Of a DNA stretch of 64,000 nucleotides, positions 1 to 64,000 are shown one piece after another. Every line of letters begins with the position of its first letter. Positions within the stretch are counted from its first letter, which is position 1. Origin of the DNA: Alcanivorax sp. DG881 (GTDB taxonomy: Bacteria; Pseudomonadota; Gammaproteobacteria; Pseudomonadales; Alcanivoracaceae); NCBI RefSeq assembly GCF_000155615.1, contig NZ_DS989915.1, positions 2,788,148-2,852,147 of the forward strand. The letters are read 5' to 3'. A program made the position numbers and the translations under genes. The notes beneath the pieces are model-generated. The model saw nothing but the letters and a program-made list of their open reading frames with translations, ran no database searches and was not told the origin of the DNA.

Positions 1-12
1 ACTGTTGGTCAT
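1..12 (-). CDS. urtE: Start of urtE (urea ABC transporter ATPase), truncated by window edge
   Basis: Only four codons (M-T-N-S) lie in the window. The ATG at 12–10 overlaps the urtD stop codon at 11–9 in an ATGA arrangement, the same coupling seen at urtC/urtD. In urt operons the gene after urtD is urtE, the second ATP-binding subunit, so the assignment rests on gene order and the overlap, not on protein sequence. Confidence 0.4.
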
Positions 13-854
13 TCGCCCAGGTAAACCTCGATCACCTTCGGATCATTCTGCACCTGCGCCATGGTGCCTTCAGCCAGCACGCTGCCCTGATGCAGTACGG
101 TGACGGTGCTGGCGATGGAGCGAATGAATTCCATGTCATGCTCAACCACCACTACCGAATGTTTGCCGGCCAGGCTTTGCAGCAGTTCACCGGTGCGGTC
201 GACTTCCTGGCGGGTCATGCCGGCGATGGGCTCGTCCACCAGCAACAGCTGTGGTTTCTGCATCAGTACCATGCCGATTTCCAGCCACTGTTTCTGGCCA
301 TGGGAAAGCAGCCCTGCGACCTTGTTGCGATCCTCCAGCAGCCCGACGGTGTACAGGGTTTCCTCAATCCAGGTTTTCTGTTCACCGCTGAGTTGGGTGA
401 AGAGGGAATGCCAGGGACCTTTGGCGCCGTGCATGGCCAGTTCCAGATTTTCGAATGCAGTGTGTTCAGGGAACACGGTGGGCTTCTGGAATTTTCGGCC
501 GATGCCGGCGGTGGCGATGTCCGTTTCGCTCATGCGGGTCAGGTCCAGGGTCTGGCCGAAAAAGCAGGTGCCGCTATCGGGCCGTGTTTTGCCGGTGATC
601 ACATCCATCATGGTGGATTTGCCGGCCCCGTTGGGGCCGATGATGCAGCGCAGCTCGCCGGTCTTGATATACATCGTCAAATCATTAAGGGCCTTGAAAC
701 CATCAAAGCTGACGGTGATATCTTCCAGATAGAGAATATTTTTACTGGCGCCGGAATCGAGTTGGCCAGGCACCACCGGGCGCGTGCCCTGTCGCATAAA
801 ATCGAATACCTGATCACGGCGAAAGGTTTCGCGCAGGCTGTCCAGTGCGCTCAT
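9..854 (-). CDS. urtD: Urea ABC transporter ATP-binding protein UrtD
   Basis: 281 aa cytoplasmic ATPase of the LivG/UrtD family that powers urea uptake with UrtB/UrtC and UrtE. Visible motifs: Walker A GPNGAGKS (residues 73–80), ABC signature LSHGQ (183–187), Walker B LLLVDEP (203–209) and the H-loop histidine near 239. The first ~40 residues precede the ABC core, as is usual for UrtD. The start codon overlaps the urtC stop by ATGA, implying translational coupling. It is the last complete gene of the minus-strand urea operon that begins with atzF. A LivG-type branched-chain amino acid ATPase is the alternative by sequence alone; the operon partners favour urea. Confidence 0.9.
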   Translation of the reverse strand: MSALDSLRETFRRDQVFDFMRQGTRPVVPGQLDSGASKNILYLEDITVSFDGFKALNDLTMYIKTGELRCIIGPNGAGKSTMMDVITGKTRPDSGTCFFGQTLDLTRMSETDIATAGIGRKFQKPTVFPEHTAFENLELAMHGAKGPWHSLFTQLSGEQKTWIEETLYTVGLLEDRNKVAGLLSHGQKQWLEIGMVLMQKPQLLLVDEPIAGMTRQEVDRTGELLQSLAGKHSVVVVEHDMEFIRSIASTVTVLHQGSVLAEGTMAQVQNDPKVIEVYLGE

Positions 855-2011
855 GACGGATCTCCTTCTACCGTATTAGCCGAGCTTGGCGCTTTATCGC
901 CGGAGGCGAAGCGGCTTTTTATTTTGTCCCACTTTTCCGCTACCAGCCCGACCAGCCCGTGGGGCAGGAAAACGGTGACCGCCACAAACAGTCCGCCCAG
1001 GGCAAATAGCCAGGCTTCCGGCATGATGCCGGTGAATACGGTTTTGCCGTAGTTCACCAGAATGGCACCGATTACCGCGCCGTACAGTGTGGCGCGTCCG
1101 CCCACGGCGACCCATACCACCAGCTCGATGGAATTGAGTGGTGAAAATTCGCCGGGGTTGATGATGCCCACCTGGGGCACGTAGAGCGCCCCGGCGATGC
1201 CCGCGAGGATGGCGCTGAGGGTGAAAATCCACAGCTTGTAATGTTCCGTGCGATAGCCCACAAACCGTGCGCGGGACTCTGCATCGCGAACGGCCAGTAC
1301 CACACGGCCAAGCTTGCTGCCGGTAATCCAGCGACACAGTACGAAGGCGCCAGCCAGGGCCACGGCGGTGGCCATCAACAGCCCCACGCGGGTGGCGTCG
1401 GATTGCAGTGAAAAGCCCAGCAGGTCTTTGAAGTCGGTGAGCCCGTTGTTGCCACCAAAGCCCAGTTCGTTGCGGAAAAACGCCAGCATCAATGCATAGG
1501 TCAGCGCCTGGGTGATAATCGACAGGTACACCCCGGTGACCCGTGAGCGGAATGCCAGCCAGCCGAACACAAACGCTAGCAGGCCGGGCACCAGCAAAAT
1601 CATCAGCGCTGCGAACCAGAACTGGTCGAAGCCTTGCCAGTACCAGGGCAGCTCACTCCAGTTGAGAAAGACCATGAAGTCCGGCAGTTCCGGGTTGCCG
1701 TAAACCCCCCGGTCACCGATCTGGCGCATCAGGTACATGCCCATGGCGTAGCCGCCCAGTGCAAAGAAGGCACCATGGCCGAGGCTGAGAATGCCGCAGT
1801 AGCCCCACACCAGGTCCAGTGCCAGTGCCAGCAGGGCATAACACAGGTATTTGCCCAGCAGGGTGACGGTATAGGCGCTCACATGGAGGGCAGAGTCGGC
1901 AGGGAACAATTGGTTGAGCACCGTTACCAGCAGGGTGGCGCCGAACAGCACGCCCATAAAGGTTTTTGCCGTGCGGTCATTAAAGGCGCTTTTGAATGTT
2001 GAATCTCGCAT
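851..2011 (-). CDS. urtC: Urea ABC transporter permease UrtC
   Basis: 386 aa inner-membrane permease of the LivM/UrtC family, forming the urea channel with UrtB. The sequence is strongly hydrophobic with about ten membrane segments and the family-type stretch LLGKYLCYALLALALDLVWG near the N terminus. The start chosen is the ATG at 2011 (MRDSTFK), one base after the urtB stop codon and preceded by GAGGAAT. A longer reading from 2098 would run into urtB and has no family support. It overlaps urtD by 4 bp. The C-terminal tail after the last membrane segment is charged and cytoplasmic. Confidence 0.9.
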   Translation of the reverse strand: MRDSTFKSAFNDRTAKTFMGVLFGATLLVTVLNQLFPADSALHVSAYTVTLLGKYLCYALLALALDLVWGYCGILSLGHGAFFALGGYAMGMYLMRQIGDRGVYGNPELPDFMVFLNWSELPWYWQGFDQFWFAALMILLVPGLLAFVFGWLAFRSRVTGVYLSIITQALTYALMLAFFRNELGFGGNNGLTDFKDLLGFSLQSDATRVGLLMATAVALAGAFVLCRWITGSKLGRVVLAVRDAESRARFVGYRTEHYKLWIFTLSAILAGIAGALYVPQVGIINPGEFSPLNSIELVVWVAVGGRATLYGAVIGAILVNYGKTVFTGIMPEAWLFALGGLFVAVTVFLPHGLVGLVAEKWDKIKSRFASGDKAPSSANTVEGDPS

Positions 2012-2012
2012 G

Positions 2013-3689
2013 TTATTCCTCCGCCGCCCGGCCACGTTGCGGGAACAGGCCCCGCGGTTTGCGCTGGATAAACAGGATGATGAAGACCAGTACGACAATC
2101 TTGGCCAGGACCGCGCCGGCCATGGGCTCCAGTAATTTGTTGGCGATGCCGAGGCTGAATGCTGCAGTGAGGGTGCCCCACAGATTGCCGACCCCGCCGA
2201 ACACCACCACCATGAAAGAATCGATGATGTAGCTCTGGCCCAGGTTGGGGCCCACGTTGGTTAGCTGCGCCAGGGCGACGCCGGCTACCCCGGCGATACC
2301 CGACCCCAGCCCGAAGGTCAGGGCGTTGACCCGTTCACTGCGAATGCCCAGGCCTCGCGCAGTGGCGCGGTTCTGGCTCACCGCACGGACCTGCAAACCC
2401 AGCCGGGTTTTCTTGAGCAGGGTGAGCAGGGCCAGAAATACGGCCAGGGCAAAGAAGATGATGTACAGGCGGTTGTAGGTCAGCGAGAACACCGGATTGA
2501 TTTCTAGTGCACCACTCATCCATTCCGGGGTAATCACGGTGCGGTTGAGCGGAGAGAAGATCACCCGTACCGCCTGTTGCAGAATCAGACTGACCCCAAA
2601 GGTGGCCAACAGGGTTTCCAGGGGGCGACCGTAAAGAAAGCGAATCACAAACCGTTCGATCAGTACGCCGACAAAGGCGGAGACCAGAAAAGCCGCGGGA
2701 ACGGCAATCAGCAATGACCACTCATGGCTGCTGGGCAGCAGTTGCTGCACCACATAGGTGGTATAGGCGCCGAGCATGATCAGCTCGCCGTGGGCCATGT
2801 TGATGACGCCCATGACGCCGAACGTAATGGCCAGGCCAATGGCTGCCAGCAGCAAAACGGACCCCAGGCTCAGGCCGAAGAACACGGTGTCGGCAGTCTG
2901 GAAGGTCTCGATACGGGCTTCAATGCGGGCAATGGCTTTTTTCAGGGCTTGTGTTTCCTGCGGCGTATCGGCAGCCAGCAGGCTTGTATTGAGCGCGTTT
3001 TTCACCTCCGGGTGCAGGTTGCCGGCAAGCGCGTCGATGGCGTCCAGCCGTGTCGTCCTGTCATCACTGCGCAGGGCCGCAATGTTCAGGGCGGTATCAA
3101 TCTGCGCGGCAACGCGCGGGCGGCTTTCCTGGTGGCGACGGGTTGTCAGTGCCGCCAGCATTTCCGGGTCATCGTTGCCGATCAGTTGGCCGGCGGCCTG
3201 GTAGCGAATATCGCTGTCCGGATCGTTCAGCGCGGCCAGAGCCAGCTGGTTATTGATCACGGTACGCAGGCGGTTATTGATGATGACAGGGCGTGCAGCC
3301 CGGCTATCCACCTGGCCGATGACCTGGCGGCTTTCAGGGTCGCGAAGTTCCCATTGGCCGTCTTTCTTGAGACCCAGGGCGATGGTGTCGTCTTTGCGAT
3401 TGTGCACCAGCTCGCGGTTCATCAAGGCGTTCAGTAGCGGTACAACACGTGGGTTGTCCTGCTTTGCCAGTTGACGGATAGCGGCTTCTTTTTCATCAAA
3501 GCTGCGGCTGGTCAACCGGTTGATAATTTCCTGGAGCGTCAGGGGGGAAATGTCGATCCCATTCACGCTGCTCTGTGTTGTGGTCCGGGTCGGCGCTGTC
3601 GGGTCCTGCAGCGGCTCTTCAGCCCAGCTCACACTGACCAGCAGCGCAATGAGCATTGCGGTCAGCATTCGGCCAAATCTGTAACCCAT
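2013..3689 (-). CDS. urtB: Urea ABC transporter permease UrtB
   Basis: 558 aa. The C-terminal ~300 residues are a LivH/UrtB permease with the typical GVMGVINMAHGE motif and multiple membrane helices. The N-terminal ~250 residues hold a signal-like segment (MLTAMLIALLVSVSWA) followed by a soluble region with HEAT-like helical repeats (DPDSDIRYQAAGQL), a layout common in proteobacterial UrtB. The start at 3689 (MGYRFGR) is preceded by AGGAGCCC; the upstream in-frame extension comes from intergenic repeat sequence. It is followed one base later by urtC. It lies 181 bp downstream of urtA, with a hairpin in the gap. Confidence 0.9.
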   Translation of the reverse strand: MGYRFGRMLTAMLIALLVSVSWAEEPLQDPTAPTRTTTQSSVNGIDISPLTLQEIINRLTSRSFDEKEAAIRQLAKQDNPRVVPLLNALMNRELVHNRKDDTIALGLKKDGQWELRDPESRQVIGQVDSRAARPVIINNRLRTVINNQLALAALNDPDSDIRYQAAGQLIGNDDPEMLAALTTRRHQESRPRVAAQIDTALNIAALRSDDRTTRLDAIDALAGNLHPEVKNALNTSLLAADTPQETQALKKAIARIEARIETFQTADTVFFGLSLGSVLLLAAIGLAITFGVMGVINMAHGELIMLGAYTTYVVQQLLPSSHEWSLLIAVPAAFLVSAFVGVLIERFVIRFLYGRPLETLLATFGVSLILQQAVRVIFSPLNRTVITPEWMSGALEINPVFSLTYNRLYIIFFALAVFLALLTLLKKTRLGLQVRAVSQNRATARGLGIRSERVNALTFGLGSGIAGVAGVALAQLTNVGPNLGQSYIIDSFMVVVFGGVGNLWGTLTAAFSLGIANKLLEPMAGAVLAKIVVLVFIILFIQRKPRGLFPQRGRAAEE

Positions 3690-3712
3690 GACGGGCTCCT
3701 TACAGGGCGTTA

Positions 3713-3742
3713 AATAATGAAAGCCAGAGGCCAGAGGCCTGA
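3713..3742. repeat. Short degenerate direct repeat in the urtA–urtB gap
   Basis: The word CCAGAGG occurs twice in immediate succession (3724–3730 and 3731–3737, followed by CCT). It belongs to the class of short intergenic word repeats seen across this window. No coding potential and no known regulatory motif recognised. Confidence 0.35.
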
Positions 3743-3833
3743 TGAATAACGCAGGTAAGGCGGGCCTCAAGGCTGGCGCTATTTCCTGGTCATCCGCTGG
3801 CTTTCACGGTGTTCACATGTCTTTCTTGTAACG

Positions 3834-3860
3834 CGCACTCCGGGCGTTGCCCGGAGTGCG
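3834..3860 (-). terminator. Perfect 12-bp hairpin after urtA
   Basis: CGCACTCCGGGC (3834–3845), loop GTT, GCCCGGAGTGCG (3849–3860). It lies 10 bases past the urtA stop codon in transcription direction, with no T-run after it. This fits an RNA-stability or partial-termination hairpin that would leave the binding-protein mRNA more abundant than the permease mRNAs, as is common in ABC operons. That role is inference. Confidence 0.55.
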
Positions 3861-3870
3861 GTCAGTAGGG

Positions 3871-5169
3871 CTACTCGGCTGAAGCGCCGCCGCAGCTTTT
3901 GGTTTTGGTGTTGTAGTTGCCGCAACGGGTCGGTGCGGTCCAGTCGGAGACCAGATCCTTGGAGCCGGGCAGGAAGTCAGACCAGGCATCGCCTTTCACC
4001 AGGCCTTCGGTTTCCCAGACCACAGCGAACTGGCCATCATCCTGGATTTCACCGATCAGCACCGGCTTGGACAGGTGGTGGTTTTCGTTCATCACGGCGG
4101 TGCCGCCGGTCAGGTTCGGCGTCTGGATGCCGATCATGGCGTCAGCCACTTTATCGGTGTCGGTGGACTTGGCTTTCTCCACGGCCTTCACCCACATGTT
4201 GAAACCGATATAGGTGGCTTCCATGGGATCGTTGGTTACGCGCTTGTCGTCACCGGTGTAGGCGTGCCACTGATCGATGAAGGTGTTGTTGGCATCGTTG
4301 TAGACGCTCTGGAAGTAGTTCCAGGCAGCCAGGTGGCCAACCAGCGGGCCGGTGTCGATACCGGACAGCTCTTCTTCGCCCACGGAGAATGCAACCACGG
4401 GAATGTCTTCAGCGCTGACGCCCTGGTTACCCAGTTCCTTGTAGAAGGGAACGTTGGCATCACCATTGATGGTGGAAACCACGGCGGTTTTCATGCCCTG
4501 GCTGCCAAATGCCTTGATCTCGCTGACGATGCTCTGCCAATCGGAATGTCCGAATGGGGTGTAGTTGATCATGATGTCTTTTTCGGCCACCCCCTTGGCT
4601 TTCAGGTAGGCTTCCAGAATCTTGTTGGTGGTACGGGGATACACGTAGTCGGTACCGGCCAGAACGAAGCGCTCGACACCCAAATCGTTGATCAGGTAAT
4701 CCACCGCAGGAATAGCCTGCTGGTTCGGTGCTGCACCGGTGTAGAAGACATTCTTGGACGATTCCTCGCCTTCATATTGCACCGGGTAGAACAGCAGCCC
4801 GTTCAGTTCTTCCACCACCGGCAGTACCGACTTGCGCGATACTGACGTCCAGCAGCCAAAGATAACGTCCACGTCTTCCTTGGTGATCAGCTCGCGGGTT
4901 TTTTCGGCGAACAGCGGCCAGTTGGAAGCGGGGTCAACCACAACGGGTTCCAGCTTCTTGCCCATGATGCCGCCCTTCTTGTTCTGTTCTTCAATCATCA
5001 TCAGAACGGTATCTTTCAGGGTGGACTCGCTGATGGCCATGGTGCCGGAGAGGGAATGCAGAACCCCCACCTTGATGGTGTCGGCGGCCATGACGGCGCC
5101 GCTGTAGGCAATAGCACTGGATGCGACAACGCCGGCAGCCAGTTTCTTCATGGATTGTGAAAAACTCAT
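3871..5169 (-). CDS. urtA: Urea ABC transporter substrate-binding protein UrtA
   Basis: 432 aa periplasmic binding protein of the UrtA/LivJ family. A Sec signal peptide spans residues 1–27 with cleavage at AMA|AD; the mature N terminus DTIKVGVLHSLSGTMAISE is characteristic of the urea/short-amide branch. Further family features are DVIFGCWTSVSRKSVLPV and LFYPVQYEGEE. The start at 5169 is preceded by AAGGGGAAACACC, a good ribosome-binding site. It lies 110 bp after the GntR gene and ahead of urtB, with a stable hairpin just after its stop. Amide or guanidine-type ligands cannot be excluded from sequence alone. Confidence 0.93.
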   Translation of the reverse strand: MSFSQSMKKLAAGVVASSAIAYSGAVMAADTIKVGVLHSLSGTMAISESTLKDTVLMMIEEQNKKGGIMGKKLEPVVVDPASNWPLFAEKTRELITKEDVDVIFGCWTSVSRKSVLPVVEELNGLLFYPVQYEGEESSKNVFYTGAAPNQQAIPAVDYLINDLGVERFVLAGTDYVYPRTTNKILEAYLKAKGVAEKDIMINYTPFGHSDWQSIVSEIKAFGSQGMKTAVVSTINGDANVPFYKELGNQGVSAEDIPVVAFSVGEEELSGIDTGPLVGHLAAWNYFQSVYNDANNTFIDQWHAYTGDDKRVTNDPMEATYIGFNMWVKAVEKAKSTDTDKVADAMIGIQTPNLTGGTAVMNENHHLSKPVLIGEIQDDGQFAVVWETEGLVKGDAWSDFLPGSKDLVSDWTAPTRCGNYNTKTKSCGGASAE

Positions 5170-5279
5170 GGTGTTTCCCCTTGCGTTTAAGTTGGCGTTT
5201 CCATTTCCGTGAACCCTGTCCTCGGAGCACCAGATCCGGCTCCAGCAATCCGGCCGATTCACTGGCCGTTGTTCCCCCG

Positions 5280-6011
5280 CTAGCCGTCGATTCTGTCGAT
5301 CGAACTGGCCTCAACCGAGTGCAACTGACTGCGTGCACTGGCTTCGTGCAACATGTGCACGGTGATTTTTCTGACTTCGTTACGGGATTCTTCGATGTGA
5401 GCACGCAGCAGTATCTGTGCCTGCTCCACCCGGCGGTGCAGGATGGCTTCCAGCACCGCCTGATGTTCGTTGTAGGTGGCATCCACCCGTGGTGGCTTGG
5501 TGAAATCCAGGCGGCGAATGATGCGCAGCCGTTCGGTCAGGTCATGATGAATGCGCGCCATTTCGCTGTTGCCGGCGGCTTCCACCAGCTTTTCGTGAAA
5601 GCGTTCATCCATGCCGCTGACCACAGGGCCATCGTCAAGTCTCTGCTCACTGGGGACGCACCACTGGCTAACCAGATCGTCCAGCTTGCTCAGTTCGCCG
5701 TCGTGTTCGCACAGCTTGCGTACCGCAGCGCATTCCAGAATGGTGCGCACGTCGTACAGCTCCTCGAAGTATTTAAAATCGAAGGGCTTGACCTGCCAGC
5801 CGCTGCGATAGAGCACATCCACATAGGCTTCGCGTTGTAACCGGAACAGGGCTTCGCGCACGGGGGTGCGTGACACGCCCATCCGTTCGGCGATCTCGTT
5901 TTCGCTAAAGCGGTCACCGGGCATTAACCGGAAATCGAAAATGTCCTGCTTCAGTTGCAGATAGATTCGCTCTGCCAGGTTTTCGGTTTTTTTTGTCGCG
6001 CGCGCATTCAT
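5280..6011 (-). CDS. GntR-family transcriptional regulator (FCD subfamily)
   Basis: 243 aa. N-terminal winged helix-turn-helix (about residues 10–75, NEIAERMGVSRTPVREALFRL is the recognition region) and a C-terminal all-helical FCD ligand domain with acidic and histidine metal/ligand positions (e.g. DERFHEKLV, NEHQAVLEAI). The start at 6011 (MNARATKK) is preceded by GAGGGGTCAG. It lies inside the urea operon, 10 bp after the carboxylase stop and before urtA, so it is co-transcribed with the pathway it presumably controls. A possible operator with TTGTATAC-like half sites lies at 11461–11483. Its effector is unknown; urea, allophanate or a related amide are plausible. Confidence 0.85.
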   Translation of the reverse strand: MNARATKKTENLAERIYLQLKQDIFDFRLMPGDRFSENEIAERMGVSRTPVREALFRLQREAYVDVLYRSGWQVKPFDFKYFEELYDVRTILECAAVRKLCEHDGELSKLDDLVSQWCVPSEQRLDDGPVVSGMDERFHEKLVEAAGNSEMARIHHDLTERLRIIRRLDFTKPPRVDATYNEHQAVLEAILHRRVEQAQILLRAHIEESRNEVRKITVHMLHEASARSQLHSVEASSIDRIDG

Positions 6012-6021
6012 GTCTGACCCC

Positions 6022-9000
6022 TCATGCCACCGCGTCGGTATCGATGACGACGACCGGGTCGCCGGCATTGATGATGGCTCCAGGCTGGCAATGCAGGCCG
6101 GTGACCTTGCCGTTGGCGTTGGCGACAATTTCGAATTCCATCTTCATGGCTTCCACGATGACCAGAGGCTGGCCAACAGAGACCTGGGCGCCTTCTTCCA
6201 CCAGCAGCTTCCAGACGTTGCCGCTGATTTCCGCATTGATCAGGTGGCCATCCACATCGCCAATGTCAGCGCTATGACCCATGAGCGCGGATTCGATGGC
6301 GGCATCCTCGTTTTGCCAGCGCGCTACTTCTTCACGGTAGGCCGCATCACGGCGTGCGTTGAAGGCGGCCATCTCCGGTTCAATCTCGGCCAGAAACTGG
6401 CGGTGTTCGGCCAGGCTGAAAGGCTCTTCGGTGATCTCGATGTCCAGATGACCGTGACGGAAGGCGTCGCGCATCTCGGTCAGCTTTTCTTCGCTGACCG
6501 GGTAGTAGCGCACCTGATCGAAAAACTTCAGCAGCCAGGGTTCGCCATTCAGGAACTGTTTGTTCTTCAGGTGTTTGTTCCAGATTGGCAGGGTGCGCCC
6601 TACCAGCTGGTAGCCGCCGGGGGAGTCCATGCCATAGATGCACATGTAGACCCCACCGATGCCCACTGTCCCTTCGGCGGTGAAGGTCCGTGCCGGATTG
6701 TATTTGGAGGTCATCAGGCGATGGCGCGGATCAATGGGCACTGCACAGGGCGCACCGAGATACACATCGCCCAGGCCGAGTACCAGATAGCTGGCACTGA
6801 AGATGATGTCGCGTACCTGCTCGGTGGAATCCAGGCCGTTAATGCGGCGAATGAATTCCACATTGTTGGGCAGCCAGGGCGCATCACTGCGGATAGTTTC
6901 CTGATAGCGCTGCACCGCATCCAGGGTGGCGCTGTCTTCGAATGCCATGGGCAAATGCAGGACGCGAGAGGTGACCACCCTCTCGTCCACGCTGCCGATG
7001 GTTTTTTCCCGTTCCAGCAAAGTGCTGACCAGGGTTGCCTGGTCGATCAGGCGGGAATCGTAGTGGATCTGCAGGCTGCGAACGCCGGGAGACAGCTCCA
7101 GAATACCGCTGACCGGGGTGCTTTTGAGGTTCTCCATGAGCGCATGCACACGCATGCGCAGGGCCAGGTCGAGCACGTTGTCGCCGTACTCGATAAGGAT
7201 GTACTTGTCGCCCGCCTGGCGATAAACGATACGCGGTACGTCGCCCTCGGCATCGTGTTCGGCGAGCATGGTGGCGGACGTGCAGGCCGCGTTGTGATCG
7301 GCAATGGCGGGCTGTACCACCGGAATAACACCCAGATTCTCGATGGAGGCATCCTGGGCTTCTTCCAGTGCCTTGGCTTCAGCGAAGCTGATCGGCGAGA
7401 AGCGAATGCTGTCGCCGGGTTTGAGCTGGCCGACTTTCCACAGTTCGGCTTTGGCAATGGTCACCGGGCACACAAACCCGCCGAGGCTGGGGCCATCCTT
7501 GGTCAGGATAACCGGAAAATCGCCGGTGAAATTGATAGAGCCAATGGCGTATTCATTATCGTGCACGTTGGAGGGATGCAGGCCGGCTTCGCCGCCGTCG
7601 GTGCGAGTCCAGCTCGGCTTCGGACCGACCAGACGGATGCCCAGCCGGTTGGAGTTGTAGTGCACCTGCCAGTCGGCCTGGAAAAATTCTTCGATAGCCT
7701 CTTCGGTGAAAAAGTCCGGCGCGCCGTGGGGGCCGTACAGCACCTTGATGTCCCACTGTTGGGGGTAGTCGGGCAGCAGGTTTTTTTCTGCCGGGTGAGG
7801 GTCGGCTACCGGTGCGGGCGTGGGGCAGCCGGCCAGCTGGGGCTGGCACACGGCGAGTACGTCGCCCTTGCGCAGGGTGCGGCCACCGTGGCCGCCGAAC
7901 TGGCCCAGCACAAAGGTGGATTTGCTGCCCAGATAATCCGGTACATCGATACCGTTGCGCACGGCAATGTAGGTTCGGCAGCCGCTTTCAACCTTGCCGG
8001 TGGTCAGGGTCTGGCCGGCCTTGATGGCAACCGGTTCCCAGAAGCAGATCGCGTGGCCATCCACCTGCGCGTCACACTGTGCGCCGGTGAGGGCAATTAC
8101 CGTGTCGCAATGGAATTTCAGGCTCGGGCCCACCAGGGTGGCTTCGAGGCCGGCGGCGCTGTGATGGTTGCCGACGATGCGATTGGCGAGCCGGAAGGCG
8201 ACATCATCCATGGGGCCGGATGGCGGCACGCCAATGTCCCAGTAACCGGTGCGGCCGGGGTAATCCTGCACGGTGGTGTAAGTGCCGGGGTCGACAATTT
8301 CGAACGCCATGGGCGTGTAGTGAAAAGTTTCCAGGTAACGGGTAGAGACGGTGCCGGCGATGACATTCTGGTCGCGCAAAATCTGGCGCAGATAATCCAG
8401 GTTGGTGGCAATACCGGACAGTCGGGTTTGCGCCAGTGCGGTTTGCATCTTCTCCAGTGCATCCTGGCGATCGTCACCGTGGACAATAAGTTTGGCGATC
8501 ATGGGATCGTAATGGGGGCTTACCACCGTGCCGGTCTCTACCCAGCCGTCCAGACGAACGTTATCCGGGAAGGCGACTTCGGTGAGCTCGCCGGGGCTGG
8601 GCTGGAAATCTTTTAGCGCATCTTCGGCGTAAATGCGTACTTCCATGGACGCGCCCTGGCTGGTGTAGGCGTCATCCAGTGGTGGACGTTCACCACCGGC
8701 CAGCATCAGCATCCAGGCCACCAGATCCACCCCGAATACGGATTCGGTGACACCGTGTTCTACTTGCAGGCGGGTGTTAACTTCCAGGAAATAAAATTCG
8801 TCTCGCTGGTCATCGTAGATATATTCCACGGTGCCGGCGGAGCGGTATTCCACCGACTGGCCCAGGCGGGCGGCGCTGGCATGGAGTTTTTCGCGGGTGG
8901 CCTGGGGCAGGTTGGGTGCCGGGGTTTCTTCCACTACTTTCTGGTTGCGCCGTTGCAGGGAGCACTCCCGCTCACCCAGCGCCAGTACGGTCCCGTTGCC

Positions 9001-9645
9001 GTCACCGAAAATTTGCACTTCCACATGGCGGGCGCGGGCGACAAAACGTTCAATGAAGACGCCGCTGTCGGAGAAGAAATTTTCGCCCAGTCGTTTTACG
9101 GATTCATAGGCGGCCACCAGTTCGGCTTCATCATTACAGCGCGACAGGCCGATGCCGCCACCGCCGGCGGTGCTTTTCAGCATGATCGGATAACCGATAT
9201 CGCTGGCAGCCTGTTTGGCTTCTTCCAGGCTTTGTAGCAGATCCGTGCCGGGGGCCAGCGGAACGCCGGCTTTCTCGGCCAGCGCGCGGGCCTCATGCTT
9301 GAGACCGAATTCCCGAAGCTGCTTCGGTGTGGGGCCGATAAAGGCAATGCCGTTGGCTTCACAGGTTTCCGCAAATTCTGCATTTTCCGAGAGAAAACCG
9401 TAGCCGGGGATGATGGCCTCGGCGCCGGTGTCTTTGGCGGCCTTGAGGATCAGGTCGGTACGCAGATAACTTTCCGCAGCGGTTTGCCCGCCCAGCGCCA
9501 CGGCTTCATCGGCGGCGCTGACATGTTGGCTGTTGCGGTCTGCATCGGAATACACCGCCACTGAGGTGATGCCCATCTGCGACAGGGTGCGGCAGATACG
9601 AACAGCGATTTCACCCCGGTTGGCGATCAGGACTTTTTTCAACAT
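6022..9645 (-). CDS. uca: Urea carboxylase (biotin- and ATP-dependent)
   Basis: 1207 aa multidomain enzyme converting urea, bicarbonate and ATP to allophanate. Order of domains: biotin carboxylase (1–~450, ATP-grasp loop GGGGIG at 161–166), carboxyltransferase halves of the KipA/KipI (AHS2/AHS1) type (~460–1050), and a C-terminal biotin carrier with the lysine of EAMKM at about K1168. Length matches bacterial urea carboxylases. The ATG overlaps the atzF stop by one base (TGATG). The carboxyltransferase fold is shared with guanidine carboxylases. No carboxyguanidine deiminase genes or guanidine riboswitch were found nearby, which favours urea, but substrate residues were not resolved here. Confidence 0.92.
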   Translation of the reverse strand: MLKKVLIANRGEIAVRICRTLSQMGITSVAVYSDADRNSQHVSAADEAVALGGQTAAESYLRTDLILKAAKDTGAEAIIPGYGFLSENAEFAETCEANGIAFIGPTPKQLREFGLKHEARALAEKAGVPLAPGTDLLQSLEEAKQAASDIGYPIMLKSTAGGGGIGLSRCNDEAELVAAYESVKRLGENFFSDSGVFIERFVARARHVEVQIFGDGNGTVLALGERECSLQRRNQKVVEETPAPNLPQATREKLHASAARLGQSVEYRSAGTVEYIYDDQRDEFYFLEVNTRLQVEHGVTESVFGVDLVAWMLMLAGGERPPLDDAYTSQGASMEVRIYAEDALKDFQPSPGELTEVAFPDNVRLDGWVETGTVVSPHYDPMIAKLIVHGDDRQDALEKMQTALAQTRLSGIATNLDYLRQILRDQNVIAGTVSTRYLETFHYTPMAFEIVDPGTYTTVQDYPGRTGYWDIGVPPSGPMDDVAFRLANRIVGNHHSAAGLEATLVGPSLKFHCDTVIALTGAQCDAQVDGHAICFWEPVAIKAGQTLTTGKVESGCRTYIAVRNGIDVPDYLGSKSTFVLGQFGGHGGRTLRKGDVLAVCQPQLAGCPTPAPVADPHPAEKNLLPDYPQQWDIKVLYGPHGAPDFFTEEAIEEFFQADWQVHYNSNRLGIRLVGPKPSWTRTDGGEAGLHPSNVHDNEYAIGSINFTGDFPVILTKDGPSLGGFVCPVTIAKAELWKVGQLKPGDSIRFSPISFAEAKALEEAQDASIENLGVIPVVQPAIADHNAACTSATMLAEHDAEGDVPRIVYRQAGDKYILIEYGDNVLDLALRMRVHALMENLKSTPVSGILELSPGVRSLQIHYDSRLIDQATLVSTLLEREKTIGSVDERVVTSRVLHLPMAFEDSATLDAVQRYQETIRSDAPWLPNNVEFIRRINGLDSTEQVRDIIFSASYLVLGLGDVYLGAPCAVPIDPRHRLMTSKYNPARTFTAEGTVGIGGVYMCIYGMDSPGGYQLVGRTLPIWNKHLKNKQFLNGEPWLLKFFDQVRYYPVSEEKLTEMRDAFRHGHLDIEITEEPFSLAEHRQFLAEIEPEMAAFNARRDAAYREEVARWQNEDAAIESALMGHSADIGDVDGHLINAEISGNVWKLLVEEGAQVSVGQPLVIVEAMKMEFEIVANANGKVTGLHCQPGAIINAGDPVVVIDTDAVA

Positions 9646-11444
9646 CAGTGTCTCTCCTCGGCGTTTTTCTTCAGTTGCGCGATGTAATTTCTCCAGCCGC
9701 CCAGCGCGGTAATGTCGGTGGCGTCATCAATGGCCCAGGGCTCACAGATAAAGCCTTTCACCCAGCGCCCGTCGGCGGTTTCCAGGCTGCCGATTCCCAG
9801 TGGGGCGGGGATCAGGCCGACAAAACTGCCGAACTGTTTCACCGGCATTTGCCACAGTTCGATAGGGATGCTGTCGCCGCCGTTTTTTTCATTGCGGATC
9901 AGTCCGGGTTTGGGCGGCACTGTGTTGGCCAGGGCGTAGAGGCGGTAGCAGGGCGCGGTGTGAGTGGCTTCGAGCAAGACTCCGCCGCGTTCGGTGAGCT
10001 GGGTATTGAGTGGCATCCCGGTAAGGTGCGCGCCGACCACCGCAACGGTGATCAGGTCGTCGTCATCATCATTGGCCGCGCGGGGTTGCGGCTCCGGCAA
10101 GGGCTGGCCGGTGGCGCCGGCCTGCCAGGGCTGCGCCTGCTGCCAGCGCTGCCCGAAGTCGGCCAGTGCATGGTCCTGCCAGGCGGGGGCAATCAGGGTG
10201 ACGCCGCCGGGCAGGCCGTCTTCACGGAAGCCGCCGGGCAGGGCCAGGGCGCACAGGTCCAGCAGGTTAACGAAATTGGTCCAGGTGCCGAGCTGGCTGT
10301 TCAGGGTGATGGGGTCAGCCTGCACGGCGGCGCGGGTGTAAATCCCCGGCGTGGTGGGTAACAGCAGGGCATCCACCGTTTCCATCAGGGCGTCTGACTG
10401 GCGTTTCAGTGCGGCGAGCTGGTATTGGGCGCGGAAGCCGTCGGCAGCAGTGAGGGTGGCGGCGGGTTCCAGAATGTCGCGAATCACCGGCAGCAGCGCG
10501 TCCGGGTTTTGCTGCAACAGGGATTCGGTAACGGTGAAGCGCTCGGCCACCCACGGGCCCTGATAGAGCAGTGCGGCGGCATCCTGTAGCACCATGGTAT
10601 CCACGGTGACCAGGTCGGCAATCTGTTTGACCTGCTCAAGCTGTTGTTCCCATAACTGTTTGGCCTGGGTGTCCCCGAACCAGGGCAGGTCTTTGGGGAT
10701 GCCCAGCGTGGGGCGTGCGGGCAGGCCAGTGGTTTGTGATGCCGGGGCCGGGCGACTGTAGGCATCGTCGTTGTCGAACTGGCCGATCACCCGGTATACC
10801 TGTTGGGCGTCGTCTACGCTGAGCGCAAAAATGCTGACGCAATCCAGGGTCCGGCAGGCGGGGACAACACCGTGGGTACTGATGGCGCCGCGGGTGGGTT
10901 TGAGGCCCACAGTATTGGTGAATGCGGCTGGCACCCGGCCGGAACCGGCGGTATCGGTGCCCAGGGAAAACGGCACCAGACCCAGGCTCACCGCCGTGGC
11001 GGAACCGGAGCTAGAGCCTCCGCTGAGATAATCAGGGTTAAACGGGTTGGGCACTTCCCCATAGGGAGAACGGGTGCCCACCAGGCCAGTGGCGAACTGG
11101 TCCAGGTTGGTCTTGCCCACCACGATGGCGCCGGCCTTGCGCAGCAGGCGCACCGCGGTGGCGTCTGCTTCCGGGGTGTAGGCAAAGTCAGGGCAGGCCG
11201 CAGTGGTGGGCATGCCGGCCACATCAATGTTGTCTTTCACCGCGAAGGGGATGCCATACAGGGGCAGGGATGAATCGGTGAGAGCGTTGGCCTGCTCGAT
11301 CAATGAGGACTCATCCAGCAGGTGGATCCACAGGGCACGTTCACTGTCGTGAAGTCGTGGTGCCAGTTCTTTCATGGCCTGTACCGGGGTGAGATCACCG
11401 TTACGGTAGGCCGCCTGCCATTGTTGAAGAGTCCAGCCGATCAT
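9645..11444 (-). CDS. atzF: Allophanate hydrolase
   Basis: 599 aa. Splits allophanate to ammonia and CO2, completing ATP-dependent urea breakdown. N-terminal amidase-signature domain with the Lys70 (FAVKDN), cis-Ser144 (GGSSSGS) and nucleophile Ser168 (TAGSGR) triad, spaced as in AtzF. The C-terminal domain (about 470–599, AVVGAHLTGMPLN, CYRLYAL) is the AtzF_C domain found in allophanate hydrolases. The start at 11444 (MIGWTLQ) has AGGTG about 10 bases upstream; a start 48 bases further up would lie in the promoter/operator zone. First gene of the operon, one-base overlap with the carboxylase. Confidence 0.93.
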   Translation of the reverse strand: MIGWTLQQWQAAYRNGDLTPVQAMKELAPRLHDSERALWIHLLDESSLIEQANALTDSSLPLYGIPFAVKDNIDVAGMPTTAACPDFAYTPEADATAVRLLRKAGAIVVGKTNLDQFATGLVGTRSPYGEVPNPFNPDYLSGGSSSGSATAVSLGLVPFSLGTDTAGSGRVPAAFTNTVGLKPTRGAISTHGVVPACRTLDCVSIFALSVDDAQQVYRVIGQFDNDDAYSRPAPASQTTGLPARPTLGIPKDLPWFGDTQAKQLWEQQLEQVKQIADLVTVDTMVLQDAAALLYQGPWVAERFTVTESLLQQNPDALLPVIRDILEPAATLTAADGFRAQYQLAALKRQSDALMETVDALLLPTTPGIYTRAAVQADPITLNSQLGTWTNFVNLLDLCALALPGGFREDGLPGGVTLIAPAWQDHALADFGQRWQQAQPWQAGATGQPLPEPQPRAANDDDDDLITVAVVGAHLTGMPLNTQLTERGGVLLEATHTAPCYRLYALANTVPPKPGLIRNEKNGGDSIPIELWQMPVKQFGSFVGLIPAPLGIGSLETADGRWVKGFICEPWAIDDATDITALGGWRNYIAQLKKNAEERH

Positions 11445-11460
11445 TTGTTTGCACACCTTT

Positions 11461-11483
11461 CTGTATACAAGTTGGTATGCGAA
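11461..11483. promoter_or_regulatory. Candidate operator for the operon's GntR regulator
   Basis: Two adjacent half-related sites, CTGTATACAAG (11461–11471) and TTGGTATGCGAA (11472–11483), resemble the TTGTATACAA / TTGGTATACCAA palindromes bound by FCD-type GntR proteins. They span the expected start point of the sigma-54 transcript and end 17 bp before the atzF start codon, a typical repressor position. Assignment to the regulator at 5280–6011 is inference. Confidence 0.4.
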
Positions 11484-11487
11484 CTTG

Positions 11488-11503
11488 TGCAAATGTGGTG
11501 CCA
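11488..11503 (-). promoter_or_regulatory. Sigma-54 (RpoN) promoter of the urea operon
   Basis: Minus strand reads TGGCACCACATTTGCA, matching the -24/-12 consensus TGGCAC-N5-TTGCA at every position, with ten bases between GG and GC. Transcription would start near 11477, giving a leader of about 33 bases before the atzF ATG. Sigma-54 promoters need an enhancer-binding activator, which fits the NtrC-like sites found 115–150 bp upstream. Confidence 0.78.
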
Positions 11504-11590
11504 GCGACGGGGAAAATATTTAACGTGTTGTTTTTACAATAATTAATAGGAAAGACATTGAGTGCGGCTGGGCCCCGGGCGGAAACTGGG

Positions 11591-11626
11591 TGCGCTAACC
11601 TGATGCATCTGCGCTGTATCAGTGCA
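11591..11626. promoter_or_regulatory. Tandem NtrC-like enhancer sites
   Basis: Two dyads of the form TGCGC-N7-(A/G)TGCA: 11591–11607 (spacer TAACCTG) and 11610–11626 (spacer TGTATCA). The NtrC consensus is TGCAC-N7-GTGCA; the second site has one mismatch in the ten defined bases, the first has two. They lie about -114 to -149 from the predicted sigma-54 start, the usual distance for NtrC enhancers. Confidence 0.5.
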
Positions 11627-11788
11627 GGACTTGCACAACTTGCCCCATAGAGTGGGTTGGAGCGGATCGAGCGATTGATCAGGGATGCCGATGGCAGGGA
11701 CAGCAAGGCTCTATTTCCACCGATTTGTTTGCTCTGGCATCGTGGTTGAACTGATTCCAGTGAGTGGATTCGATGTGGAGGAAAGGTA

Positions 11789-12640
11789 ATGGATCAGCGT
11801 GCGTTGGTTGTGGAGGGCGGTGCCATGCGCGGCATTTTCGCCGCCGGTGTGCTGGATGCGTTTCTGGAAAACCCGCATCACGGTTTCGATTTTGCGGTGG
11901 GCGTCTCTGCCGGTTCGACCAACCTGATTGGTTACCTGGCGGGAGACCACGGCAGAAGCCGGCGGATCATCACCGACCATGCCTGCCGCCCGGACTTTAT
12001 TAACTGGCAGCGCTTTATGGCCGGTGGGCATCTTTGCGATGTGCACTGGTTGTGGCATCAATCCCGACTGGAGGTGCCGTTAAGCCTGGAGCAACACTGG
12101 CAGGGAAAGGTGCCCCTGTGGGTGGTGACCACGTCGGTGGAAGACGGTGCGCCGCGCTATTTTGAAACTCGCCCGGATAACCTGGACGAAGTGATGACCG
12201 CGTCCTGTTCCATTCCCTTTGCTTACCGCGATTTCCCCACCGTCGCGGGGCATCCCATGACCGATGGCGGGCTGGGGGATTCCATCCCGGTGCGCTGGGC
12301 CTACGAGCAGGGTGCGCGGGATATTACCGTGGTGTTGTCGCACCATCAGGGTTACCGCAAACGCTCCAGTGCCCTGACGCCCTTGCTGAAACCCTGGGTG
12401 CGGGACATGCCCGCGCTGTATGACGCCCTGCTCAAGCGCACGGACAGTTACAACGCGTCACTGGACTTCATCGACAACCCGCCTGCAGATTGCCGGTTGA
12501 CGGTGGTCGCGCCTGCCCCGGACTTTCCGGTAAACCGGTTGACCACCAATCCCCAGAAACTGGATATGGGGTATCAGCAGGGGCATCGGGCCGGGTTGCA
12601 ATCGTTGGGGGTGGAGATGAAGCAGGCGTCGAGCGGCTAG
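11789..12640 (+). CDS. Patatin-like phospholipase
   Basis: 283 aa, patatin family, predicted lipid acyl hydrolase with a Ser–Asp dyad: oxyanion-hole glycines GGAMRG (10–15), nucleophile Ser40 in GVSAG, and Asp159 in DGG. The C-terminal half matches the YjjU-type bacterial patatins (WAYEQGARDITVVLSH). No signal peptide, so probably cytoplasmic. GGAGGAAAGG lies just before the ATG. Transcribed divergently from the urea operon and alone on its strand; its substrate is not evident from context. Confidence 0.87.
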   Translation: MDQRALVVEGGAMRGIFAAGVLDAFLENPHHGFDFAVGVSAGSTNLIGYLAGDHGRSRRIITDHACRPDFINWQRFMAGGHLCDVHWLWHQSRLEVPLSLEQHWQGKVPLWVVTTSVEDGAPRYFETRPDNLDEVMTASCSIPFAYRDFPTVAGHPMTDGGLGDSIPVRWAYEQGARDITVVLSHHQGYRKRSSALTPLLKPWVRDMPALYDALLKRTDSYNASLDFIDNPPADCRLTVVAPAPDFPVNRLTTNPQKLDMGYQQGHRAGLQSLGVEMKQASSG

Positions 12641-12688
12641 CGACAAGTCTGCAGTCGCGCAGGCGTTTTTCAAAGGCTCCCGCCGCTG

Positions 12689-13018
12689 TCAGCCATCGTC
12701 TTCTTCGCAGTGCCAAACCCAGGCATCCAGCTCGATATGCTCAAGACCGCGAAAGTGGCTCTCCATCATGAACTCGCGGCGATCGCTGAGCATGCCGCGG
12801 TTGCCGCCGGCTTTTTTGATGGCCTTGGCGAGCTTCTTGTTCACGTTGTTATTGATCCAGGCATCGCTGAACAACATGCCCTGCATCTTGCTCCCCGACG
12901 ACACCGAAACTTCCCCCTTTTCTTCGCACCCCTGAGGGGCTTCGCGGAGCAGTAATATTTTATCCGCCTGTGCCGCCAGGGACGTGCCGAGCAGCAGAAT
13001 CATCAGACAAAAGCGCAT
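12689..13018 (-). CDS. Small exported protein of unknown function
   Basis: 109 aa with a clear Sec signal peptide (residues 1–18, LLLGTSLAAQA|DK). The mature part has two cysteines, in QGCEEKGEV and in the C-terminal WHCEEDDG, which may form a disulfide, and an amphipathic helix NKKLAKAIKKAGGNRG. The layout, a strand-rich start with an early Cys, a helix with AKxxGG and a late Cys, loosely recalls RcsF/DUF4156 envelope proteins; this is a weak resemblance. It lies 18 bp beyond the stop of the aldo/keto reductase on the same strand, so the two may be co-transcribed. Confidence 0.65.
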   Translation of the reverse strand: MRFCLMILLLGTSLAAQADKILLLREAPQGCEEKGEVSVSSGSKMQGMLFSDAWINNNVNKKLAKAIKKAGGNRGMLSDRREFMMESHFRGLEHIELDAWVWHCEEDDG

Positions 13019-13035
13019 GGTGTTTCCTGTTGTTG

Positions 13036-13824
13036 TTATTGCTTGCAGGCCTGTCGGGCCTTGGCCACGTTTTCCCGCAAGTGAACGGGATTGATGGTGC
13101 CGGCAATGATACTGCTGACGCCAGCGGTGCCAAGGATCTGGTTCAGACTTTCCTGCACCGGATCAGCAAGGGTGTCGTTGAGGTGGCCGCTGGCAAAGGC
13201 TTTCTTGATCAAAATACCTTTGTGGTGAGCGGCGGCGTGTTCGATAACCGGTACTTCATCATGGTGCTGAAGGTTGTAGGTGACCATGGCCATGTCGGCG
13301 TGGTCCAGGCAGGCAATGCCGCCAGCCACGGTCTTGGTGGACATGCCAGTGGTGCGCACCAGGCCTTCCTTCTTCAGGTCGTTCAGGGCGTCCAGGGTGC
13401 CCTGTTTGATGATCCCCATGTCATCGCCATCGGAGTGAACCAGTACGCAATCCAGGTAATCGGTGTTGAGTCGTTTCAGGCTGCGCTGCACGGAGCGGCG
13501 AACGTGTTCCGGGGAGAAATCGAAATGGCTTTCACCACTGTCGTTATCAAACTCTTCGCCGACCTTGGTGACAATGACCCAGTCCTGGCGCCGGCTCATC
13601 AGCTGGCCGAGACGAGCTTCGCTGTGGCCGTAGGCCGGAGCGGTGTCGATCAGGTTGATGCCCAGGTCTCGGGCCTGGGCCAGCAGCTCGGTTACCGCGT
13701 GGTCATCAGGGATGGTGAAACCATTGGGGTATTTCACCCCCTTGTCGCGGCCGATTTTCACCGTGCCCAGGCCGAGTGCGCTGACGGTTAACCCTGTGTT
13801 GCCCAAGGGGCGCATGAAGGACAT
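13036..13824 (-). CDS. Aldo/keto reductase
   Basis: 262 aa NAD(P)H-dependent oxidoreductase with a TIM-barrel fold. The catalytic tetrad is visible: Asp60, Tyr65 (DTAPAYGHSE), Lys87 (VTKVGEEF) and His130 (CVLVHSDG). The N-terminal RPLGNTGLTVSALGLGT is standard for the family. No signal peptide. It is followed by the small exported protein at 12689–13018. Natural substrate not evident. Confidence 0.88.
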   Translation of the reverse strand: MSFMRPLGNTGLTVSALGLGTVKIGRDKGVKYPNGFTIPDDHAVTELLAQARDLGINLIDTAPAYGHSEARLGQLMSRRQDWVIVTKVGEEFDNDSGESHFDFSPEHVRRSVQRSLKRLNTDYLDCVLVHSDGDDMGIIKQGTLDALNDLKKEGLVRTTGMSTKTVAGGIACLDHADMAMVTYNLQHHDEVPVIEHAAAHHKGILIKKAFASGHLNDTLADPVQESLNQILGTAGVSSIIAGTINPVHLRENVAKARQACKQ

Positions 13825-13890
13825 GAAAACTCCTGCTAAAAATCTGTAACCACAGAGATCACAGCGTTCACTGAGAAAAAGGTTTCAGGA

Positions 13891-14043
13891 GCAAGCTGCA
13901 AGCTTCAAGCCGCAAGGCGCGGTTTCGTCATCTGTATCTTGCAGGCCATGCCCGCGACCCCTTTAGCGATCAGCGCGGGGCAATCATCTTGCAAATACAG
14001 AAAACACCGCCTCGTGTTGCAGCTTGAAGCTTGTAGCTTGCAG
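13891..14043. repeat. Long imperfect palindrome with nested word repeats
   Basis: The left arm (13891–13916) is built from GCAAGCT/CAAGC words and is mirrored by the right arm (14017–14043). Inside, further inverted pairs occur: GGCGCGGTTT with AAAACACCGCC, and CTGTATCTTGCA with TGCAAATACAG. The whole 153 bp could fold into one interrupted hairpin. It lies between two minus-strand genes, 8 bp before the stop of the FAD oxidoreductase. No T-run follows. Confidence 0.6.
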
Positions 14044-14051
14044 CTAATTGT

Positions 14052-15260
14052 TTAAAAACAACGATGCCAGTACGGCACGCCCATGGGGGCCTGCTCAAGC
14101 TCTGCCGGTACCGTTAGCGGTTCGCCGGGTTGCAGGCCGCTTTCTTCCACTAGCGCCATGATCCGGTCGCCCAGATCCGGCGCCAGGGTGAGTTTGGTGG
14201 GCCAGGCGATGATCAGGTTCTGGTCCCGGCGGGCGTAGGCATTGTCCGGTTTCACCAGTGCCTGTTGTCTGGGTTCGGCGCGGGTCACATCCAGGGTGGC
14301 GAATTCGGCGTTGCTGAAATCCAGCCAGGGGAACAGCTGCCGGAGTTCGTCCCGGCCGGCGGCCAGTTGTTCCTGATCGGTGCGCTCCACGCCCCGTTCC
14401 GCCAGATCGCCGCCCAGGTACCACACCACCTTGCCGTCCGGGCAGTCGTGAGTGGTGACGGTGAGCACCGGTTTGTTGCTGGTGCCGACACAGTGGGCGT
14501 AAAGCCGATGGCCCAGGTCGTGTTTGACCAGCACCATTTTCAGGGGGCGCAGTTGGCTGTTTTCCTGCTCCAGCAGGTGAGCCTGATGGGCGCCGTCGAG
14601 CAGGGCCGGGTTGCCATTGCCGGCGGCGAGCAGGGTCAGCCGCGGTTCAATGCGTTGACCATTGACCGTGACGGCGCGCAGGCCGTTTTCATCCCATTCC
14701 AGTGGGTCCCGTTCGTTGTTGAACGCCAGCAGCCGGTCGCGGACCGGCGCACTGAGTGTCTCGATCAGCGATTCGGTATTGATGACCAGGTCGTCCAGTT
14801 TGTAGACGTTGCCCTTGAAAGCCTTATTGGCCAGCGCGCTGGGGAAATGATCGCGCTTGAGCTTTTCAATGCGCCCGCGCAGCATCTTGCTGGCGAAAAA
14901 ATTGGTCATCCGTGAGGCCACGGAGCCGCTGGACCACATGTGCTGGGTGTCACTCAGTACCTTCAGGTCGCGCAGGTCCACAGGGTCATCGCCGGCCATG
15001 GCGGCACGCCAGCGATCCGGCATGGCGGAAATGGCTTCGGACTCGTTGGACAGGTTGCCGCCCAGGGCGTACTTGAGGCCGCCATGGATAATGCCCTGGC
15101 TGGCCAGAGTCTGGTCGCCGCCGAGGGTGGCGGACTCCAGCAGCAGGCATTGGTAGCCGGCGGCGTTGAGCCGGTTGATCAGCCACAGGCCGGCGATGCC
15201 GCCGCCAAAGATCAAAATGTCCGGGCGGAGTGTGTCAGGTTTCAGGGTTGAGTCACTCAT
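14052..15260 (-). CDS. FAD-dependent oxidoreductase (DAO family)
   Basis: 402 aa. N-terminal Rossmann dinucleotide motif GGGIAG (about residues 19–24) within DILIFGGGIAGLWLINRL, followed by an LLESATLGGDQTLASQG segment typical of DAO/GlpD-type flavoproteins. Residues ASQGIIHGGLKYALGG resemble the FAD-contacting loop of this family. No signal peptide, so cytoplasmic or membrane-peripheral. Divergent from waaA with 96 bp between starts. The electron donor is unknown; glycerol-3-phosphate or 2-hydroxyacid-type substrates are possible by family. Confidence 0.78.
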   Translation of the reverse strand: MSDSTLKPDTLRPDILIFGGGIAGLWLINRLNAAGYQCLLLESATLGGDQTLASQGIIHGGLKYALGGNLSNESEAISAMPDRWRAAMAGDDPVDLRDLKVLSDTQHMWSSGSVASRMTNFFASKMLRGRIEKLKRDHFPSALANKAFKGNVYKLDDLVINTESLIETLSAPVRDRLLAFNNERDPLEWDENGLRAVTVNGQRIEPRLTLLAAGNGNPALLDGAHQAHLLEQENSQLRPLKMVLVKHDLGHRLYAHCVGTSNKPVLTVTTHDCPDGKVVWYLGGDLAERGVERTDQEQLAAGRDELRQLFPWLDFSNAEFATLDVTRAEPRQQALVKPDNAYARRDQNLIIAWPTKLTLAPDLGDRIMALVEESGLQPGEPLTVPAELEQAPMGVPYWHRCF

Positions 15261-15356
15261 GGCTCACCATCGTTGAACAGTGCGGCTATGCTAGCATAGG
15301 CCAAGCCGCTAACACGCAAGCACGCGATACGCACCACGCCAAAAACAAGAGAGCCC

Positions 15357-16637
15357 ATGCGAACCCTTTATTCTTTCCTCTGGTATTTATTGCTGCCCTT
15401 CCTTTTTCTGCGCCTGTGGCTGCGCGGCAGAAAGGCGCCGGCGTATCGTTTGCGCTGGAAAGAGCGCATGGCGTGGGGCTATCGGCCCGGCACCCTGAAA
15501 AACAGCCTTTGGGTACATGCGGTGTCGGTGGGCGAAACGCTGGCGGCGGCGCCGTTGATCGAGCGGTTGCTGGCGGATTACCCGGATGTTCCGCTACTAG
15601 TTACCACCACTACACCCACGGGTTCGGAGCGGGTGCAGGCGCTGTTCGGGGATCGGGTGACCCATGTGTACTGTCCCTGGGAATTGCCCACGGCACTGAC
15701 GCGCTTTATGCGCGCCTTTGATCCGCAACTGGTGATCGTGCTGGAGACTGAGCTGTGGCCGAACCTGTGTGCGGCGGTGAAGCGCCATGGCGCAAAACTG
15801 ATGCTGATGAACGGGCGGTTGTCAGAGAAAAGCTATCGGGGTTACGGCAAATTGCCGCGGCTGATTCGCCCGATGATGGCCCGTTTTGATGCGCTTGCCG
15901 TGCAGACCCGGGTAGAGGCCGAGCGTTATATGGCACTGGGTGCCTGGCCGGAGCGGGTCTACCCCATCGGTAGCGTGAAATTCGATATGACACTGGATAC
16001 GGTAGTGAAGCAGGCCGCGTCGCAGCTGCGTGTTTCATTCGGTGATCGGCCGGTGTGGATAGCCGCCAGTACCCATCCGGGGGAAGACGCCCCGGTGCTG
16101 GCGGCGCACAAGACACTGCGTGCACAGAAGCCGGATGCGCTGCTGATTCTGGTGCCGCGGCACCCGGAACGGTTTGACGGGGTTGCCGATCAGGTCCGCG
16201 AGGCTGGCTTGTCAGTGGCCCGCCGTAGCCAGCAGGAACCGGCCGCCGATGCGGCGGTGTATCTGGCCGATACCATGGGCGAATTGCTGATGTTGTTTGG
16301 TGCCTGTGATGTGGCCTTTGTGGGCGGATCGCTGGTGCCAGTGGGCGGCCATAATCTGCTGGAACCGGCGGCCTGGGAAAAGCCGGTGCTCACCGGCCCG
16401 CATCTGCATAATTTCACCGCCATCGCGCAACTGCTGGATGATGCTGGCGGGCTCAGTGTGGTCGACAGCGGCGAAGCGTTGGGTGACAAGCTGCAGGCAT
16501 TGATGAGTGATCCGGACCAGTGTACCCGGCAGGGCCAGGCCGCCGCTGCGGTGGTGGAAGCGAACCGTGGCGCGTTGGAAAAAGGGTTGGAGTTGATCGC
16601 CATGGAGATGAATGTCGGATTACGCCCTTCGGGCTAA
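15357..16637 (+). CDS. waaA: 3-deoxy-D-manno-octulosonic acid transferase (Kdo transferase)
   Basis: 426 aa GT30 glycosyltransferase that adds Kdo from CMP-Kdo to lipid IVA at the inner membrane. One N-terminal membrane anchor (residues 4–22), catalytic base Glu60 in WVHAVSVGE, and the C-terminal donor-site motifs GGSLVPVGGHNLLEPA and PVLTGPHLHNF. The last eight codons and the stop are supplied by a REP-like element (16614–16647), so the extreme C terminus MNVGLRPSG is probably not family sequence. A bidirectional terminator separates it from convergent tolC. Confidence 0.95.
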   Translation: MRTLYSFLWYLLLPFLFLRLWLRGRKAPAYRLRWKERMAWGYRPGTLKNSLWVHAVSVGETLAAAPLIERLLADYPDVPLLVTTTTPTGSERVQALFGDRVTHVYCPWELPTALTRFMRAFDPQLVIVLETELWPNLCAAVKRHGAKLMLMNGRLSEKSYRGYGKLPRLIRPMMARFDALAVQTRVEAERYMALGAWPERVYPIGSVKFDMTLDTVVKQAASQLRVSFGDRPVWIAASTHPGEDAPVLAAHKTLRAQKPDALLILVPRHPERFDGVADQVREAGLSVARRSQQEPAADAAVYLADTMGELLMLFGACDVAFVGGSLVPVGGHNLLEPAAWEKPVLTGPHLHNFTAIAQLLDDAGGLSVVDSGEALGDKLQALMSDPDQCTRQGQAAAAVVEANRGALEKGLELIAMEMNVGLRPSG

Positions 16638-16647
16638 TGCGACCTAC
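16614..16647 (-). repeat. REP-like element forming the waaA 3' end
   Basis: Hairpin of the GTAGGTCG…TTAGCC…GCGTAATCCGAC type with core GCCCTTCGGGC. On the minus strand it aligns with the two copies at 28596–28629 and 31662–31695 (shared GTAGGTCG start, TTAG, GTAA, CCGAC end). It includes the waaA stop codon at 16635–16637. Confidence 0.6.
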
Positions 16648-16672
16648 GGTGTGCTTGTCGCAGGTTGTGCAT

Positions 16673-16710
16673 AAAAAAACCGCTAGCCGTTGCCGGGTAG
16701 CGGTTTTTTT
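16673..16710. terminator. Bidirectional rho-independent terminator between waaA and tolC
   Basis: Perfect 13-bp inverted repeat AAAAAAACCGCTA (16673–16685) / TAGCGGTTTTTTT (16698–16710) with a 12-base loop. There is a T-run on either strand, so it can stop both waaA and the convergent tolC transcript. Confidence 0.88.
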
Positions 16711-16736
16711 ATGGTCCGGGCGATGCCCGCGTGTTT

Positions 16737-16766
16737 GCGTCAGGCATCGGGCGTTCGGCGTCAGGC
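16737..16766. repeat. Direct word repeat downstream of tolC
   Basis: GCGTCAGGC occurs at 16737–16745 and 16758–16766 with a related GGCGTTCG between. It sits just past the tolC stop and belongs to the window-wide class of short degenerate intergenic repeats. Confidence 0.35.
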
Positions 16767-16775
16767 TGACCTGCC

Positions 16776-18194
16776 TCAGTTGATCGGCGAGTTTTCTTCC
16801 ATCATTTCTTCACTCTGGCCTTCCAGATCCGGGTTGTAGAGATCCAGCGTCTGATCCGGGGCCAGCCAGTTGTTTACCGCCGCGAGGTCGCCTTGTTGCA
16901 GGTCGCCGGTGGTGGATTTCAGGGTCAGCGAGTTGATGATGTAGTCGTAGCGGGCGTTGGCGTAGTCACGCTCGGCGGCGAACAGGGCGCGCTGTGCGTT
17001 GAGTACGTCGACCACGTTACGGGTGCCGACTTCATAGCCGGACTGGGTGGCGTCCAGCGCCGAGCGGGTGGAGCGGATGGCTTGCTGGCGCGCCTTGATG
17101 CGCAGGGCGTCGGCTTCCACGGTGCGGTAGGCGCTGCGTGCCTGTTGCACGATATCGCGCACTGCCTGGTCATACTGGAAATCCGCCGCATCCGCACGCA
17201 GGTAGGCTTCCTTGCGACGGCTGTTCAGGCCGCCACCCTGGAACAGGGGCATGCTCACTTCTACACCGATCTGTCGATTCTGGGTGTCGAACAGGGAGCT
17301 GTTGGAGTTGATGCCTGAGGCGTTGGGATCTTCGTCCGGCGACAGGTGGGAGTGCTGGTACTGGGCCACCAGTTGTACCTGGGGCAGCTGTGCGCCGAGC
17401 TGGCGTTTGGCGGTGTTCTCGGTGAGCTCTGTATTATAGAGCGCTGCCTGCACCTGCGGGTTTTGCACCTTGGCCTTTTCGATCCAGTCGTTCATGTCGG
17501 TGGGCTGGGGGCCTTCCATAGGTAATTCATCGCGCAGCTCCAGCAGGGTTTGCCACTGCTGGCCGGTGAGGGTTTCCAGCTGGTCACGGGCAATGTCGTA
17601 TTGCTGGCGAGCGACAATCAGGTTTACCTGGGTCAGGTCGTAGGTGGCTTGGGCTTCTTCCACGTCGGTGGCCGGCACCAGGCCCACATCAAAGCGCTCC
17701 TGGGTCTGTTCCAGTTGGCGGCCGATGGCTTTTTCTTCCGCCTTGGCGGATACCCAGGTGTCCCAGGCGCGCAGTACACCGAAGTAGCCCTGGGCCACAC
17801 GCAGCACAAAATCCTGGCGGGCCTGCTCGAAATTGGCCTGCGCGATATCGGTGCTCGATTGTGCCTCTTTATAGCCATACCAGGCATCAACACGGAACAG
17901 GGGCTGGGTCAGGGTGAAGGTGCTGACTTCGCTGCCGTAGTTCTGGTCCACGTTGATATCTTCGATTTCACGGTCGTTGTCGTAGCGTCCGTAGCTGGCG
18001 GAGACGTTCGGGAACAGGGCAGCGCGGCCCTGTACCATCAGCTCCTGGTCGGCATTCCAGTTCATCCGCGCGGCGCGCCAGGTGCCGTCGTAGCTCCAGG
18101 CTGCGTTGGCGACTTCAGTAAGGTCAGCGGCCTGAACGGCACTGGCCAGTGAGGTAAGAAGAAGAACTAGGGGCGTTGCCGGGCTACGCTTCAT
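16776..18194 (-). CDS. tolC: TolC family outer-membrane channel protein
   Basis: 472 aa outer-membrane efflux/type I secretion channel. Signal peptide of about 22 residues (VLLLTSLASAVQA|AD). The two OEP repeats are visible, each with long amphipathic helices and family signatures such as YEVGTRNVVDVLNAQRALF and the related FDVGLVPATDVEEAQATYD in the first half. The C-terminal acidic tail (EGQSEEMMEENSPIN) is usual for TolC. It works with inner-membrane exporters encoded elsewhere. Its position next to waaA and near nudF–parE matches the gammaproteobacterial tolC neighbourhood. Confidence 0.93.
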   Translation of the reverse strand: MKRSPATPLVLLLTSLASAVQAADLTEVANAAWSYDGTWRAARMNWNADQELMVQGRAALFPNVSASYGRYDNDREIEDINVDQNYGSEVSTFTLTQPLFRVDAWYGYKEAQSSTDIAQANFEQARQDFVLRVAQGYFGVLRAWDTWVSAKAEEKAIGRQLEQTQERFDVGLVPATDVEEAQATYDLTQVNLIVARQQYDIARDQLETLTGQQWQTLLELRDELPMEGPQPTDMNDWIEKAKVQNPQVQAALYNTELTENTAKRQLGAQLPQVQLVAQYQHSHLSPDEDPNASGINSNSSLFDTQNRQIGVEVSMPLFQGGGLNSRRKEAYLRADAADFQYDQAVRDIVQQARSAYRTVEADALRIKARQQAIRSTRSALDATQSGYEVGTRNVVDVLNAQRALFAAERDYANARYDYIINSLTLKSTTGDLQQGDLAAVNNWLAPDQTLDLYNPDLEGQSEEMMEENSPIN

Positions 18195-18284
18195 TCTGGT
18201 GCACTCTTTTTGTGTGTCTGATTAATCATTATGGTACTGGCAAGTACAGAAAATTAACACTGCCTGTTTGAGCCAGTTCCGCGG

Positions 18285-20857
<2,573 letters not shown>

Positions 20858-20861
<4 letters not shown>

Positions 20862-21316
20862 GCCGTCGCGAGCGTTACCGGCTGGATTTCCGTGCGCTGA
20901 TGACCCAGTGCGAGGAAAACTATGCGCGGCTGTTGCCGTTGATGAAGGCGCTGGGTGAGCGCGACAGCATGGCGGTGGACGTGGGGCATGACCTGCATCC
21001 CCATACCCTGCAGATGCGTGTGCTGGAGCGCTCCCCCTACACCACTACCGTGCGCCTGGAAGACCAGGAATTGCTGGAAACCTTGCCGGCATCCCGGCTC
21101 ACCGTGCGCATGTACCACGATGCGCGACTGGCAGAAGTCACTGAAGCGCGGCCTTTTCGGCGGGTCAATGCCCGTTACGCCTACCCCAACCGCAACATGC
21201 ATCAGCGTGACGAGAAGGTGCAGTGGAACCGGTTTCTGGCGGAATGGCTACGCCACCTCCATGACCACGGCCGCGACAGTGGCCAGGCCTGGCGGCAGCA
21301 GGTCACCGGTAGCTAG
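20858..21316 (+). CDS. DUF1249 family protein (YqiB-like)
   Basis: 152 aa cytoplasmic protein of unknown molecular function, recognised by the family stretches LMTQCEENYARLLPLM, VRMYHDARLAEV and the C-terminal KVQWNRFLAEWL. ATGA overlap with nudF indicates translational coupling. In E. coli the homologue yqiB sits between nudF and cpdA, as here. Confidence 0.88.
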
Positions 21317-21565
21317 CCTCTGAGCATGCAAGGCGTTATTCAGCGGTTCCCTGGGCCCTGCCACTCTCTGGACACAGAATCAACCCGCCCTGCGGCTTCT
21401 TCGTGGAGAAATGGTAACCAATTCCAGCTCTTGGACCTGTTTCCTAGAAAAGTGCCATCATCTTGGTTATAAGTGACGTGACGCGCAGTTCCACAGTACT
21501 GGGGAGTACAGGGAGGAGCTGCAGGATAGATGGGACCCTAATAAACGGTTACGGGAGCGGGGATC
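21317..21565. other. Intergenic region upstream of cpdA
   Basis: 249 bp between the DUF1249 stop and the cpdA TTG start. The stretch GTACTGGGGAGTAC (near 21497–21510) is a small inverted repeat. No terminator, riboswitch or clear promoter was recognised. The longer than usual gap suggests cpdA has its own promoter. Confidence 0.4.
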
Positions 21566-22372
21566 TTGACGCAGCAGTTGCAGCCCCTTCGAGTCGTGCA
21601 GTTGTCAGACTGCCATTTGTTTGCCGATCCACAAGGCAAGCTGCTGGGTTTGAATACCCAGTTCAGTCTGGACAAGGTGCTGGAGCTGATTCGCAAGGAA
21701 CAACCCAATCCGGATTTGATTCTGGCCACCGGGGACCTGTCCCAGGATGCCTCCTACGAATCCTACGAGCGCCTGGATCGCGCTCTGTCCGGTTTCGATG
21801 TGCCGGTTTACTGGCTGGAAGGCAATCACGACAAGCCCGCGCCCATGTTGCAGGCGCTGGAAGCCCACCGCGAAAAAATGAGTCCGTGCGTGCTGAATGT
21901 GGGCAACTGGACCATTGTCATGCTGGACTCCACCATTCCCGGTGAAGTGCCCGGCGATCTGTTCGATGAAGACCTGAAATTTCTCGATACCGCCCTGCGA
22001 GACGCCACCGGTGAACACCTGATGGTGTGCCTGCATCACCACCCGGTACCGATGGAGTGCACCTGGCTGGACACCCAGGTGGTGGGCAGTGCCGACCAGT
22101 TTTTCCAGGTCATCGACCGCCATGAGCGGATGCGCGCCATTATCTGGGGGCATGTGCACCAGGAGTATGACGCGCACCGCAACGGGGTGCGGATGATGGC
22201 GGTGCCCAGCACCTGTGTGCAGTTCAAGCCCAAGAGTGAAGACTTTGCCGTGGACGATGCCAATCCCGGCTACCGTTGGCTGGATTTGCACCCGGATGGC
22301 CAGATCGACACAGGGGTGAGCCGGGTGGAAGGCATCACCTTCGAGGTGGATTTCACGGTCAAAGGTTATTGA
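21566..22372 (+). CDS. cpdA: 3',5'-cyclic-AMP phosphodiesterase CpdA
   Basis: 268 aa class III metallophosphodiesterase that lowers cAMP. Dimetal ligands are visible: Asp15 and His17 (QLSDCHLF), Asp57 (ATGDLSQD), Asn87-His88 (EGNHDK), then CLHHHP and WGHVHQE. No signal peptide, so cytoplasmic. The start is TTG at 21566 with GGAGCGGGG upstream; no ATG or GTG near it gives a better family length. It sits in the conserved nudF–parE cluster. Confidence 0.93.
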   Translation: MTQQLQPLRVVQLSDCHLFADPQGKLLGLNTQFSLDKVLELIRKEQPNPDLILATGDLSQDASYESYERLDRALSGFDVPVYWLEGNHDKPAPMLQALEAHREKMSPCVLNVGNWTIVMLDSTIPGEVPGDLFDEDLKFLDTALRDATGEHLMVCLHHHPVPMECTWLDTQVVGSADQFFQVIDRHERMRAIIWGHVHQEYDAHRNGVRMMAVPSTCVQFKPKSEDFAVDDANPGYRWLDLHPDGQIDTGVSRVEGITFEVDFTVKGY

Positions 22373-22378
22373 GTGTCG

Positions 22379-22514
22379 AGTTGAAAGTTTAAAGTTGAAA
22401 CGCGAAGACAGGTAGCCGTGACATTGGCAGGCCCTTTCTCCGCGTTGCCAGAGGGGCAGAATCGCGGGCACGGTCGAGCGATTGCACGCGCTTTTCAACT
22501 TTAAACTTTCAACT
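22379..22514. repeat. 22-bp inverted repeat built from heptamer words
   Basis: The left arm (22379–22400) consists of GTTGAAA, GTTTAAA and GTTGAAA words after AG. The right arm (22493–22514) is its exact reverse complement over 22 bp. The arms are separated by about 92 bp, including a second weaker CGCG pair. It lies just past the cpdA stop and before yqiA. Confidence 0.7.
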
Positions 22515-22570
22515 TGCAACTCCTCCCCATCGCGTCAAACTCCTGAACAGCGTAGTAACGAGGAGTGATC

Positions 22571-23161
22571 ATGACTGCCCCGCAAATGTCCCTGATGTAT
22601 ATCCACGGCTTCAACAGCTCGCCTGCGTCCCACAAGGCGGGGTTGCTGCGCTCGGTGTTCGAGCAGGCCGGGTGCCCGGAACGCCTGATCGTGCCGGCAT
22701 TGCCGCCGTCGCCGAGGCTGGCCATGGCGGAGCTGGATGCGGCCATTGCCGGGGCCGGGCCGGTGGCGCTGCTGGGCTCGTCGCTGGGCGGTTTTTATGC
22801 CACCTGGCTGGCGGAGCACCACGATCTGAAGGCCGCAATCGTAAATCCTGCGGTCAGACCGTGGCGACTACTGGACAAATACACAGGTATCCAGCATAAC
22901 TACCATACCGGCGAAGCCTACCAGTTCGATCCGGTCTGGCTGGAGCAGTTACGGCGCTACGAAGTGACAGAGATCACCCAGCCGGAAAACCTGCTGTTGC
23001 TGACCCAGACCGGTGACGAAACCCTTAACTGGGAAGACGGCTGGGACTATTACGGCGACTGTCACCGCTATTGTGGCTTGGGTGGCAGCCACGGCTTTGA
23101 TAACTTTGACGCCTTCATACCGCTGATGCTGCGGTTTTGTGGGATTGAAATACACGCCTGA
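22571..23161 (+). CDS. yqiA: YqiA/YcfP family alpha/beta-fold esterase
   Basis: 196 aa serine hydrolase. N-terminal MYIHGFNSSP oxyanion-type loop, nucleophile Ser71 in GSSLG, and the C-terminal GGSHGFDNFD carrying the catalytic His. ATG at 22571 follows GAGGAGTGATC. In E. coli YqiA is an esterase acting on acyl-CoA and p-nitrophenyl esters and lies between cpdA and parE, as here. Confidence 0.9.
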   Translation: MTAPQMSLMYIHGFNSSPASHKAGLLRSVFEQAGCPERLIVPALPPSPRLAMAELDAAIAGAGPVALLGSSLGGFYATWLAEHHDLKAAIVNPAVRPWRLLDKYTGIQHNYHTGEAYQFDPVWLEQLRRYEVTEITQPENLLLLTQTGDETLNWEDGWDYYGDCHRYCGLGGSHGFDNFDAFIPLMLRFCGIEIHA

Positions 23162-23170
23162 TGCCCGAGG

Positions 23171-23212
23171 CCAGATGCTGGACGTGTGATACATCATGCG
23201 TCCGGCATCTGG
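23171..23212. repeat. Hairpin repeat upstream of parE
   Basis: CCAGATGCTGGACG (23171–23184) pairs with CGTCCGGCATCTGG (23199–23212) with one mismatch. The right arm is followed by related words (GCGTCCTGCGTCTGG). It ends about 30 bp before the parE ATG, so it may lie in the parE leader. Confidence 0.55.
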
Positions 23213-23242
23213 CGTCCTGCGTCTGGTGCTTCTGGAAAATCT

Positions 23243-25129
23243 ATGGCCAATAACTATACGTCCGAAAATATTGAAGTGTTGTCGGGCCTGGACCCGGTGC
23301 GTAAGCGCCCGGGCATGTACACCGATACCTCCCGCCCCAATCACCTTGCCCAGGAAGTCATCGATAACTCGGTGGATGAAGCGCTGGCCGGCCATGCCAA
23401 GTCGATCAAGGTCACCCTGCTCAAGGATGGCGGCGTGGAAGTGGAAGACGATGGCCGCGGCATGCCCGTGGACATGCATCCGGTACAGAAAAAACCGGGT
23501 GTGGAAGTGATCCTGTCTACCCTGCACTCCGGGGGCAAGTTCTCCAATAACAACTACCAGTTCAGTGGTGGCCTGCACGGCGTGGGCGTGTCGGTGGTGA
23601 ACGCTCTGTCCACCAAACTGGAGATTCTGGTCAAGCGTGATGGTCAGCTGCACCGCATGGAATTCGGTGATGGCGAAAAGCGCAGCGACCTGGAAGTGAT
23701 CGATACGGTTGGCAAGCGCAACACCGGCACCATTTTGCGCTTCTGGCCCGACGCCAAGTATTTCGATTCGCCGAAAATGTCGGTGACTCGCCTCAAGCAC
23801 CTGTTGCGGGCCAAGGCGGTACTTTGCCCGGGCCTGCTGGTCACGCTGGATAACCAGCTCACCGGCGAGAGCGACGCCTGGCAATTCGATGATGGCCTGA
23901 TCGAATATCTGCTGGAATCCAGCCGCGGCTGGGAGCGCGTGCCGCAGGAGCCGTTCAACGGCGCCATGAGCGCGGAAACCGAAGCGGTGGATTGGGCGGT
24001 GACCTGGCTGCCGGAAGGCGGTGAGTTGATTCAGGAAGCGTATGTAAACCTGATCCCCACGGCCCAGGGCGGCACCCATGTGAACGGGCTGCGTTCCGGC
24101 TTGCTGGATGCCATGCGCGAGTTCTGCGAGTTCCGTAACCTGCTGCCCCGTGGCGTCAAGCTGACCCCGGAAGATATCTGGGACCGGGCGGCCTTCGTGC
24201 TCAGCGTGAAAATGCAGGACCCGCAATTTGCCGGGCAAACCAAGGAGCGATTGAGTTCCCGCCAGACCGCCGCCTTTGTTTCCGGCGTGGTGAAGGATGC
24301 GTTTTCCCTGTGGTTGAACCAGCACACGGATGAAGCCGAAAAACTGGCGGACCTGTGCATCAATAACGCCCAGAAGCGTTTGCGCGCAGCCAAGAAAGTC
24401 ACCCGGAAAAAAGTCACCAGCGGCCCGGCCTTGCCCGGCAAGCTGGCGGACTGCACCAGCGATGATCCGTCCCAGAGTGAAATCTTTCTGGTGGAAGGGG
24501 ATTCGGCGGGTGGCAGCGCCAAGCAGGCCCGCGACCGGGTTTATCAGGCGATCATGCCCCTGCGCGGCAAGATCATGAATACCTGGGAAGTGGATTCCAA
24601 CGAGGTGTTGGGTAGCCAGGAAATTCATGATATCGCCGTGGCCCTGGGTATCGAGCCTGGCAGTGATGATCTCGGCAGCCTGCGTTACGGCAAGGTCTGC
24701 ATTCTTGCCGATGCGGACTCAGATGGTCTGCATATCGCCACGTTGATCTGCGCGCTGTTTCTGCGTCACTTTCCTGCCTTGGTAAAGCACGGCCATGTAT
24801 TTGTGGCCATGCCGCCGCTGTATCGCATCGACGTGGGCAAGGAAGTGTATTACGCCCTGGACAAGGAAGAGCGCGATGGCGTGCTGGACCGCATCAAGGC
24901 CGAGAAAAAACGCGGCAAGGTGAACGTGACCCGCTTCAAGGGGCTGGGTGAAATGAACCCGCTGCAATTGCGCGAAACCACCATGGCCCGCGACACCCGC
25001 CGCCTGGTGCGCCTGGATGTCTCCACCGATGACGGCACCCACCAGCTGATGGATATGCTGCTAAGTAAAAAGCGCGCATCGGATCGCAAGGTCTGGCTGG
25101 AAGAAAAAGGCAATCTGGCGGAAGTATAG
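23243..25129 (+). CDS. parE: DNA topoisomerase IV subunit B
   Basis: 628 aa ATPase subunit of topoisomerase IV, which decatenates daughter chromosomes. GHKL ATPase motifs IDNSVDEAL and GLHGVGVSVVNAL, and TOPRIM motifs EGDSAGGSAKQARD and DADSDG are all intact. The start at 23243 (MANNYTSENIEVL) matches gammaproteobacterial ParE; the upstream in-frame extension is repeat DNA. It is followed by parC after 168 bp. Quinolone- and coumarin-related regions look wild type by eye. Confidence 0.97.
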   Translation: MANNYTSENIEVLSGLDPVRKRPGMYTDTSRPNHLAQEVIDNSVDEALAGHAKSIKVTLLKDGGVEVEDDGRGMPVDMHPVQKKPGVEVILSTLHSGGKFSNNNYQFSGGLHGVGVSVVNALSTKLEILVKRDGQLHRMEFGDGEKRSDLEVIDTVGKRNTGTILRFWPDAKYFDSPKMSVTRLKHLLRAKAVLCPGLLVTLDNQLTGESDAWQFDDGLIEYLLESSRGWERVPQEPFNGAMSAETEAVDWAVTWLPEGGELIQEAYVNLIPTAQGGTHVNGLRSGLLDAMREFCEFRNLLPRGVKLTPEDIWDRAAFVLSVKMQDPQFAGQTKERLSSRQTAAFVSGVVKDAFSLWLNQHTDEAEKLADLCINNAQKRLRAAKKVTRKKVTSGPALPGKLADCTSDDPSQSEIFLVEGDSAGGSAKQARDRVYQAIMPLRGKIMNTWEVDSNEVLGSQEIHDIAVALGIEPGSDDLGSLRYGKVCILADADSDGLHIATLICALFLRHFPALVKHGHVFVAMPPLYRIDVGKEVYYALDKEERDGVLDRIKAEKKRGKVNVTRFKGLGEMNPLQLRETTMARDTRRLVRLDVSTDDGTHQLMDMLLSKKRASDRKVWLEEKGNLAEV

Positions 25130-25130
25130 A

Positions 25131-25274
25131 AACGCTTCACGCAACAGGCTTCACGCAGCACGCTGAGTGTGTTTTCTGGAGCACAAAGGTTAATAAAAAT
25201 TGGAACATATTGCTGGTTTGGTTTTCTCGTAAAGCGTAACGACAGAGTGTTGCGTGATGCGTGTAAGCGTGCAG
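25131..25274. repeat. CACGCARCA-type repeat with inverted counterpart, between parE and parC
   Basis: The left part (25131–25163) repeats CTTCACGCAACAGG / CTTCACGCAGCACG. The right part (25231–25274) contains inverted related words (GTTGCGTGATGCGTGTAAGCG). It shares the CACGCARCA word with loci at 30701–30734, 47934–47970 and 63235–63268. It fills most of the gap between the two topoisomerase genes. Confidence 0.6.
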
Positions 25275-25297
25275 GCCAGCGAGTATAGCGAGCAAAC

Positions 25298-27535
25298 ATG
25301 GCTGACGAATTTGAAAGTTTTCCGTTAAAGGAATACACCGAAAAAGCGTACCTGGATTATTCCATGTACGTGATTCTGGATCGGGCCTTGCCCAATATTG
25401 GTGACGGCCTCAAGCCGGTGCAGCGGCGTATCGTGTACGCCATGAGTGAGCTGGGCCTGAAGTCCACGTCCAAGTACAAGAAGTCCGCCCGTACGGTGGG
25501 TGATGTGCTGGGTAAGTATCATCCTCATGGGGACTCTGCCTGCTACGAAGCCATGGTGTTGATGGCGCAGCCGTTCAGTTACCGCTATCCGCTGGTGGAT
25601 GGTCAGGGGAACTGGGGTAGCGCGGACGACCCGAAATCGTTTGCCGCCATGCGTTATACGGAATCGAAACTGGCGCCGTATGCGGAAGTGCTGCTGTCCG
25701 AGCTGGGCCAGGGCACGGTGGAATGGTTGCCGAACTTCGATGGCACCATGGATGAGCCCAAGCTGCTGCCGGCCCGGCTGCCCAATGTGTTGCTCAATGG
25801 CACCACCGGCATTGCCGTGGGCATGAGCACGGATATCCCGCCGCACAATCTGCGCGAAGTGGCCAATGCCTGTATTCACCTGCTGAAAGATCCCGGCGCC
25901 TCGCTGGATGACCTGATGCAGTACATCAAGGGCCCGGATTTCCCTACCGAAGCGGAAGTGATCACCCCGATCAACGACATCATTCGCATGTATGCCGAGG
26001 GTAAAGGCTCTCTGAAGCAGCGTGCGGTGTACGAACGCGAAGATGGCGATATTGTGGTGACCGCGCTGCCGTATCAGGTTTCCGGGGCCAAGGTGCTGGA
26101 ACAGATCGCCGATCAGATGAACAAGAAAAAGCTGCCCATGGTCAGCGATCTGCGGGACGAATCCGACCATGAGAATCCCACTCGCCTGGTGATTACGCCG
26201 CGCTCCAACCGGGTGGATGTGGAACAGTTGATGAGTCACCTGTTTGCCAGCACCGACCTGGAAAAGAATTACCGGGTTAACCTGAACATGATCGGCATCG
26301 ATGGCCGGCCCCAGGTGAAAAGCCTGGACATGATTCTGAACGAGTGGCTGCAGTTCCGCATGGTCACGGTGCGCCGTCGTCTGCAGTACCGTCTCGACAA
26401 GGTGCTGGAACGCCTGCACATCCTGGAAGGCTTGTTGGCGGCATTCCTGAATATTGATGAAGTGATTCACATCATCCGTACTGAAGATGCCCCCAAGCCG
26501 GTATTGATGGAACGGTTTGGTATCAGCGACCGTCAGGCGGAAGCGATTCTGGAATTGAAGTTGCGCCACTTGGCGAAACTGGAAGAAATGAAAATTCGCG
26601 GTGAGCAGGACGAGCTCAACGAAGAACGCGAATACCTGGAAACCACTCTGGGCTCCATGGCGAAAATGAAGAAGCTGGTAGCCAAAGAGCTGAAGGATGA
26701 CGCCGAGAAATACGGTGATGATCGCCGCTCGCCGCTGGTGGAGCGCGATGACGCCAAGGCCCTGGATGAGACCGACCTGCTCAGCGCCGACCCGGTGACC
26801 GTGGTGCTGTCGGAAAAAGGCTGGGTGCGTGCCGCCAAGGGGCACGAAGTGGACGTGGAAGGGCTCAGTTACAAGGCTGGCGACAAGTACAAGGCCAGTG
26901 CCAAAGGCAAATCCAACCAGCCGGTCTGCTTTATCGACAGCACCGGGCGGACCTATTCGCTGCCGGCGCACACCTTGCCCAGTGCGCGGGGGCAGGGTGA
27001 GCCCCTGTCTGGCCGGGTGAGTCCGCCTTCCGGCGCCAGCTTTATGGCGGCGGTGATGGGCAAGGACAAGGATGCCTACCTGATGAGCACGGATGCCGGT
27101 TACGGTTTCGTGGTGCGCTATGCGGACTTGCTGGCGAACAAGAAAGCGGGCAAGACGGTGCTTAATGTTCCCAAGGGTGCGCGCGTGTTGTCGCCACAAC
27201 CGATTGCCTCCACGGCGGATGACCGCATTGCGCTGGTTTCCAATGAAGGTCGGCTGTTGGTGTTCCCGGTCAGCGAGTTGCCGGAAATGGTTCGCGGCAA
27301 GGGCAACAAGATGATGTCGATTCCGGGTGCGCGTGTGGCCGAGCGGGTGGAATTCGTGCAGGACGTTCAGGTGGTTGGCCCGGACGATGCGCTGACTCTC
27401 TACGCGGGCAAGCGTCACCTGACCCTGAAAGCCGGCGATCTTGAGCACTATTATGGCGAGCGGGGCCGTCGCGGGGCGAAGCTGCCGCGTGGCTTCCAGA
27501 ACGTGGATGCCATGTCTGTGGAGCGCAAGGGCTGA
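25298..27535 (+). CDS. parC: DNA topoisomerase IV subunit A
   Basis: 745 aa DNA-cleaving subunit. Catalytic tyrosine in [10 protein letters not shown], and an intact quinolone-region sequence [13 protein letters not shown] with Ser and Glu at the positions homologous to E. coli Ser80 and Glu84, so no target-site resistance change there. The C-terminal beta-pinwheel (from ~500) carries repeated GYGFVVRY- and GRLLVFPV-type blades. ATG at 25298 is the only plausible start. A terminator follows. Confidence 0.97.
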
Positions 27536-27558
27536 TCGTGTGCCTGCAGGAGGGGAAG

Positions 27559-27592
27559 GGCCGGTAATGCAAAGGTGCAGCCGGCCTTTTTT
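27559..27592 (+). terminator. Rho-independent terminator after parC
   Basis: GGCCGG (27559–27564) pairs with CCGGCC (27581–27586) and is followed at once by six T (27587–27592). It lies 24 bp past the parC stop. Confidence 0.75.
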
Positions 27593-27687
27593 CTGTGTGT
27601 ACAGGAAGCAGGCTCGCAGTAAAAAGGTTCGCCGGGGTAGAGGTGCGGCGAGTGGATAGGGATTGGAATTAACGAGGTTTGCACGGA

Positions 27688-28560
27688 ATGCTGACGGGTA
27701 TCCTTGCGGTTGTATTGTTGTTGCTCAACACCCTGGTGTTGATTGGTCCGATGTTGCTGGTGGCGCTGCTGAAGCTGGTACTGCCCGGTGTGACGGCGAA
27801 GCGTGCTTGCTCGGCCACGGTCATGTGGATTGCGGAAAGCTGGGCGGAAATCTGCAAGGGGATTTTTGCGCTTCTCACGCCCACTCACTGGGAGATCCGT
27901 GGAGTGGAGTCCCTGCGCAAGGACACCTCCTATCTGGTCGTCAGTAACCATCAATCCTGGGTGGATATCCCGGCACTGGTGCAGACCTTTAATCGCAAGA
28001 CGCCGTACTTCAAGTTCTTTCTCAAAAAGGAACTGATCTGGGTGCCGTTTCTCGGGCTGGCGTTCTGGGCGCTGGATTACCCGTTCATGAAGCGTTACAG
28101 CAAGGCATTCCTGAAAAAGAATCCGCACCTGAAAGGCCAGGATCTGGACATTACCCGGCGAGCCTGCGAAAAATTTCAGGGTATCCCGGTGACGGTGGTG
28201 AATTTCCTGGAAGGCACCCGGTTCACTCCTGCCAAGCAGGCGGCGCAGCAGTCTCCCTACCGGAACCTTCTTAAGCCCAAGGCGGGTGGGGTGGCGTTTG
28301 TATTGGCTGCGCTGGGCGATAACCTGGATGCGCTGCTGGATGTGACGGTGGTGTACCCGGAGGGCGAAACGCCAGGGTTCTGGGATTTGCTCAGTGGCAA
28401 GGTGCAGAGGGTGATCGTGGACGTGCGCACCTGCCCGTTGGAGCCGCGGCTGTGGCGCAGCGATTATCAGGACGATCCGGTGTTCCGTGAAGAAATTCAG
28501 CAGTGGGTGAGTGAACTCTGGCAGGAAAAAGATGCGCGCATTGATTCGATTCGCGGCTAA
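27688..28560 (+). CDS. 1-acyl-sn-glycerol-3-phosphate acyltransferase-like protein (YihG type)
   Basis: 290 aa inner-membrane acyltransferase of the PlsC superfamily. N-terminal hydrophobic segment (5–32), catalytic HX4D at His88–Asp93 (NHQSWVD) and block III EGTR at 175–178 (NFLEGTRF). Start ATG at 27688 with GAGG ten bases upstream; a TTG at 27679 is too close to that site. YihG-type enzymes transfer acyl groups to lysophosphatidate and shape membrane lipid composition. It appears monocistronic, after the parC terminator and before a REP element. Confidence 0.88.
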   Translation: MLTGILAVVLLLLNTLVLIGPMLLVALLKLVLPGVTAKRACSATVMWIAESWAEICKGIFALLTPTHWEIRGVESLRKDTSYLVVSNHQSWVDIPALVQTFNRKTPYFKFFLKKELIWVPFLGLAFWALDYPFMKRYSKAFLKKNPHLKGQDLDITRRACEKFQGIPVTVVNFLEGTRFTPAKQAAQQSPYRNLLKPKAGGVAFVLAALGDNLDALLDVTVVYPEGETPGFWDLLSGKVQRVIVDVRTCPLEPRLWRSDYQDDPVFREEIQQWVSELWQEKDARIDSIRG

Positions 28561-28595
28561 CTGCAAAGGCCTCAGTAGCGGCGAGCGAGGGATGT

Positions 28596-28629
28596 GTAGG
28601 TCGGCTTAGGCGTAGCCGTAAGCCGACAC
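28596..28629 (+). repeat. REP-like hairpin element, copy 1
   Basis: 34 bp starting GTAGGTCGGCTTAGGC and ending GTAAGCCGACAC, forming a GTCGGCTTA/TAAGCCGAC stem. It differs by one base from the copy at 31662–31695 in the same orientation and is a reverse-oriented relative of the element at 16614–16647. Confidence 0.75.
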
Positions 28630-28682
28630 TTACCTTTCAACCGACGCTACCGCCGGGTGTGGGGTTATGCCCTTAAGGATCC

Positions 28683-29423
28683 CTAAAAGCCCAAGGAAAT
28701 GGCGAAATAGGGCCCGCCGACCTCCAGGTCGGTATCCAGGTTGTTCACGTCATCCAGCTCGATGTTCATGCGGCTGTACCCCAGCTCCAGGCCAAGCAGG
28801 TAATCTGAACGCCAGCCCACACGGGCGTTATAGTCGTTCATCTTGCTGCCGTCGTAGGAAATGGCGTTCACTTCCGCGCCCACATACACGCCGGGAATCG
28901 GAAGCTGTGCCCGGGCACCGGCGTGCAGCATGGGCAAGGTTTCATCAATGCTCAGGGTGGTTTTTCCCACCAGGCTGTTCAGCCGCAAGTCACCATCCAT
29001 TTGGCGTACGGTCAGACCGAGATCCACTTTCAGGGCATTGTTGATGGGGCTGTAGTAAAAAGTGCCGTCCAGCATTTCCAGATCAAAGTCCGTGGCGACG
29101 CGGGTGTTGGCAACAAAGTTTTGCCCATTGAATGTGAAGCTCCGGCTGATGACATTGCTGGCGCTGTCAGACAGGTCGATATAGCGCAGGCGAACATTGG
29201 GGATCACCGGCACGGCGTGTTCCACCCCGAGATAGAGCACACTCTGGTCGGCCTTGTTGAAGCCCAGATCATCCTGCACATCGATGTTGGCGCCACCGGA
29301 AGCCACGTTGCCTTCCAGTTCTGTATCCCAGGTATACCCGCCACCATAGATCGCCACGCCGGGGGCTGCGTGGGCGAGAGGGGTGGCCAGTAGCGCGGTT
29401 ACCAGCAAGCCAGCACGTTTCAT
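28683..29423 (-). CDS. TIGR04219-type outer-membrane beta-barrel protein
   Basis: 246 aa with a Sec signal peptide (1–19, LATPLAHA|AP). The rest shows alternating beta-strands and ends in YFAISLGF, with a terminal Phe as expected for Bam-dependent outer-membrane barrels. The strands NVRLRYIDLSDSASN and DFDLEMLDGTFYYSP fit the TIGR04219 family of small barrels of unknown function. Convergent with the acyltransferase, divergent from the DUF4262 gene. Confidence 0.8.
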   Translation of the reverse strand: MKRAGLLVTALLATPLAHAAPGVAIYGGGYTWDTELEGNVASGGANIDVQDDLGFNKADQSVLYLGVEHAVPVIPNVRLRYIDLSDSASNVISRSFTFNGQNFVANTRVATDFDLEMLDGTFYYSPINNALKVDLGLTVRQMDGDLRLNSLVGKTTLSIDETLPMLHAGARAQLPIPGVYVGAEVNAISYDGSKMNDYNARVGWRSDYLLGLELGYSRMNIELDDVNNLDTDLEVGGPYFAISLGF

Positions 29424-29571
29424 GGGGAATCCTCATTGTTCTGAATTTGCCCCAGTATTGCAGGTGCGGGGGGTGTCACCAAGTGAAGGCGGAGTCTGTT
29501 ATGATTGCGATCACACCGCGAAAACGCTTGGCAGTGCCCCCCTTGCGCTGCTTGAACCTGATGATGAGTCT

Positions 29572-30096
29572 ATGTTCCTTGATGAAATGCCCGGCAAATT
29601 CCGTTATCCGCAGCCGGAAGATGCTGAAGACAAAGCGCTGCTGGCGGATATTCAGCGCAAGGGCTGGCACCACTTCGCTGTGCCCGGTGGCGACGGCCAG
29701 CCCGGCTACACTTTCAGCGTGGGGCATTTTCTCAACCTGAATCACCCGGAACTGATTGTGGTGGGCCTGAAAGATGCCCTGGCCAGCAAGTTGCTGGACA
29801 GCGCGGCCGTGCGGATTCGTGGGCTGAAAAAGCCCTATCAGCCGTACCGCCTGTATAACGATATCGCCGATGGGCTGGAAGTCATGTTTCTGCCGGTGGC
29901 ATTCCCGCATTACAAGGAATACCTGGGCTTTGCCAACTGGTTCTACCAGAGCCTGCCGGCGCCGTACCCGGCGCTGCAGATGGTCTGGCCGGATCCGAAA
30001 GGTGTGTTTCCCTGGCAGCCCGGTTACGACAGCCGTTTTCACCGTGCCCAGCCGCTGTTGGGCAAAGCGCCAGCGTCACCGCTGGGTCAGCGTTAG
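29572..30096 (+). CDS. DUF4262 domain-containing protein
   Basis: 174 aa cytoplasmic protein. The GWHHFAVPGGDGQPGYTFSVG and HPELIVVGL stretches are characteristic of DUF4262, whose function is unknown. ATG at 29572 lacks a good Shine-Dalgarno sequence; upstream in-frame sequence has no ATG for over 100 bases and overlaps the start region of the divergent gene, so the start is tentative. Followed 57 bp later by the DUF2058 gene. Confidence 0.72.
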   Translation: MFLDEMPGKFRYPQPEDAEDKALLADIQRKGWHHFAVPGGDGQPGYTFSVGHFLNLNHPELIVVGLKDALASKLLDSAAVRIRGLKKPYQPYRLYNDIADGLEVMFLPVAFPHYKEYLGFANWFYQSLPAPYPALQMVWPDPKGVFPWQPGYDSRFHRAQPLLGKAPASPLGQR

Positions 30097-30153
30097 CGGT
30101 TTTTTGACAGCCCTTGCCGAGGGCAATCTGTTCATGGAGAAAGAGAGAACATC

Positions 30154-30693
30154 ATGGCGAATTCACTGCAGAAGCAATTGATGAAAGCGGGGCTGGCGGA
30201 CGAGAAAAAAGCCCGCAAGGCCAAGCAGCAGAAACGCGAGGATGTGAACAAGGCCAAGCGCGGCGAGATCGAGCTGGAAGACCCGGCGGATCGGGCCCGT
30301 CGCTTGCGTGAAGAAAAGGCCGAGGCAGACCGTCAGCGCGAAGCCGAGCGCAAGGCCGAGCGGGAAAAGAAAGAAATTGCCGCGCAGATCAAGCAGATGA
30401 TCGAGCAAAGCCGGCTGGACCGGAACAACGGCGAAGTGGCTTTCCAGTTCGTGCAGGACAAGAAGATAAAGAAGGCCTATGTGACCGGCAAACAGCAGAA
30501 GCAGCTGGAGCGAGGGCAGATCGCCATTGTGGCTTTGGGTGATAGCTTCGAGCTGGTGCCAACCGTGGTGGCAGAGAAAATCCGTCAGCGAGATGAGGCT
30601 GCTGTGTTGTTGCTCAACGAGCGTGGCAATGATGCCGTGGACGAGGATGACCCTTACAAGGACTTCCCGATCCCCGATGACCTGATGTGGTAA
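30154..30693 (+). CDS. DUF2058 family protein (YaiL-like)
   Basis: 179 aa. The first ~90 residues are a highly charged Lys/Glu/Arg helix likely to form a coiled coil (EKKARKAKQQKREDVNKAKR), followed by a small globular domain (NGEVAFQFVQDKKIKKAYV) and an acidic tail ending DFPIPDDLMW. These features match DUF2058/YaiL, a nucleoprotein or polysome-associated family of unclear role. GGAGAAAGAGAG lies upstream of the ATG. Confidence 0.82.
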   Translation: MANSLQKQLMKAGLADEKKARKAKQQKREDVNKAKRGEIELEDPADRARRLREEKAEADRQREAERKAEREKKEIAAQIKQMIEQSRLDRNNGEVAFQFVQDKKIKKAYVTGKQQKQLERGQIAIVALGDSFELVPTVVAEKIRQRDEAAVLLLNERGNDAVDEDDPYKDFPIPDDLMW

Positions 30694-30700
30694 AGACAGA

Positions 30701-30734
30701 CGCGCCACGTAGCAGGCACCACGCAACACGCAAG
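30701..30734. repeat. CACGCARCA-type word repeat
   Basis: Contains CACGTAGCAGGCACC followed by ACGCAACACGCAAG. It shares its words with the parE–parC, tonB–phoX and rho–trxA spacers. It starts 7 bp after the DUF2058 stop and ends just before a perfect hairpin. Confidence 0.5.
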
Positions 30735-30738
30735 ATCA

Positions 30739-30770
30739 ACCGTCTTCTCCCGCAAGCGGGAGAAGACGGT
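30739..30770. promoter_or_regulatory. Perfect 15-bp hairpin ahead of the CvfB-like gene
   Basis: ACCGTCTTCTCCCGC (30739–30753), loop AA, GCGGGAGAAGACGGT (30756–30770). No T-run follows, and the hairpin ends 23 bp before the start codon of the S1-domain gene, so it is not a standard terminator. It could be a processing site or a structure in the leader. Confidence 0.6.
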
Positions 30771-30793
30771 CCGCAACCAAACAGGCCCGATCC

Positions 30794-31639
30794 ATGACCG
30801 TATCCCCGAAACTCGGCACCCGCCACTCCCTGGAAATTCTCAAGGTCATTCGTAATGGCTTGCTGCTGGATGGTGGCGAGCTGGGCGAAGTGTTGTTGCC
30901 GTCCCGGGAAGTGGAGGGCCAGACGCTGGGCCCCGGTGACAGTGTCATGGTCACGCTGTACAGCGATGGTGAAGGGCGGCCCATGGCCAGCCTGCGCACC
31001 CCGCGAATACAACTTGGCCAGGTGGCGTTACTGAAAGTGGTTTCCACCAGCAAGGTGGGGGCGTTTGTGGACTGGGGCATGCCCAAGGATTTGCTGCTGC
31101 CGTTCGCTGAACAAAAAGGGCCGGTGCGGGAAGAAAGCTGGGTGCTGGTGATACTGACCACGGACCGGGAAGGGCGGCTGATGGTTAGCGCCCAGCTGGA
31201 CCGGTTCCTGTCCGATACCTGTCAGGCGTATCAGCAGGGTGATGAAGTCTCGCTGGTGGCGGCGCACAGCACCGACCTGGGCTACAAGGTGGTGGTGGAT
31301 GATCATGCCTGGGGCATGATTGCGGCCAGTGAACTGCGTGCGCCATTGCGCCCGGGGCAACGGGTGACCGGCTATGTGCAGCGCTTGCGTGAAGATCAGA
31401 AACTCAGCCTGTCATTGAACGCGCCGGGCGCGGCGAAAAGCGATGGGCTTACGGAGCAGATTCTGGCGGCACTGGAAAAGGCCGGTGGCGAACTGCCACT
31501 GGGGGACAAGAGTTCGCCGGAAGCCATTTTCCAGACTTTCCGTTGCAGCAAGAATGCCTTTAAACAGGCCATTGGCGGGCTCTACAAGGCGCGCCGGATT
31601 GTTATCGAAAAAGAGCGCATTTTTCTGTCTGACGTTTGA
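30794..31639 (+). CDS. CvfB/YitL-like S1 RNA-binding protein
   Basis: 281 aa cytoplasmic protein with the CvfB layout: tandem S1-type OB folds (residues ~1–70, ~70–135 with KVVSTSKVGAFVDWGM, and ~150–215) and a C-terminal winged helix (~220–281, FQTFRCSKNAFKQAIGGLYK). Family members bind RNA and affect virulence-gene expression in Gram-positives; the role in gammaproteobacteria is not settled. The ribosome-binding site is weak (ACAGGCCC). A stable hairpin lies just upstream. Confidence 0.83.
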   Translation: MTVSPKLGTRHSLEILKVIRNGLLLDGGELGEVLLPSREVEGQTLGPGDSVMVTLYSDGEGRPMASLRTPRIQLGQVALLKVVSTSKVGAFVDWGMPKDLLLPFAEQKGPVREESWVLVILTTDREGRLMVSAQLDRFLSDTCQAYQQGDEVSLVAAHSTDLGYKVVVDDHAWGMIAASELRAPLRPGQRVTGYVQRLREDQKLSLSLNAPGAAKSDGLTEQILAALEKAGGELPLGDKSSPEAIFQTFRCSKNAFKQAIGGLYKARRIVIEKERIFLSDV

Positions 31640-31661
31640 TCGTTGCAGGCTCCGTGATTCC

Positions 31662-31695
31662 GTAGGTCGGCTTAGGCGGAGCCGTAAGCCGACAC
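31662..31695 (+). repeat. REP-like hairpin element, copy 2
   Basis: 34 bp, identical to the copy at 28596–28629 except for one base in the loop. It lies 22 bp past the CvfB-like stop and before the convergent TonB receptor stop, and may serve as a transcript-end structure. Confidence 0.75.
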
Positions 31696-31725
31696 CCGCC
31701 TTCGCCTGGGATGGCTAAACCGCGA

Positions 31726-33918
31726 TCAGAACCGGTAGTCCATCTTCAGGCTATACTTGCGGGCATCCCCGTAGTATCCCCCGTTATAGAACCCCAGATT
31801 GTTGTAGTACTTTTCGTCCGTCAGGTTGCTCACGTTAGCGCCCACCGACAGGGCGGGAGTCACCTGGTAGCGAGCCATCAGGTCCACCAGGGTGTAGCTT
31901 TCCTGAACAAACTTGTAGTCGGCGCTGGCCCCGGGGCGAGTCACGAATGCATAGGTCTTGTTCTGCCAGGATACCGCCGTGCCGATAGTCAGGCCGTTCA
32001 GGTCACCGCGAAAGCGGTACTGGGTGGACAGGCGAATCATGTCTTCCGGCGAAGTCGTGTTTAGCTCGTCGCCGTCCGGGTCTTCGGTAATGCGATAGGT
32101 GTAGCCTGCCTGTACCTGCCAGTCAGGCAGGATCTCGCCGGCGGCTTCCAGCTCAAAACCGTTGGTTTCGGCACCATCCACGGCCTGGTAGGCCACGGAG
32201 TTGGGTGGCCCGCCTGGAATGGGTTGGCCGGTGGACTCGGCCAGGTTGTCCTGATTGATACGGAACACCGCGACAGTGGTGTTCAGGCGCCCCTCATTGA
32301 ACTCACTCTTCAGGCCGGCTTCATAGCTGTTACCTTCTTCCGGGTCGAGAATCTGGTTGTTGGTGTCGCGTACGGTCTGCGGCTGAAAGATGCTGGTGTA
32401 GCTGGCGTACACGGAGTGGTGATCGGTCAGGTCATAGACCAGCCCCAGGTAGGGGACAACCTCACCGTTTTCCTGGTATTGCTCATCCAGGGGGCCTTGC
32501 CAGTTCACGCCCTGGGTGTCGGTTTCCCAGTCCACCACCTGGCCACCGGCAATGACGGCAAGGCGATCGGTGGGTTTGAAACGGGCGGTGGCATACAGGC
32601 TGGTCTGTTTGGTGTGTTGCTCTTCTACCGTATTGGGTGCGGCCCAGACCGGTTTGGGAATATCGCCATCCCAGCTGAGCAGGTCCGGTATCACGTTATT
32701 GAAATTAACCGGCGACTGGCCGGTGTAATCCCGTTCGGCATCGGAGTAGCTGGCGCCCACCACCAATTCATGTTGGCGGCCGAAGAGGGCGAAGGGCCCG
32801 TTGGCGTAGAGATCGAACGTATCCTGGGTCTTGTCCTCCACAAAGCGTCCGGACCATAGCGTCTTGCCGCTGCCATCGCGGTTCAGCTGGCCACCACCGG
32901 CGGAGGCCAGCTGGGCGTCATAGTTGTTCTGCTGGTTGGTATAGGCAAACTTGCTGTACCAGCCGTTTTCGAACTGATGCTCCAGGTTCACAAAGACGGT
33001 TTGTGAATCCTGGGCCCAGCTGCTCCAGTCGGTGGCCGGATTCAGGTCCCGGTCCAGATCGGCAAGGCCGCCGTCGCTGTAGAACAGGGGGATGCCGCCC
33101 CAGGTAGACCCCATGGGATCATAGTCCATGTAGTCCATGCCCACGGTAAGCAGAGTGTTGTCGAACAGGTCCGCTTCGATCACGCCGTAGAACACCTGCT
33201 TTTCGTTTTCGTAGTGATCCAGGAAAGACTCGCCCTGTTCGTAGGCGCTGACAAAGCGGCCGCGCACCCGGCCATTCTTGGACAGTGACCCGCTGGCATC
33301 GAACTCGCCGCGGTAACCGTCCCAGCTGTTCAGCTCCGCGCCCACCTGGCCGGTGAAATCACGGGTGGGTTTCTTGCGTACCAGGTTTACCGTGGCGGAC
33401 GGGTTGCCAATGCCGTTGAGCAGGCCACTGGCCCCGCGCAAGACTTCAATGCGGTCGTAGATGAAGGTGTCGGACAGGGCCGCTTGTTTGCCCAGGGTGT
33501 CGATCCGTGTGGACGGCATGCCGTCGTATAGAAAGTTGGTAATTTCAAAGCCGCGGGCAAACAGCTGCTGGCGTTCGGTGTCCTGGGTTTTCACGGTGAC
33601 GCCCGGCGTGCGCTGCATGACTTCCGCTACGCTGTCGAGGTTGAAGTCGTCCATCTGCTGGCGAGTAATCACGGAAACAGACTGCGGCGTTTCGCGGGGC
33701 GATAGCACCATGCGGGTCGCAGTATCCGTGGCGGTGGTGCCGTATCGCTCGGTGCTTTCTGTGGTCATACTGGCATCGTGTTCATCCACGCTGCTGGCGG
33801 TGACATCAATATTGCCCAGCGTATGCGCATCGCTGTTGCTGGTGGTGGTTTCGGAATAGGCCGCGCCGGCTGCCAGCATGAGGCTGGTGGTCAGAACGGA
33901 AAAACGGAAATAAGACAT
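31726..33918 (-). CDS. TonB-dependent siderophore receptor
   Basis: 730 aa outer-membrane receptor. Signal peptide 1–22 (LMLAAGAAYS|ET), plug domain with ETPQSVSVITRQQMDDFNL and TPGVTVKTQD typical of the FpvA/FhuE siderophore class, and a 22-strand barrel ending MDYRF with the terminal Phe. Start at 33918 (MSYFRFS); the preceding GGGGGAACC is the ribosome-binding site. A Fur box lies about 110 bp upstream. The plug is of the hydroxamate/pyoverdine type, but the actual ligand is not known. Confidence 0.9.
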   Translation of the reverse strand: MSYFRFSVLTTSLMLAAGAAYSETTTSNSDAHTLGNIDVTASSVDEHDASMTTESTERYGTTATDTATRMVLSPRETPQSVSVITRQQMDDFNLDSVAEVMQRTPGVTVKTQDTERQQLFARGFEITNFLYDGMPSTRIDTLGKQAALSDTFIYDRIEVLRGASGLLNGIGNPSATVNLVRKKPTRDFTGQVGAELNSWDGYRGEFDASGSLSKNGRVRGRFVSAYEQGESFLDHYENEKQVFYGVIEADLFDNTLLTVGMDYMDYDPMGSTWGGIPLFYSDGGLADLDRDLNPATDWSSWAQDSQTVFVNLEHQFENGWYSKFAYTNQQNNYDAQLASAGGGQLNRDGSGKTLWSGRFVEDKTQDTFDLYANGPFALFGRQHELVVGASYSDAERDYTGQSPVNFNNVIPDLLSWDGDIPKPVWAAPNTVEEQHTKQTSLYATARFKPTDRLAVIAGGQVVDWETDTQGVNWQGPLDEQYQENGEVVPYLGLVYDLTDHHSVYASYTSIFQPQTVRDTNNQILDPEEGNSYEAGLKSEFNEGRLNTTVAVFRINQDNLAESTGQPIPGGPPNSVAYQAVDGAETNGFELEAAGEILPDWQVQAGYTYRITEDPDGDELNTTSPEDMIRLSTQYRFRGDLNGLTIGTAVSWQNKTYAFVTRPGASADYKFVQESYTLVDLMARYQVTPALSVGANVSNLTDEKYYNNLGFYNGGYYGDARKYSLKMDYRF

Positions 33919-34024
33919 GGTTCCCCCGGTAACAATAAAATGCAGTAACGACGCTCGCGGTTTTGCGTGCATCGAGGCATGTGATGGCTGGGGGAAACCT
34001 GGCGAGAATCACAGGCTTGCGGAT

Positions 34025-34043
34025 GATAATGATTTTCATTTGT
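34025..34043. promoter_or_regulatory. Fur box
   Basis: GATAATGATTTTCATTTGT matches 14 of 19 positions of the Fur consensus, with the first nine all matching. It lies between the divergent siderophore receptor and the TRIC-family gene, so iron repression of the receptor is likely and of the other gene possible. Confidence 0.65.
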
Positions 34044-34089
34044 AATTCAAGGCGACAACAGGGCGAACGGTGAAACAGGGGCAAGAGAT

Positions 34090-34704
34090 ATGCTTTTGAC
34101 GTTGTATCTGATCGGCATCACGGCGGAAGCCATGACCGGCGCGCTGGCCGCAGGGCGGTTGCGCATGGACCTGTTCGGCGTGGTCATGGTGGCCTGTGTG
34201 ACGGCTATGGGTGGCGGCTCCATGCGTGATGTGCTGCTCGGGCACTATCCGCTGGTCTGGGTCGTGCACCCGGAATATCTGGGCCTGACGGCGGTAGCGG
34301 CACTGGTAACCACTTGGGTGGCACCGCTGATGCAGCGCCTGCGTATGTTGTTTCTGGTGCTGGATGCGCTTGGGCTGATGGTGTTCACGGTGATCGGAGT
34401 GAAGGTGGCTCAGGGCATGGAGCTGGGGGCGCCGGTAGCCGTGTTGGCCGGTTTGATCACCGGTATTTTTGGTGGAGTGATTCGTGACCTGCTTTGTAAT
34501 CGTATGCCGTTGGTCTTTCAGAAGGAGCTGTATGCGGTGATTTCACTGGGGGCGGCCTGCCTGTATTTGTTGCTGCAATTGACCCCATTGGGGGAGACAG
34601 TCATCACCCTGGTAACGCTGGCTAGCGGCTTTCTGGTGCGCATGCTGGCGATTCGTTATGAGTGGCATCTGCCCCGTTTCAAGTACAACGTGCCGGAGCA
34701 GTAG
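34090..34704 (+). CDS. TRIC-channel / UPF0126 family membrane protein
   Basis: 204 aa inner-membrane protein with seven hydrophobic segments in two homologous halves, each with a glycine-rich motif: AMGGGSMRDVLLG in the first and GIFGGVIRDLLCN in the second. These are the hallmarks of the YadS/YicG (UPF0126) family, related to trimeric intracellular cation channels; some members act as glycine transporters. It starts 47 bp from the Fur box and is divergent from the siderophore receptor, so a link to iron is possible but unproven. Confidence 0.88.
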   Translation: MLLTLYLIGITAEAMTGALAAGRLRMDLFGVVMVACVTAMGGGSMRDVLLGHYPLVWVVHPEYLGLTAVAALVTTWVAPLMQRLRMLFLVLDALGLMVFTVIGVKVAQGMELGAPVAVLAGLITGIFGGVIRDLLCNRMPLVFQKELYAVISLGAACLYLLLQLTPLGETVITLVTLASGFLVRMLAIRYEWHLPRFKYNVPEQ

Positions 34705-34728
34705 CCCCTGCCGGTATGAGTCGCGGTT

Positions 34729-35004
34729 TCAGTGCCAGCGCAAGGTCACCGGTTCGCGGGTGGTGAAGCGGGCCAGGTGGCTGTCGATAATCTCGCGCAG
34801 GCGCTCCAGATCATTGCTGCCGGCCTGGCAGTGCAGATGCAAGGCCTGTTCGTCCGCGCTCAGCTCGCAGGTGCCGAACGGAAAACGGATGACCCCGTTG
34901 TGGTCGTCGAACTGTGTTTCCAGCTTGTGGCTGAAATGGCGGCAGAGTTTTTTCAGATACAGGGAAGCCTGGCCGGTGGCGGCGAATCCGTGGGCATGTT
35001 CCAT
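34729..35004 (-). CDS. DUF2218 domain-containing protein
   Basis: 91 aa cytoplasmic protein matching DUF2218: histidine-rich N terminus (EHAHGFAATGQASLYLKKLC), central FPFGTCELSADEQALHLHC and C-terminal helix DLERLREIIDSHLARF. Family members are small and often lie beside siderophore or iron genes; function unknown. Its start is 21 bp from a palindromic operator shared with the divergent MarR gene, and it is therefore a likely target of that regulator. Confidence 0.83.
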   Translation of the reverse strand: MEHAHGFAATGQASLYLKKLCRHFSHKLETQFDDHNGVIRFPFGTCELSADEQALHLHCQAGSNDLERLREIIDSHLARFTTREPVTLRWH

Positions 35005-35025
35005 GGTAGTAAATCCTGTGTATCA

Positions 35026-35073
35026 AGTTGATAATATCAACTATATTCCGCCTTAAAGTTGACTGTGTCAACT
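35026..35073. promoter_or_regulatory. Twin palindromic operators for the MarR regulator
   Basis: AGTTGATAATATCAACT (35026–35042) and AGTTGACTGTGTCAACT (35057–35073) each have perfect 7-bp arms and a 3-bp spacer. Their centres are 31 bp apart, three helical turns. They lie between the divergent DUF2218 and MarR starts, so binding would control both genes. Consensus AGTTGAYNNNRTCAACT. Confidence 0.72.
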
Positions 35074-35096
35074 ACTTTAACCGTTACGAGAATGCC

Positions 35097-35528
35097 ATGC
35101 CTGATGATATTACCGCGCCCCTTGGCCGGGCTTTCACCGCCACATTGAACCGGCTGCGTGGGGCCATGCGTGAACCGCTGTCCACGCTACCGGTGTCGCT
35201 GGGTCCACCGGATATTGGCCTGCTGCAGTTTCTGCTGAATACGCCGGGCGCCACGCCCCAGTGCCTGGCGCGCCACCAGGCCCGTGACAAGGCGCAGCTC
35301 ACCCGCAAGATCAAGGCACTGGAAGCGCAGGGGCTGATACGCCGGGAAGCCGACCCGGATGATGGCCGCAAGGTGCGCCTTTTCCTCAGCGAGCAGGGGC
35401 AGGCCATGGCGGATGCCGCTGAGCAGATTCGCCGGGCGGCGTTTGCCGAGCTTCTGCAAGGCTTGAGCCGCAGTGAGCAAGAGCAGTTGCTCGGGTTATT
35501 GCAGAAATGTCAGCAGCCGCTTGAATGA
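35097..35528 (+). CDS. MarR family transcriptional regulator
   Basis: 143 aa with a winged helix-turn-helix: TPQCLARHQARDKAQLTRKIKALEAQ is the recognition region and DPDDGRKVRLFLSEQG the wing, followed by a dimerisation helix. The start at 35097 (MPDDITAP) is preferred; a reading from 35028 would include the operator palindromes. Divergent from the DUF2218 gene with twin palindromes between them, so autoregulation is likely. Confidence 0.87.
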   Translation: MPDDITAPLGRAFTATLNRLRGAMREPLSTLPVSLGPPDIGLLQFLLNTPGATPQCLARHQARDKAQLTRKIKALEAQGLIRREADPDDGRKVRLFLSEQGQAMADAAEQIRRAAFAELLQGLSRSEQEQLLGLLQKCQQPLE

Positions 35529-35640
35529 CCCCCTGCGCAAAGCGTGCACAAAGTGATGGCCGTCGTCTTTTTGCATGGGTAAGGTTTGCCATACTGTTCC
35601 CCTCTGAACAGGGATGATTGACGATAACCAAGGAGCAACT

Positions 35641-36213
35641 ATGAACGCTTTTCGTTTTGGCTTGATGGGCGCCTCTCTGTGCCTGGTCCTGAGTGCGCCG
35701 GCCCAGGCCTTTGATCTGAAGTCCATGACCGACTCGGCCAACAAGGCCGTGAATGACGCGTCCGACAAGGCCAATGCCAGCGTGAATGAGGCTAACGACG
35801 CCGCTACCGGTGCCATGGACAGTGCCAACAGCAAACTGGCGGTGACCGGTGAAGCCAAGGCATTGGTGGATTCCCTGTCCACCGATCTGGGTGTGACTCA
35901 GCAGCAGGCGGCAGGCGGTGCCGGGGCCTTGTTGGCCATGGCCCAGAACAACCTGTCGGGTGATCAGTTCAGCGGCATCATGAACAAGGTGCCGGGGCTG
36001 GATTCCCTGCTGGGTGGCGGTGGTGGCATGGCCTCCTCCATGCTGGGTAACATTTCTTCTTTGCAGGGTGTCTCCAAAGCCTTCAGTGCACTGGGCCTGA
36101 GCCCGGAGATGATCTCCCAGTTTGCGCCGAAGATTCTCGGCTTCCTGGGCGGTGAAGGCGTTGGCGCGACCGCACTGAACAGCCTGAAGGGCCTGTGGGG
36201 CGTAGCGGGTTAA
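35641..36213 (+). CDS. DUF2780 family exported protein
   Basis: 190 aa with a Sec signal peptide (1–23, LVLSAPAQA|FD), then an Ala/Asn/Asp-rich helix (residues ~25–65) and a DUF2780 domain with GVTQQQAAGGAGALLAMAQ and FLGGEGVGATALNSLKGLW. Related Vibrio proteins are called VcgC/VcgE; function unknown. AAGGAGCAACT precedes the ATG. A short hairpin (36225–36242) follows the stop, then a MITE-like element. Confidence 0.82.
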   Translation: MNAFRFGLMGASLCLVLSAPAQAFDLKSMTDSANKAVNDASDKANASVNEANDAATGAMDSANSKLAVTGEAKALVDSLSTDLGVTQQQAAGGAGALLAMAQNNLSGDQFSGIMNKVPGLDSLLGGGGGMASSMLGNISSLQGVSKAFSALGLSPEMISQFAPKILGFLGGEGVGATALNSLKGLWGVAG

Positions 36214-36224
36214 TGCCGTATTGA

Positions 36225-36242
36225 CGGCCTGTTGGCAGGCCG
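36225..36242 (+). terminator. Hairpin after the DUF2780 gene
   Basis: CGGCCTG (36225–36231), loop TTGG, CAGGCCG (36236–36242). No T-run, so termination would be weak. The MITE-like element begins 30 bp further on. Confidence 0.4.
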
Positions 36243-36271
36243 GAGGCGATACTGCCGTCCTGCCTGTCCAT

Positions 36272-36604
36272 CTAGGGCCTGTTAACACTGCCGAGATGAC
36301 ACCTGTTGAGCCCCAAAAGCCGTCAATCTAGGCATGAGGAGTGAAGTTTGGTGGCTCCAAATGAGTGACGAATAACGACGAGTGGCGGCTTTGACTCCGC
36401 GCAAGCGCTCCGCCCTTCGGGCCAGCCTTCGGCTGTTCACTGCGCAGGCTTGTGTGGGGCTCAACCCGAAGGGCTGGTCCCTTTTCCCGCCCAGCAGTGC
36501 CATCCGCTGTTTATGTAGAATGACTACACGGCACACCGGCTGACACCACTGGACGAAAAAATGCATCCAGCAGGCGTTACCTCGGTAGTGTTAACAGGCC
36601 CTAG
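36272..36604. mobile_element. MITE-like element with 20-bp terminal inverted repeats
   Basis: Terminal repeats GGCCTGTTAACACTGCCGAG (36276–36295) and its inverted mate (36581–36600) match at 19 of 20 positions. CTAG flanks both ends (36272–36275 and 36601–36604), consistent with a 4-bp target duplication. The 325-bp interior has no intact transposase; a 94-codon minus-strand reading frame inside has no recognisable domain. It ends 8 bp before the next start codon. Confidence 0.75.
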
Positions 36605-36612
36605 AGTAATTC

Positions 36613-37656
36613 ATGGATTCATTGTCACAGGCCGTATTGGGTGCCTCCGTCGGGGGCGCCGTTCTCGCCCGCCCGCTGGGCCGCCGGGCCCTGCTCGGGG
36701 GTGCTTTGTTGGGCACCTTGCCTGATCTGGATGTTCTGATTGATTACGGCGATGCGGTGGCCAATTTCACCGAGCATCGCGGCTTCAGCCATTCCCTGCT
36801 GGTGTTGTTGCCGGTATCGCTGCTGCTGGCCTGGCTGCTGCAACGCTGGCGACCGGCCATCAGCCTGTGGCGCTGGTGGGCCTTCACCGGTCTGTGCCTG
36901 CTCACACACCCGTTACTGGATGCCTTTACCACCTACGGTACGCGCTTGTTCTGGCCTCTGGGTGATCCGGTGGCGATCAGCAGTGTCTTCATCATTGATC
37001 CGCTTTATACCCTCCCCCTGTTGGTTGCCGTGATAGTGGCTCTGGCACGACCGCCGGCAATGACGGCACTGGCCACCGGGCTGACGCTGTCCTCCCTGTA
37101 TCTGTTCTGGAGCCTGGTGGCCCAGCAATGGATGACACAGCGGGTGATGCCGACGCTGGCGCAACGGGGCTTGAGTGAGGCGCCACGTCTGGTGCAGCCC
37201 ATGCCGTTTTCCACCCTGCTGTGGCGGGTGACGGTGCTGGGGGAGCAGCAGAGACTCGAAATTGTCACCGGTGTGCTGGATAACGGCGATGCCCTGACAG
37301 TGGAAACCTTTCCTCGTTCGCCGCAGGACTATGCCGAGGCCATGCAGGTGCCAGCGGGTCGCAAGCTGGCCTGGTTTACCCGGGGTTTCATGGATGTGGA
37401 AGCCGGGCCTGACCAGTTGTTGGCCACGGATATTCGCTTGGGGGTGCCGGGGCTGCATCCTTTCCAGTTTGTGCTGGCGGAACAGGAAGATGGTGCCTGG
37501 AAGGCACTGCCCAGCCATAAGCTGCCGCGGCCCATGGCTAACCCGCAGGCCTGGCCGGCGCTGCTGGACCGGACCCTGGCCCGCCAACCGATCCTCTGCC
37601 TGACCACCCTGGAAGCCTTGCCGGCGGGTAGCCCCTGTCCATCGGTGATGCCCTAG
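36613..37656 (+). CDS. DUF457 / YbcI-like membrane-bound metal-dependent hydrolase
   Basis: 347 aa inner-membrane protein. Metal-ligand motifs of the LexA-binding/DUF457 family are visible: N-terminal MDSLSQAVLGASVG, GTLPDLDVL, the HRGFSHSLL motif, and THPLLDAFTTYGTRLFWPL. Four to five hydrophobic segments, then a C-terminal soluble part of about 150 residues. The MITE-like element ends only 8 bp before the ATG, so the present ribosome-binding site (CTAGAGTAATT) is poor and the native promoter may be displaced. The stop codon lies in the first bases of an 88-bp inverted-repeat element. Confidence 0.82.
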   Translation: MDSLSQAVLGASVGGAVLARPLGRRALLGGALLGTLPDLDVLIDYGDAVANFTEHRGFSHSLLVLLPVSLLLAWLLQRWRPAISLWRWWAFTGLCLLTHPLLDAFTTYGTRLFWPLGDPVAISSVFIIDPLYTLPLLVAVIVALARPPAMTALATGLTLSSLYLFWSLVAQQWMTQRVMPTLAQRGLSEAPRLVQPMPFSTLLWRVTVLGEQQRLEIVTGVLDNGDALTVETFPRSPQDYAEAMQVPAGRKLAWFTRGFMDVEAGPDQLLATDIRLGVPGLHPFQFVLAEQEDGAWKALPSHKLPRPMANPQAWPALLDRTLARQPILCLTTLEALPAGSPCPSVMP

Positions 37657-37740
37657 TGGGCTGCTTGCAAAATCAGGTAACAGTTCGCGTCGCCAAAGCG
37701 CCCAGCTCTGCGTTGGAAAAGTTTGAAATAAGCCCACTAG
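37653..37740. mobile_element. 88-bp inverted-repeat element holding two convergent stop codons
   Basis: CTAGTGGGCT (37653–37662) is perfectly inverted at 37731–37740, with looser similarity extending about 17 bp inward (TTGCAAA versus TTTCAAA). CTAG flanks both ends, as in the larger element at 36272. The TAG stop of the upstream gene and the TAG stop of cfa on the other strand both lie in the CTAG ends. Either a very small MITE or a transcript-end structure. Confidence 0.5.
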
Positions 37741-38909
37741 CGGGCGCCGGTATAGACCTCCTCGCGGCCGCCGGCATGGCTGAATACCCATTGCCAAAGC
37801 TGAATGTCCCGCGCCTGAAAGGCGCCGGCGCAGGCATTGAGATAATAGCGCCACATGCGATGGAAGCGTTGGTCGTAACGATCGGATAGCTGCGACCAGT
37901 GTGTGACGAAATGACGATCCCAGGCGCGCAGGGTGCGGGCATAGTCCGGGCCGAAATTATGCAGATCCTCACAGACAAACCAGTCCTCCGCGTTACGGGC
38001 AATCTGTGCGCAGGATGGCAGTTCACCATTGGGGAAGATGTATTTGTCGATCCAGGGATCGTGGCGGCTGGTGCTGGTGTTGGTGCCGATGGTATGCAGC
38101 AGCATCAGCCCCTGGCGATGCAGCAGGTGGGCGCAGGTTTCCATGAAGGTGGCGTAATTGCGGCGCCCCACATGCTCGAACATGCCCACGGACACCACCC
38201 GGTCAAAGCGACCTTGCAGCTTACGGTAATCCTCCAGGCGGATGTCGACGGGTAGAGACGCGCAGCGTTCCCGGGCCAGACTGGCCTGCTCCCGGGACAG
38301 GGTCACACCGACGCCGGAGATCCTGTAGTGCCGGCAGGCATACTCCAGCAGCCCGCCCCAGCCGCAGCCGATATCCAGCAGGGTCATGCCCGGTTTCAGA
38401 TTGAGCTTGCGGCAGATCAGCTCCAGCTTGGCTTCCTGGGCCTGTGCCAAGGTTTCGGCGTCGCGCCAGTAACCGCAGCTGTAACTCATGGTGGGGTCGA
38501 GCATGGCCTCGAACAGGTCGTTACCCAGGTCGTAATGCTGGCGGGCTACCCGGGTGGAGCGATGCAGGCTTTGTCGGTTGAACAACCAGTGCCCCAGCCA
38601 TTGCAGACCGCTCTGCAACGGCGAATGGCTGACCCTGTTGGCGCCATGGGTCAGCAGGCGATGGAAGAATTCATCCAGCGCATCGCAATCCCACCAAGCA
38701 TCCATGTAGGACTCGCCCAGACCCAGGGAGCGTTGCAGGGCGATACGGGTCAGGGTGCGGGGGTGGTGAATTTGCATGTCCCAGGGGCGGGAACCGTTGA
38801 TACGCACATCGGCGGCTTCCAGCACATCCCGGACCCGGCCGGTCAGGCCACGGTACACATGGGGGGCCGCTGATTGGTGGATTGACTGCGGACGTTGCAC
38901 GCTTGCCAT
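37737..38909 (-). CDS. cfa: Cyclopropane-fatty-acyl-phospholipid synthase
   Basis: 390 aa SAM-dependent enzyme that cyclopropanates unsaturated acyl chains of membrane phospholipids. N-terminal helical domain (to ~120), SAM-binding LLDIGCGWGG (177–186), and the CFA-type SVGMFEHVGRRNY segment and C-terminal WRYYLNACAGAFQARDIQLWQ. Length equals the E. coli family norm (~380). Convergent with the DUF457 gene and upstream of nothing obvious; the AraC regulator beyond its start is transcribed in the same direction. Confidence 0.95.
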   Translation of the reverse strand: MASVQRPQSIHQSAAPHVYRGLTGRVRDVLEAADVRINGSRPWDMQIHHPRTLTRIALQRSLGLGESYMDAWWDCDALDEFFHRLLTHGANRVSHSPLQSGLQWLGHWLFNRQSLHRSTRVARQHYDLGNDLFEAMLDPTMSYSCGYWRDAETLAQAQEAKLELICRKLNLKPGMTLLDIGCGWGGLLEYACRHYRISGVGVTLSREQASLARERCASLPVDIRLEDYRKLQGRFDRVVSVGMFEHVGRRNYATFMETCAHLLHRQGLMLLHTIGTNTSTSRHDPWIDKYIFPNGELPSCAQIARNAEDWFVCEDLHNFGPDYARTLRAWDRHFVTHWSQLSDRYDQRFHRMWRYYLNACAGAFQARDIQLWQWVFSHAGGREEVYTGAR

Positions 38910-39061
38910 CGGGTGCCTCCTTGCCAGTTTGCCGGTCTATGCAGGCGACTGCATGGCTGCCCATGGGAGTTATAGCATGGTCCTCGGTCATGAAAAGTCG
39001 ATGACCGCACAACGATTCCTATTGTCAAAGGTCCGCGCCCGCCTTTCAAGTCAGGGCTGAT

Positions 39062-40108
39062 TCAGGCCGGGTAAAGGCTACCCATGGTGGCGGCCAGCGC
39101 CCGCTGGCAGGCCGCCGGAGTCAGCCCAGACCAACGCTTGAAGGAGCGGCGGAAGTTGGTGCTGTCGGTGAAGTTCAGCTGCCTCGCCACCTGTTCAGTG
39201 CTGTAGCCATGAAACTGTAACCAGTGAATGGCCTGATGCAGGCGCGCCTGATCGAGCAGTTGCTGGTAATGGCAGCCCTGGTCGCGCAAGCGCCGCTTGA
39301 GGGTGGCCGGGCTGCACTGCAGCGGGTTGGCCAGCTGCTGCAAGGAAGGCGGGCTGGCCACGTTCTGCAGCAGCTGGCGATAAAGATACAACCGGAAACT
39401 GTCGCCGCCGGCCAGCGGGTCCAGCTGCGGCTGACATTGCTGTTTCGCTGCCCGCCAGGCAATGGTCGACGCGCCGGGCCAGGGGCTTTCCAGGTAGTGG
39501 CGCGGCAGGATCATGGCATCCAGCTGGCCATCAAAATAGAGGGTGTCGCCCAGATGCACCTGGTATTGCTCCGGATAGGATGGCCGGGCATGGCGGAACT
39601 GGAAGGCCCAGGGCAGCCGCTCACCGCTGAGCCAGCGCGTCACTGACGCCAGCCCGGCCATGGCGGCTTCCACCACAAAACGGTGCTCGCTGCCGTTGCC
39701 GCAACTGTCCAGCCAGTGCAGGCATAGGTGCTGGTCGGTGACCGTCAGGCGAGCCCCCAGCAGGGGGAACACCAGTTTGCTGAAACCGGTAAACACCTGC
39801 AGGGCATCGTGCAGGTTACCGGCATTGCCGAGCAGGGCGCTGATGGCGCCGTAATGCCCGGGGAACAAACGCTGGCCATAACGGAAGCTCAGCTCCGGGT
39901 CTGGCAACAGTCGTCGGGCATTGTGGATCAGCTGCAGCCAGCCGTGCGGACTGAGCCGGGCTTCACCGCTGAGAATCTGTTCCTGGAACAGGCCGGTGTG
40001 TCGCAACAGCCGGTTCAGGTCGATGCCTTGATCGTGAATCAGATCAATCAATACCGCTGGCTGATGATGCGCGGGGATGAAGGCCTGATCTGCCAGATAG
40101 CCGTTCAT
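39062..40108 (-). CDS. AraC family transcriptional regulator (ArgR/OruR type)
   Basis: 348 aa. N-terminal arabinose-binding-like domain of the type found in Pseudomonas AraC regulators (residues ~20–210) and a C-terminal AraC/XylS double helix-turn-helix (~245–345; LQCSPATLKRRLRDQGCHYQQLL and VARQLNFTDSTNFRRSFKRWSG). The ATG at 40108 overlaps the stop of the GGDEF gene by one base (TGATG), implying co-transcription. Target genes are not evident; cfa lies 152 bp further on in the same direction. Confidence 0.9.
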   Translation of the reverse strand: MNGYLADQAFIPAHHQPAVLIDLIHDQGIDLNRLLRHTGLFQEQILSGEARLSPHGWLQLIHNARRLLPDPELSFRYGQRLFPGHYGAISALLGNAGNLHDALQVFTGFSKLVFPLLGARLTVTDQHLCLHWLDSCGNGSEHRFVVEAAMAGLASVTRWLSGERLPWAFQFRHARPSYPEQYQVHLGDTLYFDGQLDAMILPRHYLESPWPGASTIAWRAAKQQCQPQLDPLAGGDSFRLYLYRQLLQNVASPPSLQQLANPLQCSPATLKRRLRDQGCHYQQLLDQARLHQAIHWLQFHGYSTEQVARQLNFTDSTNFRRSFKRWSGLTPAACQRALAATMGSLYPA

Positions 40109-41052
40109 CAGGCGACCCGGGGCTGACCCGAGCGGGATTGCAGCAGGCAACGATTGGCGCGCTCGATCAGGCTGTCCGCGCTGTCATGATGGGAGACTGC
40201 CAGGCCGGTGTGCACCGTTACCCTGTGGGTTTCGCCGCGTCGTGTCTTGAAGGCAAAGTGGTCGGCAGCCTGTTTCAGTTCCCGGCCCAGGTTCTCGGCA
40301 ATCAGGCGTTCGGTGGCGGGCAGGACGACGGCAAAACGGTCGCCAGCATAGCGACACAGCAGATCCTTCTGGCGCAGGTTCAGTACCAGCAACTCGCTCA
40401 GTTCACGCAACAGCCGGTCGCCGTCGGCGCTGCCAAGCAGGCGGCGACTGTGATCGAAGCAGTCCAGGTCAATCATGATCAGCGAAACCGGCTGTTGCGT
40501 ATGCTGCAGCTCCAGCGCCAGTTGCTCACGCAGGTAACGGGCATCGCTGAGCGGGGTCAGTGCATCGAAACTGCGGTGTTCACGGAAAATGCGTTCGCGC
40601 TTGAGCAGCTGCCGGTTGATGGCCCGCTGTTCCCGGTGCCAGTGATAGATGCCCAGTGTCAGCAGGATCATGCCCAGCGGCATGGAGCCGGATTCCACCC
40701 AGTGGTCCCAGTGCACATGGGCGGGCAGCTGAATGAACTCGTCCAGCACGTCCTGCCAGTAGGAGAAAAAGATAAACGCCAGCCCACCACTGAGCAGCCG
40801 GGTGACCCAGCCGGCGGGGCGGCTGTTGAAGATAAAGAAGGTCCACATCAGCGACAGCAGGGCCGCCCCGCCTTCTCCGGCAATATCCAGCCAGGCAATG
40901 TCCGCCGCCGGTTTTAGCGCGCCGACCGCCAGGTTCAGTATCAGTATGCACAGGCCGGTCGCCACGATGGCTGCGATGGACCAGCGGTGCAGTGCTGTCA
41001 TGTTTCCCACGAATAACCTCCATTGTTTGCGCAGGGTATATCTCGTTGTCAT
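40108..41052 (-). CDS. GGDEF-like membrane protein with degenerate active site
   Basis: About 314 aa. Four to five N-terminal membrane segments (e.g. IAAIVATGLCILILNLAVG and GMILLTLGIYHW) followed by a GGDEF fold (SLIMIDLDCFDHSRRLLGSADGD, LCRYAGDRFAVVLP). The signature position reads A-G-D-R-F instead of G-G-D-E-F, and the GTP-binding Gly and catalytic Glu are both replaced, so cyclase activity is doubtful. The start may instead be at 41001 (MTALHRWS), which has GTGGGAAAC upstream. It is coupled to the AraC gene by a one-base overlap. Confidence 0.8.
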   Translation of the reverse strand: MTTRYTLRKQWRLFVGNMTALHRWSIAAIVATGLCILILNLAVGALKPAADIAWLDIAGEGGAALLSLMWTFFIFNSRPAGWVTRLLSGGLAFIFFSYWQDVLDEFIQLPAHVHWDHWVESGSMPLGMILLTLGIYHWHREQRAINRQLLKRERIFREHRSFDALTPLSDARYLREQLALELQHTQQPVSLIMIDLDCFDHSRRLLGSADGDRLLRELSELLVLNLRQKDLLCRYAGDRFAVVLPATERLIAENLGRELKQAADHFAFKTRRGETHRVTVHTGLAVSHHDSADSLIERANRCLLQSRSGQPRVA

Positions 41053-41406
41053 GTCAGGGTGATGACAGCTGCTCCAGGCGAGGGGGCGAGCCTGCCGTGA
41101 GCATCTTCCCGGCAAGAACCGCCACGCGATGGCAATGATCATGGCTCAGTGGCTTTTACACTTGAGGGGTCAAATCAGCTCACGGGTATGGCATTTCCGG
41201 CGTTGAAAAAACGCGGCGGCGGCCGGCGGGTCAGGGTTTTGCAGGTTTCCATGGATTCGGGGTGGGGTGCGATAGGATCACTCGTGACTCGGGATGTCCG
41301 TAAGTTATTGATTTGAAATGGCTGTAACGATAGCGCGTCACCGAACTGACATATTTCCCGCCTACGGTGCCCGGCACACGACATCACCGTTACAGGGGGA
41401 ATCTCC
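41053..41406. other. Intergenic region between the GGDEF protein and the TonB receptor
   Basis: 354 bp without a gene. It holds a candidate Pho box at 41335–41352 and a strong AGGGGG ribosome-binding site (41394–41400) for the receptor. An inverted pair around CGCCGGCCGCC-type GC runs is present near 41210–41235. No terminator or riboswitch was recognised. Confidence 0.5.
41322..41352 (+). promoter_or_regulatory. Candidate PhoB box before the phytase-locus TonB receptor
   Basis: CTGTAAC at 41322–41328, then GCGTCAC-CGAA-CTGACAT at 41335–41352 in the 7-N4-7 layout of PhoB direct repeats (consensus CTGTCAT). The second repeat matches 6 of 7, the first 4 of 7. A -10-like TACGGT lies ten bases downstream. 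Support comes mainly from the better site before exbB and from gene content. Confidence 0.4.
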
Positions 41407-43887
41407 GTGGCTACACCCACTTTCCGATATCGCACGCTGGCGTTGGCCATCGGCCTGCTGTGCGGTTCCGTTCAGGCAGAAGAGGCGCAGACCGTACAGG
41501 GCAGCACCGAACACGTTACCGTGATTGGCCAGGCCGCCAGTCTCGACAAGTCACTGAAGGAAAAGCGCCGTTCCGACAGTATTTCCGATGTGGTCTCCGC
41601 CGATGGCGTGGCCCAGTTGCCGGATGCCAACGCCGCTGAGGCGCTGCAGCGTATGCCGGGGGTGACCGTCGAGCGGGATCAGGGGGAAGGGCGTTATGTC
41701 ACCGTGCGTGGCCTGGGCGCCGGTCTGAACGCGGTGTCCATCAACGGCTCCCTGCTGCCGTCTCCGGAAGGGGACACTCGCGCCGTGGCCATGGATGTGC
41801 TGCCGTCCGAACTGATCCAGTCCATGTCGGTGGTTAAGACCCTGACCCCGGACATGGATGCCAATTCCCTGGGCGGCACCATCGAAGTGCGCAGCCTGTC
41901 CGCGTTCGATCATGACGGCCCGTTCAATACTTTCTCAGCCAGTGGTAGCCATGACGACAACACCGGAGAGATCAGTCCGAAACTATCCGGGGCCCTGTCA
42001 CGAAAATTCAGCCTGGGTGACGGCACTGACAACTTTGGCGTGGCGCTGGCGGCCAGCTGGGAAGATCGGGATTTCGGTTCCGACAATGTGGAAACCGATG
42101 GCGGCTGGGACGACATCCGCGCCGGCACTCTGGAAGAAGTGCTGATGCGCAAGGCAGAGCTGAACCGCAAGCGTCAGGCGCTGGGCCTGAACTTCGACTT
42201 CAAGCCGGATGACATGACCTCCTTCTATCTGCGGACGCTTTATTCCAGCTTCGAAGACACGGAAAACGGCAACAATTCCCTGGTCGCCTTCGACCCGGTT
42301 GTCGGTGTGGGCGAAGACGGCATGGGCGAGGCGGAACTGGAATTCAAGAACCGCACCGAAACCCAGGAAATTCACTCCGTGGTACTGGGTGGCGAAAAAC
42401 TGCTGGAGACCTGGACCCTCAACGGCCAGATCGGCTACAGCCATGCCTTTCAGGATACGCCCAACGAGGTGGAAGCCCTGTTCGTCGGTGGCCCTTTCAA
42501 TGGCGCCTTCCACGACACCCGCAAGCCGATCCCGGCCATGGAGGCGGCGTACTACGATGCCAGCTCCTACGAAATGGACGAGCTGAAGCGCGAAGATCAA
42601 CTGACCACGGATACCGAGGTCAATCTCAAGCTCGACTTCGCTCGTGACTACGTTCTGTCCGGTCATCCGTCACAACTCAAGTTCGGTACCAAGCTGAGCC
42701 GCCGCGAGAAAGACAATGATGTGGAGGTGGTGGAGTTCGATACCGGGGATCTGGCCAGCACCAGCCTGGAAGATTACCAGACCGAAGTGGATTACGGCCT
42801 GGCGCCGTTCGGCCCCGGCGCCAGCAACAGTGCGATCCGGGGAGCCCTGGCAGGCCTCAACGGCGAACGCAACGAGGTCGATTCCCGCCTGGAAGATTTT
42901 GAAATGCGCGAGGACGTGAATGCGCTTTACGTGATGAACAGTATCGATATCGGCGACTGGCACCTGTTGGCAGGTTTGCGCTACGAAGGCACGTCCTTCG
43001 AGGCCGACGGGGTGCGCTACGACGATGCCAGCGGCGAGTGGAGCCCCAACCGCAGCGACAAGCAGGACGACCATGTGCTGCCCGGGCTGCACGCCAACTA
43101 CCGGCTGGACAGCGATACCCTGGTGCGTGCGGCGTTCACCCAAAGTGTGGTGCGGCCTTCCTTCGAGCAACTGGCGCCCTATGTCTATCTTGAAGACGAT
43201 GGCGGCGACCTGAAGGCGGAGTTTGGCAACCCGGAACTGGACCCGTTGAAATCCAGCAACCTGGATCTGGGCATCGAGCGTTATGTGGGCCGTGTCGGCC
43301 TGATGTCCGCCTATGTGTTCTACAAGGACATCAAGAACTACACCTATGCTACCGACCTGTCCGGCACCGGAGACTGGGCCGCCTATGACGAAGCTGCCAC
43401 CTTTGCCAATGGCGACGAGGCCAGCATCTATGGTCTGGAACTGGCTTTCTCCCGCAAGTTTGGGCACTTCCTCACCGGCGCCAACCTGACCCTGAGTGAC
43501 TCCGAAGCCAAGGTCGACGGCTATGACGGTGGCAACTACCTGAGCCGCGACATCGAGCTGCCATTGCACTCCGAGACGGTGGCTAATCTGACTGTCGGCT
43601 GGGAGAACGAGCGTGTCAGCCTGCGCCTGGCGGGGAACTACAAATCCGGTTACCTGGAAGAGATCAGCTCGCTGGATGCGCCGCAGGAAGATCGCTACGT
43701 CGATGACTCCCTGTATCTGGACTTCAGCGCCAGGTACTACATGACCGACCAGCTGCAAGTGAACGTCGAGGCCCTCAACCTCACCGACGAGGTCTACTAC
43801 GCCTACATCGGCAAAGAGCGGTTCAACGCGCAATACGAAGAGTATGGCCCGACCTACAAGCTGGGCCTGACCTGGACCGGACTCTGA
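41407..43887 (+). CDS. TonB-dependent receptor of the phytase/phosphatase locus
   Basis: 826 aa outer-membrane receptor of the TIGR01782 class, which imports large substrates such as glycans, not typical siderophores. Signal peptide 1–24 (GSVQA|EE), a plug domain with DANAAEALQRMPGVTVERDQ and RYVTVRGLG, and a barrel ending in YKLGLTWTGL. GTG could be considered, but GTG at 41407 with AGGGGGAATCTCC upstream is itself the assigned start. It is followed 87 bp later by a phytase lipoprotein and then by ExbB–ExbD–TonB, so its ligand is probably phytate, a breakdown product, or another phosphoester. Confidence 0.88.
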   Translation: MATPTFRYRTLALAIGLLCGSVQAEEAQTVQGSTEHVTVIGQAASLDKSLKEKRRSDSISDVVSADGVAQLPDANAAEALQRMPGVTVERDQGEGRYVTVRGLGAGLNAVSINGSLLPSPEGDTRAVAMDVLPSELIQSMSVVKTLTPDMDANSLGGTIEVRSLSAFDHDGPFNTFSASGSHDDNTGEISPKLSGALSRKFSLGDGTDNFGVALAASWEDRDFGSDNVETDGGWDDIRAGTLEEVLMRKAELNRKRQALGLNFDFKPDDMTSFYLRTLYSSFEDTENGNNSLVAFDPVVGVGEDGMGEAELEFKNRTETQEIHSVVLGGEKLLETWTLNGQIGYSHAFQDTPNEVEALFVGGPFNGAFHDTRKPIPAMEAAYYDASSYEMDELKREDQLTTDTEVNLKLDFARDYVLSGHPSQLKFGTKLSRREKDNDVEVVEFDTGDLASTSLEDYQTEVDYGLAPFGPGASNSAIRGALAGLNGERNEVDSRLEDFEMREDVNALYVMNSIDIGDWHLLAGLRYEGTSFEADGVRYDDASGEWSPNRSDKQDDHVLPGLHANYRLDSDTLVRAAFTQSVVRPSFEQLAPYVYLEDDGGDLKAEFGNPELDPLKSSNLDLGIERYVGRVGLMSAYVFYKDIKNYTYATDLSGTGDWAAYDEAATFANGDEASIYGLELAFSRKFGHFLTGANLTLSDSEAKVDGYDGGNYLSRDIELPLHSETVANLTVGWENERVSLRLAGNYKSGYLEEISSLDAPQEDRYVDDSLYLDFSARYYMTDQLQVNVEALNLTDEVYYAYIGKERFNAQYEEYGPTYKLGLTWTGL

Positions 43888-43912
43888 TCGGATAGCGAAT
43901 TTTCAGGCACCT

Positions 43913-43950
43913 CTTCCCGCACACGAGAAGGGCGGGAAGGGGCGTTTTTT
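43913..43950 (+). terminator. Terminator-like hairpin between receptor and phytase
   Basis: CTTCCCGC (43913–43920) pairs with GCGGGAAG (43932–43939), followed five bases later by TTTTTT (43945–43950). It could partially end the receptor transcript so that the phytase is made at a different level. Confidence 0.55.
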
Positions 43951-43974
43951 AACCTTGTTTTGAGAGAGTTTTCT

Positions 43975-45930
43975 ATGTCGATGCTCAAGCCGCATGTTTG
44001 CTGTGCCGCCTTGTTGATGCTGGCCGTGTTGCCCCTGTCGGGCTGCGGCGATAAGGCGGAACAATCCGCCCAGAAGAAAAACCACGCGCAAAGCGATGTG
44101 CTGATCGAACCTGTGACGCTGGAGGAAAACATCACCGCGGAGGCGGCCCAGTGGTTGCCATCCCTGTCGTTCCTGCCCACCGCCGAAATGCTGGTTAGCG
44201 ATGAAATGAACGGGCTGTTCCTGCTGGACGATAACGGCAAGACGCTGGCGCACCTGCCCGGCGGGTTCGGTGCGCTGGATCATCGCAGTGACGAGCAGGG
44301 GCTGCTGGTGGCGCTGGTGGATGAAAATCGTCAACAGGCCCTGCTGGCTCGCCTGAACGGCGACAACCTTAATTGGGAAAAGCGCCATCTGCCGCAGCCT
44401 GATTTCAAGATAGACGGGCTCTGTCTGCACCGCGATGCCCGCCACAATGACTTCTTGTTCGTGGTGGGCGAGGAAGGTCTGGGTGAGCAATGGCTGGTGG
44501 CCGAAAATGGCCGGATTCTCAAGACGCCCAACAAGGTTCGCAACCTGAGCCTGCCGCCGCAAAGTGAATATTGTCAGGTGGACGATGGCGTTGAGCGTCT
44601 CTATGTGAACGAGGAAAGCGTCGGGCTGTGGGCCTACCCGGCGCACCCGGAAGCGGACCTCAGCCGCGAACCGGTCAGTATCAAGGCGCCCTTCGGGGAC
44701 ATTGAGGGCGCAGCCGCCGCCATGGCGTTGTTGCCGGGCAGCGCTGTGCTGGCGCTGGATCCGAAAGCCGCCCGTCTGCATCGCTATTCGTACCGCGAGT
44801 CGGGCTGGCAGGCGCAGTCACCGCTGTCTCTGGCGGCGCTGGACGAACCGGAGCGGCTGGATGTGCGTCGCCAGGGTGACACGCTGGAATTGTTGATCCG
44901 TGACGATGCCGGTTTGTCCCGGGCCACGCTGGACTGGCAGCCGGACAGCCTGGATGCCCCTGCCGTGTTGCCGCAGTTGTCGGCCGCGGTCCAAACCGAT
45001 CCGGTGCCCAGCCTGGGCGATGCCGCCGATGACCCGGCCATCTGGGTTCACCCGCAAGATCCCGGCAAGAGCCGGGTACTGGGCACCGACAAGCAGGGCG
45101 GTCTGGGCAGCTATGACCTGACCGGAAAACAGGTGCAATACCTGCCAGCGGGCCGCATGAACAATGTGGATGTGCGCAGCGGTTTTGCCCTGGGCGAGCG
45201 CACGGTGGATCTGGCAGCGGCCTCGAACCGGGATCGCAATAGCATCCAGTATTTCGCCATTGACCGTGACAGCGGCGAGCTCACCGATCTTGGCGATAGT
45301 GCCACGCCGATGACGGAAATCTACGGTTTCTGCATGGCGAAGCAGGGAGAGGAAATTTATGCCATTGCCAACGACAAGGACGGCACCTTCATCCAGTACC
45401 GCCTGAGTGCCCCGCAGGGCGAGATGCAGGCCGAAGAGGTACGCCGCTTCAAGGTGGACAGCCAGCCGGAAGGCTGTGTGGCTGACGATGCCGCCGGGCG
45501 CTTGTTCGTGGGCGAGGAAAACGCGGCGGTGTGGGCCTTGCCCCTGAACCCTGCCGAGGACACCACACTGACGGAAGTCATCACGGTGGAAGCGCCGTTG
45601 ATCGAAGCGGATATCGAAGGTATTGCGATCTGGCGTCGCGGTGAGCGGAGCTATCTGGTGATTTCCAGCCAGGGCAACAATTCCTATGTGGTCACCGACG
45701 CCACACCGCCCTACACGGTGCGGGGCGCTTTCCGTATCGGCCTCAACGCGCAGCGCGGCATTGATGGCGCTTCGGAAACCGATGGCCTGGAAGTGAGTGC
45801 TGCCAATCTCGGTGGTGCCTATGCAGAGGGGTTGCTGGTGGTGCAGGACGGCCGCAAGCGCATGCCCGAAGGCAACCAGAACTACAAGTACGTGCCGTGG
45901 GGCGCGGTGCAAGAGGCGTTAGGCCTCTAA
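43975..45930 (+). CDS. Beta-propeller phytase, dual-domain lipoprotein
   Basis: 651 aa. Lipoprotein signal with lipobox LSGC, acylated Cys24, so anchored in the envelope. The C-terminal propeller (~345–650) has the beta-propeller phytase core: DDPAIWVHPQDPGKS (from Asp352), TDKQGGLGSYDLTGKQ and GRMNNVDVR (393–401), which hold calcium- and phosphate-binding residues. The N-terminal propeller (~45–330) has a related LFLLDDNGKTLAHLPGG but GGFGALDHR in place of GRMNNVDVR, so it is probably non-catalytic. Enzymes of this class release phosphate from myo-inositol hexakisphosphate. ATG at 43975 has GAGAG upstream. Confidence 0.9.
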   Translation: MSMLKPHVCCAALLMLAVLPLSGCGDKAEQSAQKKNHAQSDVLIEPVTLEENITAEAAQWLPSLSFLPTAEMLVSDEMNGLFLLDDNGKTLAHLPGGFGALDHRSDEQGLLVALVDENRQQALLARLNGDNLNWEKRHLPQPDFKIDGLCLHRDARHNDFLFVVGEEGLGEQWLVAENGRILKTPNKVRNLSLPPQSEYCQVDDGVERLYVNEESVGLWAYPAHPEADLSREPVSIKAPFGDIEGAAAAMALLPGSAVLALDPKAARLHRYSYRESGWQAQSPLSLAALDEPERLDVRRQGDTLELLIRDDAGLSRATLDWQPDSLDAPAVLPQLSAAVQTDPVPSLGDAADDPAIWVHPQDPGKSRVLGTDKQGGLGSYDLTGKQVQYLPAGRMNNVDVRSGFALGERTVDLAAASNRDRNSIQYFAIDRDSGELTDLGDSATPMTEIYGFCMAKQGEEIYAIANDKDGTFIQYRLSAPQGEMQAEEVRRFKVDSQPEGCVADDAAGRLFVGEENAAVWALPLNPAEDTTLTEVITVEAPLIEADIEGIAIWRRGERSYLVISSQGNNSYVVTDATPPYTVRGAFRIGLNAQRGIDGASETDGLEVSAANLGGAYAEGLLVVQDGRKRMPEGNQNYKYVPWGAVQEALGL

Positions 45931-45931
45931 G

Positions 45932-45947
45932 CGTCGGAGCTCCGACG
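45932..45947. repeat. Perfect 16-bp palindrome between phytase and exbB
   Basis: CGTCGGAGCTCCGACG begins one base past the phytase stop codon and is followed by a related GTCAGAGGTCCGA word. No T-run follows. It lies 22 bp before the exbB Pho box. Confidence 0.5.
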
Positions 45948-45969
45948 TCAGAGGTCCGATCGCGCAAGC

Positions 45970-45987
45970 ATGACATTTTTCTGACAT
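45970..45987 (+). promoter_or_regulatory. PhoB box before exbB
   Basis: ATGACAT-TTTT-CTGACAT, two near-identical 7-bp direct repeats with a 4-bp AT-rich spacer, the exact PhoB geometry. The repeats match CTGTCAT at 5 and 6 of 7 positions. GATACA (45995–46000) lies about ten bases downstream as a possible -10. It would place exbB–exbD–tonB (and perhaps phoX) under phosphate-starvation control. Confidence 0.6.
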
Positions 45988-46011
45988 GGCAGTTTGATAC
46001 AGGTATTCGAT

Positions 46012-46743
46012 ATGCATTCAACAATGAACGACATGACGATCTGGGGGCTGGTCAGCGACGCCAGTCTGGTGGTCCAGGCGGTCATGCTGGTGCTGATACT
46101 GGCGTCGGTGGGCAGCTGGTGCTTGATAGTGCTGCGCCATCTGGCCATGCGCCGGGGGGAAAAGCACCAGAAACAGTTCCTGGCCACGTTCCGTGGTGAA
46201 GACAATCTGGACTCCCTGGCGCAACTGCCCGTGCCCGGCCATCGCCAGGCCGCCCTGCAAACCCTGTTCAATGCCGGTTATGCCGAATACCAGTTGCTGC
46301 ACGGCGACTGGGACGCCAGCCCGGCCTCGGTGCAGGAAGGGGTGGAGCGGGTCATGCAGGGGGTGATCTCGGAGCAGGAAGCGGACCTGGAAGCGGGGCT
46401 TTCCTTCCTCGCCACGGTGGGGTCGGTGAGCCCCTACATCGGTTTGTTCGGCACCGTCTGGGGGATCATGAATTCCTTTATCGGTTTGTCCCAGGTGCAG
46501 CAGGCCACCCTGTCCACGGTGGCTCCGGGCATCGCTGAGGCTCTGATCGCCACCGCCATCGGCCTGTTCGCCGCCATCCCCGCTGTTATCGCCTACAACC
46601 GCCTGTCCGCTCGCGGCCAGCGGTTGATCGCCAGCAGCTACGCTTTCGGTACGGAACTGCAGCAACGCCTGCACCGGCTTCTGTACGGCAAGCGTAACGG
46701 CAGGCCACAGGAAGAGGGAGCGGGGCAGAGGAAAGCGTCATGA
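46012..46743 (+). CDS. exbB: ExbB/TolQ-type proton channel protein
   Basis: 243 aa inner-membrane protein of the MotA/TolQ/ExbB family. Three membrane segments: SLVVQAVMLVLILASVGSW near the N terminus, and the conserved pair ATVGSVSPYIGLFGTVWGIMNSF and APGIAEALIATAIGLFAAIPAVIAYN, typical of the proton-conducting core. The start at 46012 has AGG eight bases upstream; a TTG at 45994 would overlap the Pho-box promoter. Coupled to exbD by ATGA. TolQ is the alternative name, but no tolA/tolB/pal follows; a TonB gene does. Confidence 0.9.
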   Translation: MHSTMNDMTIWGLVSDASLVVQAVMLVLILASVGSWCLIVLRHLAMRRGEKHQKQFLATFRGEDNLDSLAQLPVPGHRQAALQTLFNAGYAEYQLLHGDWDASPASVQEGVERVMQGVISEQEADLEAGLSFLATVGSVSPYIGLFGTVWGIMNSFIGLSQVQQATLSTVAPGIAEALIATAIGLFAAIPAVIAYNRLSARGQRLIASSYAFGTELQQRLHRLLYGKRNGRPQEEGAGQRKAS

Positions 46744-47183
46744 AGCCCCCAGCTCACAAGCATCCGCAAAAGGCCGAAATGAATGTGGTGCCCTACATCG
46801 ACGTGATGCTGGTGTTGCTGGTGATCTTCATGGTCACCGCGCCCATGCTCACCCAGGGCGTGACGATCGAACTGCCCAAGGTGGAAGCGGAAGCGCTGCC
46901 CCAGGACCAGGAGCAGAAAATTCTCACCCTGTCGGTCAAGAACGATGGCAGCTTCTACTGGAATCTGGGCGACGACCTGGATATCCGTGGCGAGACCGGC
47001 AACGCCGCTGACGTGGATGCCATGGTCGATCAGGTTGGTGCCATCGTGACCAGCGAAGAGCGCGTGCAGGTGTATATCCGTGCCGATGAAGATGCGGTGT
47101 ACAGCATGGTGGTGGCGGGCATGGCGGCCCTGCAAAAGGCGGGGGTGACCCAGCTCGGGCTGATTACCGAGGCGCCACAATGA
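46740..47183 (+). CDS. exbD: ExbD/TolR-type energy-transducing protein
   Basis: 147 aa with one N-terminal membrane helix (about 17–37) in NVVPYIDVMLVLLVIFMVT, carrying the essential membrane Asp of the family, followed by TQGVTIELP and a periplasmic domain. It overlaps exbB and tonB by ATGA at each end, so the three proteins are made together. Sequence leans to the TolR side of the family, as many marine ExbDs do. Confidence 0.9.
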   Translation: MKPPAHKHPQKAEMNVVPYIDVMLVLLVIFMVTAPMLTQGVTIELPKVEAEALPQDQEQKILTLSVKNDGSFYWNLGDDLDIRGETGNAADVDAMVDQVGAIVTSEERVQVYIRADEDAVYSMVVAGMAALQKAGVTQLGLITEAPQ

Positions 47184-47926
47184 CCGCTGCTGTTTATCAT
47201 TTGCCGGATGATGTGTCGGTGCAGCGCCGTCAGCGCTGGCTGGCGGTGGGCCTCAGTGTCCTGCTGCACGGTTTGCTGGCGTTGTTTCTGTTGGGCAACC
47301 GGATGTCGACACCGCCGCCACCCCCGCAGATCCAGACCCTGGAAACCCGGCTGATCACCCTGCCGCCGCCGCCCGAGAAGGTGCCGCCCGCGCCTGCACC
47401 GGAACCGGTGGTGGAAAAACCGAAACCGAAGCCCGAACCAAAACCCGATCCGAAACCGAAAAAGGCGGATGTGGCCTGGGAGCGGCCCGAGCCGAAACCA
47501 AAGCCTGAACCCGACCCTGAGCCCGAACCGGAACCGGAACCGGTGTCGGAGCCGGAAACACCGCCACAGCCACAACAAAAAGTGGCCGAGACAGCGGCGG
47601 CGGAACCCGCGCGCCCGGCCTTTGTGCCGGAGCAGGTGGCGGCCAGTGATCTGCAGAGCAGCTACCGGCCATTAAGCAAGGCGCCACCGGATTATCCACG
47701 CCGGGCCCTGATGCGCGATGTAGAAGGCGATTGCACCGTGACTTACACAGTCAACAAGGCGGGCAAGGTGGAAGAGCTGGCGGTGGTGAAAGGGGACTGC
47801 CACCCCTTGTTCGAGAAACCCTCGCTGGCGGCGGCACGGCAGTTTCGTTACAGCCCGCACAAGATTGATGGCAAGGCGGTAGCGGTAACCGGCGTGCGTA
47901 ACACCTTTCATTACAAGCTGCGTTGA
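47180..47926 (+). CDS. tonB: TonB energy transducer
   Basis: 248 aa. Membrane anchor at 21–40 (WLAVGLSVLLHGLLALFLLG), a long proline-rich spacer (~47–140) with KPKPEPKP-type repeats that spans the periplasm, and a C-terminal TonB domain (~165–248) with PPDYPRRALMRDVEGDCTV and a YKLR end. Overlaps exbD by ATGA. Together with the receptor at 41407 it forms a dedicated TonB module; one pair of cysteines in the C-terminal domain is unusual for TonB and could form a disulfide. Confidence 0.9.
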   Translation: MTAAVYHLPDDVSVQRRQRWLAVGLSVLLHGLLALFLLGNRMSTPPPPPQIQTLETRLITLPPPPEKVPPAPAPEPVVEKPKPKPEPKPDPKPKKADVAWERPEPKPKPEPDPEPEPEPEPVSEPETPPQPQQKVAETAAAEPARPAFVPEQVAASDLQSSYRPLSKAPPDYPRRALMRDVEGDCTVTYTVNKAGKVEELAVVKGDCHPLFEKPSLAAARQFRYSPHKIDGKAVAVTGVRNTFHYKLR

Positions 47927-47933
47927 TAGCGAA

Positions 47934-47970
47934 CACTGGCACGCAGCAGGCTTCACGCAACAGGGCAAAC
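47934..47970. repeat. CACGCARCA-type word repeat between tonB and phoX
   Basis: Contains CACGCAGCAGGCTTCACGCA and then ACAGGGCAAAC. It shares AGGCTTCACGCA with the parE–parC spacer. It begins 8 bp past the tonB stop and is the main content of the 88-bp gap before phoX. Confidence 0.5.
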
Positions 47971-48014
47971 AATGAGCAGCCGAAAAGCGTGCGGCATCTA
48001 CATCAGGAACAACC

Positions 48015-49976
48015 ATGAAAACACTGCGCCAACAACACGATGATTTTCACGAAGCACTGGAAGCCCAGGGGGATGTGTCGGTGAACCCGTCCGGTAATCC
48101 GTCGCTGAATGACGTGATTTGCCTGCGCCGGCGGGGCGTTCTGAAAGGCACGCTGGGGCTGGCCGCCACCGGCTTCATGGGCGGGACTCTGGCGGCCTGT
48201 TCGTCCGACACCGGCAAAACCGCGCCGGGCTTCAAGGGGGTACCCATCCAGACGGCCACGGATTTCGACACCGTGCGGGTGCCGCCGGGCTATACCGCCA
48301 GGCCATTTTTCTCCTGGGGGGATGCGGTGCTGGCGCAGGCACCGGCCTGGCGGACGGACGCCGGGAATGACTGGCGCGAGCAGCTTATGCAGGCCGGCCA
48401 GAACAACGATGGCATGCATTTCTTTCCGTTCCCGGACAACCCCAACCGTCACGGCCTGCTGGTGGTCAATCACGAGTATGTGAACCCCACCCTGCACCGG
48501 GACGGCTTCGAGGACGTCGATGCTAAACGGCCCCTGGCCCAGGTGCGCAAGGAGCAGGCCGCCCATGGCGTCAGTGTGATCGAGATCGAGAAGGATGAGG
48601 CCGGGCAGTGGCAGCGGGTGATGCCGTCGCGCTGGAATCGACGCATTTCAGGCCTCACCGAGATGGAAATCCGCGGCCCGCTGGCCGGCCATGGGCTGAT
48701 GAAAACCGTGGCCGACCCGGATGGCAAGACCGTGATCGGCACCCTCAACAACTGTTCCATGGGCGTTACACCCTGGGGCACCTATCTGGCCTGCGAAGAA
48801 AACTGGCATGACTATTTCGTCAACCGGGACAGCGAGGATCAACGGGTGTCCCACCGCCGTTACGGTATTGGCGAGGGCGAACGGGCGGACAAATATGCCT
48901 GGAATACGGCGGAGCCGCGCTTCGATGCCACCTTTGATGAAACGCAAGCGTTCGGCGGTTATCTGCAAGAGCCCCATCGCTATGGCTGGGTGGTGGAAAT
49001 CGACCCTTTCGACCCGGAATCCACCCCGATCAAGCGCACCGCCTTTGGCCGTTTCTGCCGCGAATGCTGCACCGCCTCACTGGGTGAGGATGGCCGCCTG
49101 GCGTTTTACTCCGGCGATGATTCCCGTGGCGAATACCTCTACAAGTTCGTGCCGGAAGGCCGCCATATCGAGGGCGACCGGGAGCACAACCGTCACCTTC
49201 TCGACACGGGTACCTTGTATGTGGCGCGTTTCGATGGCGATGGCAGTGGTGTGTGGCTGCCGCTGGTGCACGGTGAAAACGGGCTGACAGAAGCTAACGG
49301 CTTTGCTGATCAGGGTGAGGTACTGGTCAACGCCCGCGCCGCCGCCGACCGGCTGGGAGCGACGACTATGGACCGCCCGGAGTGGGTGGCCGTGGACCCG
49401 AACAGCCGTGAGGTTTACGCGACTCTTACCAACAACCACAAGCGTGGCCACGCCCACCCCATCAACGCCGCCAACCCTCGCCACGACAATCACCACGGCC
49501 AGATCATTCGCTGGCGCGAACAGAACGCGGACCCCACCGCCACCCGGTTCACCTGGGATCTGTTTCTGCTCGCCGGCGAAGCGCAGGGCAGCAGGGATGA
49601 AAACGGCCAGCCATTTCCCGACCACCTGACCGGCACCATCGACGGCGATCTCTTCTCATCGCCGGACGGGCTGGCCTTTGACGCAAGCGGGCGGCTGTGG
49701 ATCGAAACCGACTACGACGATCGGGATCCGCTGATGAAAAACATGGGCTGCAACCAGCTACTCTGTGCCGACCCGCAAAGCCGGCAAGTACGCCGTTTTC
49801 TGGTAGGGCCCCGTGGCTGCGAAATCACCGGCATCACCTTCACCCCGGACCAGCGCACCCTGTGGGTCAACATCCAGCACCCAAAAATCAGCTACCCGGC
49901 CAGCGATGGCACCACCCGCCCGCGCTCCACCACGGTGGTGATTAGCAGGGATGATGGGGGAGTGGTGGGGACATGA
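48015..49976 (+). CDS. phoX: PhoX-type alkaline phosphatase (DUF839), Tat-exported lipoprotein
   Basis: 653 aa. Twin-arginine signal RRRGVLKG (residues 38–45) after an N-terminal extension, then a lipobox LAAC with acylated Cys62. The mature enzyme has PhoX features: NPNRHGLLVVNHEYVNP, NNCSMGVTPWGTYLACEENWHDYF, and a metal-binding C-terminal region with WIETDYDD. PhoX enzymes use iron and calcium and release phosphate from a wide range of monoesters; Tat export fits cofactor loading in the cytoplasm. It follows tonB by 88 bp with no terminator seen, so it probably belongs to the same unit. Confidence 0.88.
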   Translation: MKTLRQQHDDFHEALEAQGDVSVNPSGNPSLNDVICLRRRGVLKGTLGLAATGFMGGTLAACSSDTGKTAPGFKGVPIQTATDFDTVRVPPGYTARPFFSWGDAVLAQAPAWRTDAGNDWREQLMQAGQNNDGMHFFPFPDNPNRHGLLVVNHEYVNPTLHRDGFEDVDAKRPLAQVRKEQAAHGVSVIEIEKDEAGQWQRVMPSRWNRRISGLTEMEIRGPLAGHGLMKTVADPDGKTVIGTLNNCSMGVTPWGTYLACEENWHDYFVNRDSEDQRVSHRRYGIGEGERADKYAWNTAEPRFDATFDETQAFGGYLQEPHRYGWVVEIDPFDPESTPIKRTAFGRFCRECCTASLGEDGRLAFYSGDDSRGEYLYKFVPEGRHIEGDREHNRHLLDTGTLYVARFDGDGSGVWLPLVHGENGLTEANGFADQGEVLVNARAAADRLGATTMDRPEWVAVDPNSREVYATLTNNHKRGHAHPINAANPRHDNHHGQIIRWREQNADPTATRFTWDLFLLAGEAQGSRDENGQPFPDHLTGTIDGDLFSSPDGLAFDASGRLWIETDYDDRDPLMKNMGCNQLLCADPQSRQVRRFLVGPRGCEITGITFTPDQRTLWVNIQHPKISYPASDGTTRPRSTTVVISRDDGGVVGT

Positions 49977-50138
49977 ATTAATAGTTAATAATGAATAATT
50001 AATAGCTACGCGATTATGCGTCACGCGATGTCGTTACACGCAAGTGGCCGCGCCCGGAGGATGGGCGCGGCCTCTTGCGTTTGAAATACCCAAAACCGAT
50101 CTCACGAACTATTAATTATTCATTATTAACTATTAATT
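49976..50138. repeat. Perfect 30-bp inverted repeat flanking a strong hairpin
   Basis: The arm at 49976–50005 (starts AATTAATAGTTAATAATG) is exactly the reverse complement of 50109–50138. The arms are AT-rich and made of TTAATAA/TAATAG words. The interval of 103 bp holds a GC-rich hairpin at 50038–50080. The left arm starts at the last base of the phoX stop; the right arm ends 5 bp before the alcohol dehydrogenase stop. Confidence 0.8.
50038..50080. terminator. Strong hairpin between convergent phoX and alcohol dehydrogenase
   Basis: ACGCAAGTGGCCGCGCCC (50038–50055), loop of 7, GGGCGCGGCCTCTTGCGT (50063–50080); one mismatch in 18 pairs. Convergent genes on both sides make a bidirectional terminator likely, although only TTT follows on the plus strand. 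Confidence 0.65.
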
Positions 50139-50143
50139 GCCTT

Positions 50144-51154
50144 TCACTCCCACCCCGCCAACACCAACTTGCCAATCGTTTGCCCGCTCTCCAGCCGCCG
50201 GTGGGCTTCTTTCAGATTGGCGGCATTGATGGTGCCGAGCCCCTCACTGACGGTGCTCTGGATTTTGCCCTGGTCCACCAGCGCGCTGAGTTGGGTGAGG
50301 ATGTCGCCCTGGCGTTGCATGTCCGTGGCGAACATGGCGCGGGTGAACATGAATTCCCAGCTGAAGCGGGCGCTCTTGGCCTTCAGGGGGTTCAGATCCA
50401 GCGGAGCGCGAGCATCGACAATGGCGCAGATGCCGCCGAACGGGGCCACGGCCTGGCAGGCTGTGGCCCAGTAGTCGTCCAGGTTCTGGGTGATAAAGAT
50501 GCCATCGATCTGTGGGCAGCCAATGGCCTCCAGCTGCGGTAGCAATGGTTTGCGGTAGTCCACAATGTGATGGGCACCCAGGCTTTGGCACCAGTTGGCA
50601 GAGGTTTCCCGGCCCGCGGTGGTAATGACCTTGAGGCCGAAGTGGTGGGCCGCCAGTTGGATGGCGATGGAACCCACGCCACCGGCACCGCCGATCACCA
50701 GCACATTTTTTCCTTCGCATTGGCCGGGTTGAAAACCCAGCTGATCTTCCAGGGCTTCCCACGCAGTGAGCGCGGTGAGCGGCAGGGCGGCGGCTTCCTG
50801 CATGCCCAGGCTGTCCGGCTTTCTGGCGACCAGACGCTCGTCAACGCACTGGTGTTGTGCGTTGCTGCCCTGACGTTGCACGGCGCCGGCGTACCAGACC
50901 CGGTCGCCGGCTTTGAAGTTTTCCACTTCCGCACCCACCGCTTCCACCACGCCGGCAGCATCAAACCCCAGCACCCGGTAACCGGGTTGCTCCAGGGGGC
51001 GCTGGCGCAGTTTGGTGTCAATCGGATTGACGGAGACCGCCTGCACGGCGACCAGCAGATCCCGCGGGCCGGGAGAGGGCAGGTCCAGCTGGATATCCTC
51101 CAGGGCGTGAACATCCTCGATAGCTCTGGGTTGATTGAATCCAATCGCTTTCAT
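50144..51154 (-). CDS. Zinc-type alcohol dehydrogenase / quinone oxidoreductase-like protein
   Basis: 336 aa MDR-family oxidoreductase. GroES-like N-terminal domain (PSPGPRDLLVAVQAVSVNPID, GFDAAGVVEAVG) and a Rossmann domain with VLVIGGAGGVGSIAIQLA. This matches the TIGR02817 zinc-binding ADH group, although the usual zinc cysteines are not obvious, so it may act as an NADPH:quinone reductase. Start at 51154 (MKAIGFNQ) with GGAGCCGAA upstream. Convergent with phoX and divergent from the amidase. Confidence 0.87.
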   Translation of the reverse strand: MKAIGFNQPRAIEDVHALEDIQLDLPSPGPRDLLVAVQAVSVNPIDTKLRQRPLEQPGYRVLGFDAAGVVEAVGAEVENFKAGDRVWYAGAVQRQGSNAQHQCVDERLVARKPDSLGMQEAAALPLTALTAWEALEDQLGFQPGQCEGKNVLVIGGAGGVGSIAIQLAAHHFGLKVITTAGRETSANWCQSLGAHHIVDYRKPLLPQLEAIGCPQIDGIFITQNLDDYWATACQAVAPFGGICAIVDARAPLDLNPLKAKSARFSWEFMFTRAMFATDMQRQGDILTQLSALVDQGKIQSTVSEGLGTINAANLKEAHRRLESGQTIGKLVLAGWE

Positions 51155-51305
51155 TTCGGCTCCCTCGCGGATCGCTAACGTATTCTCACAAGTGTTGCGT
51201 GCAACGGTTTGGCACACTTGGCTGGGCAGACTATGCCACAGTATGGCTTTATCGTCTGGCAGCAGGTCATCGCCAGCGCTTCGGGAGAGCAAAAGGGAGA
51301 GCACA

Positions 51306-52802
51306 ATGAAGTTTGAAGAATACCGTCAGTTTGATGCCATTGGCCTTGCCGATCTGGTGGCGCGGGGGGAGGTCACCGCGGCGGAGCTGCTGGAACTGGC
51401 GATTGCCCGTGCCGACGCGGTGAATCCGCAATTGAATGGTTTGATCATCCCGTTGTATGACATGGCCCGAAAGCAGGCCGCGGGGCCTCTGAGTGGACCG
51501 CTGGCGGGTGTGCCCATGCTGGTAAAGGATCTGTTCCAGGAAATCGGCGGTGCGCCCAACTATCAGGGCAATAAGGCGCGCAAGGCCAGTGGTGTCCATG
51601 CACAACGAGACTCCACCCTGGTGGCACGCTGGAAGCAGGGTGGACTGGTTCCGTTCGGTCGCACTAATACCCCGGAGTTTGGCGCCAAGGGGATTACCGA
51701 GCCGGATTCGTTCGGGCCGGCGCGCAACCCCTGGAACCCGGACCATACTCCCGGTGGCTCTTCCGGAGGCTCGGCAGCCATGGTCGCTGCGGGCGTGGTG
51801 CCGGTGGCCGGCGCCAACGATGGCGGCGGCAGCATTCGGATACCCGCTGCCTGTTGTGGCCTGTTCGGCCTCAAGCCGGGCCGTGGCCGCACCCCCTGGG
51901 GGCCGGAATTCACTGAGGCCATGCACGGGATAGCGGTCAATCATGTGCTGACCCGTAGCGTCCGTGACAGTGCATTGCTGCTGGATATTGCCCAGGGCGA
52001 CGAGCGCGGTAGCCTGTTTCAAATTGCCCCGCCAAAGCAGGCTTACGCGTTGTCGGCGGCCAGCCGGCCGGGCAAATTACGCATCGGCTTTTCCACCCGC
52101 TCGCCGCTGGGTACCGATGTGGATCCGGAAGCGATCCGGGCGGTGGAGAAAACCGTGTCGTTATTGCGGGACCTGGGCCACGAAGTGGTGGATGCCGAGC
52201 CGCAGATGGACGCCAAACAGATGTGCATGGACTGGCTGTCGGTCTGGTTTGGTCAGTGTGCAGCCGAAGTGGATGAGGTGAAGGCCATTACCGGTTGCGG
52301 TGATGAGGGCTTCGAGTTGGACACCCTGGCCATTGCCGCTTTTGGTCGCGCCACCCCGGCCCATGAATACGTGAAATGCCAGACCCGCTGGCAGCAGTAC
52401 ATGATCGCCATGGATACCTTCCTGGAGCAGTACGATTTCTGGCTGACCCCCACCCTGGCCATGCCCCCTGCGGGTATCGGTGCCATGGCGACGCCGCCGT
52501 GGCAGCAGACCGCACTGAAAATGTTGCTCAAGGTGGGAGGGGAAAAGCTGTTGATGAAAACCGGCATGATCGAGCAGATGGCCATGGAGAATTTCAAATA
52601 TATGCCCTTCACCCAGTTCGCCAACGTGACCGGGGTGCCGGCCATGTCCGTGCCCTTGCATTGGTGCGACTCTTCGCCTGGCAGTACGGGCCTGCCACTG
52701 GGCTCCCAGTTTGTCGGTGGTCACGGCGATGAAGGCAAACTGCTGGCGCTGGCCGCGCAGCTGGAAGAGGCGGCGCCCTGGTTTAACAAGGTGCCGATGT
52801 AG
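51306..52802 (+). CDS. Amidase (amidase-signature family)
   Basis: 498 aa Ser-cisSer-Lys hydrolase: Lys74 (MLVKDLFQE), cis-Ser152 (GGSSGGSAA) and nucleophile Ser176 (DGGGSIRIP), with the normal 24-residue spacing between the serines. Sequence around EFTEAMHGIAVNHVLTRSVRD and the long helical C-terminal insertion resemble 6-aminohexanoate-cyclic-dimer hydrolase-type amidases. No signal peptide. The start at 51306 (MKFEEYRQ) has GGGAGAG upstream; the in-frame sequence before it overlaps the divergent ADH start. Confidence 0.9.
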   Translation: MKFEEYRQFDAIGLADLVARGEVTAAELLELAIARADAVNPQLNGLIIPLYDMARKQAAGPLSGPLAGVPMLVKDLFQEIGGAPNYQGNKARKASGVHAQRDSTLVARWKQGGLVPFGRTNTPEFGAKGITEPDSFGPARNPWNPDHTPGGSSGGSAAMVAAGVVPVAGANDGGGSIRIPAACCGLFGLKPGRGRTPWGPEFTEAMHGIAVNHVLTRSVRDSALLLDIAQGDERGSLFQIAPPKQAYALSAASRPGKLRIGFSTRSPLGTDVDPEAIRAVEKTVSLLRDLGHEVVDAEPQMDAKQMCMDWLSVWFGQCAAEVDEVKAITGCGDEGFELDTLAIAAFGRATPAHEYVKCQTRWQQYMIAMDTFLEQYDFWLTPTLAMPPAGIGAMATPPWQQTALKMLLKVGGEKLLMKTGMIEQMAMENFKYMPFTQFANVTGVPAMSVPLHWCDSSPGSTGLPLGSQFVGGHGDEGKLLALAAQLEEAAPWFNKVPM

Positions 52803-52812
52803 AGGCTAACCG

Positions 52813-52870
52813 GCGAGAAGCGAGTGACGGGAGCGAAAGGCCTTTCGTCATTCGCCTCTACCGCGCTTCT
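52813..52870. repeat. Palindromic word repeat between amidase and PF10118 gene
   Basis: Perfect 14-bp palindrome CGAAAGGCCTTTCG (52834–52847) flanked by mirrored AGAAGCG…GTGACG and CGTCATTCGC…CGCTTCT words. Lies between convergent genes, 10 bp past the amidase stop. Confidence 0.5.
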
Positions 52871-52942
52871 GATTCTTGTCATTGCGGCCCGGCCCGGCTC
52901 AAGTCCGGGCTGGGCTTTCGGTGGTTGTTTCGCTGAACGGCT

Positions 52943-53860
52943 TCAGTGTCTCGACGCCGCCTGCGCCGCCGGTGAGCGTGCCAGATACGCCAGCGCCTGT
53001 TCCGTGTTGCCTTCATGGATGGGATGAAAGCGTGGCGAGACCCAGCGCAGGGTAGCGTTGAGCAGAAAGCCGAAGGTGGGCACGTTGTGGGTTTGCTGGC
53101 CGACCTGCTGTAGCTGAATCAACAGTTGCGGGATGAGTTTGCGCCCTAGCTGGCGTGCGGTCTTGTCGGAATCCTGTCGGGCCAGGCTGCGCCCACCTTC
53201 GGCAATAAAGTAAATGAATAGGGGGAAAATAATGGCCATTAGCGCCTGGCGGCTGACGTAAAAACCCAGCTGGGTTTTACACAGGTGCTCGAACAGATCG
53301 TAGGCCACGGTGCGGTGTTCCACTTCCTCGGCCAGATGCCATTTGAACAGGTCGACCATGGTCGCGTCGCCGTTCTGCTCCCAGCTTTCATTGTCCATGG
53401 CCCATTGCCCAAGTACTCCGGTGAAGTGTTCGATGGCAGCGATAACGCCGACACGCAATACCAGCCAGTGTTTTTTCAGGGGCTTGCGCTGTAGCAAGGT
53501 TAAGCCGAAAGGCGCATCGGCAAGGGCGGTCCCGAACAACCATTCCACTTTGTTCAGGAAGGGCTCCACGCTCAGTCCGTGACGTTCCAGATACATCTGG
53601 GCTTTGCTGTGGGCGCGGGAATGTACGGCTTCCTGACGAATAAACCCTTCCACATCGGCGCGCAGTTGCTCGTCTTTAATCAGGGGAAGCGCCTGGTTAT
53701 AGACCCGGCAGAACCACAGCTCACCTTCCGGCAGCAGCAAGTGAATACCATTGATGATATGGGTAGAGAACGGATCATCGCGCAGCCAGTGCAGCGGTGT
53801 TTCGTCAAAATCAAATTGCACCCGGCGGGCTTTGAGTTGGTGGCGAACAGGGTTATTCAT
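52943..53860 (-). CDS. PF10118 family metal-dependent hydrolase
   Basis: 305 aa, predicted di-metal helical protein. Histidine/Glu pairs typical of the family are visible: FIRQEAVHSRAHSKAQ, GVIAAIEHFTGVLG and WHLAEEVEHRTVAYD. One hydrophobic segment (FPLFIYFIAEGG). The family is described as predicted metal-dependent hydrolase; its substrate is unknown. It is the downstream neighbour of the hydrolase–SDR fusion gene (15 bp gap), suggesting one pathway, possibly for lipids or hydrophobic alcohols. Confidence 0.85.
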   Translation of the reverse strand: MNNPVRHQLKARRVQFDFDETPLHWLRDDPFSTHIINGIHLLLPEGELWFCRVYNQALPLIKDEQLRADVEGFIRQEAVHSRAHSKAQMYLERHGLSVEPFLNKVEWLFGTALADAPFGLTLLQRKPLKKHWLVLRVGVIAAIEHFTGVLGQWAMDNESWEQNGDATMVDLFKWHLAEEVEHRTVAYDLFEHLCKTQLGFYVSRQALMAIIFPLFIYFIAEGGRSLARQDSDKTARQLGRKLIPQLLIQLQQVGQQTHNVPTFGFLLNATLRWVSPRFHPIHEGNTEQALAYLARSPAAQAASRH

Positions 53861-53875
53861 GGTGTCCGGTCTCCG

Positions 53876-55621
53876 TCAGGGGGTTAGGTCGATGCGGGCA
53901 ACGCGTCGTGACAGGGCGGGGGCGAACCGGCTGAGCAAGCGGGTGCTCCAGGCTTCGGCACCAACCAGAGACAGCGCCGGGTTATGCAGAACTGCCTTGA
54001 GAATGGCCTCGGCCACATCGTCCGGGGAGAAATTACGGCGTTTATACAGCGCATCGGCTTTGGCGCGCTTCTGGGCCTGTTCTTCTTCACTGGCGCCGGC
54101 GTAAACCGTGGCCGTGGCGATGCCGGTGGCGACAAAGCCGGGGCAGATGGCGGTGACGCCGATATCGTGTTCAGCCAGTTCGGCGCGCAGGCATTCGCTC
54201 AGCATGTGCACGGCAGCCTTGCTGGTGGAGTAGGCGGCCAGTTTGCGATTGGGGGCAAAGGCAGCGGCGGACGCCACGTTAATAATGTGGCCGTGGCGAT
54301 GGCCGTCGATCATCTGTTGGGCGAACAGACGCGAGCCGTGAATGACGCCCCACAGGTTCACTTTCAGCAGGCGATCCCATTCCTTGACGCTGGTATCCAG
54401 CACCCCGCCGGCCATACCAATGCCGGCGTTATTGATGACGACGTCCGCGCCGCCGATTTCTTTGCTCACCCAATTGGCCAGTCGTTGCATGGCCTGGGCC
54501 GAGCCCACGTCGACATTGCGAGACCAGGCAACGGCGCCCAGCTCCCGCGCCTGGGCAGCAGTGTCTGCGGCGCTGTCTTCATCAATATCCACACAAACCA
54601 GGTCCGCGCCTTCGGCAGCGAAGCGCAGCGCGGTGGCGCGGCCGATTCCGGAACCGGCGCCGGTGATCACCGCCGTTTTTCCATTCAGCGGGAGGGCACT
54701 GCGGGCTGGCCGCACGCGGGCATGCTGCAGGGCGCCGCTCATGGTGCCTTTCTCAACGCCGCTGACGAATTCGTGGATCCAGTCGGCAATGCGTTCCGGG
54801 TGGCTGAGGGGCACCCAGTGGTTGGCGTTGATGTCGCGGCGGTAGAGTTGATCTGCCCAGAGATGCAGGTCCTCAAATAACTGTGTGCCCACATAGTTGT
54901 CGCGGGTGGGCACGATCAATTGAACCGGGCAATTGGCGTAGCGTTTTTCCGGGTTGATCAGCTTGTTGCGGAAATTGGCCCGATAGAGCTGCACACCGAA
55001 TTTGCCGTCTTTGCCCTGCGTGGGGTTGGCGTCGGGTTCGGCGACATTTTCACGGTGCTTCAGGTACTGCGGCCAGAGTTTGTCGAGGCCGCCCTGCCAG
55101 GCGCTGGGAGCGAGCACGGGAAGATGAAAGAAGCCGATATACCAGGAGCTGAGTACCTGCTTGAAGACTTTCGCCTTGGCGGAGGCGGACAGGTTCAGGG
55201 TGCGCTCGCGCATCCAGTGGCCCATGTGGTCCAGGCAGGGTCCGGAAATCGTGGTGTAGGACAGAATGCGCGATTTCAGCGGCTCGCTGGTGACCGATTC
55301 CCAGCTTTGAATGGAGCCCCAGTCATGGCCAGCCAGATGAAACCCACGGCCGGGGATCAGGGTATCTACCACCGCGAGCAGGTCAGCGGACAGCAGCTTC
55401 ATGCGGTAGTCCGCTTGTGCCCGGGGGGCCTGGGAGGCGCCTGCGCCACGCACATCATAGAGGATCACAAAGTAGTGCTTGGCCAGCTGCTGAGCCACCG
55501 GTTGCCACACGCTGTGGTTGTCCGGGTAGCCGTGCACCAGCACCACGGGCGCCTTTTTGGGGTTGCCGAGGGTATAGGCCTGGAGTGAAACGCCCTGGCT
55601 GTTGACGGTGGTGGGGGTCAT
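53876..55621 (-). CDS. Fusion of alpha/beta hydrolase and short-chain dehydrogenase
   Basis: 581 aa with two enzymes in one chain. Residues 1–~295: alpha/beta hydrolase with HGYPD oxyanion loop (30–34), nucleophile Asp100 in GHDWGS (an epoxide-hydrolase-type Asp) and His268. Residues ~305–581: classical SDR with TGAGSGIG (320–327), NNAG (397–400), Ser451 and the YxxxK pair Tyr464/Lys468. Start at 55621 with CAGGAGCC upstream. It precedes the PF10118 gene. Substrate not known; an epoxide opened to an alcohol then oxidised would fit the two activities. Confidence 0.9.
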   Translation of the reverse strand: MTPTTVNSQGVSLQAYTLGNPKKAPVVLVHGYPDNHSVWQPVAQQLAKHYFVILYDVRGAGASQAPRAQADYRMKLLSADLLAVVDTLIPGRGFHLAGHDWGSIQSWESVTSEPLKSRILSYTTISGPCLDHMGHWMRERTLNLSASAKAKVFKQVLSSWYIGFFHLPVLAPSAWQGGLDKLWPQYLKHRENVAEPDANPTQGKDGKFGVQLYRANFRNKLINPEKRYANCPVQLIVPTRDNYVGTQLFEDLHLWADQLYRRDINANHWVPLSHPERIADWIHEFVSGVEKGTMSGALQHARVRPARSALPLNGKTAVITGAGSGIGRATALRFAAEGADLVCVDIDEDSAADTAAQARELGAVAWSRNVDVGSAQAMQRLANWVSKEIGGADVVINNAGIGMAGGVLDTSVKEWDRLLKVNLWGVIHGSRLFAQQMIDGHRHGHIINVASAAAFAPNRKLAAYSTSKAAVHMLSECLRAELAEHDIGVTAICPGFVATGIATATVYAGASEEEQAQKRAKADALYKRRNFSPDDVAEAILKAVLHNPALSLVGAEAWSTRLLSRFAPALSRRVARIDLTP

Positions 55622-55641
55622 GTTGGCTCCTGAAACATGGC

Positions 55642-55663
55642 AACGTTGCATCTAGACAACGTC
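55642..55663. promoter_or_regulatory. Candidate operator before the hydrolase–SDR gene
   Basis: AACGTTG (55642–55648), 8-bp spacer, CAACGTC (55657–55663), an inverted repeat with one mismatch. On the minus strand it overlaps a TTGACG -35-like hexamer. A TetR-type regulator encoded elsewhere is a plausible binder. Confidence 0.35.
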
Positions 55664-55808
55664 AAGTTTTATCGAATGTATCAGTGCTCAATGTAACGGT
55701 CAATGTGCAGAGAATGGCAATAAATACCCGCTGGTCAGTTCCATGGGTCAAGGACGGGGGAGGCGGTGAGGGAGCAAGGCGGCAGGTCGCGGGGAGGGGG
55801 AACGAAAA

Positions 55809-55830
55809 ACGGCGGCCCGGAGGCCGCCGT
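55809..55830 (-). terminator. Rho-independent terminator after the BOF protein
   Basis: On the minus strand ACGGCGGCC / GGCCGCCGT form a perfect 9-bp stem with loop TCCG, followed by TTTTT. It lies 30 bp past the stop of the gene at 55860–56225. Confidence 0.8.
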
Positions 55831-55859
55831 CAACAAGGTCGGAGCAGGGGATCAGCGCA

Positions 55860-56225
55860 TCAGTTGCTGATCGTCGCGCTCGGGCTGTTGGTGGTGGTGC
55901 CCTTCACTGAGTGCACCTTCTTCACATCCACCACGCTGCGGCCGTCGTCGTGGTCCACTTCACCGGTAAAGGAAAGTTGGGTGCCGGCTTTCAGCGGGCG
56001 GTCTGCCGTCAGGTCATCGTCGAGTTCGACTTCGAATTGCCCTTTGCGATCACGAAGCAAATAACGCTCATCTCCCAGTGCTTGAACCACTTCACCGTCC
56101 ATGCGTACTTCAGTGCCTTCCTTGATGCCCTGAGTGATAGCGGCGCTGTCGGTGGTGATGGTGTCGCCGGCGCTCACGGTGGCGGTGGCGCCCAGCAGTA
56201 CAGATGCAAGAATCAATTTTTTCAT
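55860..56225 (-). CDS. BOF (OB-fold) family periplasmic stress protein, YgiW/YdeI-like
   Basis: 121 aa with a Sec signal peptide (1–19, LLGATATVSA|GD). The mature protein is a small OB fold with the family run IKEGTEVRMDGEVVQALGDERYLLRDRKGQFEVELDDD. E. coli YgiW and Salmonella YdeI of this family help tolerate peroxide, metals and antimicrobial peptides. AGGAGGATGAC upstream is a strong ribosome-binding site. Flanked by its own terminator, so monocistronic. Confidence 0.87.
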   Translation of the reverse strand: MKKLILASVLLGATATVSAGDTITTDSAAITQGIKEGTEVRMDGEVVQALGDERYLLRDRKGQFEVELDDDLTADRPLKAGTQLSFTGEVDHDDGRSVVDVKKVHSVKGTTTNSPSATISN

Positions 56226-56406
56226 GAGTCATCCTCCTTGGTTGATGTCTCAGGGAATTAGTGGGGCGATGGGGGCTGGTCGTTCCTGGTGTTTGTAAAA
56301 GCTCAGTTAAAGCCCCTGCATAACGCTGCGTTTTGCGAGCTGGCTCACAGGTTCAGAAGAGAGGAAGGGCGTGGGGCGACAAATGAGGTGAGGGGCGGTG
56401 AGGGGG

Positions 56407-57373
56407 TTAGCGGCAGTGGCTATTGAAGGTGTGCCAGAAAAGGCAGGGTTGCGCAGCGTGTTTTTCCAGCGCGAGAAACGCTGCGAATGCTTTGCCGGTA
56501 TAGGTATTTTCCAGGCGGAGGCCACTGCGAGAGGCAGCATTCACGGCCTGGGTGCTGGCGGCAGTGGGGTGGCCATAACCGGTGCCCAGGTAGTCGTCAT
56601 GCCATTGCAGGAAACCGGTATCGAATTGTTCCCAGGGTAGCCCCAGTTGTTGCCAGCATTGCCGGGCCATGCGAATGACCAGTCGGGCATTGCATACCGA
56701 GAACGGGCCGAGATGGTCCTGGGCTACCTGCACGGCATGGATGCGGGCATTCAGGCCGCTGAGCTGGTTGCCCACCAGCAGCCCGGCGACGGTGGCACCG
56801 GAGCCGGCGGCGACCACAATGTCAGCGGGGGTCGGGCAGAGGCTGTCGTTGATTTGCTGTTTGAGTTCCAGCATGGCGTTGGCATAGCCAAGGGTGGCCA
56901 CCGGGTTGGAGCAGCCGGCATAGAGGAAGTAGTGGTCGCGGCGAAGTCGTCCCGGGTGCAGGTACCAGCCCAGGGCGGCCCGTAGCAGGCTGTTGCGGTC
57001 GTGCAGCTGGGCGCCGGCCTGTTGCATGCGCTGGCGGTTCTGGTGGACCACGGGGGAATCGGGCTGGGGAAAAGTGAAAATGTCACAGCCCAGTTGTTCC
57101 TGCTCACAGAGTAGTGCGGTGGCCAGTCCGGCGTTGGTTCCGGTGGCCCCCAGGGTGACGACGCGTTTTATGGACCGTTGGCGAAGCTCGCCCAGCACCC
57201 ACTCCAGTTTGCGCAGTTTGTTGCCGCCGTAAGGGTGGGCGCTGATGTCATCGCGCTTGACCCAGCACAGGGGGCTTTGTTCGGGAAGCGGCTCCACCGG
57301 AGTGGGCAGATCGCACAGCGCAACGGGGGCAAGGTTGGCGAGATGCGGAAACCGGGTGAGCAGGGGCCAGCTC
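56407..57373 (-). CDS. PLP-dependent D-cysteine desulfhydrase / ACC deaminase-like enzyme
   Basis: 322 aa (start codon 57375–57373). Fold-type II PLP enzyme with the Schiff-base Lys53 in GGNKLRKLE, the phosphate loop GSGATVAG and the substrate-side LGATGTNAG. Such enzymes act on D-cysteine, D-serine or 1-aminocyclopropane carboxylate; the exact substrate is not evident. Its ATG overlaps the stop of the upstream PLP gene by one base (TGATG), so it is part of a three-gene minus-strand set with two Tat-exported enzymes. Confidence 0.85.
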
Positions 57374-57374
57374 A

Positions 57375-58655
57375 TCAGGCCCCGTTACCCTGGGAGAGCG
57401 GTGGCCACCAGTCGGCAAGGGCGCGGTTATCCCACACTGCCAGGTCGCCGAATTGCAGCAACACGAATTCGCTTTGCGTGGGGCGGAAGAACAATTGGTC
57501 GTCGACCTGTAGAGCGGTGTCCGGACTGCCGTTGTACATCATCTGGTTGGTGCTCACACCGTACACCGGGTTGGCCTGAATTCCCGGCGGGGAAACCGGC
57601 TCGGCCTTCCAGTAGCCGCCGTAGATAAAGTAGGTGCGTCGGCGGTTGCTGTCCCAGCCTTGCCAGAGTTCGCCCAGCGGTAACGGGCCGGGCAGGGCGA
57701 GGCCATCCAGTTGCTTGAGTACCGGGGCGGCAATAAAGGCGGCGGGCTGGAAGTCTTTCAATAGTGGCAGGTCGAAGTCGCTGGCCTTGACCAGGCAGGA
57801 GCCGGCACTGAGTTCGTTGACCACGGCGGTGTTGTCGTAGAGTGCCACTGTGGGGCTGCCGGCGCCGTTAAAGCACAATGTCTGTTGCTGGTAGGCAGGG
57901 TTCAGTTGATACAGCTTGTCGATATAGCGCTGGTAGATGGCTTCGGTTTCCCGGTGGCCCTCTTCTGCGCTCTGGATAAAAGCGGGCAATTTCCCCACGT
58001 GAGCGTCGTAGCCCATGAAGCCACTGAACCGTAGTTGTTCGGGATGGGCCTCGATCAGCGCGATCATGGCGTCCAGTTGTTGTGGGTCGGTGAGCCCGCC
58101 CCGGTGCAGGCCCACATCAATTTCGATATTGATGTTGAGTTGCTGGTTTTGCTCGCGGGCCAGGGCCAGGTATTGCTCAAGGCGAGCGGGTGAATCAATC
58201 AGCCACTGCAGTTGTTGATCCGGTTTGAAAGGGTGGGTATCGCCCAGCTCGGTATAGAAACGGCGGGCCGCCTGGATGGGCATGGGTTTGCCCAGCAGCA
58301 GATCCGCCCCGGGCTCGGCATCGACCAGGGCATTCATGAACGGTTGGTGAAAGACCATCACCCGTTGGCTGCCGGTGTGTGTCATGACTTCCTGAATCAG
58401 CGGTACGCTGGGCAGGGATTTTGCCACGATGCGCAGCTGGCAGTGGCTGGGCAGCATCTGAACCAGGGTCCGGCAGTTGCCAATCAGTCGCTGACGGTCA
58501 ATGAGCATCAGCGGCCGACCGGGGCCGTGTTGTTTCAGGGTGTCGTTCAGCGACTGGAAGTAAGCACTATGGGCTGCACCACGATTGTCCGGTCGCAGCC
58601 ACCAGCCACCCACGGCAAGCGCGCCTGCGCCGAAGAGAAAATGACGTCGTTTCAT
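57375..58655 (-). CDS. Tat-exported alanine-racemase-fold PLP enzyme (D-threonine aldolase-like)
   Basis: 426 aa. A twin-arginine signal opens the protein (MKRRHFLFGAGALAVGG). The rest is an alanine racemase/DSD1-type PLP fold with the cofactor Lys79 (RIVAKSLPS), NIEIDVGLHRGGL, and the C-terminal domain typical of D-threonine aldolase/D-serine dehydratase. Tat export fits a protein folded with its cofactor and a periplasmic role on D-amino acids. Start at 58655; TTG at 58661 is an alternative. It is translationally coupled to the next PLP gene and sits between it and an exported FAD oxidase. Confidence 0.82.
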   Translation of the reverse strand: MKRRHFLFGAGALAVGGWWLRPDNRGAAHSAYFQSLNDTLKQHGPGRPLMLIDRQRLIGNCRTLVQMLPSHCQLRIVAKSLPSVPLIQEVMTHTGSQRVMVFHQPFMNALVDAEPGADLLLGKPMPIQAARRFYTELGDTHPFKPDQQLQWLIDSPARLEQYLALAREQNQQLNINIEIDVGLHRGGLTDPQQLDAMIALIEAHPEQLRFSGFMGYDAHVGKLPAFIQSAEEGHRETEAIYQRYIDKLYQLNPAYQQQTLCFNGAGSPTVALYDNTAVVNELSAGSCLVKASDFDLPLLKDFQPAAFIAAPVLKQLDGLALPGPLPLGELWQGWDSNRRRTYFIYGGYWKAEPVSPPGIQANPVYGVSTNQMMYNGSPDTALQVDDQLFFRPTQSEFVLLQFGDLAVWDNRALADWWPPLSQGNGA

Positions 58656-58727
58656 AAGCAATAACCGATCAAGCGTGTGTCTGCCGCAAAGGCTCGGGAT
58701 GCCTCCCCGGCACGGTCGACTCCCACC

Positions 58728-60086
58728 CTATAAAAACAGGCGTTTCAGATGCGGATTCAGCATCCGCCCCTGTGGATCCAGTTCTTTGCGCACGGCCTGG
58801 AAACGATCAAAGGCCGGGTACAGTTCCGCCAGTTCCCTGCGTCCCAGATTGTGAATCTTGCCCCAGTGGGGCCGGCCGGCGTAGCGGCGCAGGATGGGCT
58901 CTACCACGTCGAAAAGCGGCTGGTAATCCTGCTCGAAGTATTGGTGTATCGACAGGCTGGCACCGGATTGCTGATGGAACATGGACAGCAGATTGTCGTC
59001 GGCCGCGACGTAACGGAATTCAATGGGGAAGAACACGTTGATGTCATGCTGGCGAATGGCGGCACAGACTTCTTCCAGGCAGGCGATGCCCTGTTCCGCC
59101 GGTACCGTGTATTCCATTTCGTTGAAACGCACGGTGCGGTGGTTGGCAAAGACTTTGTTGGCCGGGCCCACATAACGGCTGTCTTCCACAAAGAGGGTGG
59201 AGAGTTTCTGCAGTGTCGGTGTTAGCCAGCCGGCCTGCATGGCCAGCTTGGAGACCATTTCCAGCAGTTCGTTGTCGTCGGCACGGGTAGGACTGTCCTG
59301 GGTGTCACTGGTGATCTCCATGGTCTTGACGATGGCCTGATCACCCAGCGGGAAGGCAAAGAATTCAATGTGGCGGAAGTTGTCTTTTTCCTTCTCCACA
59401 AAATCCATGGCGTCGCGAAGGGGCAAGGTCCAGGTGTGCTCTTCCAGCCGATAGGCGGGGTCGTGGCGAAAACCGATTTCGGTGACGACACCCAGGGCGC
59501 CCACGTTGCAGCAGGCGGCAAGAAAGTGATCGCCATCGGCGGCAGTCAACTCAAGCGGTTCACCGTCAGGGGTGACCAGGCGCAGGGAGTCCACCTGCCC
59601 GGACAGGCTTTGCAAACCCAGCCCGGTGCCGTGGGTGCTGGTGGCAATGGCGCCGGCCAGGGATTGCAGGTTGATGTCCGGTTCGTTGGTGAAGCTGTAG
59701 CCCTGTTCGTAGGTCATGGCGCTGGCCATGGCCAGCCGGGTACCGCCGCCGTAGCGGAATGCGTTGCCGTCAGCGCCGCGCAGTCCGGCCATGGGTTCCA
59801 GGGAAATCAGGGTATCGTCGGTGGGCACGATGCCGCTGAAAGAGTGGCTGCCACCGAAGGCGCGCAGGGTGCCGGTGCTGTTGCGAATGGTGTCGCGCAC
59901 CATGCTTTCATCGGTGGCGTACACCAGTTGCCGGGGGGTGGCGCTCTGGTTACCGGACCAGTTTTGCCAGGTGGGAGCGTTACCTGTGCTGGCGAGTAGC
60001 TGGGCGGGGCTCATTGAGCCCAGGGCACCGGTGGCGGCCAGGGATTTCAGGAAAGCACGGCGGTTGAGTGACGAAAAAGCGGACAT
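58728..60086 (-). CDS. Tat-exported FAD-linked oxidase (D-arabinono-lactone-oxidase-like)
   Basis: 452 aa. Tat signal with RRAFLK at residues 9–14. A VAO-type FAD-binding domain follows (LRAFGGSHSFSGIVPTDDTLI, GVVTEIGFRHDP) and a C-terminal ALO domain ending HWGKIHN-type, as in sugar-lactone and cellobiose-type oxidases. The His in GGSHSF is at the position used for covalent flavin attachment in relatives. Start at 60086 (MSAFSSLN) with AAGGTCG upstream. It precedes the two PLP genes in the same direction; a shared pathway is possible but not shown. Confidence 0.83.
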   Translation of the reverse strand: MSAFSSLNRRAFLKSLAATGALGSMSPAQLLASTGNAPTWQNWSGNQSATPRQLVYATDESMVRDTIRNSTGTLRAFGGSHSFSGIVPTDDTLISLEPMAGLRGADGNAFRYGGGTRLAMASAMTYEQGYSFTNEPDINLQSLAGAIATSTHGTGLGLQSLSGQVDSLRLVTPDGEPLELTAADGDHFLAACCNVGALGVVTEIGFRHDPAYRLEEHTWTLPLRDAMDFVEKEKDNFRHIEFFAFPLGDQAIVKTMEITSDTQDSPTRADDNELLEMVSKLAMQAGWLTPTLQKLSTLFVEDSRYVGPANKVFANHRTVRFNEMEYTVPAEQGIACLEEVCAAIRQHDINVFFPIEFRYVAADDNLLSMFHQQSGASLSIHQYFEQDYQPLFDVVEPILRRYAGRPHWGKIHNLGRRELAELYPAFDRFQAVRKELDPQGRMLNPHLKRLFL

Positions 60087-60177
60087 GGGCGACCTTGTTA
60101 TCTTTGTTTTGCACGATCGTACCATATTTGTGTTTGGGCGCCACTGCTGTGATGTGATGCGGCACCCACCCCGGGGA

Positions 60178-61653
60178 TTATTCCGGGGTATCGATACCCA
60201 GTGATGACCACATTTCATCGACCCGGGTTTTGACGGCGGGGTCCATGCTGATGGCGCGGCCCCATTCGCGGGTGGTTTCACCGGCCCACTTGCTGGTGGC
60301 ATCCATGCCCATCTTGGAGCCTAGTCCGGCCACCGGAGAAGCGAAGTCCAGATAGTCGATAGGGGTGTTTTCGATCATCACGGTATCGCGGGCCGGGTCC
60401 ATGCGGGTGGTCATGGCCCAGATCACATCTTTCCAGTCACGGGCATTCACATCGTCGTCGCAGACAATCACGAATTTGGTGTACATGAACTGCCGCAGGA
60501 AAGACCACACGCCCATCATTACGCGCTTGGCGTGGCCAGGATACTGTTTCTTCATGGTCACCACCGCCATGCGGTAGGAGCAGCCTTCCGGGGGCAGGTA
60601 AAAATCCACGATCTCGGGAAACTGCTTTTTCAGAATCGGCACGAAAATTTCGTTCATGGCCACGCCTAGCACGGCCGGCTCATCCGGTGGTCGACCGGTA
60701 TAGGTGCTGTGGTAAATCGGGTCGCGGCGATGGGTGATGCGTTCCACGGTGAATACCGGGAAGCGTTCCACCTCGTTGTAATAGCCGGTGTGGTCGCCGA
60801 AGGGGCCTTCGTCGGCCATGTCATCCGGGTAGAGGTAGCCTTCCAAAACGAATTCGGCACTGGCGGGGACTTGCAGGTCATTGCCGATGCATTTCACCAG
60901 CTCGGTCTTGGAGCCGCGCAGCAAACCGGCAAAAGCGTATTCGCTGAGAGTATCCGGCACCGGGGTGACGGCGCCGAGAATGGTGGCCGGGTCCGCGCCC
61001 AGGGCCACGCTCACCGGGAACGGTTCGCCGGGGTGTTGCTGCTGCCATTCCTGGAAATCCAGAGCGCCGCCGCGGTGGCTAAGCCAGCGCATGATCAGCT
61101 TGTTGCGGCCAATCAGTTGCTGGCGGTAGATGCCCAGGTTCTGGCGTTCCTTGTTGGGTCCGCGGGTGATGACCAGCGGCCAGGTCACCAGTGGCCCGGC
61201 ATCATCGGGCCAGCAGGTCTGTATCGGCAACTTGTACAGGTCCACCTCGTCGCCTTCCAGCACCTTTTCCTGGCAGGGGCCGGAGTTGGACACCTTGGGG
61301 CTCATGCTCAGGACCTTGCGAAACACCGGCAGTTTTTCCCAGGCGTCACGGAAGCCCTTGGGCGGTTCCGGTTCCTTGAGAAAGGCCAGCAGTTCGCCCA
61401 GCTCACGCAGCTCCGCCACCGAATCGCGGCCCATGCCCAGCGCCACCCGCCGTTCGGTGCCGAACAGGTTACCCAGGACCGGGGTGCCGAACCCCACCGG
61501 GTTTTCAAACAGCAGGGCCGGCCCGCCGGCCCGCAGGGTGCGGTCGCAGATTTCCGTCATTTCCAGATTCGGGTCCACCGGCACCGTAATGCGCTTGAGT
61601 TCGCCGAGTTGCTCTAACTGGGAAATGAAGTCTCGAAGATCGCGATATTTCAT
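60178..61653 (-). CDS. ubiD: 4-hydroxy-3-polyprenylbenzoate decarboxylase UbiD
   Basis: 491 aa prenylated-FMN enzyme of ubiquinone synthesis. Family stretches [19 protein letters not shown] at the N terminus, [23 protein letters not shown], the [22 protein letters not shown] metal/prFMN site, and [22 protein letters not shown] are all present. Length is like E. coli UbiD. It lies after rho in the same direction, separated by rho's terminator. Other UbiD-family substrates are possible, but the sequence is very close to ubiquinone-type enzymes. Confidence 0.95.
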
Positions 61654-61663
61654 AGGGAAGAAT

Positions 61664-61694
61664 CAGTTGATAGTGGACAGTTGATAGTTGACAG
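61664..61694. repeat. Degenerate direct repeat between rho and ubiD
   Basis: CAGTTGATAGT at 61664–61674 recurs as CAGTTGATAGT at 61678–61688 with TGACAG after it. It lies 10 bp upstream of the ubiD start, inside its leader. Confidence 0.5.
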
Positions 61695-61712
61695 CGAAAA
61701 GGCAAAAAAAGA

Positions 61713-61732
61713 AACCCCGCCGAAGCGGGGTT
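61713..61732 (-). terminator. Rho-independent terminator after rho
   Basis: AACCCCGC (61713–61720), loop CGAA, GCGGGGTT (61725–61732). On the minus strand it is followed by TTCTTTTTTTGCC. It lies about 38 bp past the rho stop and separates rho from ubiD. Confidence 0.8.
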
Positions 61733-61741
61733 TTACGTGTT

Positions 61742-61765
61742 GCCTGAAGCATGCAGCCTGAAGCG
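61742..61765. repeat. Direct repeat at the rho 3' end
   Basis: GCCTGAAGC occurs at 61742–61750 and 61756–61764. It lies just past the rho stop codon and belongs to the class of short intergenic word repeats. Confidence 0.4.
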
Positions 61766-61769
61766 TCTC

Positions 61770-63029
61770 TTACTTTCGCTTCATGGAATCGAAGAATTCC
61801 AGGTTGGTCTTGGTCTGTTTCATGCGATCGATGAGGAATTCCATGGCGCCGATTTCGTCCATGGGATGCAGCACCTTGCGCAGGATCCACATCTTCTGCA
61901 GCTCATCTTCACTGACCAGACGCTCTTCGCGGCGGGTGCCGGACTTGCGGATATTCATGGCCGGGAACACGCGCTTCTCTGCTACCTTGCGGTCCAGATG
62001 CAGTTCCATGTTGCCGGTGCCCTTGAACTCTTCGTAGATCACTTCGTCCATCTTGGAGCCGGTGTCGACCAGAGCGGTGGCGAGGATGGTCAGGCTGCCG
62101 CCTTCCTCGATGTTCCGCGCGGCGCCGAAGAAGCGCTTGGGCTTTTCCAGGGCGTGGGCGTCAACACCACCGGTGAGCACCTTGCCGGAGCTGGGTTGCA
62201 CGGTGTTGTAGGCACGGGCGAGACGGGTGATGGAATCGAGCAGAATCACCACGTCCTGCTTGTGCTCGACCAGTCGCTTGGCTTTCTCGATTACCATCTC
62301 GGCCACCTGAACGTGACGGGCCGGCGGCTCGTCAAAGGTGGACGCTACCACTTCACCGCGCACCGTCCGTGACATTTCGGTCACTTCTTCCGGGCGCTCG
62401 TCGATGAGCAGCACGATCATGTGGGTTTCGGGATTGTTGCGGGCGATGGACTGGGCGACGCTTTGCAGCAGCATGGTCTTACCGGCTTTCGGCGGGGCGA
62501 CGATGAGGCCGCGCTGCCCTTTACCGATCGGTGCTACCAGGTCGATCACCCGAGTGGTGATGTCCTCGGTTGAACCGTTGCCGATCTCCATGACCAGGCG
62601 CTGGGTCGGGAAGAGTGGGGTCAGGTTCTCGAACAGGATCTTGTTCTTGGCGTTTTCCGGGCGGTCAAAGTTGATCTCGTTGACCTTGAGCATGGCGAAG
62701 TAGCGCTCGCCATCCTTGGGGGGCCGGATTTTCCCGGCGATGGTGTCACCGGTACGCAGGTTGAAGCGACGGATCTGGCTGGGAGAGACGTAGATGTCGT
62801 CCGGGCCGGCCAGGTAAGAGCCTTCAGCGGAACGAAGGAAACCGAAACCATCCTGCAGAATTTCCAGCACACCATCGCCGTAAATGTCGGAGCCATTCTT
62901 GGCGGCGCGCTTGAGGATGGAAAAGATAACGTCTTGTTTGCGGGTTCTTGCCAGGTTCTCGAGGCCGAGTTCCTTGGCAATGTCCAGAAGTTCTCCAATC
63001 GGCTTCTGCTTCAGTTCAGAAAGATTCAT
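61770..63029 (-). CDS. rho: Transcription termination factor Rho
   Basis: 419 aa hexameric RNA helicase, identical in length to E. coli Rho. N-terminal Rho-N helix ([21 protein letters not shown]), cold-shock-type RNA-binding domain ([23 protein letters not shown]), Walker A in APPKAGKT, Walker B VVILLDS and the Q/R-loop region. Typical gene order trxA–rho–ubiD. The 286-bp leader upstream could allow autoregulation by Rho, as known in E. coli, but this is inference. Confidence 0.97.
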
Positions 63030-63234
63030 TGGCGTCTAATTTGGTGTCTTTGGATGAATTGAGAGGATGCACCACCGCGGTGCTGCAGTTGTTTTGATAA
63101 TCCGGTTTATTCGGAATCTGGCCCGGCAAGCCTAAAGAGGGCCATAAGGAAAATAGGTAACCAGAGGTTCCGAGGACTAACTAAAGGGGGTGCTTTATTA
63201 AAGCTGGTTCTGGAATCTATCACTGTGGGGACCC

Positions 63235-63268
63235 GCATGCAACACGCAACATGTAACACGCTGCAAGC
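63235..63268. repeat. CACGCARCA-type word repeat between trxA and rho
   Basis: GCATGCAACACGCAACATG followed by TAACACGCTGCAAG. Shares the ACGCAACA word with three other intergenic loci in the window. It lies 5 bp from the trxA terminator on the rho side. Confidence 0.45.
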
Positions 63269-63273
63269 AGGAA

Positions 63274-63298
63274 AACCCTCCCCTGAGGGGGGAGGGTT
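63274..63298 (-). terminator. Rho-independent terminator after trxA
   Basis: AACCCTCCCC (63274–63283) pairs with GGGGAGGGTT (63289–63298). On the minus strand TTTTCC follows. It lies 17 bp past the trxA stop and ahead of the rho leader. Confidence 0.75.
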
Positions 63299-63315
63299 GG
63301 GGCGTGCCGGCTTTC

Positions 63316-63642
63316 TTAGAGGGTGCTGTCCAGGAATGCGGTCAGCTGGCTCTTGGACAGAGCGCCCACTTTGGTGGCTTCCACGTTACCGTTCTTGAAT
63401 ACGGTCAGGGTGGGGATGCCACGTACGCCGTACTTCTTGGGGGTTTCCGGGTTGTCATCAATGTTGATTTTGGCAATGGTCAGCTTGTCGCCGTACTCGC
63501 CAACCAGTTGCTCAAGGATCGGCGCGACCATTTTGCAGGGGCCGCACCAGGGGGCCCAGTAGTCGACCAGCACGGGGCCGTCTGCGTTGATGACCTGGGC
63601 TTCGAAGTCCGCGTCGGTCACGTTGATAATCTCGCCGCTCAT
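63316..63642 (-). CDS. trxA: Thioredoxin 1
   Basis: 108 aa cytoplasmic disulfide reductase. Active site WCGPCK (Cys33, Cys36), cis-proline in RGIPTL, and the standard length. AGGAGAATTCA precedes the ATG. A good sigma-70 promoter lies about 70 bp upstream. Next gene downstream is rho, separated by a terminator. Confidence 0.97.
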
Positions 63643-63710
63643 TGAATTCTCCTGATATAAAGGTTTCAGAGATCAGTCAGGGTTGTTAACTGGCCTCTGC
63701 GATGGGGAAT

Positions 63711-63739
63711 AATATCAGGTTGCGGGTGATGAATTTCAA
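63711..63739 (-). promoter_or_regulatory. Sigma-70 promoter of trxA
   Basis: On the minus strand: -35 TTGAAA (63739–63734), 17-base spacer, -10 GATATT (63716–63711). Transcription would start near 63704, about 60 bases before the trxA ATG. Confidence 0.55.
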
Positions 63740-63829
63740 GCGAGGCAGTTAATTATCGCTGTAGTTGCTGCCTATGACATCGTAACGCCATGATTTTTGG
63801 ATAGAATCGGCCCAAAGGAAGGAGTGACT

Positions 63830-64000
63830 ATGGAGCATGGCGAACATCTGGCTGCCATTGATTTGGGGTCGAACAGTTTTCATATGGTGGTAGCCCGCCA
63901 GGCACAGGGGGAAATCCAGATCCTCGACGGGCTGTCTGAGAAGGTGCAACTGGGGGCGGGGCTGGACAGAGAAAACCGCCTGGATGCGGATACCCAGGAG
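63830..64000 (+). CDS. ppx: Exopolyphosphatase (Ppx/GppA family), 5' part, cut by window end
   Basis: 57 codons from ATG at 63830, preceded by AAGGAAGGAGTG. The sequence [16 protein letters not shown] is the N-terminal phosphate-1 motif of the Ppx/GppA family, which degrades polyphosphate or pppGpp. It is divergent from trxA, the arrangement found in Pseudomonas. The rest of the gene lies beyond 64000. A TAGAAT -10-like hexamer at 63802–63807 may be its promoter. Confidence 0.88.

Follow-up and report, generated by a model that had tools for sequence, protein, structure and literature searches.

The 64,000-nucleotide stretch analysed here from the genome of the marine bacterium Alcanivorax sp. 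DG881 (hereafter the window) holds a gene cluster that is probably a phosphorus-scavenging unit for phytate, metal-phytate or a lower inositol phosphate, with a motor of its own, a promoter that takes two inputs and a structural cassette of Pseudomonas type. Its genes follow one another on the plus strand in the order TonB receptor, phytase, ExbB, ExbD, TonB and PhoX, with ATGA overlaps at both the ExbB/ExbD and the ExbD/TonB joints, and reading frames together with Pfam and NCBIfam profiles confirmed this run as the first-pass annotation had given it, including coordinates, strand and overlaps (Table 1).

Table 1. Features of the cluster and its promoter regions in the window
Feature	Position	Strand	Basis or remark
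AraC-family regulator	39062..40150	-	PF12625 N-terminal domain and HTH_18; divergent from receptor
Degenerate GGDEF protein, hydrophobic N-terminal part	40108..41142	-	Pfam; alignment with PleD
Putative AraC operator AGGGGTCAAATCAGCTCA	41165..41182	+	De novo motif; core GGTCAAATCAGCTCA at 41168-41182
Predicted Pho box GCGTCACCGAACTGACAT, receptor promoter	41335..41352	+	De novo second motif
TonB-dependent receptor, TIGR01782 type	41407..43887	+	Pfam and NCBIfam
Two-domain beta-propeller phytase lipoprotein	43960..45930	+	PF02333; lipobox LSGC
Predicted second Pho box ATGTCAGAAAAATGTCAT (minus-strand letters), directly upstream of exbB	45970..45987	-	12.98 bits
ExbB, TolQ-like	45994..46743	+	PF01618; TIGR02796
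ExbD, TolR-like	46740..47183	+	PF02472; TIGR02801
TonB, proline-rich linker and TonB_C domain	47180..47926	+	PF03544
PhoX phosphatase, Tat lipoprotein	48015..49976	+	PF05787; twin-arginine RRRGVLK, then LAAC
Terminator 3' of PhoX	50046-50072		Terminator scan

Gene content, energy module and phytase

The run from receptor to TonB is no accident, because it recurred among the nearest named loci (the best 80 of at least 575): receptor, phytase and ExbB were present in 80/80, and ExbD and TonB as well in 79/80, the sole exception (L049) being cut by a contig end. Chosen as best matches, these 80 loci favour the window's clade, and they partly repeat loci of the order draw and the relatives (L045 and L035 have equal identities, L048 and L202 identical proteins). 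In the order draw, phytase was found in 109 of 391 genomes, and 84 of these 109 loci carried the receptor. The gene set therefore also occurs outside this Alcanivorax-type genome. The conserved co-occurrence of the receptor clade with phytase and ExbBD-TonB that the first-pass annotation had led us to expect was thus borne out by the named loci, and the vicinity of receptor and phytase in relatives, on which it had staked its reading, held in the order draw. A terminator spotted by eye between receptor and phytase was absent from the terminator scan and was dropped.

The receptor combines Plug (PF07715) and barrel (PF00593) domains, with no STN domain listed by Pfam, and is the sole above-cut-off TIGR01782 match in its own genome (581 bits, cut-off 310). 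Of the 10 proteins searched with Pfam between 39.1 and 52.8 kb, none matched a SusD family, and the pairing of a SusC-like receptor with a SusD lipoprotein that marks SusCD-type PUL or PUS loci was not found here. Judging from gene neighbourhood alone, we propose that the receptor is an importer and infer that its substrate is phytate or an inositol phosphate.

ExbB and ExbD cleared the NCBIfam cut-offs for tolQ (TIGR02796, 239 bits, cut-off 221) and tolR (TIGR02801, 131.8 bits, cut-off 127.3), not those for exbB and exbD; the MotA/TolQ/ExbB, ExbD/TolR and TonB_C families that make up an energy module nevertheless stand together, and the partner is TonB, not TolA. This TonB is one of four TonB_C matches in its own genome, where further TonB and ExbD genes exist elsewhere. 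By TonB profiles that were built from the window's clade, so that distant TonB proteins may go undetected, full ExbB-ExbD-TonB sets were found in 17 of the 109 order loci (13 TolQR-like, 4 of another kind) and TonB in 0/25 receptor-less phytase loci; receptor and phytase thus manage without the motor elsewhere. The other kind comprises MotA/TolQ, ExbB, ExbD, TonB, TPR and DUF3450 genes (L203 by Pfam, L038 and L209 by reading frames, L125 and L207 by profile matches alone) and is presumably TtpC/TonB2-type, whereas the window has a simple three-gene TolQR-like set. Both kinds occupy one slot, after the phytase, from which we argue that TonB energy supply matters to the receptor. One TonB protein often serves several receptors, and 67 of the 84 receptor-bearing order loci lack an adjoining full set, as would be expected if the three genes were simply passengers of the cassette, a second TonB supply of general use to many receptors. 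We consider this unlikely, given the shared slot of two module types, the receptor-less loci devoid of TonB and the Pho box that exbB has for itself in part of the loci (see below).

The phytase matched PF02333 at 307.5 bits (cut-off 21) as a beta-propeller phytase and probably starts at ATG 43975. Of its two propeller domains, the C-terminal one is complete and the N-terminal one degenerate; residues 340-655 align with the solved phytases 3amr, 1poo, 1cvm and 1qlg. The first-pass annotation had it working at the cell surface, cutting phytate outside while the receptor imports lower inositol phosphates and PhoX finishes in the periplasm. The window's lipobox (LSGC), with Gly at +2, is compatible with an outer-membrane lipoprotein, and a crude signal screen found a lipobox in 33/94 ExbBD-type phytases and in 62/86 phytases from receptor loci without the window-type ExbB; yet a lipobox by itself is silent on which way a lipoprotein faces, the same crude screen assigned signal-peptidase-I-like signals to 60/94 ExbBD-type phytases, and no surface-export family appeared among the 10 proteins scanned in or beside the locus. 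A surface enzyme as the rule is therefore not supported, and we regard this arrangement as rather improbable. A P. pergaminensis phytase is described as Sec/SPI (PMC9369656).

PhoX matched PF05787 at 546 bits over 77-623, carries a readable Tat signal and matched the solved PhoX 3zwu (phmmer E = 1.2e-157), which places it among PhoX alkaline phosphatases. The first-pass annotation had made it part of the unit; this holds for the window, but the gene is optional, being present in 22 of the best 80 of at least 575 named loci, and PhoX was rejected as an essential component. In L195, two PhoA-type phosphatases lie downstream in place of PhoX.

Pho boxes, AraC operator and GGDEF protein

Motifs were derived de novo from 147 promoter regions (143 distinct) out of 206 loci with matches; 73 regions were left after near copies and regions shorter than 200 or longer than 800 bases had been dropped. 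The AraC and GGDEF genes, the operator and the Pho boxes described below were all absent from the first-pass annotation.

The Pho box emerged with an EM log-likelihood of 670, compared with 65 in shuffles, and reached at least 14 bits at the receptor promoter in 143/147 regions (cross-validation, 38/46 and 27/27). The window's receptor box scored 19.9 bits, the better of two sites of at least 12 bits within 64 kb, the other being that of exbB. A -10 element TAnnnT follows ten bases past the box (T.95, A 1.00, T 1.00, n = 61). This cross-validated box, at fixed -10 spacing, thus occupies a functional promoter position as in the Pho regulon, and the receptor promoter is apparently under Pho control. 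No sigma-70 consensus promoters turned up, against 2.2 in shuffles, as would follow if a Pho box stands where the -35 element is expected. An earlier consensus-based Pho scan gave no significant site at the receptor promoter (P = 0.185), a site at exbB that none of 200 shuffles equalled, and equivocal results at pstS and the second PhoX; the de novo motif took its place. Upstream of exbB, boxes of at least 12 bits were found in 31 of the 94 loci that carry the window-type ExbB, the window included (27/85 distinct gaps; shuffled rate 0.05%); 28 are on the plus strand and 3 on the minus strand, the latter coming from the window and from a near-identical record that is present twice. Neither the Pho box nor the operator motif gave a site of at least 12 bits in the receptor-phytase gaps of 168 loci or in the DNA preceding PhoX in 30 loci.

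Phytate is a strong iron binder and is used by Pseudomonas as an iron source; the receptor could accordingly be an iron transporter with phytate as metal carrier (ferric phytate), the phytase freeing the iron or salvaging the carrier. Phytic acid is also noted as an iron chelator in an available passage of PMC3400609. We find this reading improbable, since Pho boxes lie upstream of both receptor and exbB, PhoX or PhoA phosphatases follow in some loci, and siderophore and heme receptor models score below 90 bits on a receptor that reaches 581 with TIGR01782.

The operator motif had an EM log-likelihood of 772 (67 in shuffles), and its best site exceeded 10 bits in 147/147 promoter regions, always in a single orientation, and reached at least 14 bits in 143/147 (cross-validation, 43/46 and 27/27). 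It contains two G(G/C)TCA boxes ten bases apart, which would fit one AraC-type protein. The window's operator scored 28.8 bits as the sole site of at least 12 bits within 64 kb, and its 15-bp core is the sole perfect copy in the 3.8-Mb genome. Across 70 of the 73 non-redundant regions, the Pho box lay 61, 71 or 72 bp downstream of the nearest operator in 52 loci (72 bp in 33, 71 in 11, 61 in 8); in the window, the operator copy at the expected 72-bp distance has decayed (0.2 bits), and the well-matched one stands 170 bp from the Pho box.

A control drew on 45 of the 47 order loci in which no AraC+GGDEF pair was called; 44 of them were scored, and 41 of these gave 9.3 bits or less for the operator. 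The remaining three (L203, L207 and L209) gave about 22 bits and contain AraC matches, that of L209 more than 5 kb off, with no GGDEF gene called. Operator presence tracks AraC. The last three loci might suggest that AraC and GGDEF are neighbours by descent and that a different factor recognises the 15-bp motif, which we judge improbable because the motif accompanies AraC in all 147 regions and these three cases, was not found in any of the 41 other scored loci, fits an AraC-type protein and, in its strict pattern, is at chance elsewhere. This strict pattern gave 24 matches in 20 genomes, 13 in phytase loci and 11 elsewhere, where its reversed form gave 10. It is more restrictive than the motif, recovering the phytase-locus site in only 11/20 genomes. 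With up to 3 mismatches, the window's own genome has 50 operator-like sites against 34 for the reversed pattern, a slight over-representation that makes further targets possible.

AraC adjoins the phytase locus in 76 of the best 80 of at least 575 named loci, as does the AraC+GGDEF pair, the available sequence starting close to the receptor in the other four; both genes occur in 62/109 order loci. The window's GGDEF protein, whose true start may be a later ATG near 41052, reads AGDRF with an intact RxxD I-site. Across 144 homologues, the fourth motif residue is never D/E (R in 137), the K of FK is found in 0, the N substrate residue is kept in 112 (R in the window) and the D of GD in 129; the I-site is kept in 129, the window among them, and is lost in all 8 receptor-less loci that carry the pair. 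These counts depart from the GG(D/E)EF and FK/ND residues of a diguanylate cyclase, and a degenerate active site with intact RxxD is what c-di-GMP receptors display, so that the protein is possibly a c-di-GMP receptor rather than a cyclase.

Lineage history and proposed mechanism

In phylogenetic trees, the window's receptor, phytase and PhoX grouped with Pseudomonas types, and its AraC and GGDEF proteins with Alcanivorax. The trees were quick, with long branches flagged, and the AU-test groups were defined once identities were known. Under these terms, a single family clade gave p = 0.007 for the receptor and 0.02 for the phytase, placing the window's AraC outside the family was rejected (p = 9e-5), and a genus clade without the window's AraC/GGDEF pair was not rejected (p = 0.07). 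A first AraC test (p = 2e-92) was set aside, as the constrained Pseudomonas set was not itself one clade. The AraC regulator is, by these trees, native to the Alcanivorax family.

In the mechanism that we favour, the receptor would carry a large anionic substrate over the outer membrane, powered by its own ExbB-ExbD-TonB; judging from protein families, a lipid-anchored and probably periplasm-facing two-domain phytase would trim it, and PhoX (PhoA in one relative) would remove phosphate from the products. The receptor promoter would take one input from PhoB, bound to the Pho box where a -35 element would lie and at a fixed distance from the -10, and the other from the divergently encoded AraC protein, bound to its operator; exbB may respond through a second Pho box, and the degenerate GGDEF protein, whose I-site is intact, may couple c-di-GMP or the state of the membrane to this switch. 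A Pseudomonas-type structural cassette would have displaced the native receptor-phytase genes, while the regulators on one side and the downstream flanks on the other are still the native ones. We hold more tentatively, as a possibility short of an even chance, that this is a transferable locus with its own TonB motor to bring intact phytate into the periplasm, in which phosphate starvation (PhoB) AND a substrate-sensing AraC, linked to c-di-GMP through the GGDEF protein, would let lifestyle state decide phytate use.

Relation to known phosphate systems

Receptor-phytase pairs are already known, and the dedicated motor together with AraC/Pho/GGDEF control is new with respect to the available parts of the papers compared here; neither the motor nor AraC/GGDEF control was described in the titles, abstract openings and passages of the open-licence literature. 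In Citromicrobium bathyomarinum JL354, a TonB receptor adjoins a phytase gene, and a phytate-linked TonB-transporter class is described as well (PMC3400609, 2012); this neighbourhood and the proposed phytic acid substrate are shared with the window, whereas the available passages describe no ExbBD-TonB of its own, AraC/GGDEF pair, operator or Pho box. The comparison with glycan-uptake loci drawn in the first-pass annotation has a precedent in the 'phosphate utilisation systems' (PUS) proposed in a paper on Flavobacterium johnsoniae, whose TonB receptor Fjoh_1368 and phytase Fjoh_1367 are induced by phosphate depletion (PMC8115612, 2020). Receptor and phytase are common to both, but this species belongs to the Bacteroidetes, PUS are built on SusCD-like pairs, and the accessible text describes no dedicated ExbBD-TonB or AraC operator. 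Caulobacter crescentus shares Pho control, its TonB receptors and phytase being PhoB-controlled (PMC11208175), but a cassette with its own TonB motor or a second regulator is not described in the part of that paper available.

The phytases of P. stutzeri DSM4166 and P. fluorescens SBW25 were placed outside the Pho regulon, with no evidence of PhoBR control, in the portion available of PMC5082522 (2016). By contrast, relatives of these two strains, through which the comparison is made, carry the cassette, among them Stutzerimonas loci, P. libanensis and others, and have strong Pho boxes (24.4 and 29.2 bits). A two-input promoter would reconcile these boxes with phytases reported outside the Pho regulon. 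The same source cites phytate as a major form of stored organic phosphorus in certain soils, where it amounts to as much as half.

The cluster brings transporter, motor and enzyme together in one concrete unit whose promoter is defined, and we know of no demonstrated route for Gram-negative uptake of so large and charged a molecule as phytate. It also makes testable why the phytases of phytate-growing pseudomonads seem deaf to phosphate starvation alone, with AraC as a candidate for the missing phytate-responsive regulator and the GGDEF protein as a possible link to c-di-GMP.

Phytase cassette and its relatives

The cassette of Alcanivorax sp. DG881 had been read in the first-pass annotation as a run of six plus-strand genes, and this gene set was borne out by its coordinates and its Pfam and NCBIfam families (see table). 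ATGA joints, read in the window sequence, link exbB to exbD and exbD to tonB. TolQ and TolR are the top-scoring families (NCBIfam) for the window ExbB and ExbD, yet the partner gene encodes TonB. The phytase, which has a complete C-terminal and a degenerate N-terminal propeller, can be aligned to solved phytases, as can PhoX to solved PhoX. The 3.8-Mb genome contains one phytase gene, one TIGR01782 receptor above the cut-off and seven ExbD matches. It also holds four TonB_C matches and PhoX matches at three places, so that TonB and PhoX both occur outside the cassette as well. On the AraC side, ~5 kb away from the cassette, there is a second gene resembling a TonB-dependent receptor, with weak TIGR01782 matches.

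Coordinates of features along the window
Feature	Position	Strand
Second receptor-like gene	31726-33972	-
AraC-family regulator	39062-40150	-
Degenerate GGDEF protein	40108-41142	-
Operator core	41168-41182	
Pho box, receptor promoter	41335	
Receptor	41407-43887	+
Phytase	43960-45930	+
Pho box before exbB	45970	
ExbB	45994-46743	+
ExbD	46740-47183	+
TonB	47180-47926	+
PhoX	48015-49976	+
Inverted repeat, first arm	49976-50005	
Inverted repeat, second arm	50109-50138	

The expected co-occurrence of this receptor clade with phytase and exbB-exbD-tonB was confirmed among the 80 best-matching named loci, drawn from at least 575 relatives (chiefly Pseudomonas and Stutzerimonas; also Halopseudomonas, Oxalicibacterium, Herminiimonas and Methylotenera): all 80 carry receptor, phytase and ExbB, and 79 also carry ExbD and TonB, the sequence of the exception (L049) ending first. 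Divergent AraC and GGDEF genes occur in 76 of these 80, the other four sequences starting near the receptor, and PhoX in 22. Of 391 genomes drawn from the order Pseudomonadales, 109 had the phytase, and each of these neighbourhoods was scanned with profiles built from the 80 loci; 84 had the receptor, 62 the AraC-GGDEF pair and 17 a full ExbB-ExbD-TonB set. These profiles detected TonB in none of the 25 receptor-less loci. Class-wide, phytase was rarer (12/370 genomes), and the same profiles detected no ExbB, ExbD or TonB in the 11 class-wide loci that were retrieved.

Thirteen of the 17 full sets are TolQR-like. The other four (L038, L203, L207 and L209) are of a different kind, DUF3450-MotA/TolQ-ExbB-ExbD-TonB-TPR, and occupy the same slot downstream of the phytase; this gene order was read from Pfam (L203), reading frames (L038, L209) or profile hits alone (L207). 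One locus (L215) has TonB without the rest of the set. At L219, another ExbD-TonB-receptor-ExbB set follows the phytase (10238-14424, phytase-strand count), with a second TonB receptor within, and at L195 two PhoA-type alkaline phosphatases (PF00245; 11987-15051) follow the TonB set in the place of the window's PhoX.

Promoter geometry and the control pair

De novo motif discovery in the divergent promoter regions yielded gggGGTCAaATCAGCTCA, a putative AraC operator, with a best site above 10 bits in 147/147 regions and a single orientation throughout; two operators per region (≥14 bits) are usual (101/147). The window has a perfect core, and its own genome no further perfect copy, with three variants at two mismatches and 50 in all at up to three (34 for the reversed pattern). 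Forty-four loci with no called AraC-GGDEF pair were scored: the operator was missing from 41, and AraC hits are present in the three that keep it. Once the operator was masked, a second motif emerged, CTGTCACagAACtGTCAT, the Pho box by its consensus; a -10 element (TAnnnT) lies ten bases 3' of it. Cross-validation between Pseudomonas-type and other loci gave 43/46 and 27/27 for the operator, and 38/46 and 27/27 for the Pho box. In the 70 loci with both, the Pho box lies 72 bp from the nearest upstream operator in 33, 71 bp in 11 and 61 bp in 8, and distances scatter in the remaining 18. The window keeps one operator, and a ruined copy stands exactly 72 bp upstream of the Pho box. Exactly two sites in the 64-kb window reach 12 bits with the Pho matrix. 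The one before exbB recurs in 31/94 loci with window-type ExbB (27/85 distinct gaps), the window's being oriented opposite to the other 28.

The GGDEF partner is unlikely to make c-di-GMP: the fourth residue of its motif is acidic in 0/144 homologues (R in 137), and the FK lysine is K in none of the 144. It may bind the nucleotide; the I-site RxxD is retained in 129/144. An asparagine and an aspartate hold guanine in PleD; 112 and 129 of the 144 homologues, respectively, retain these residues. The I-site is gone in all eight receptor-less loci with the pair and in seven with a receptor. Both the frequent retention of the guanine residues and these losses of the I-site argue against a universal c-di-GMP role. 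These eight receptor-less loci, in which homologues of AraC and GGDEF are divergent to the phytase, are L168, L169, L171, L172, L174, L183, L184 and L211; operator scores are 12-24 bits in the five that belong to the motif set. The control pair may predate the association with the receptor.

Mixed ancestry in the Alcanivorax lineage

Phytase occurs in 9 of 17 genomes of the genus, the window's included. In the other eight loci, receptor and phytase occupy the same position, next to the same dehydrogenase and amidase; AraC and GGDEF are present in the seven where the contig extends far enough. Only G007, a near-identical relative, has the window-type TonB set. Against these loci without G007, identities are 45-49% for the receptor and 41-44% for the phytase, compared with 61-89% for AraC, 61-66% for GGDEF, 79-85% for the dehydrogenase and 76-92% for the amidase. 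Among the matches listed, the best Pseudomonas phytase is 64% identical to the window's, and the closest named record is Alcanivorax sp. MAG NORP25 (97%). In trees, the receptor, phytase and PhoX group with Pseudomonas types, and AraC and GGDEF with Alcanivorax. The simplest reading of these sequence comparisons is that the structural genes were exchanged in place and the regulator is native. AU tests favour exchange at the family level (p = 0.007, receptor; 0.02, phytase; 9e-5, AraC); the genus-level test on AraC gave p = 0.07. The window GGDEF gene is only 66% identical to that of the related locus L034, whereas AraC is 89% identical; this points to a possible exchange border close to or inside the GGDEF gene. 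A perfect 30-bp AT-rich inverted repeat surrounds the terminator hairpin after phoX. No such repeat was found in L035, a near-identical relative, and L034 and L037 each carry a single exact copy of its 28-base core close to the same junction; the element resembles a small mobile repeat at the cassette edge.

Proposed mechanism and relation to known systems

Gene set, order, conservation, operator, Pho boxes, degenerate GGDEF and mixed ancestry are established at the sequence level. In the mechanism that we propose, phytate would be imported by means of the cassette's ExbB-ExbD-TonB motor and trimmed in the periplasm, and PhoX would release phosphate; PhoB and AraC would act as an AND control, into which c-di-GMP might feed. 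The first-pass annotation had placed the phytase at the surface, cutting before import. As a rule this was not supported by a crude signal screen: 60 of 94 phytases of the ExbBD type have cleavable signals. These speak for a periplasmic enzyme, and import before cleavage is therefore favoured in those 60 loci. In other receptor loci, a lipobox is commoner (62/86).

Pairs of a receptor with a phytase have already been described, and a phosphorus counterpart to glycan loci has already been proposed (PMC3400609, PMC8115612); Caulobacter has TonB receptors and a phytase under PhoB control (PMC11208175). As far as searches of open-licence papers reach, what is new is the TonB motor dedicated to the cassette, the pairing of AraC with a degenerate GGDEF protein, the operator, and its fixed geometry with the Pho box. 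For Pseudomonas phytases, PMC5082522 reports no evidence of PhoBR control and suggests phytate itself as inducer; the fixed operator-Pho geometry could account for that statement on missing PhoBR control.
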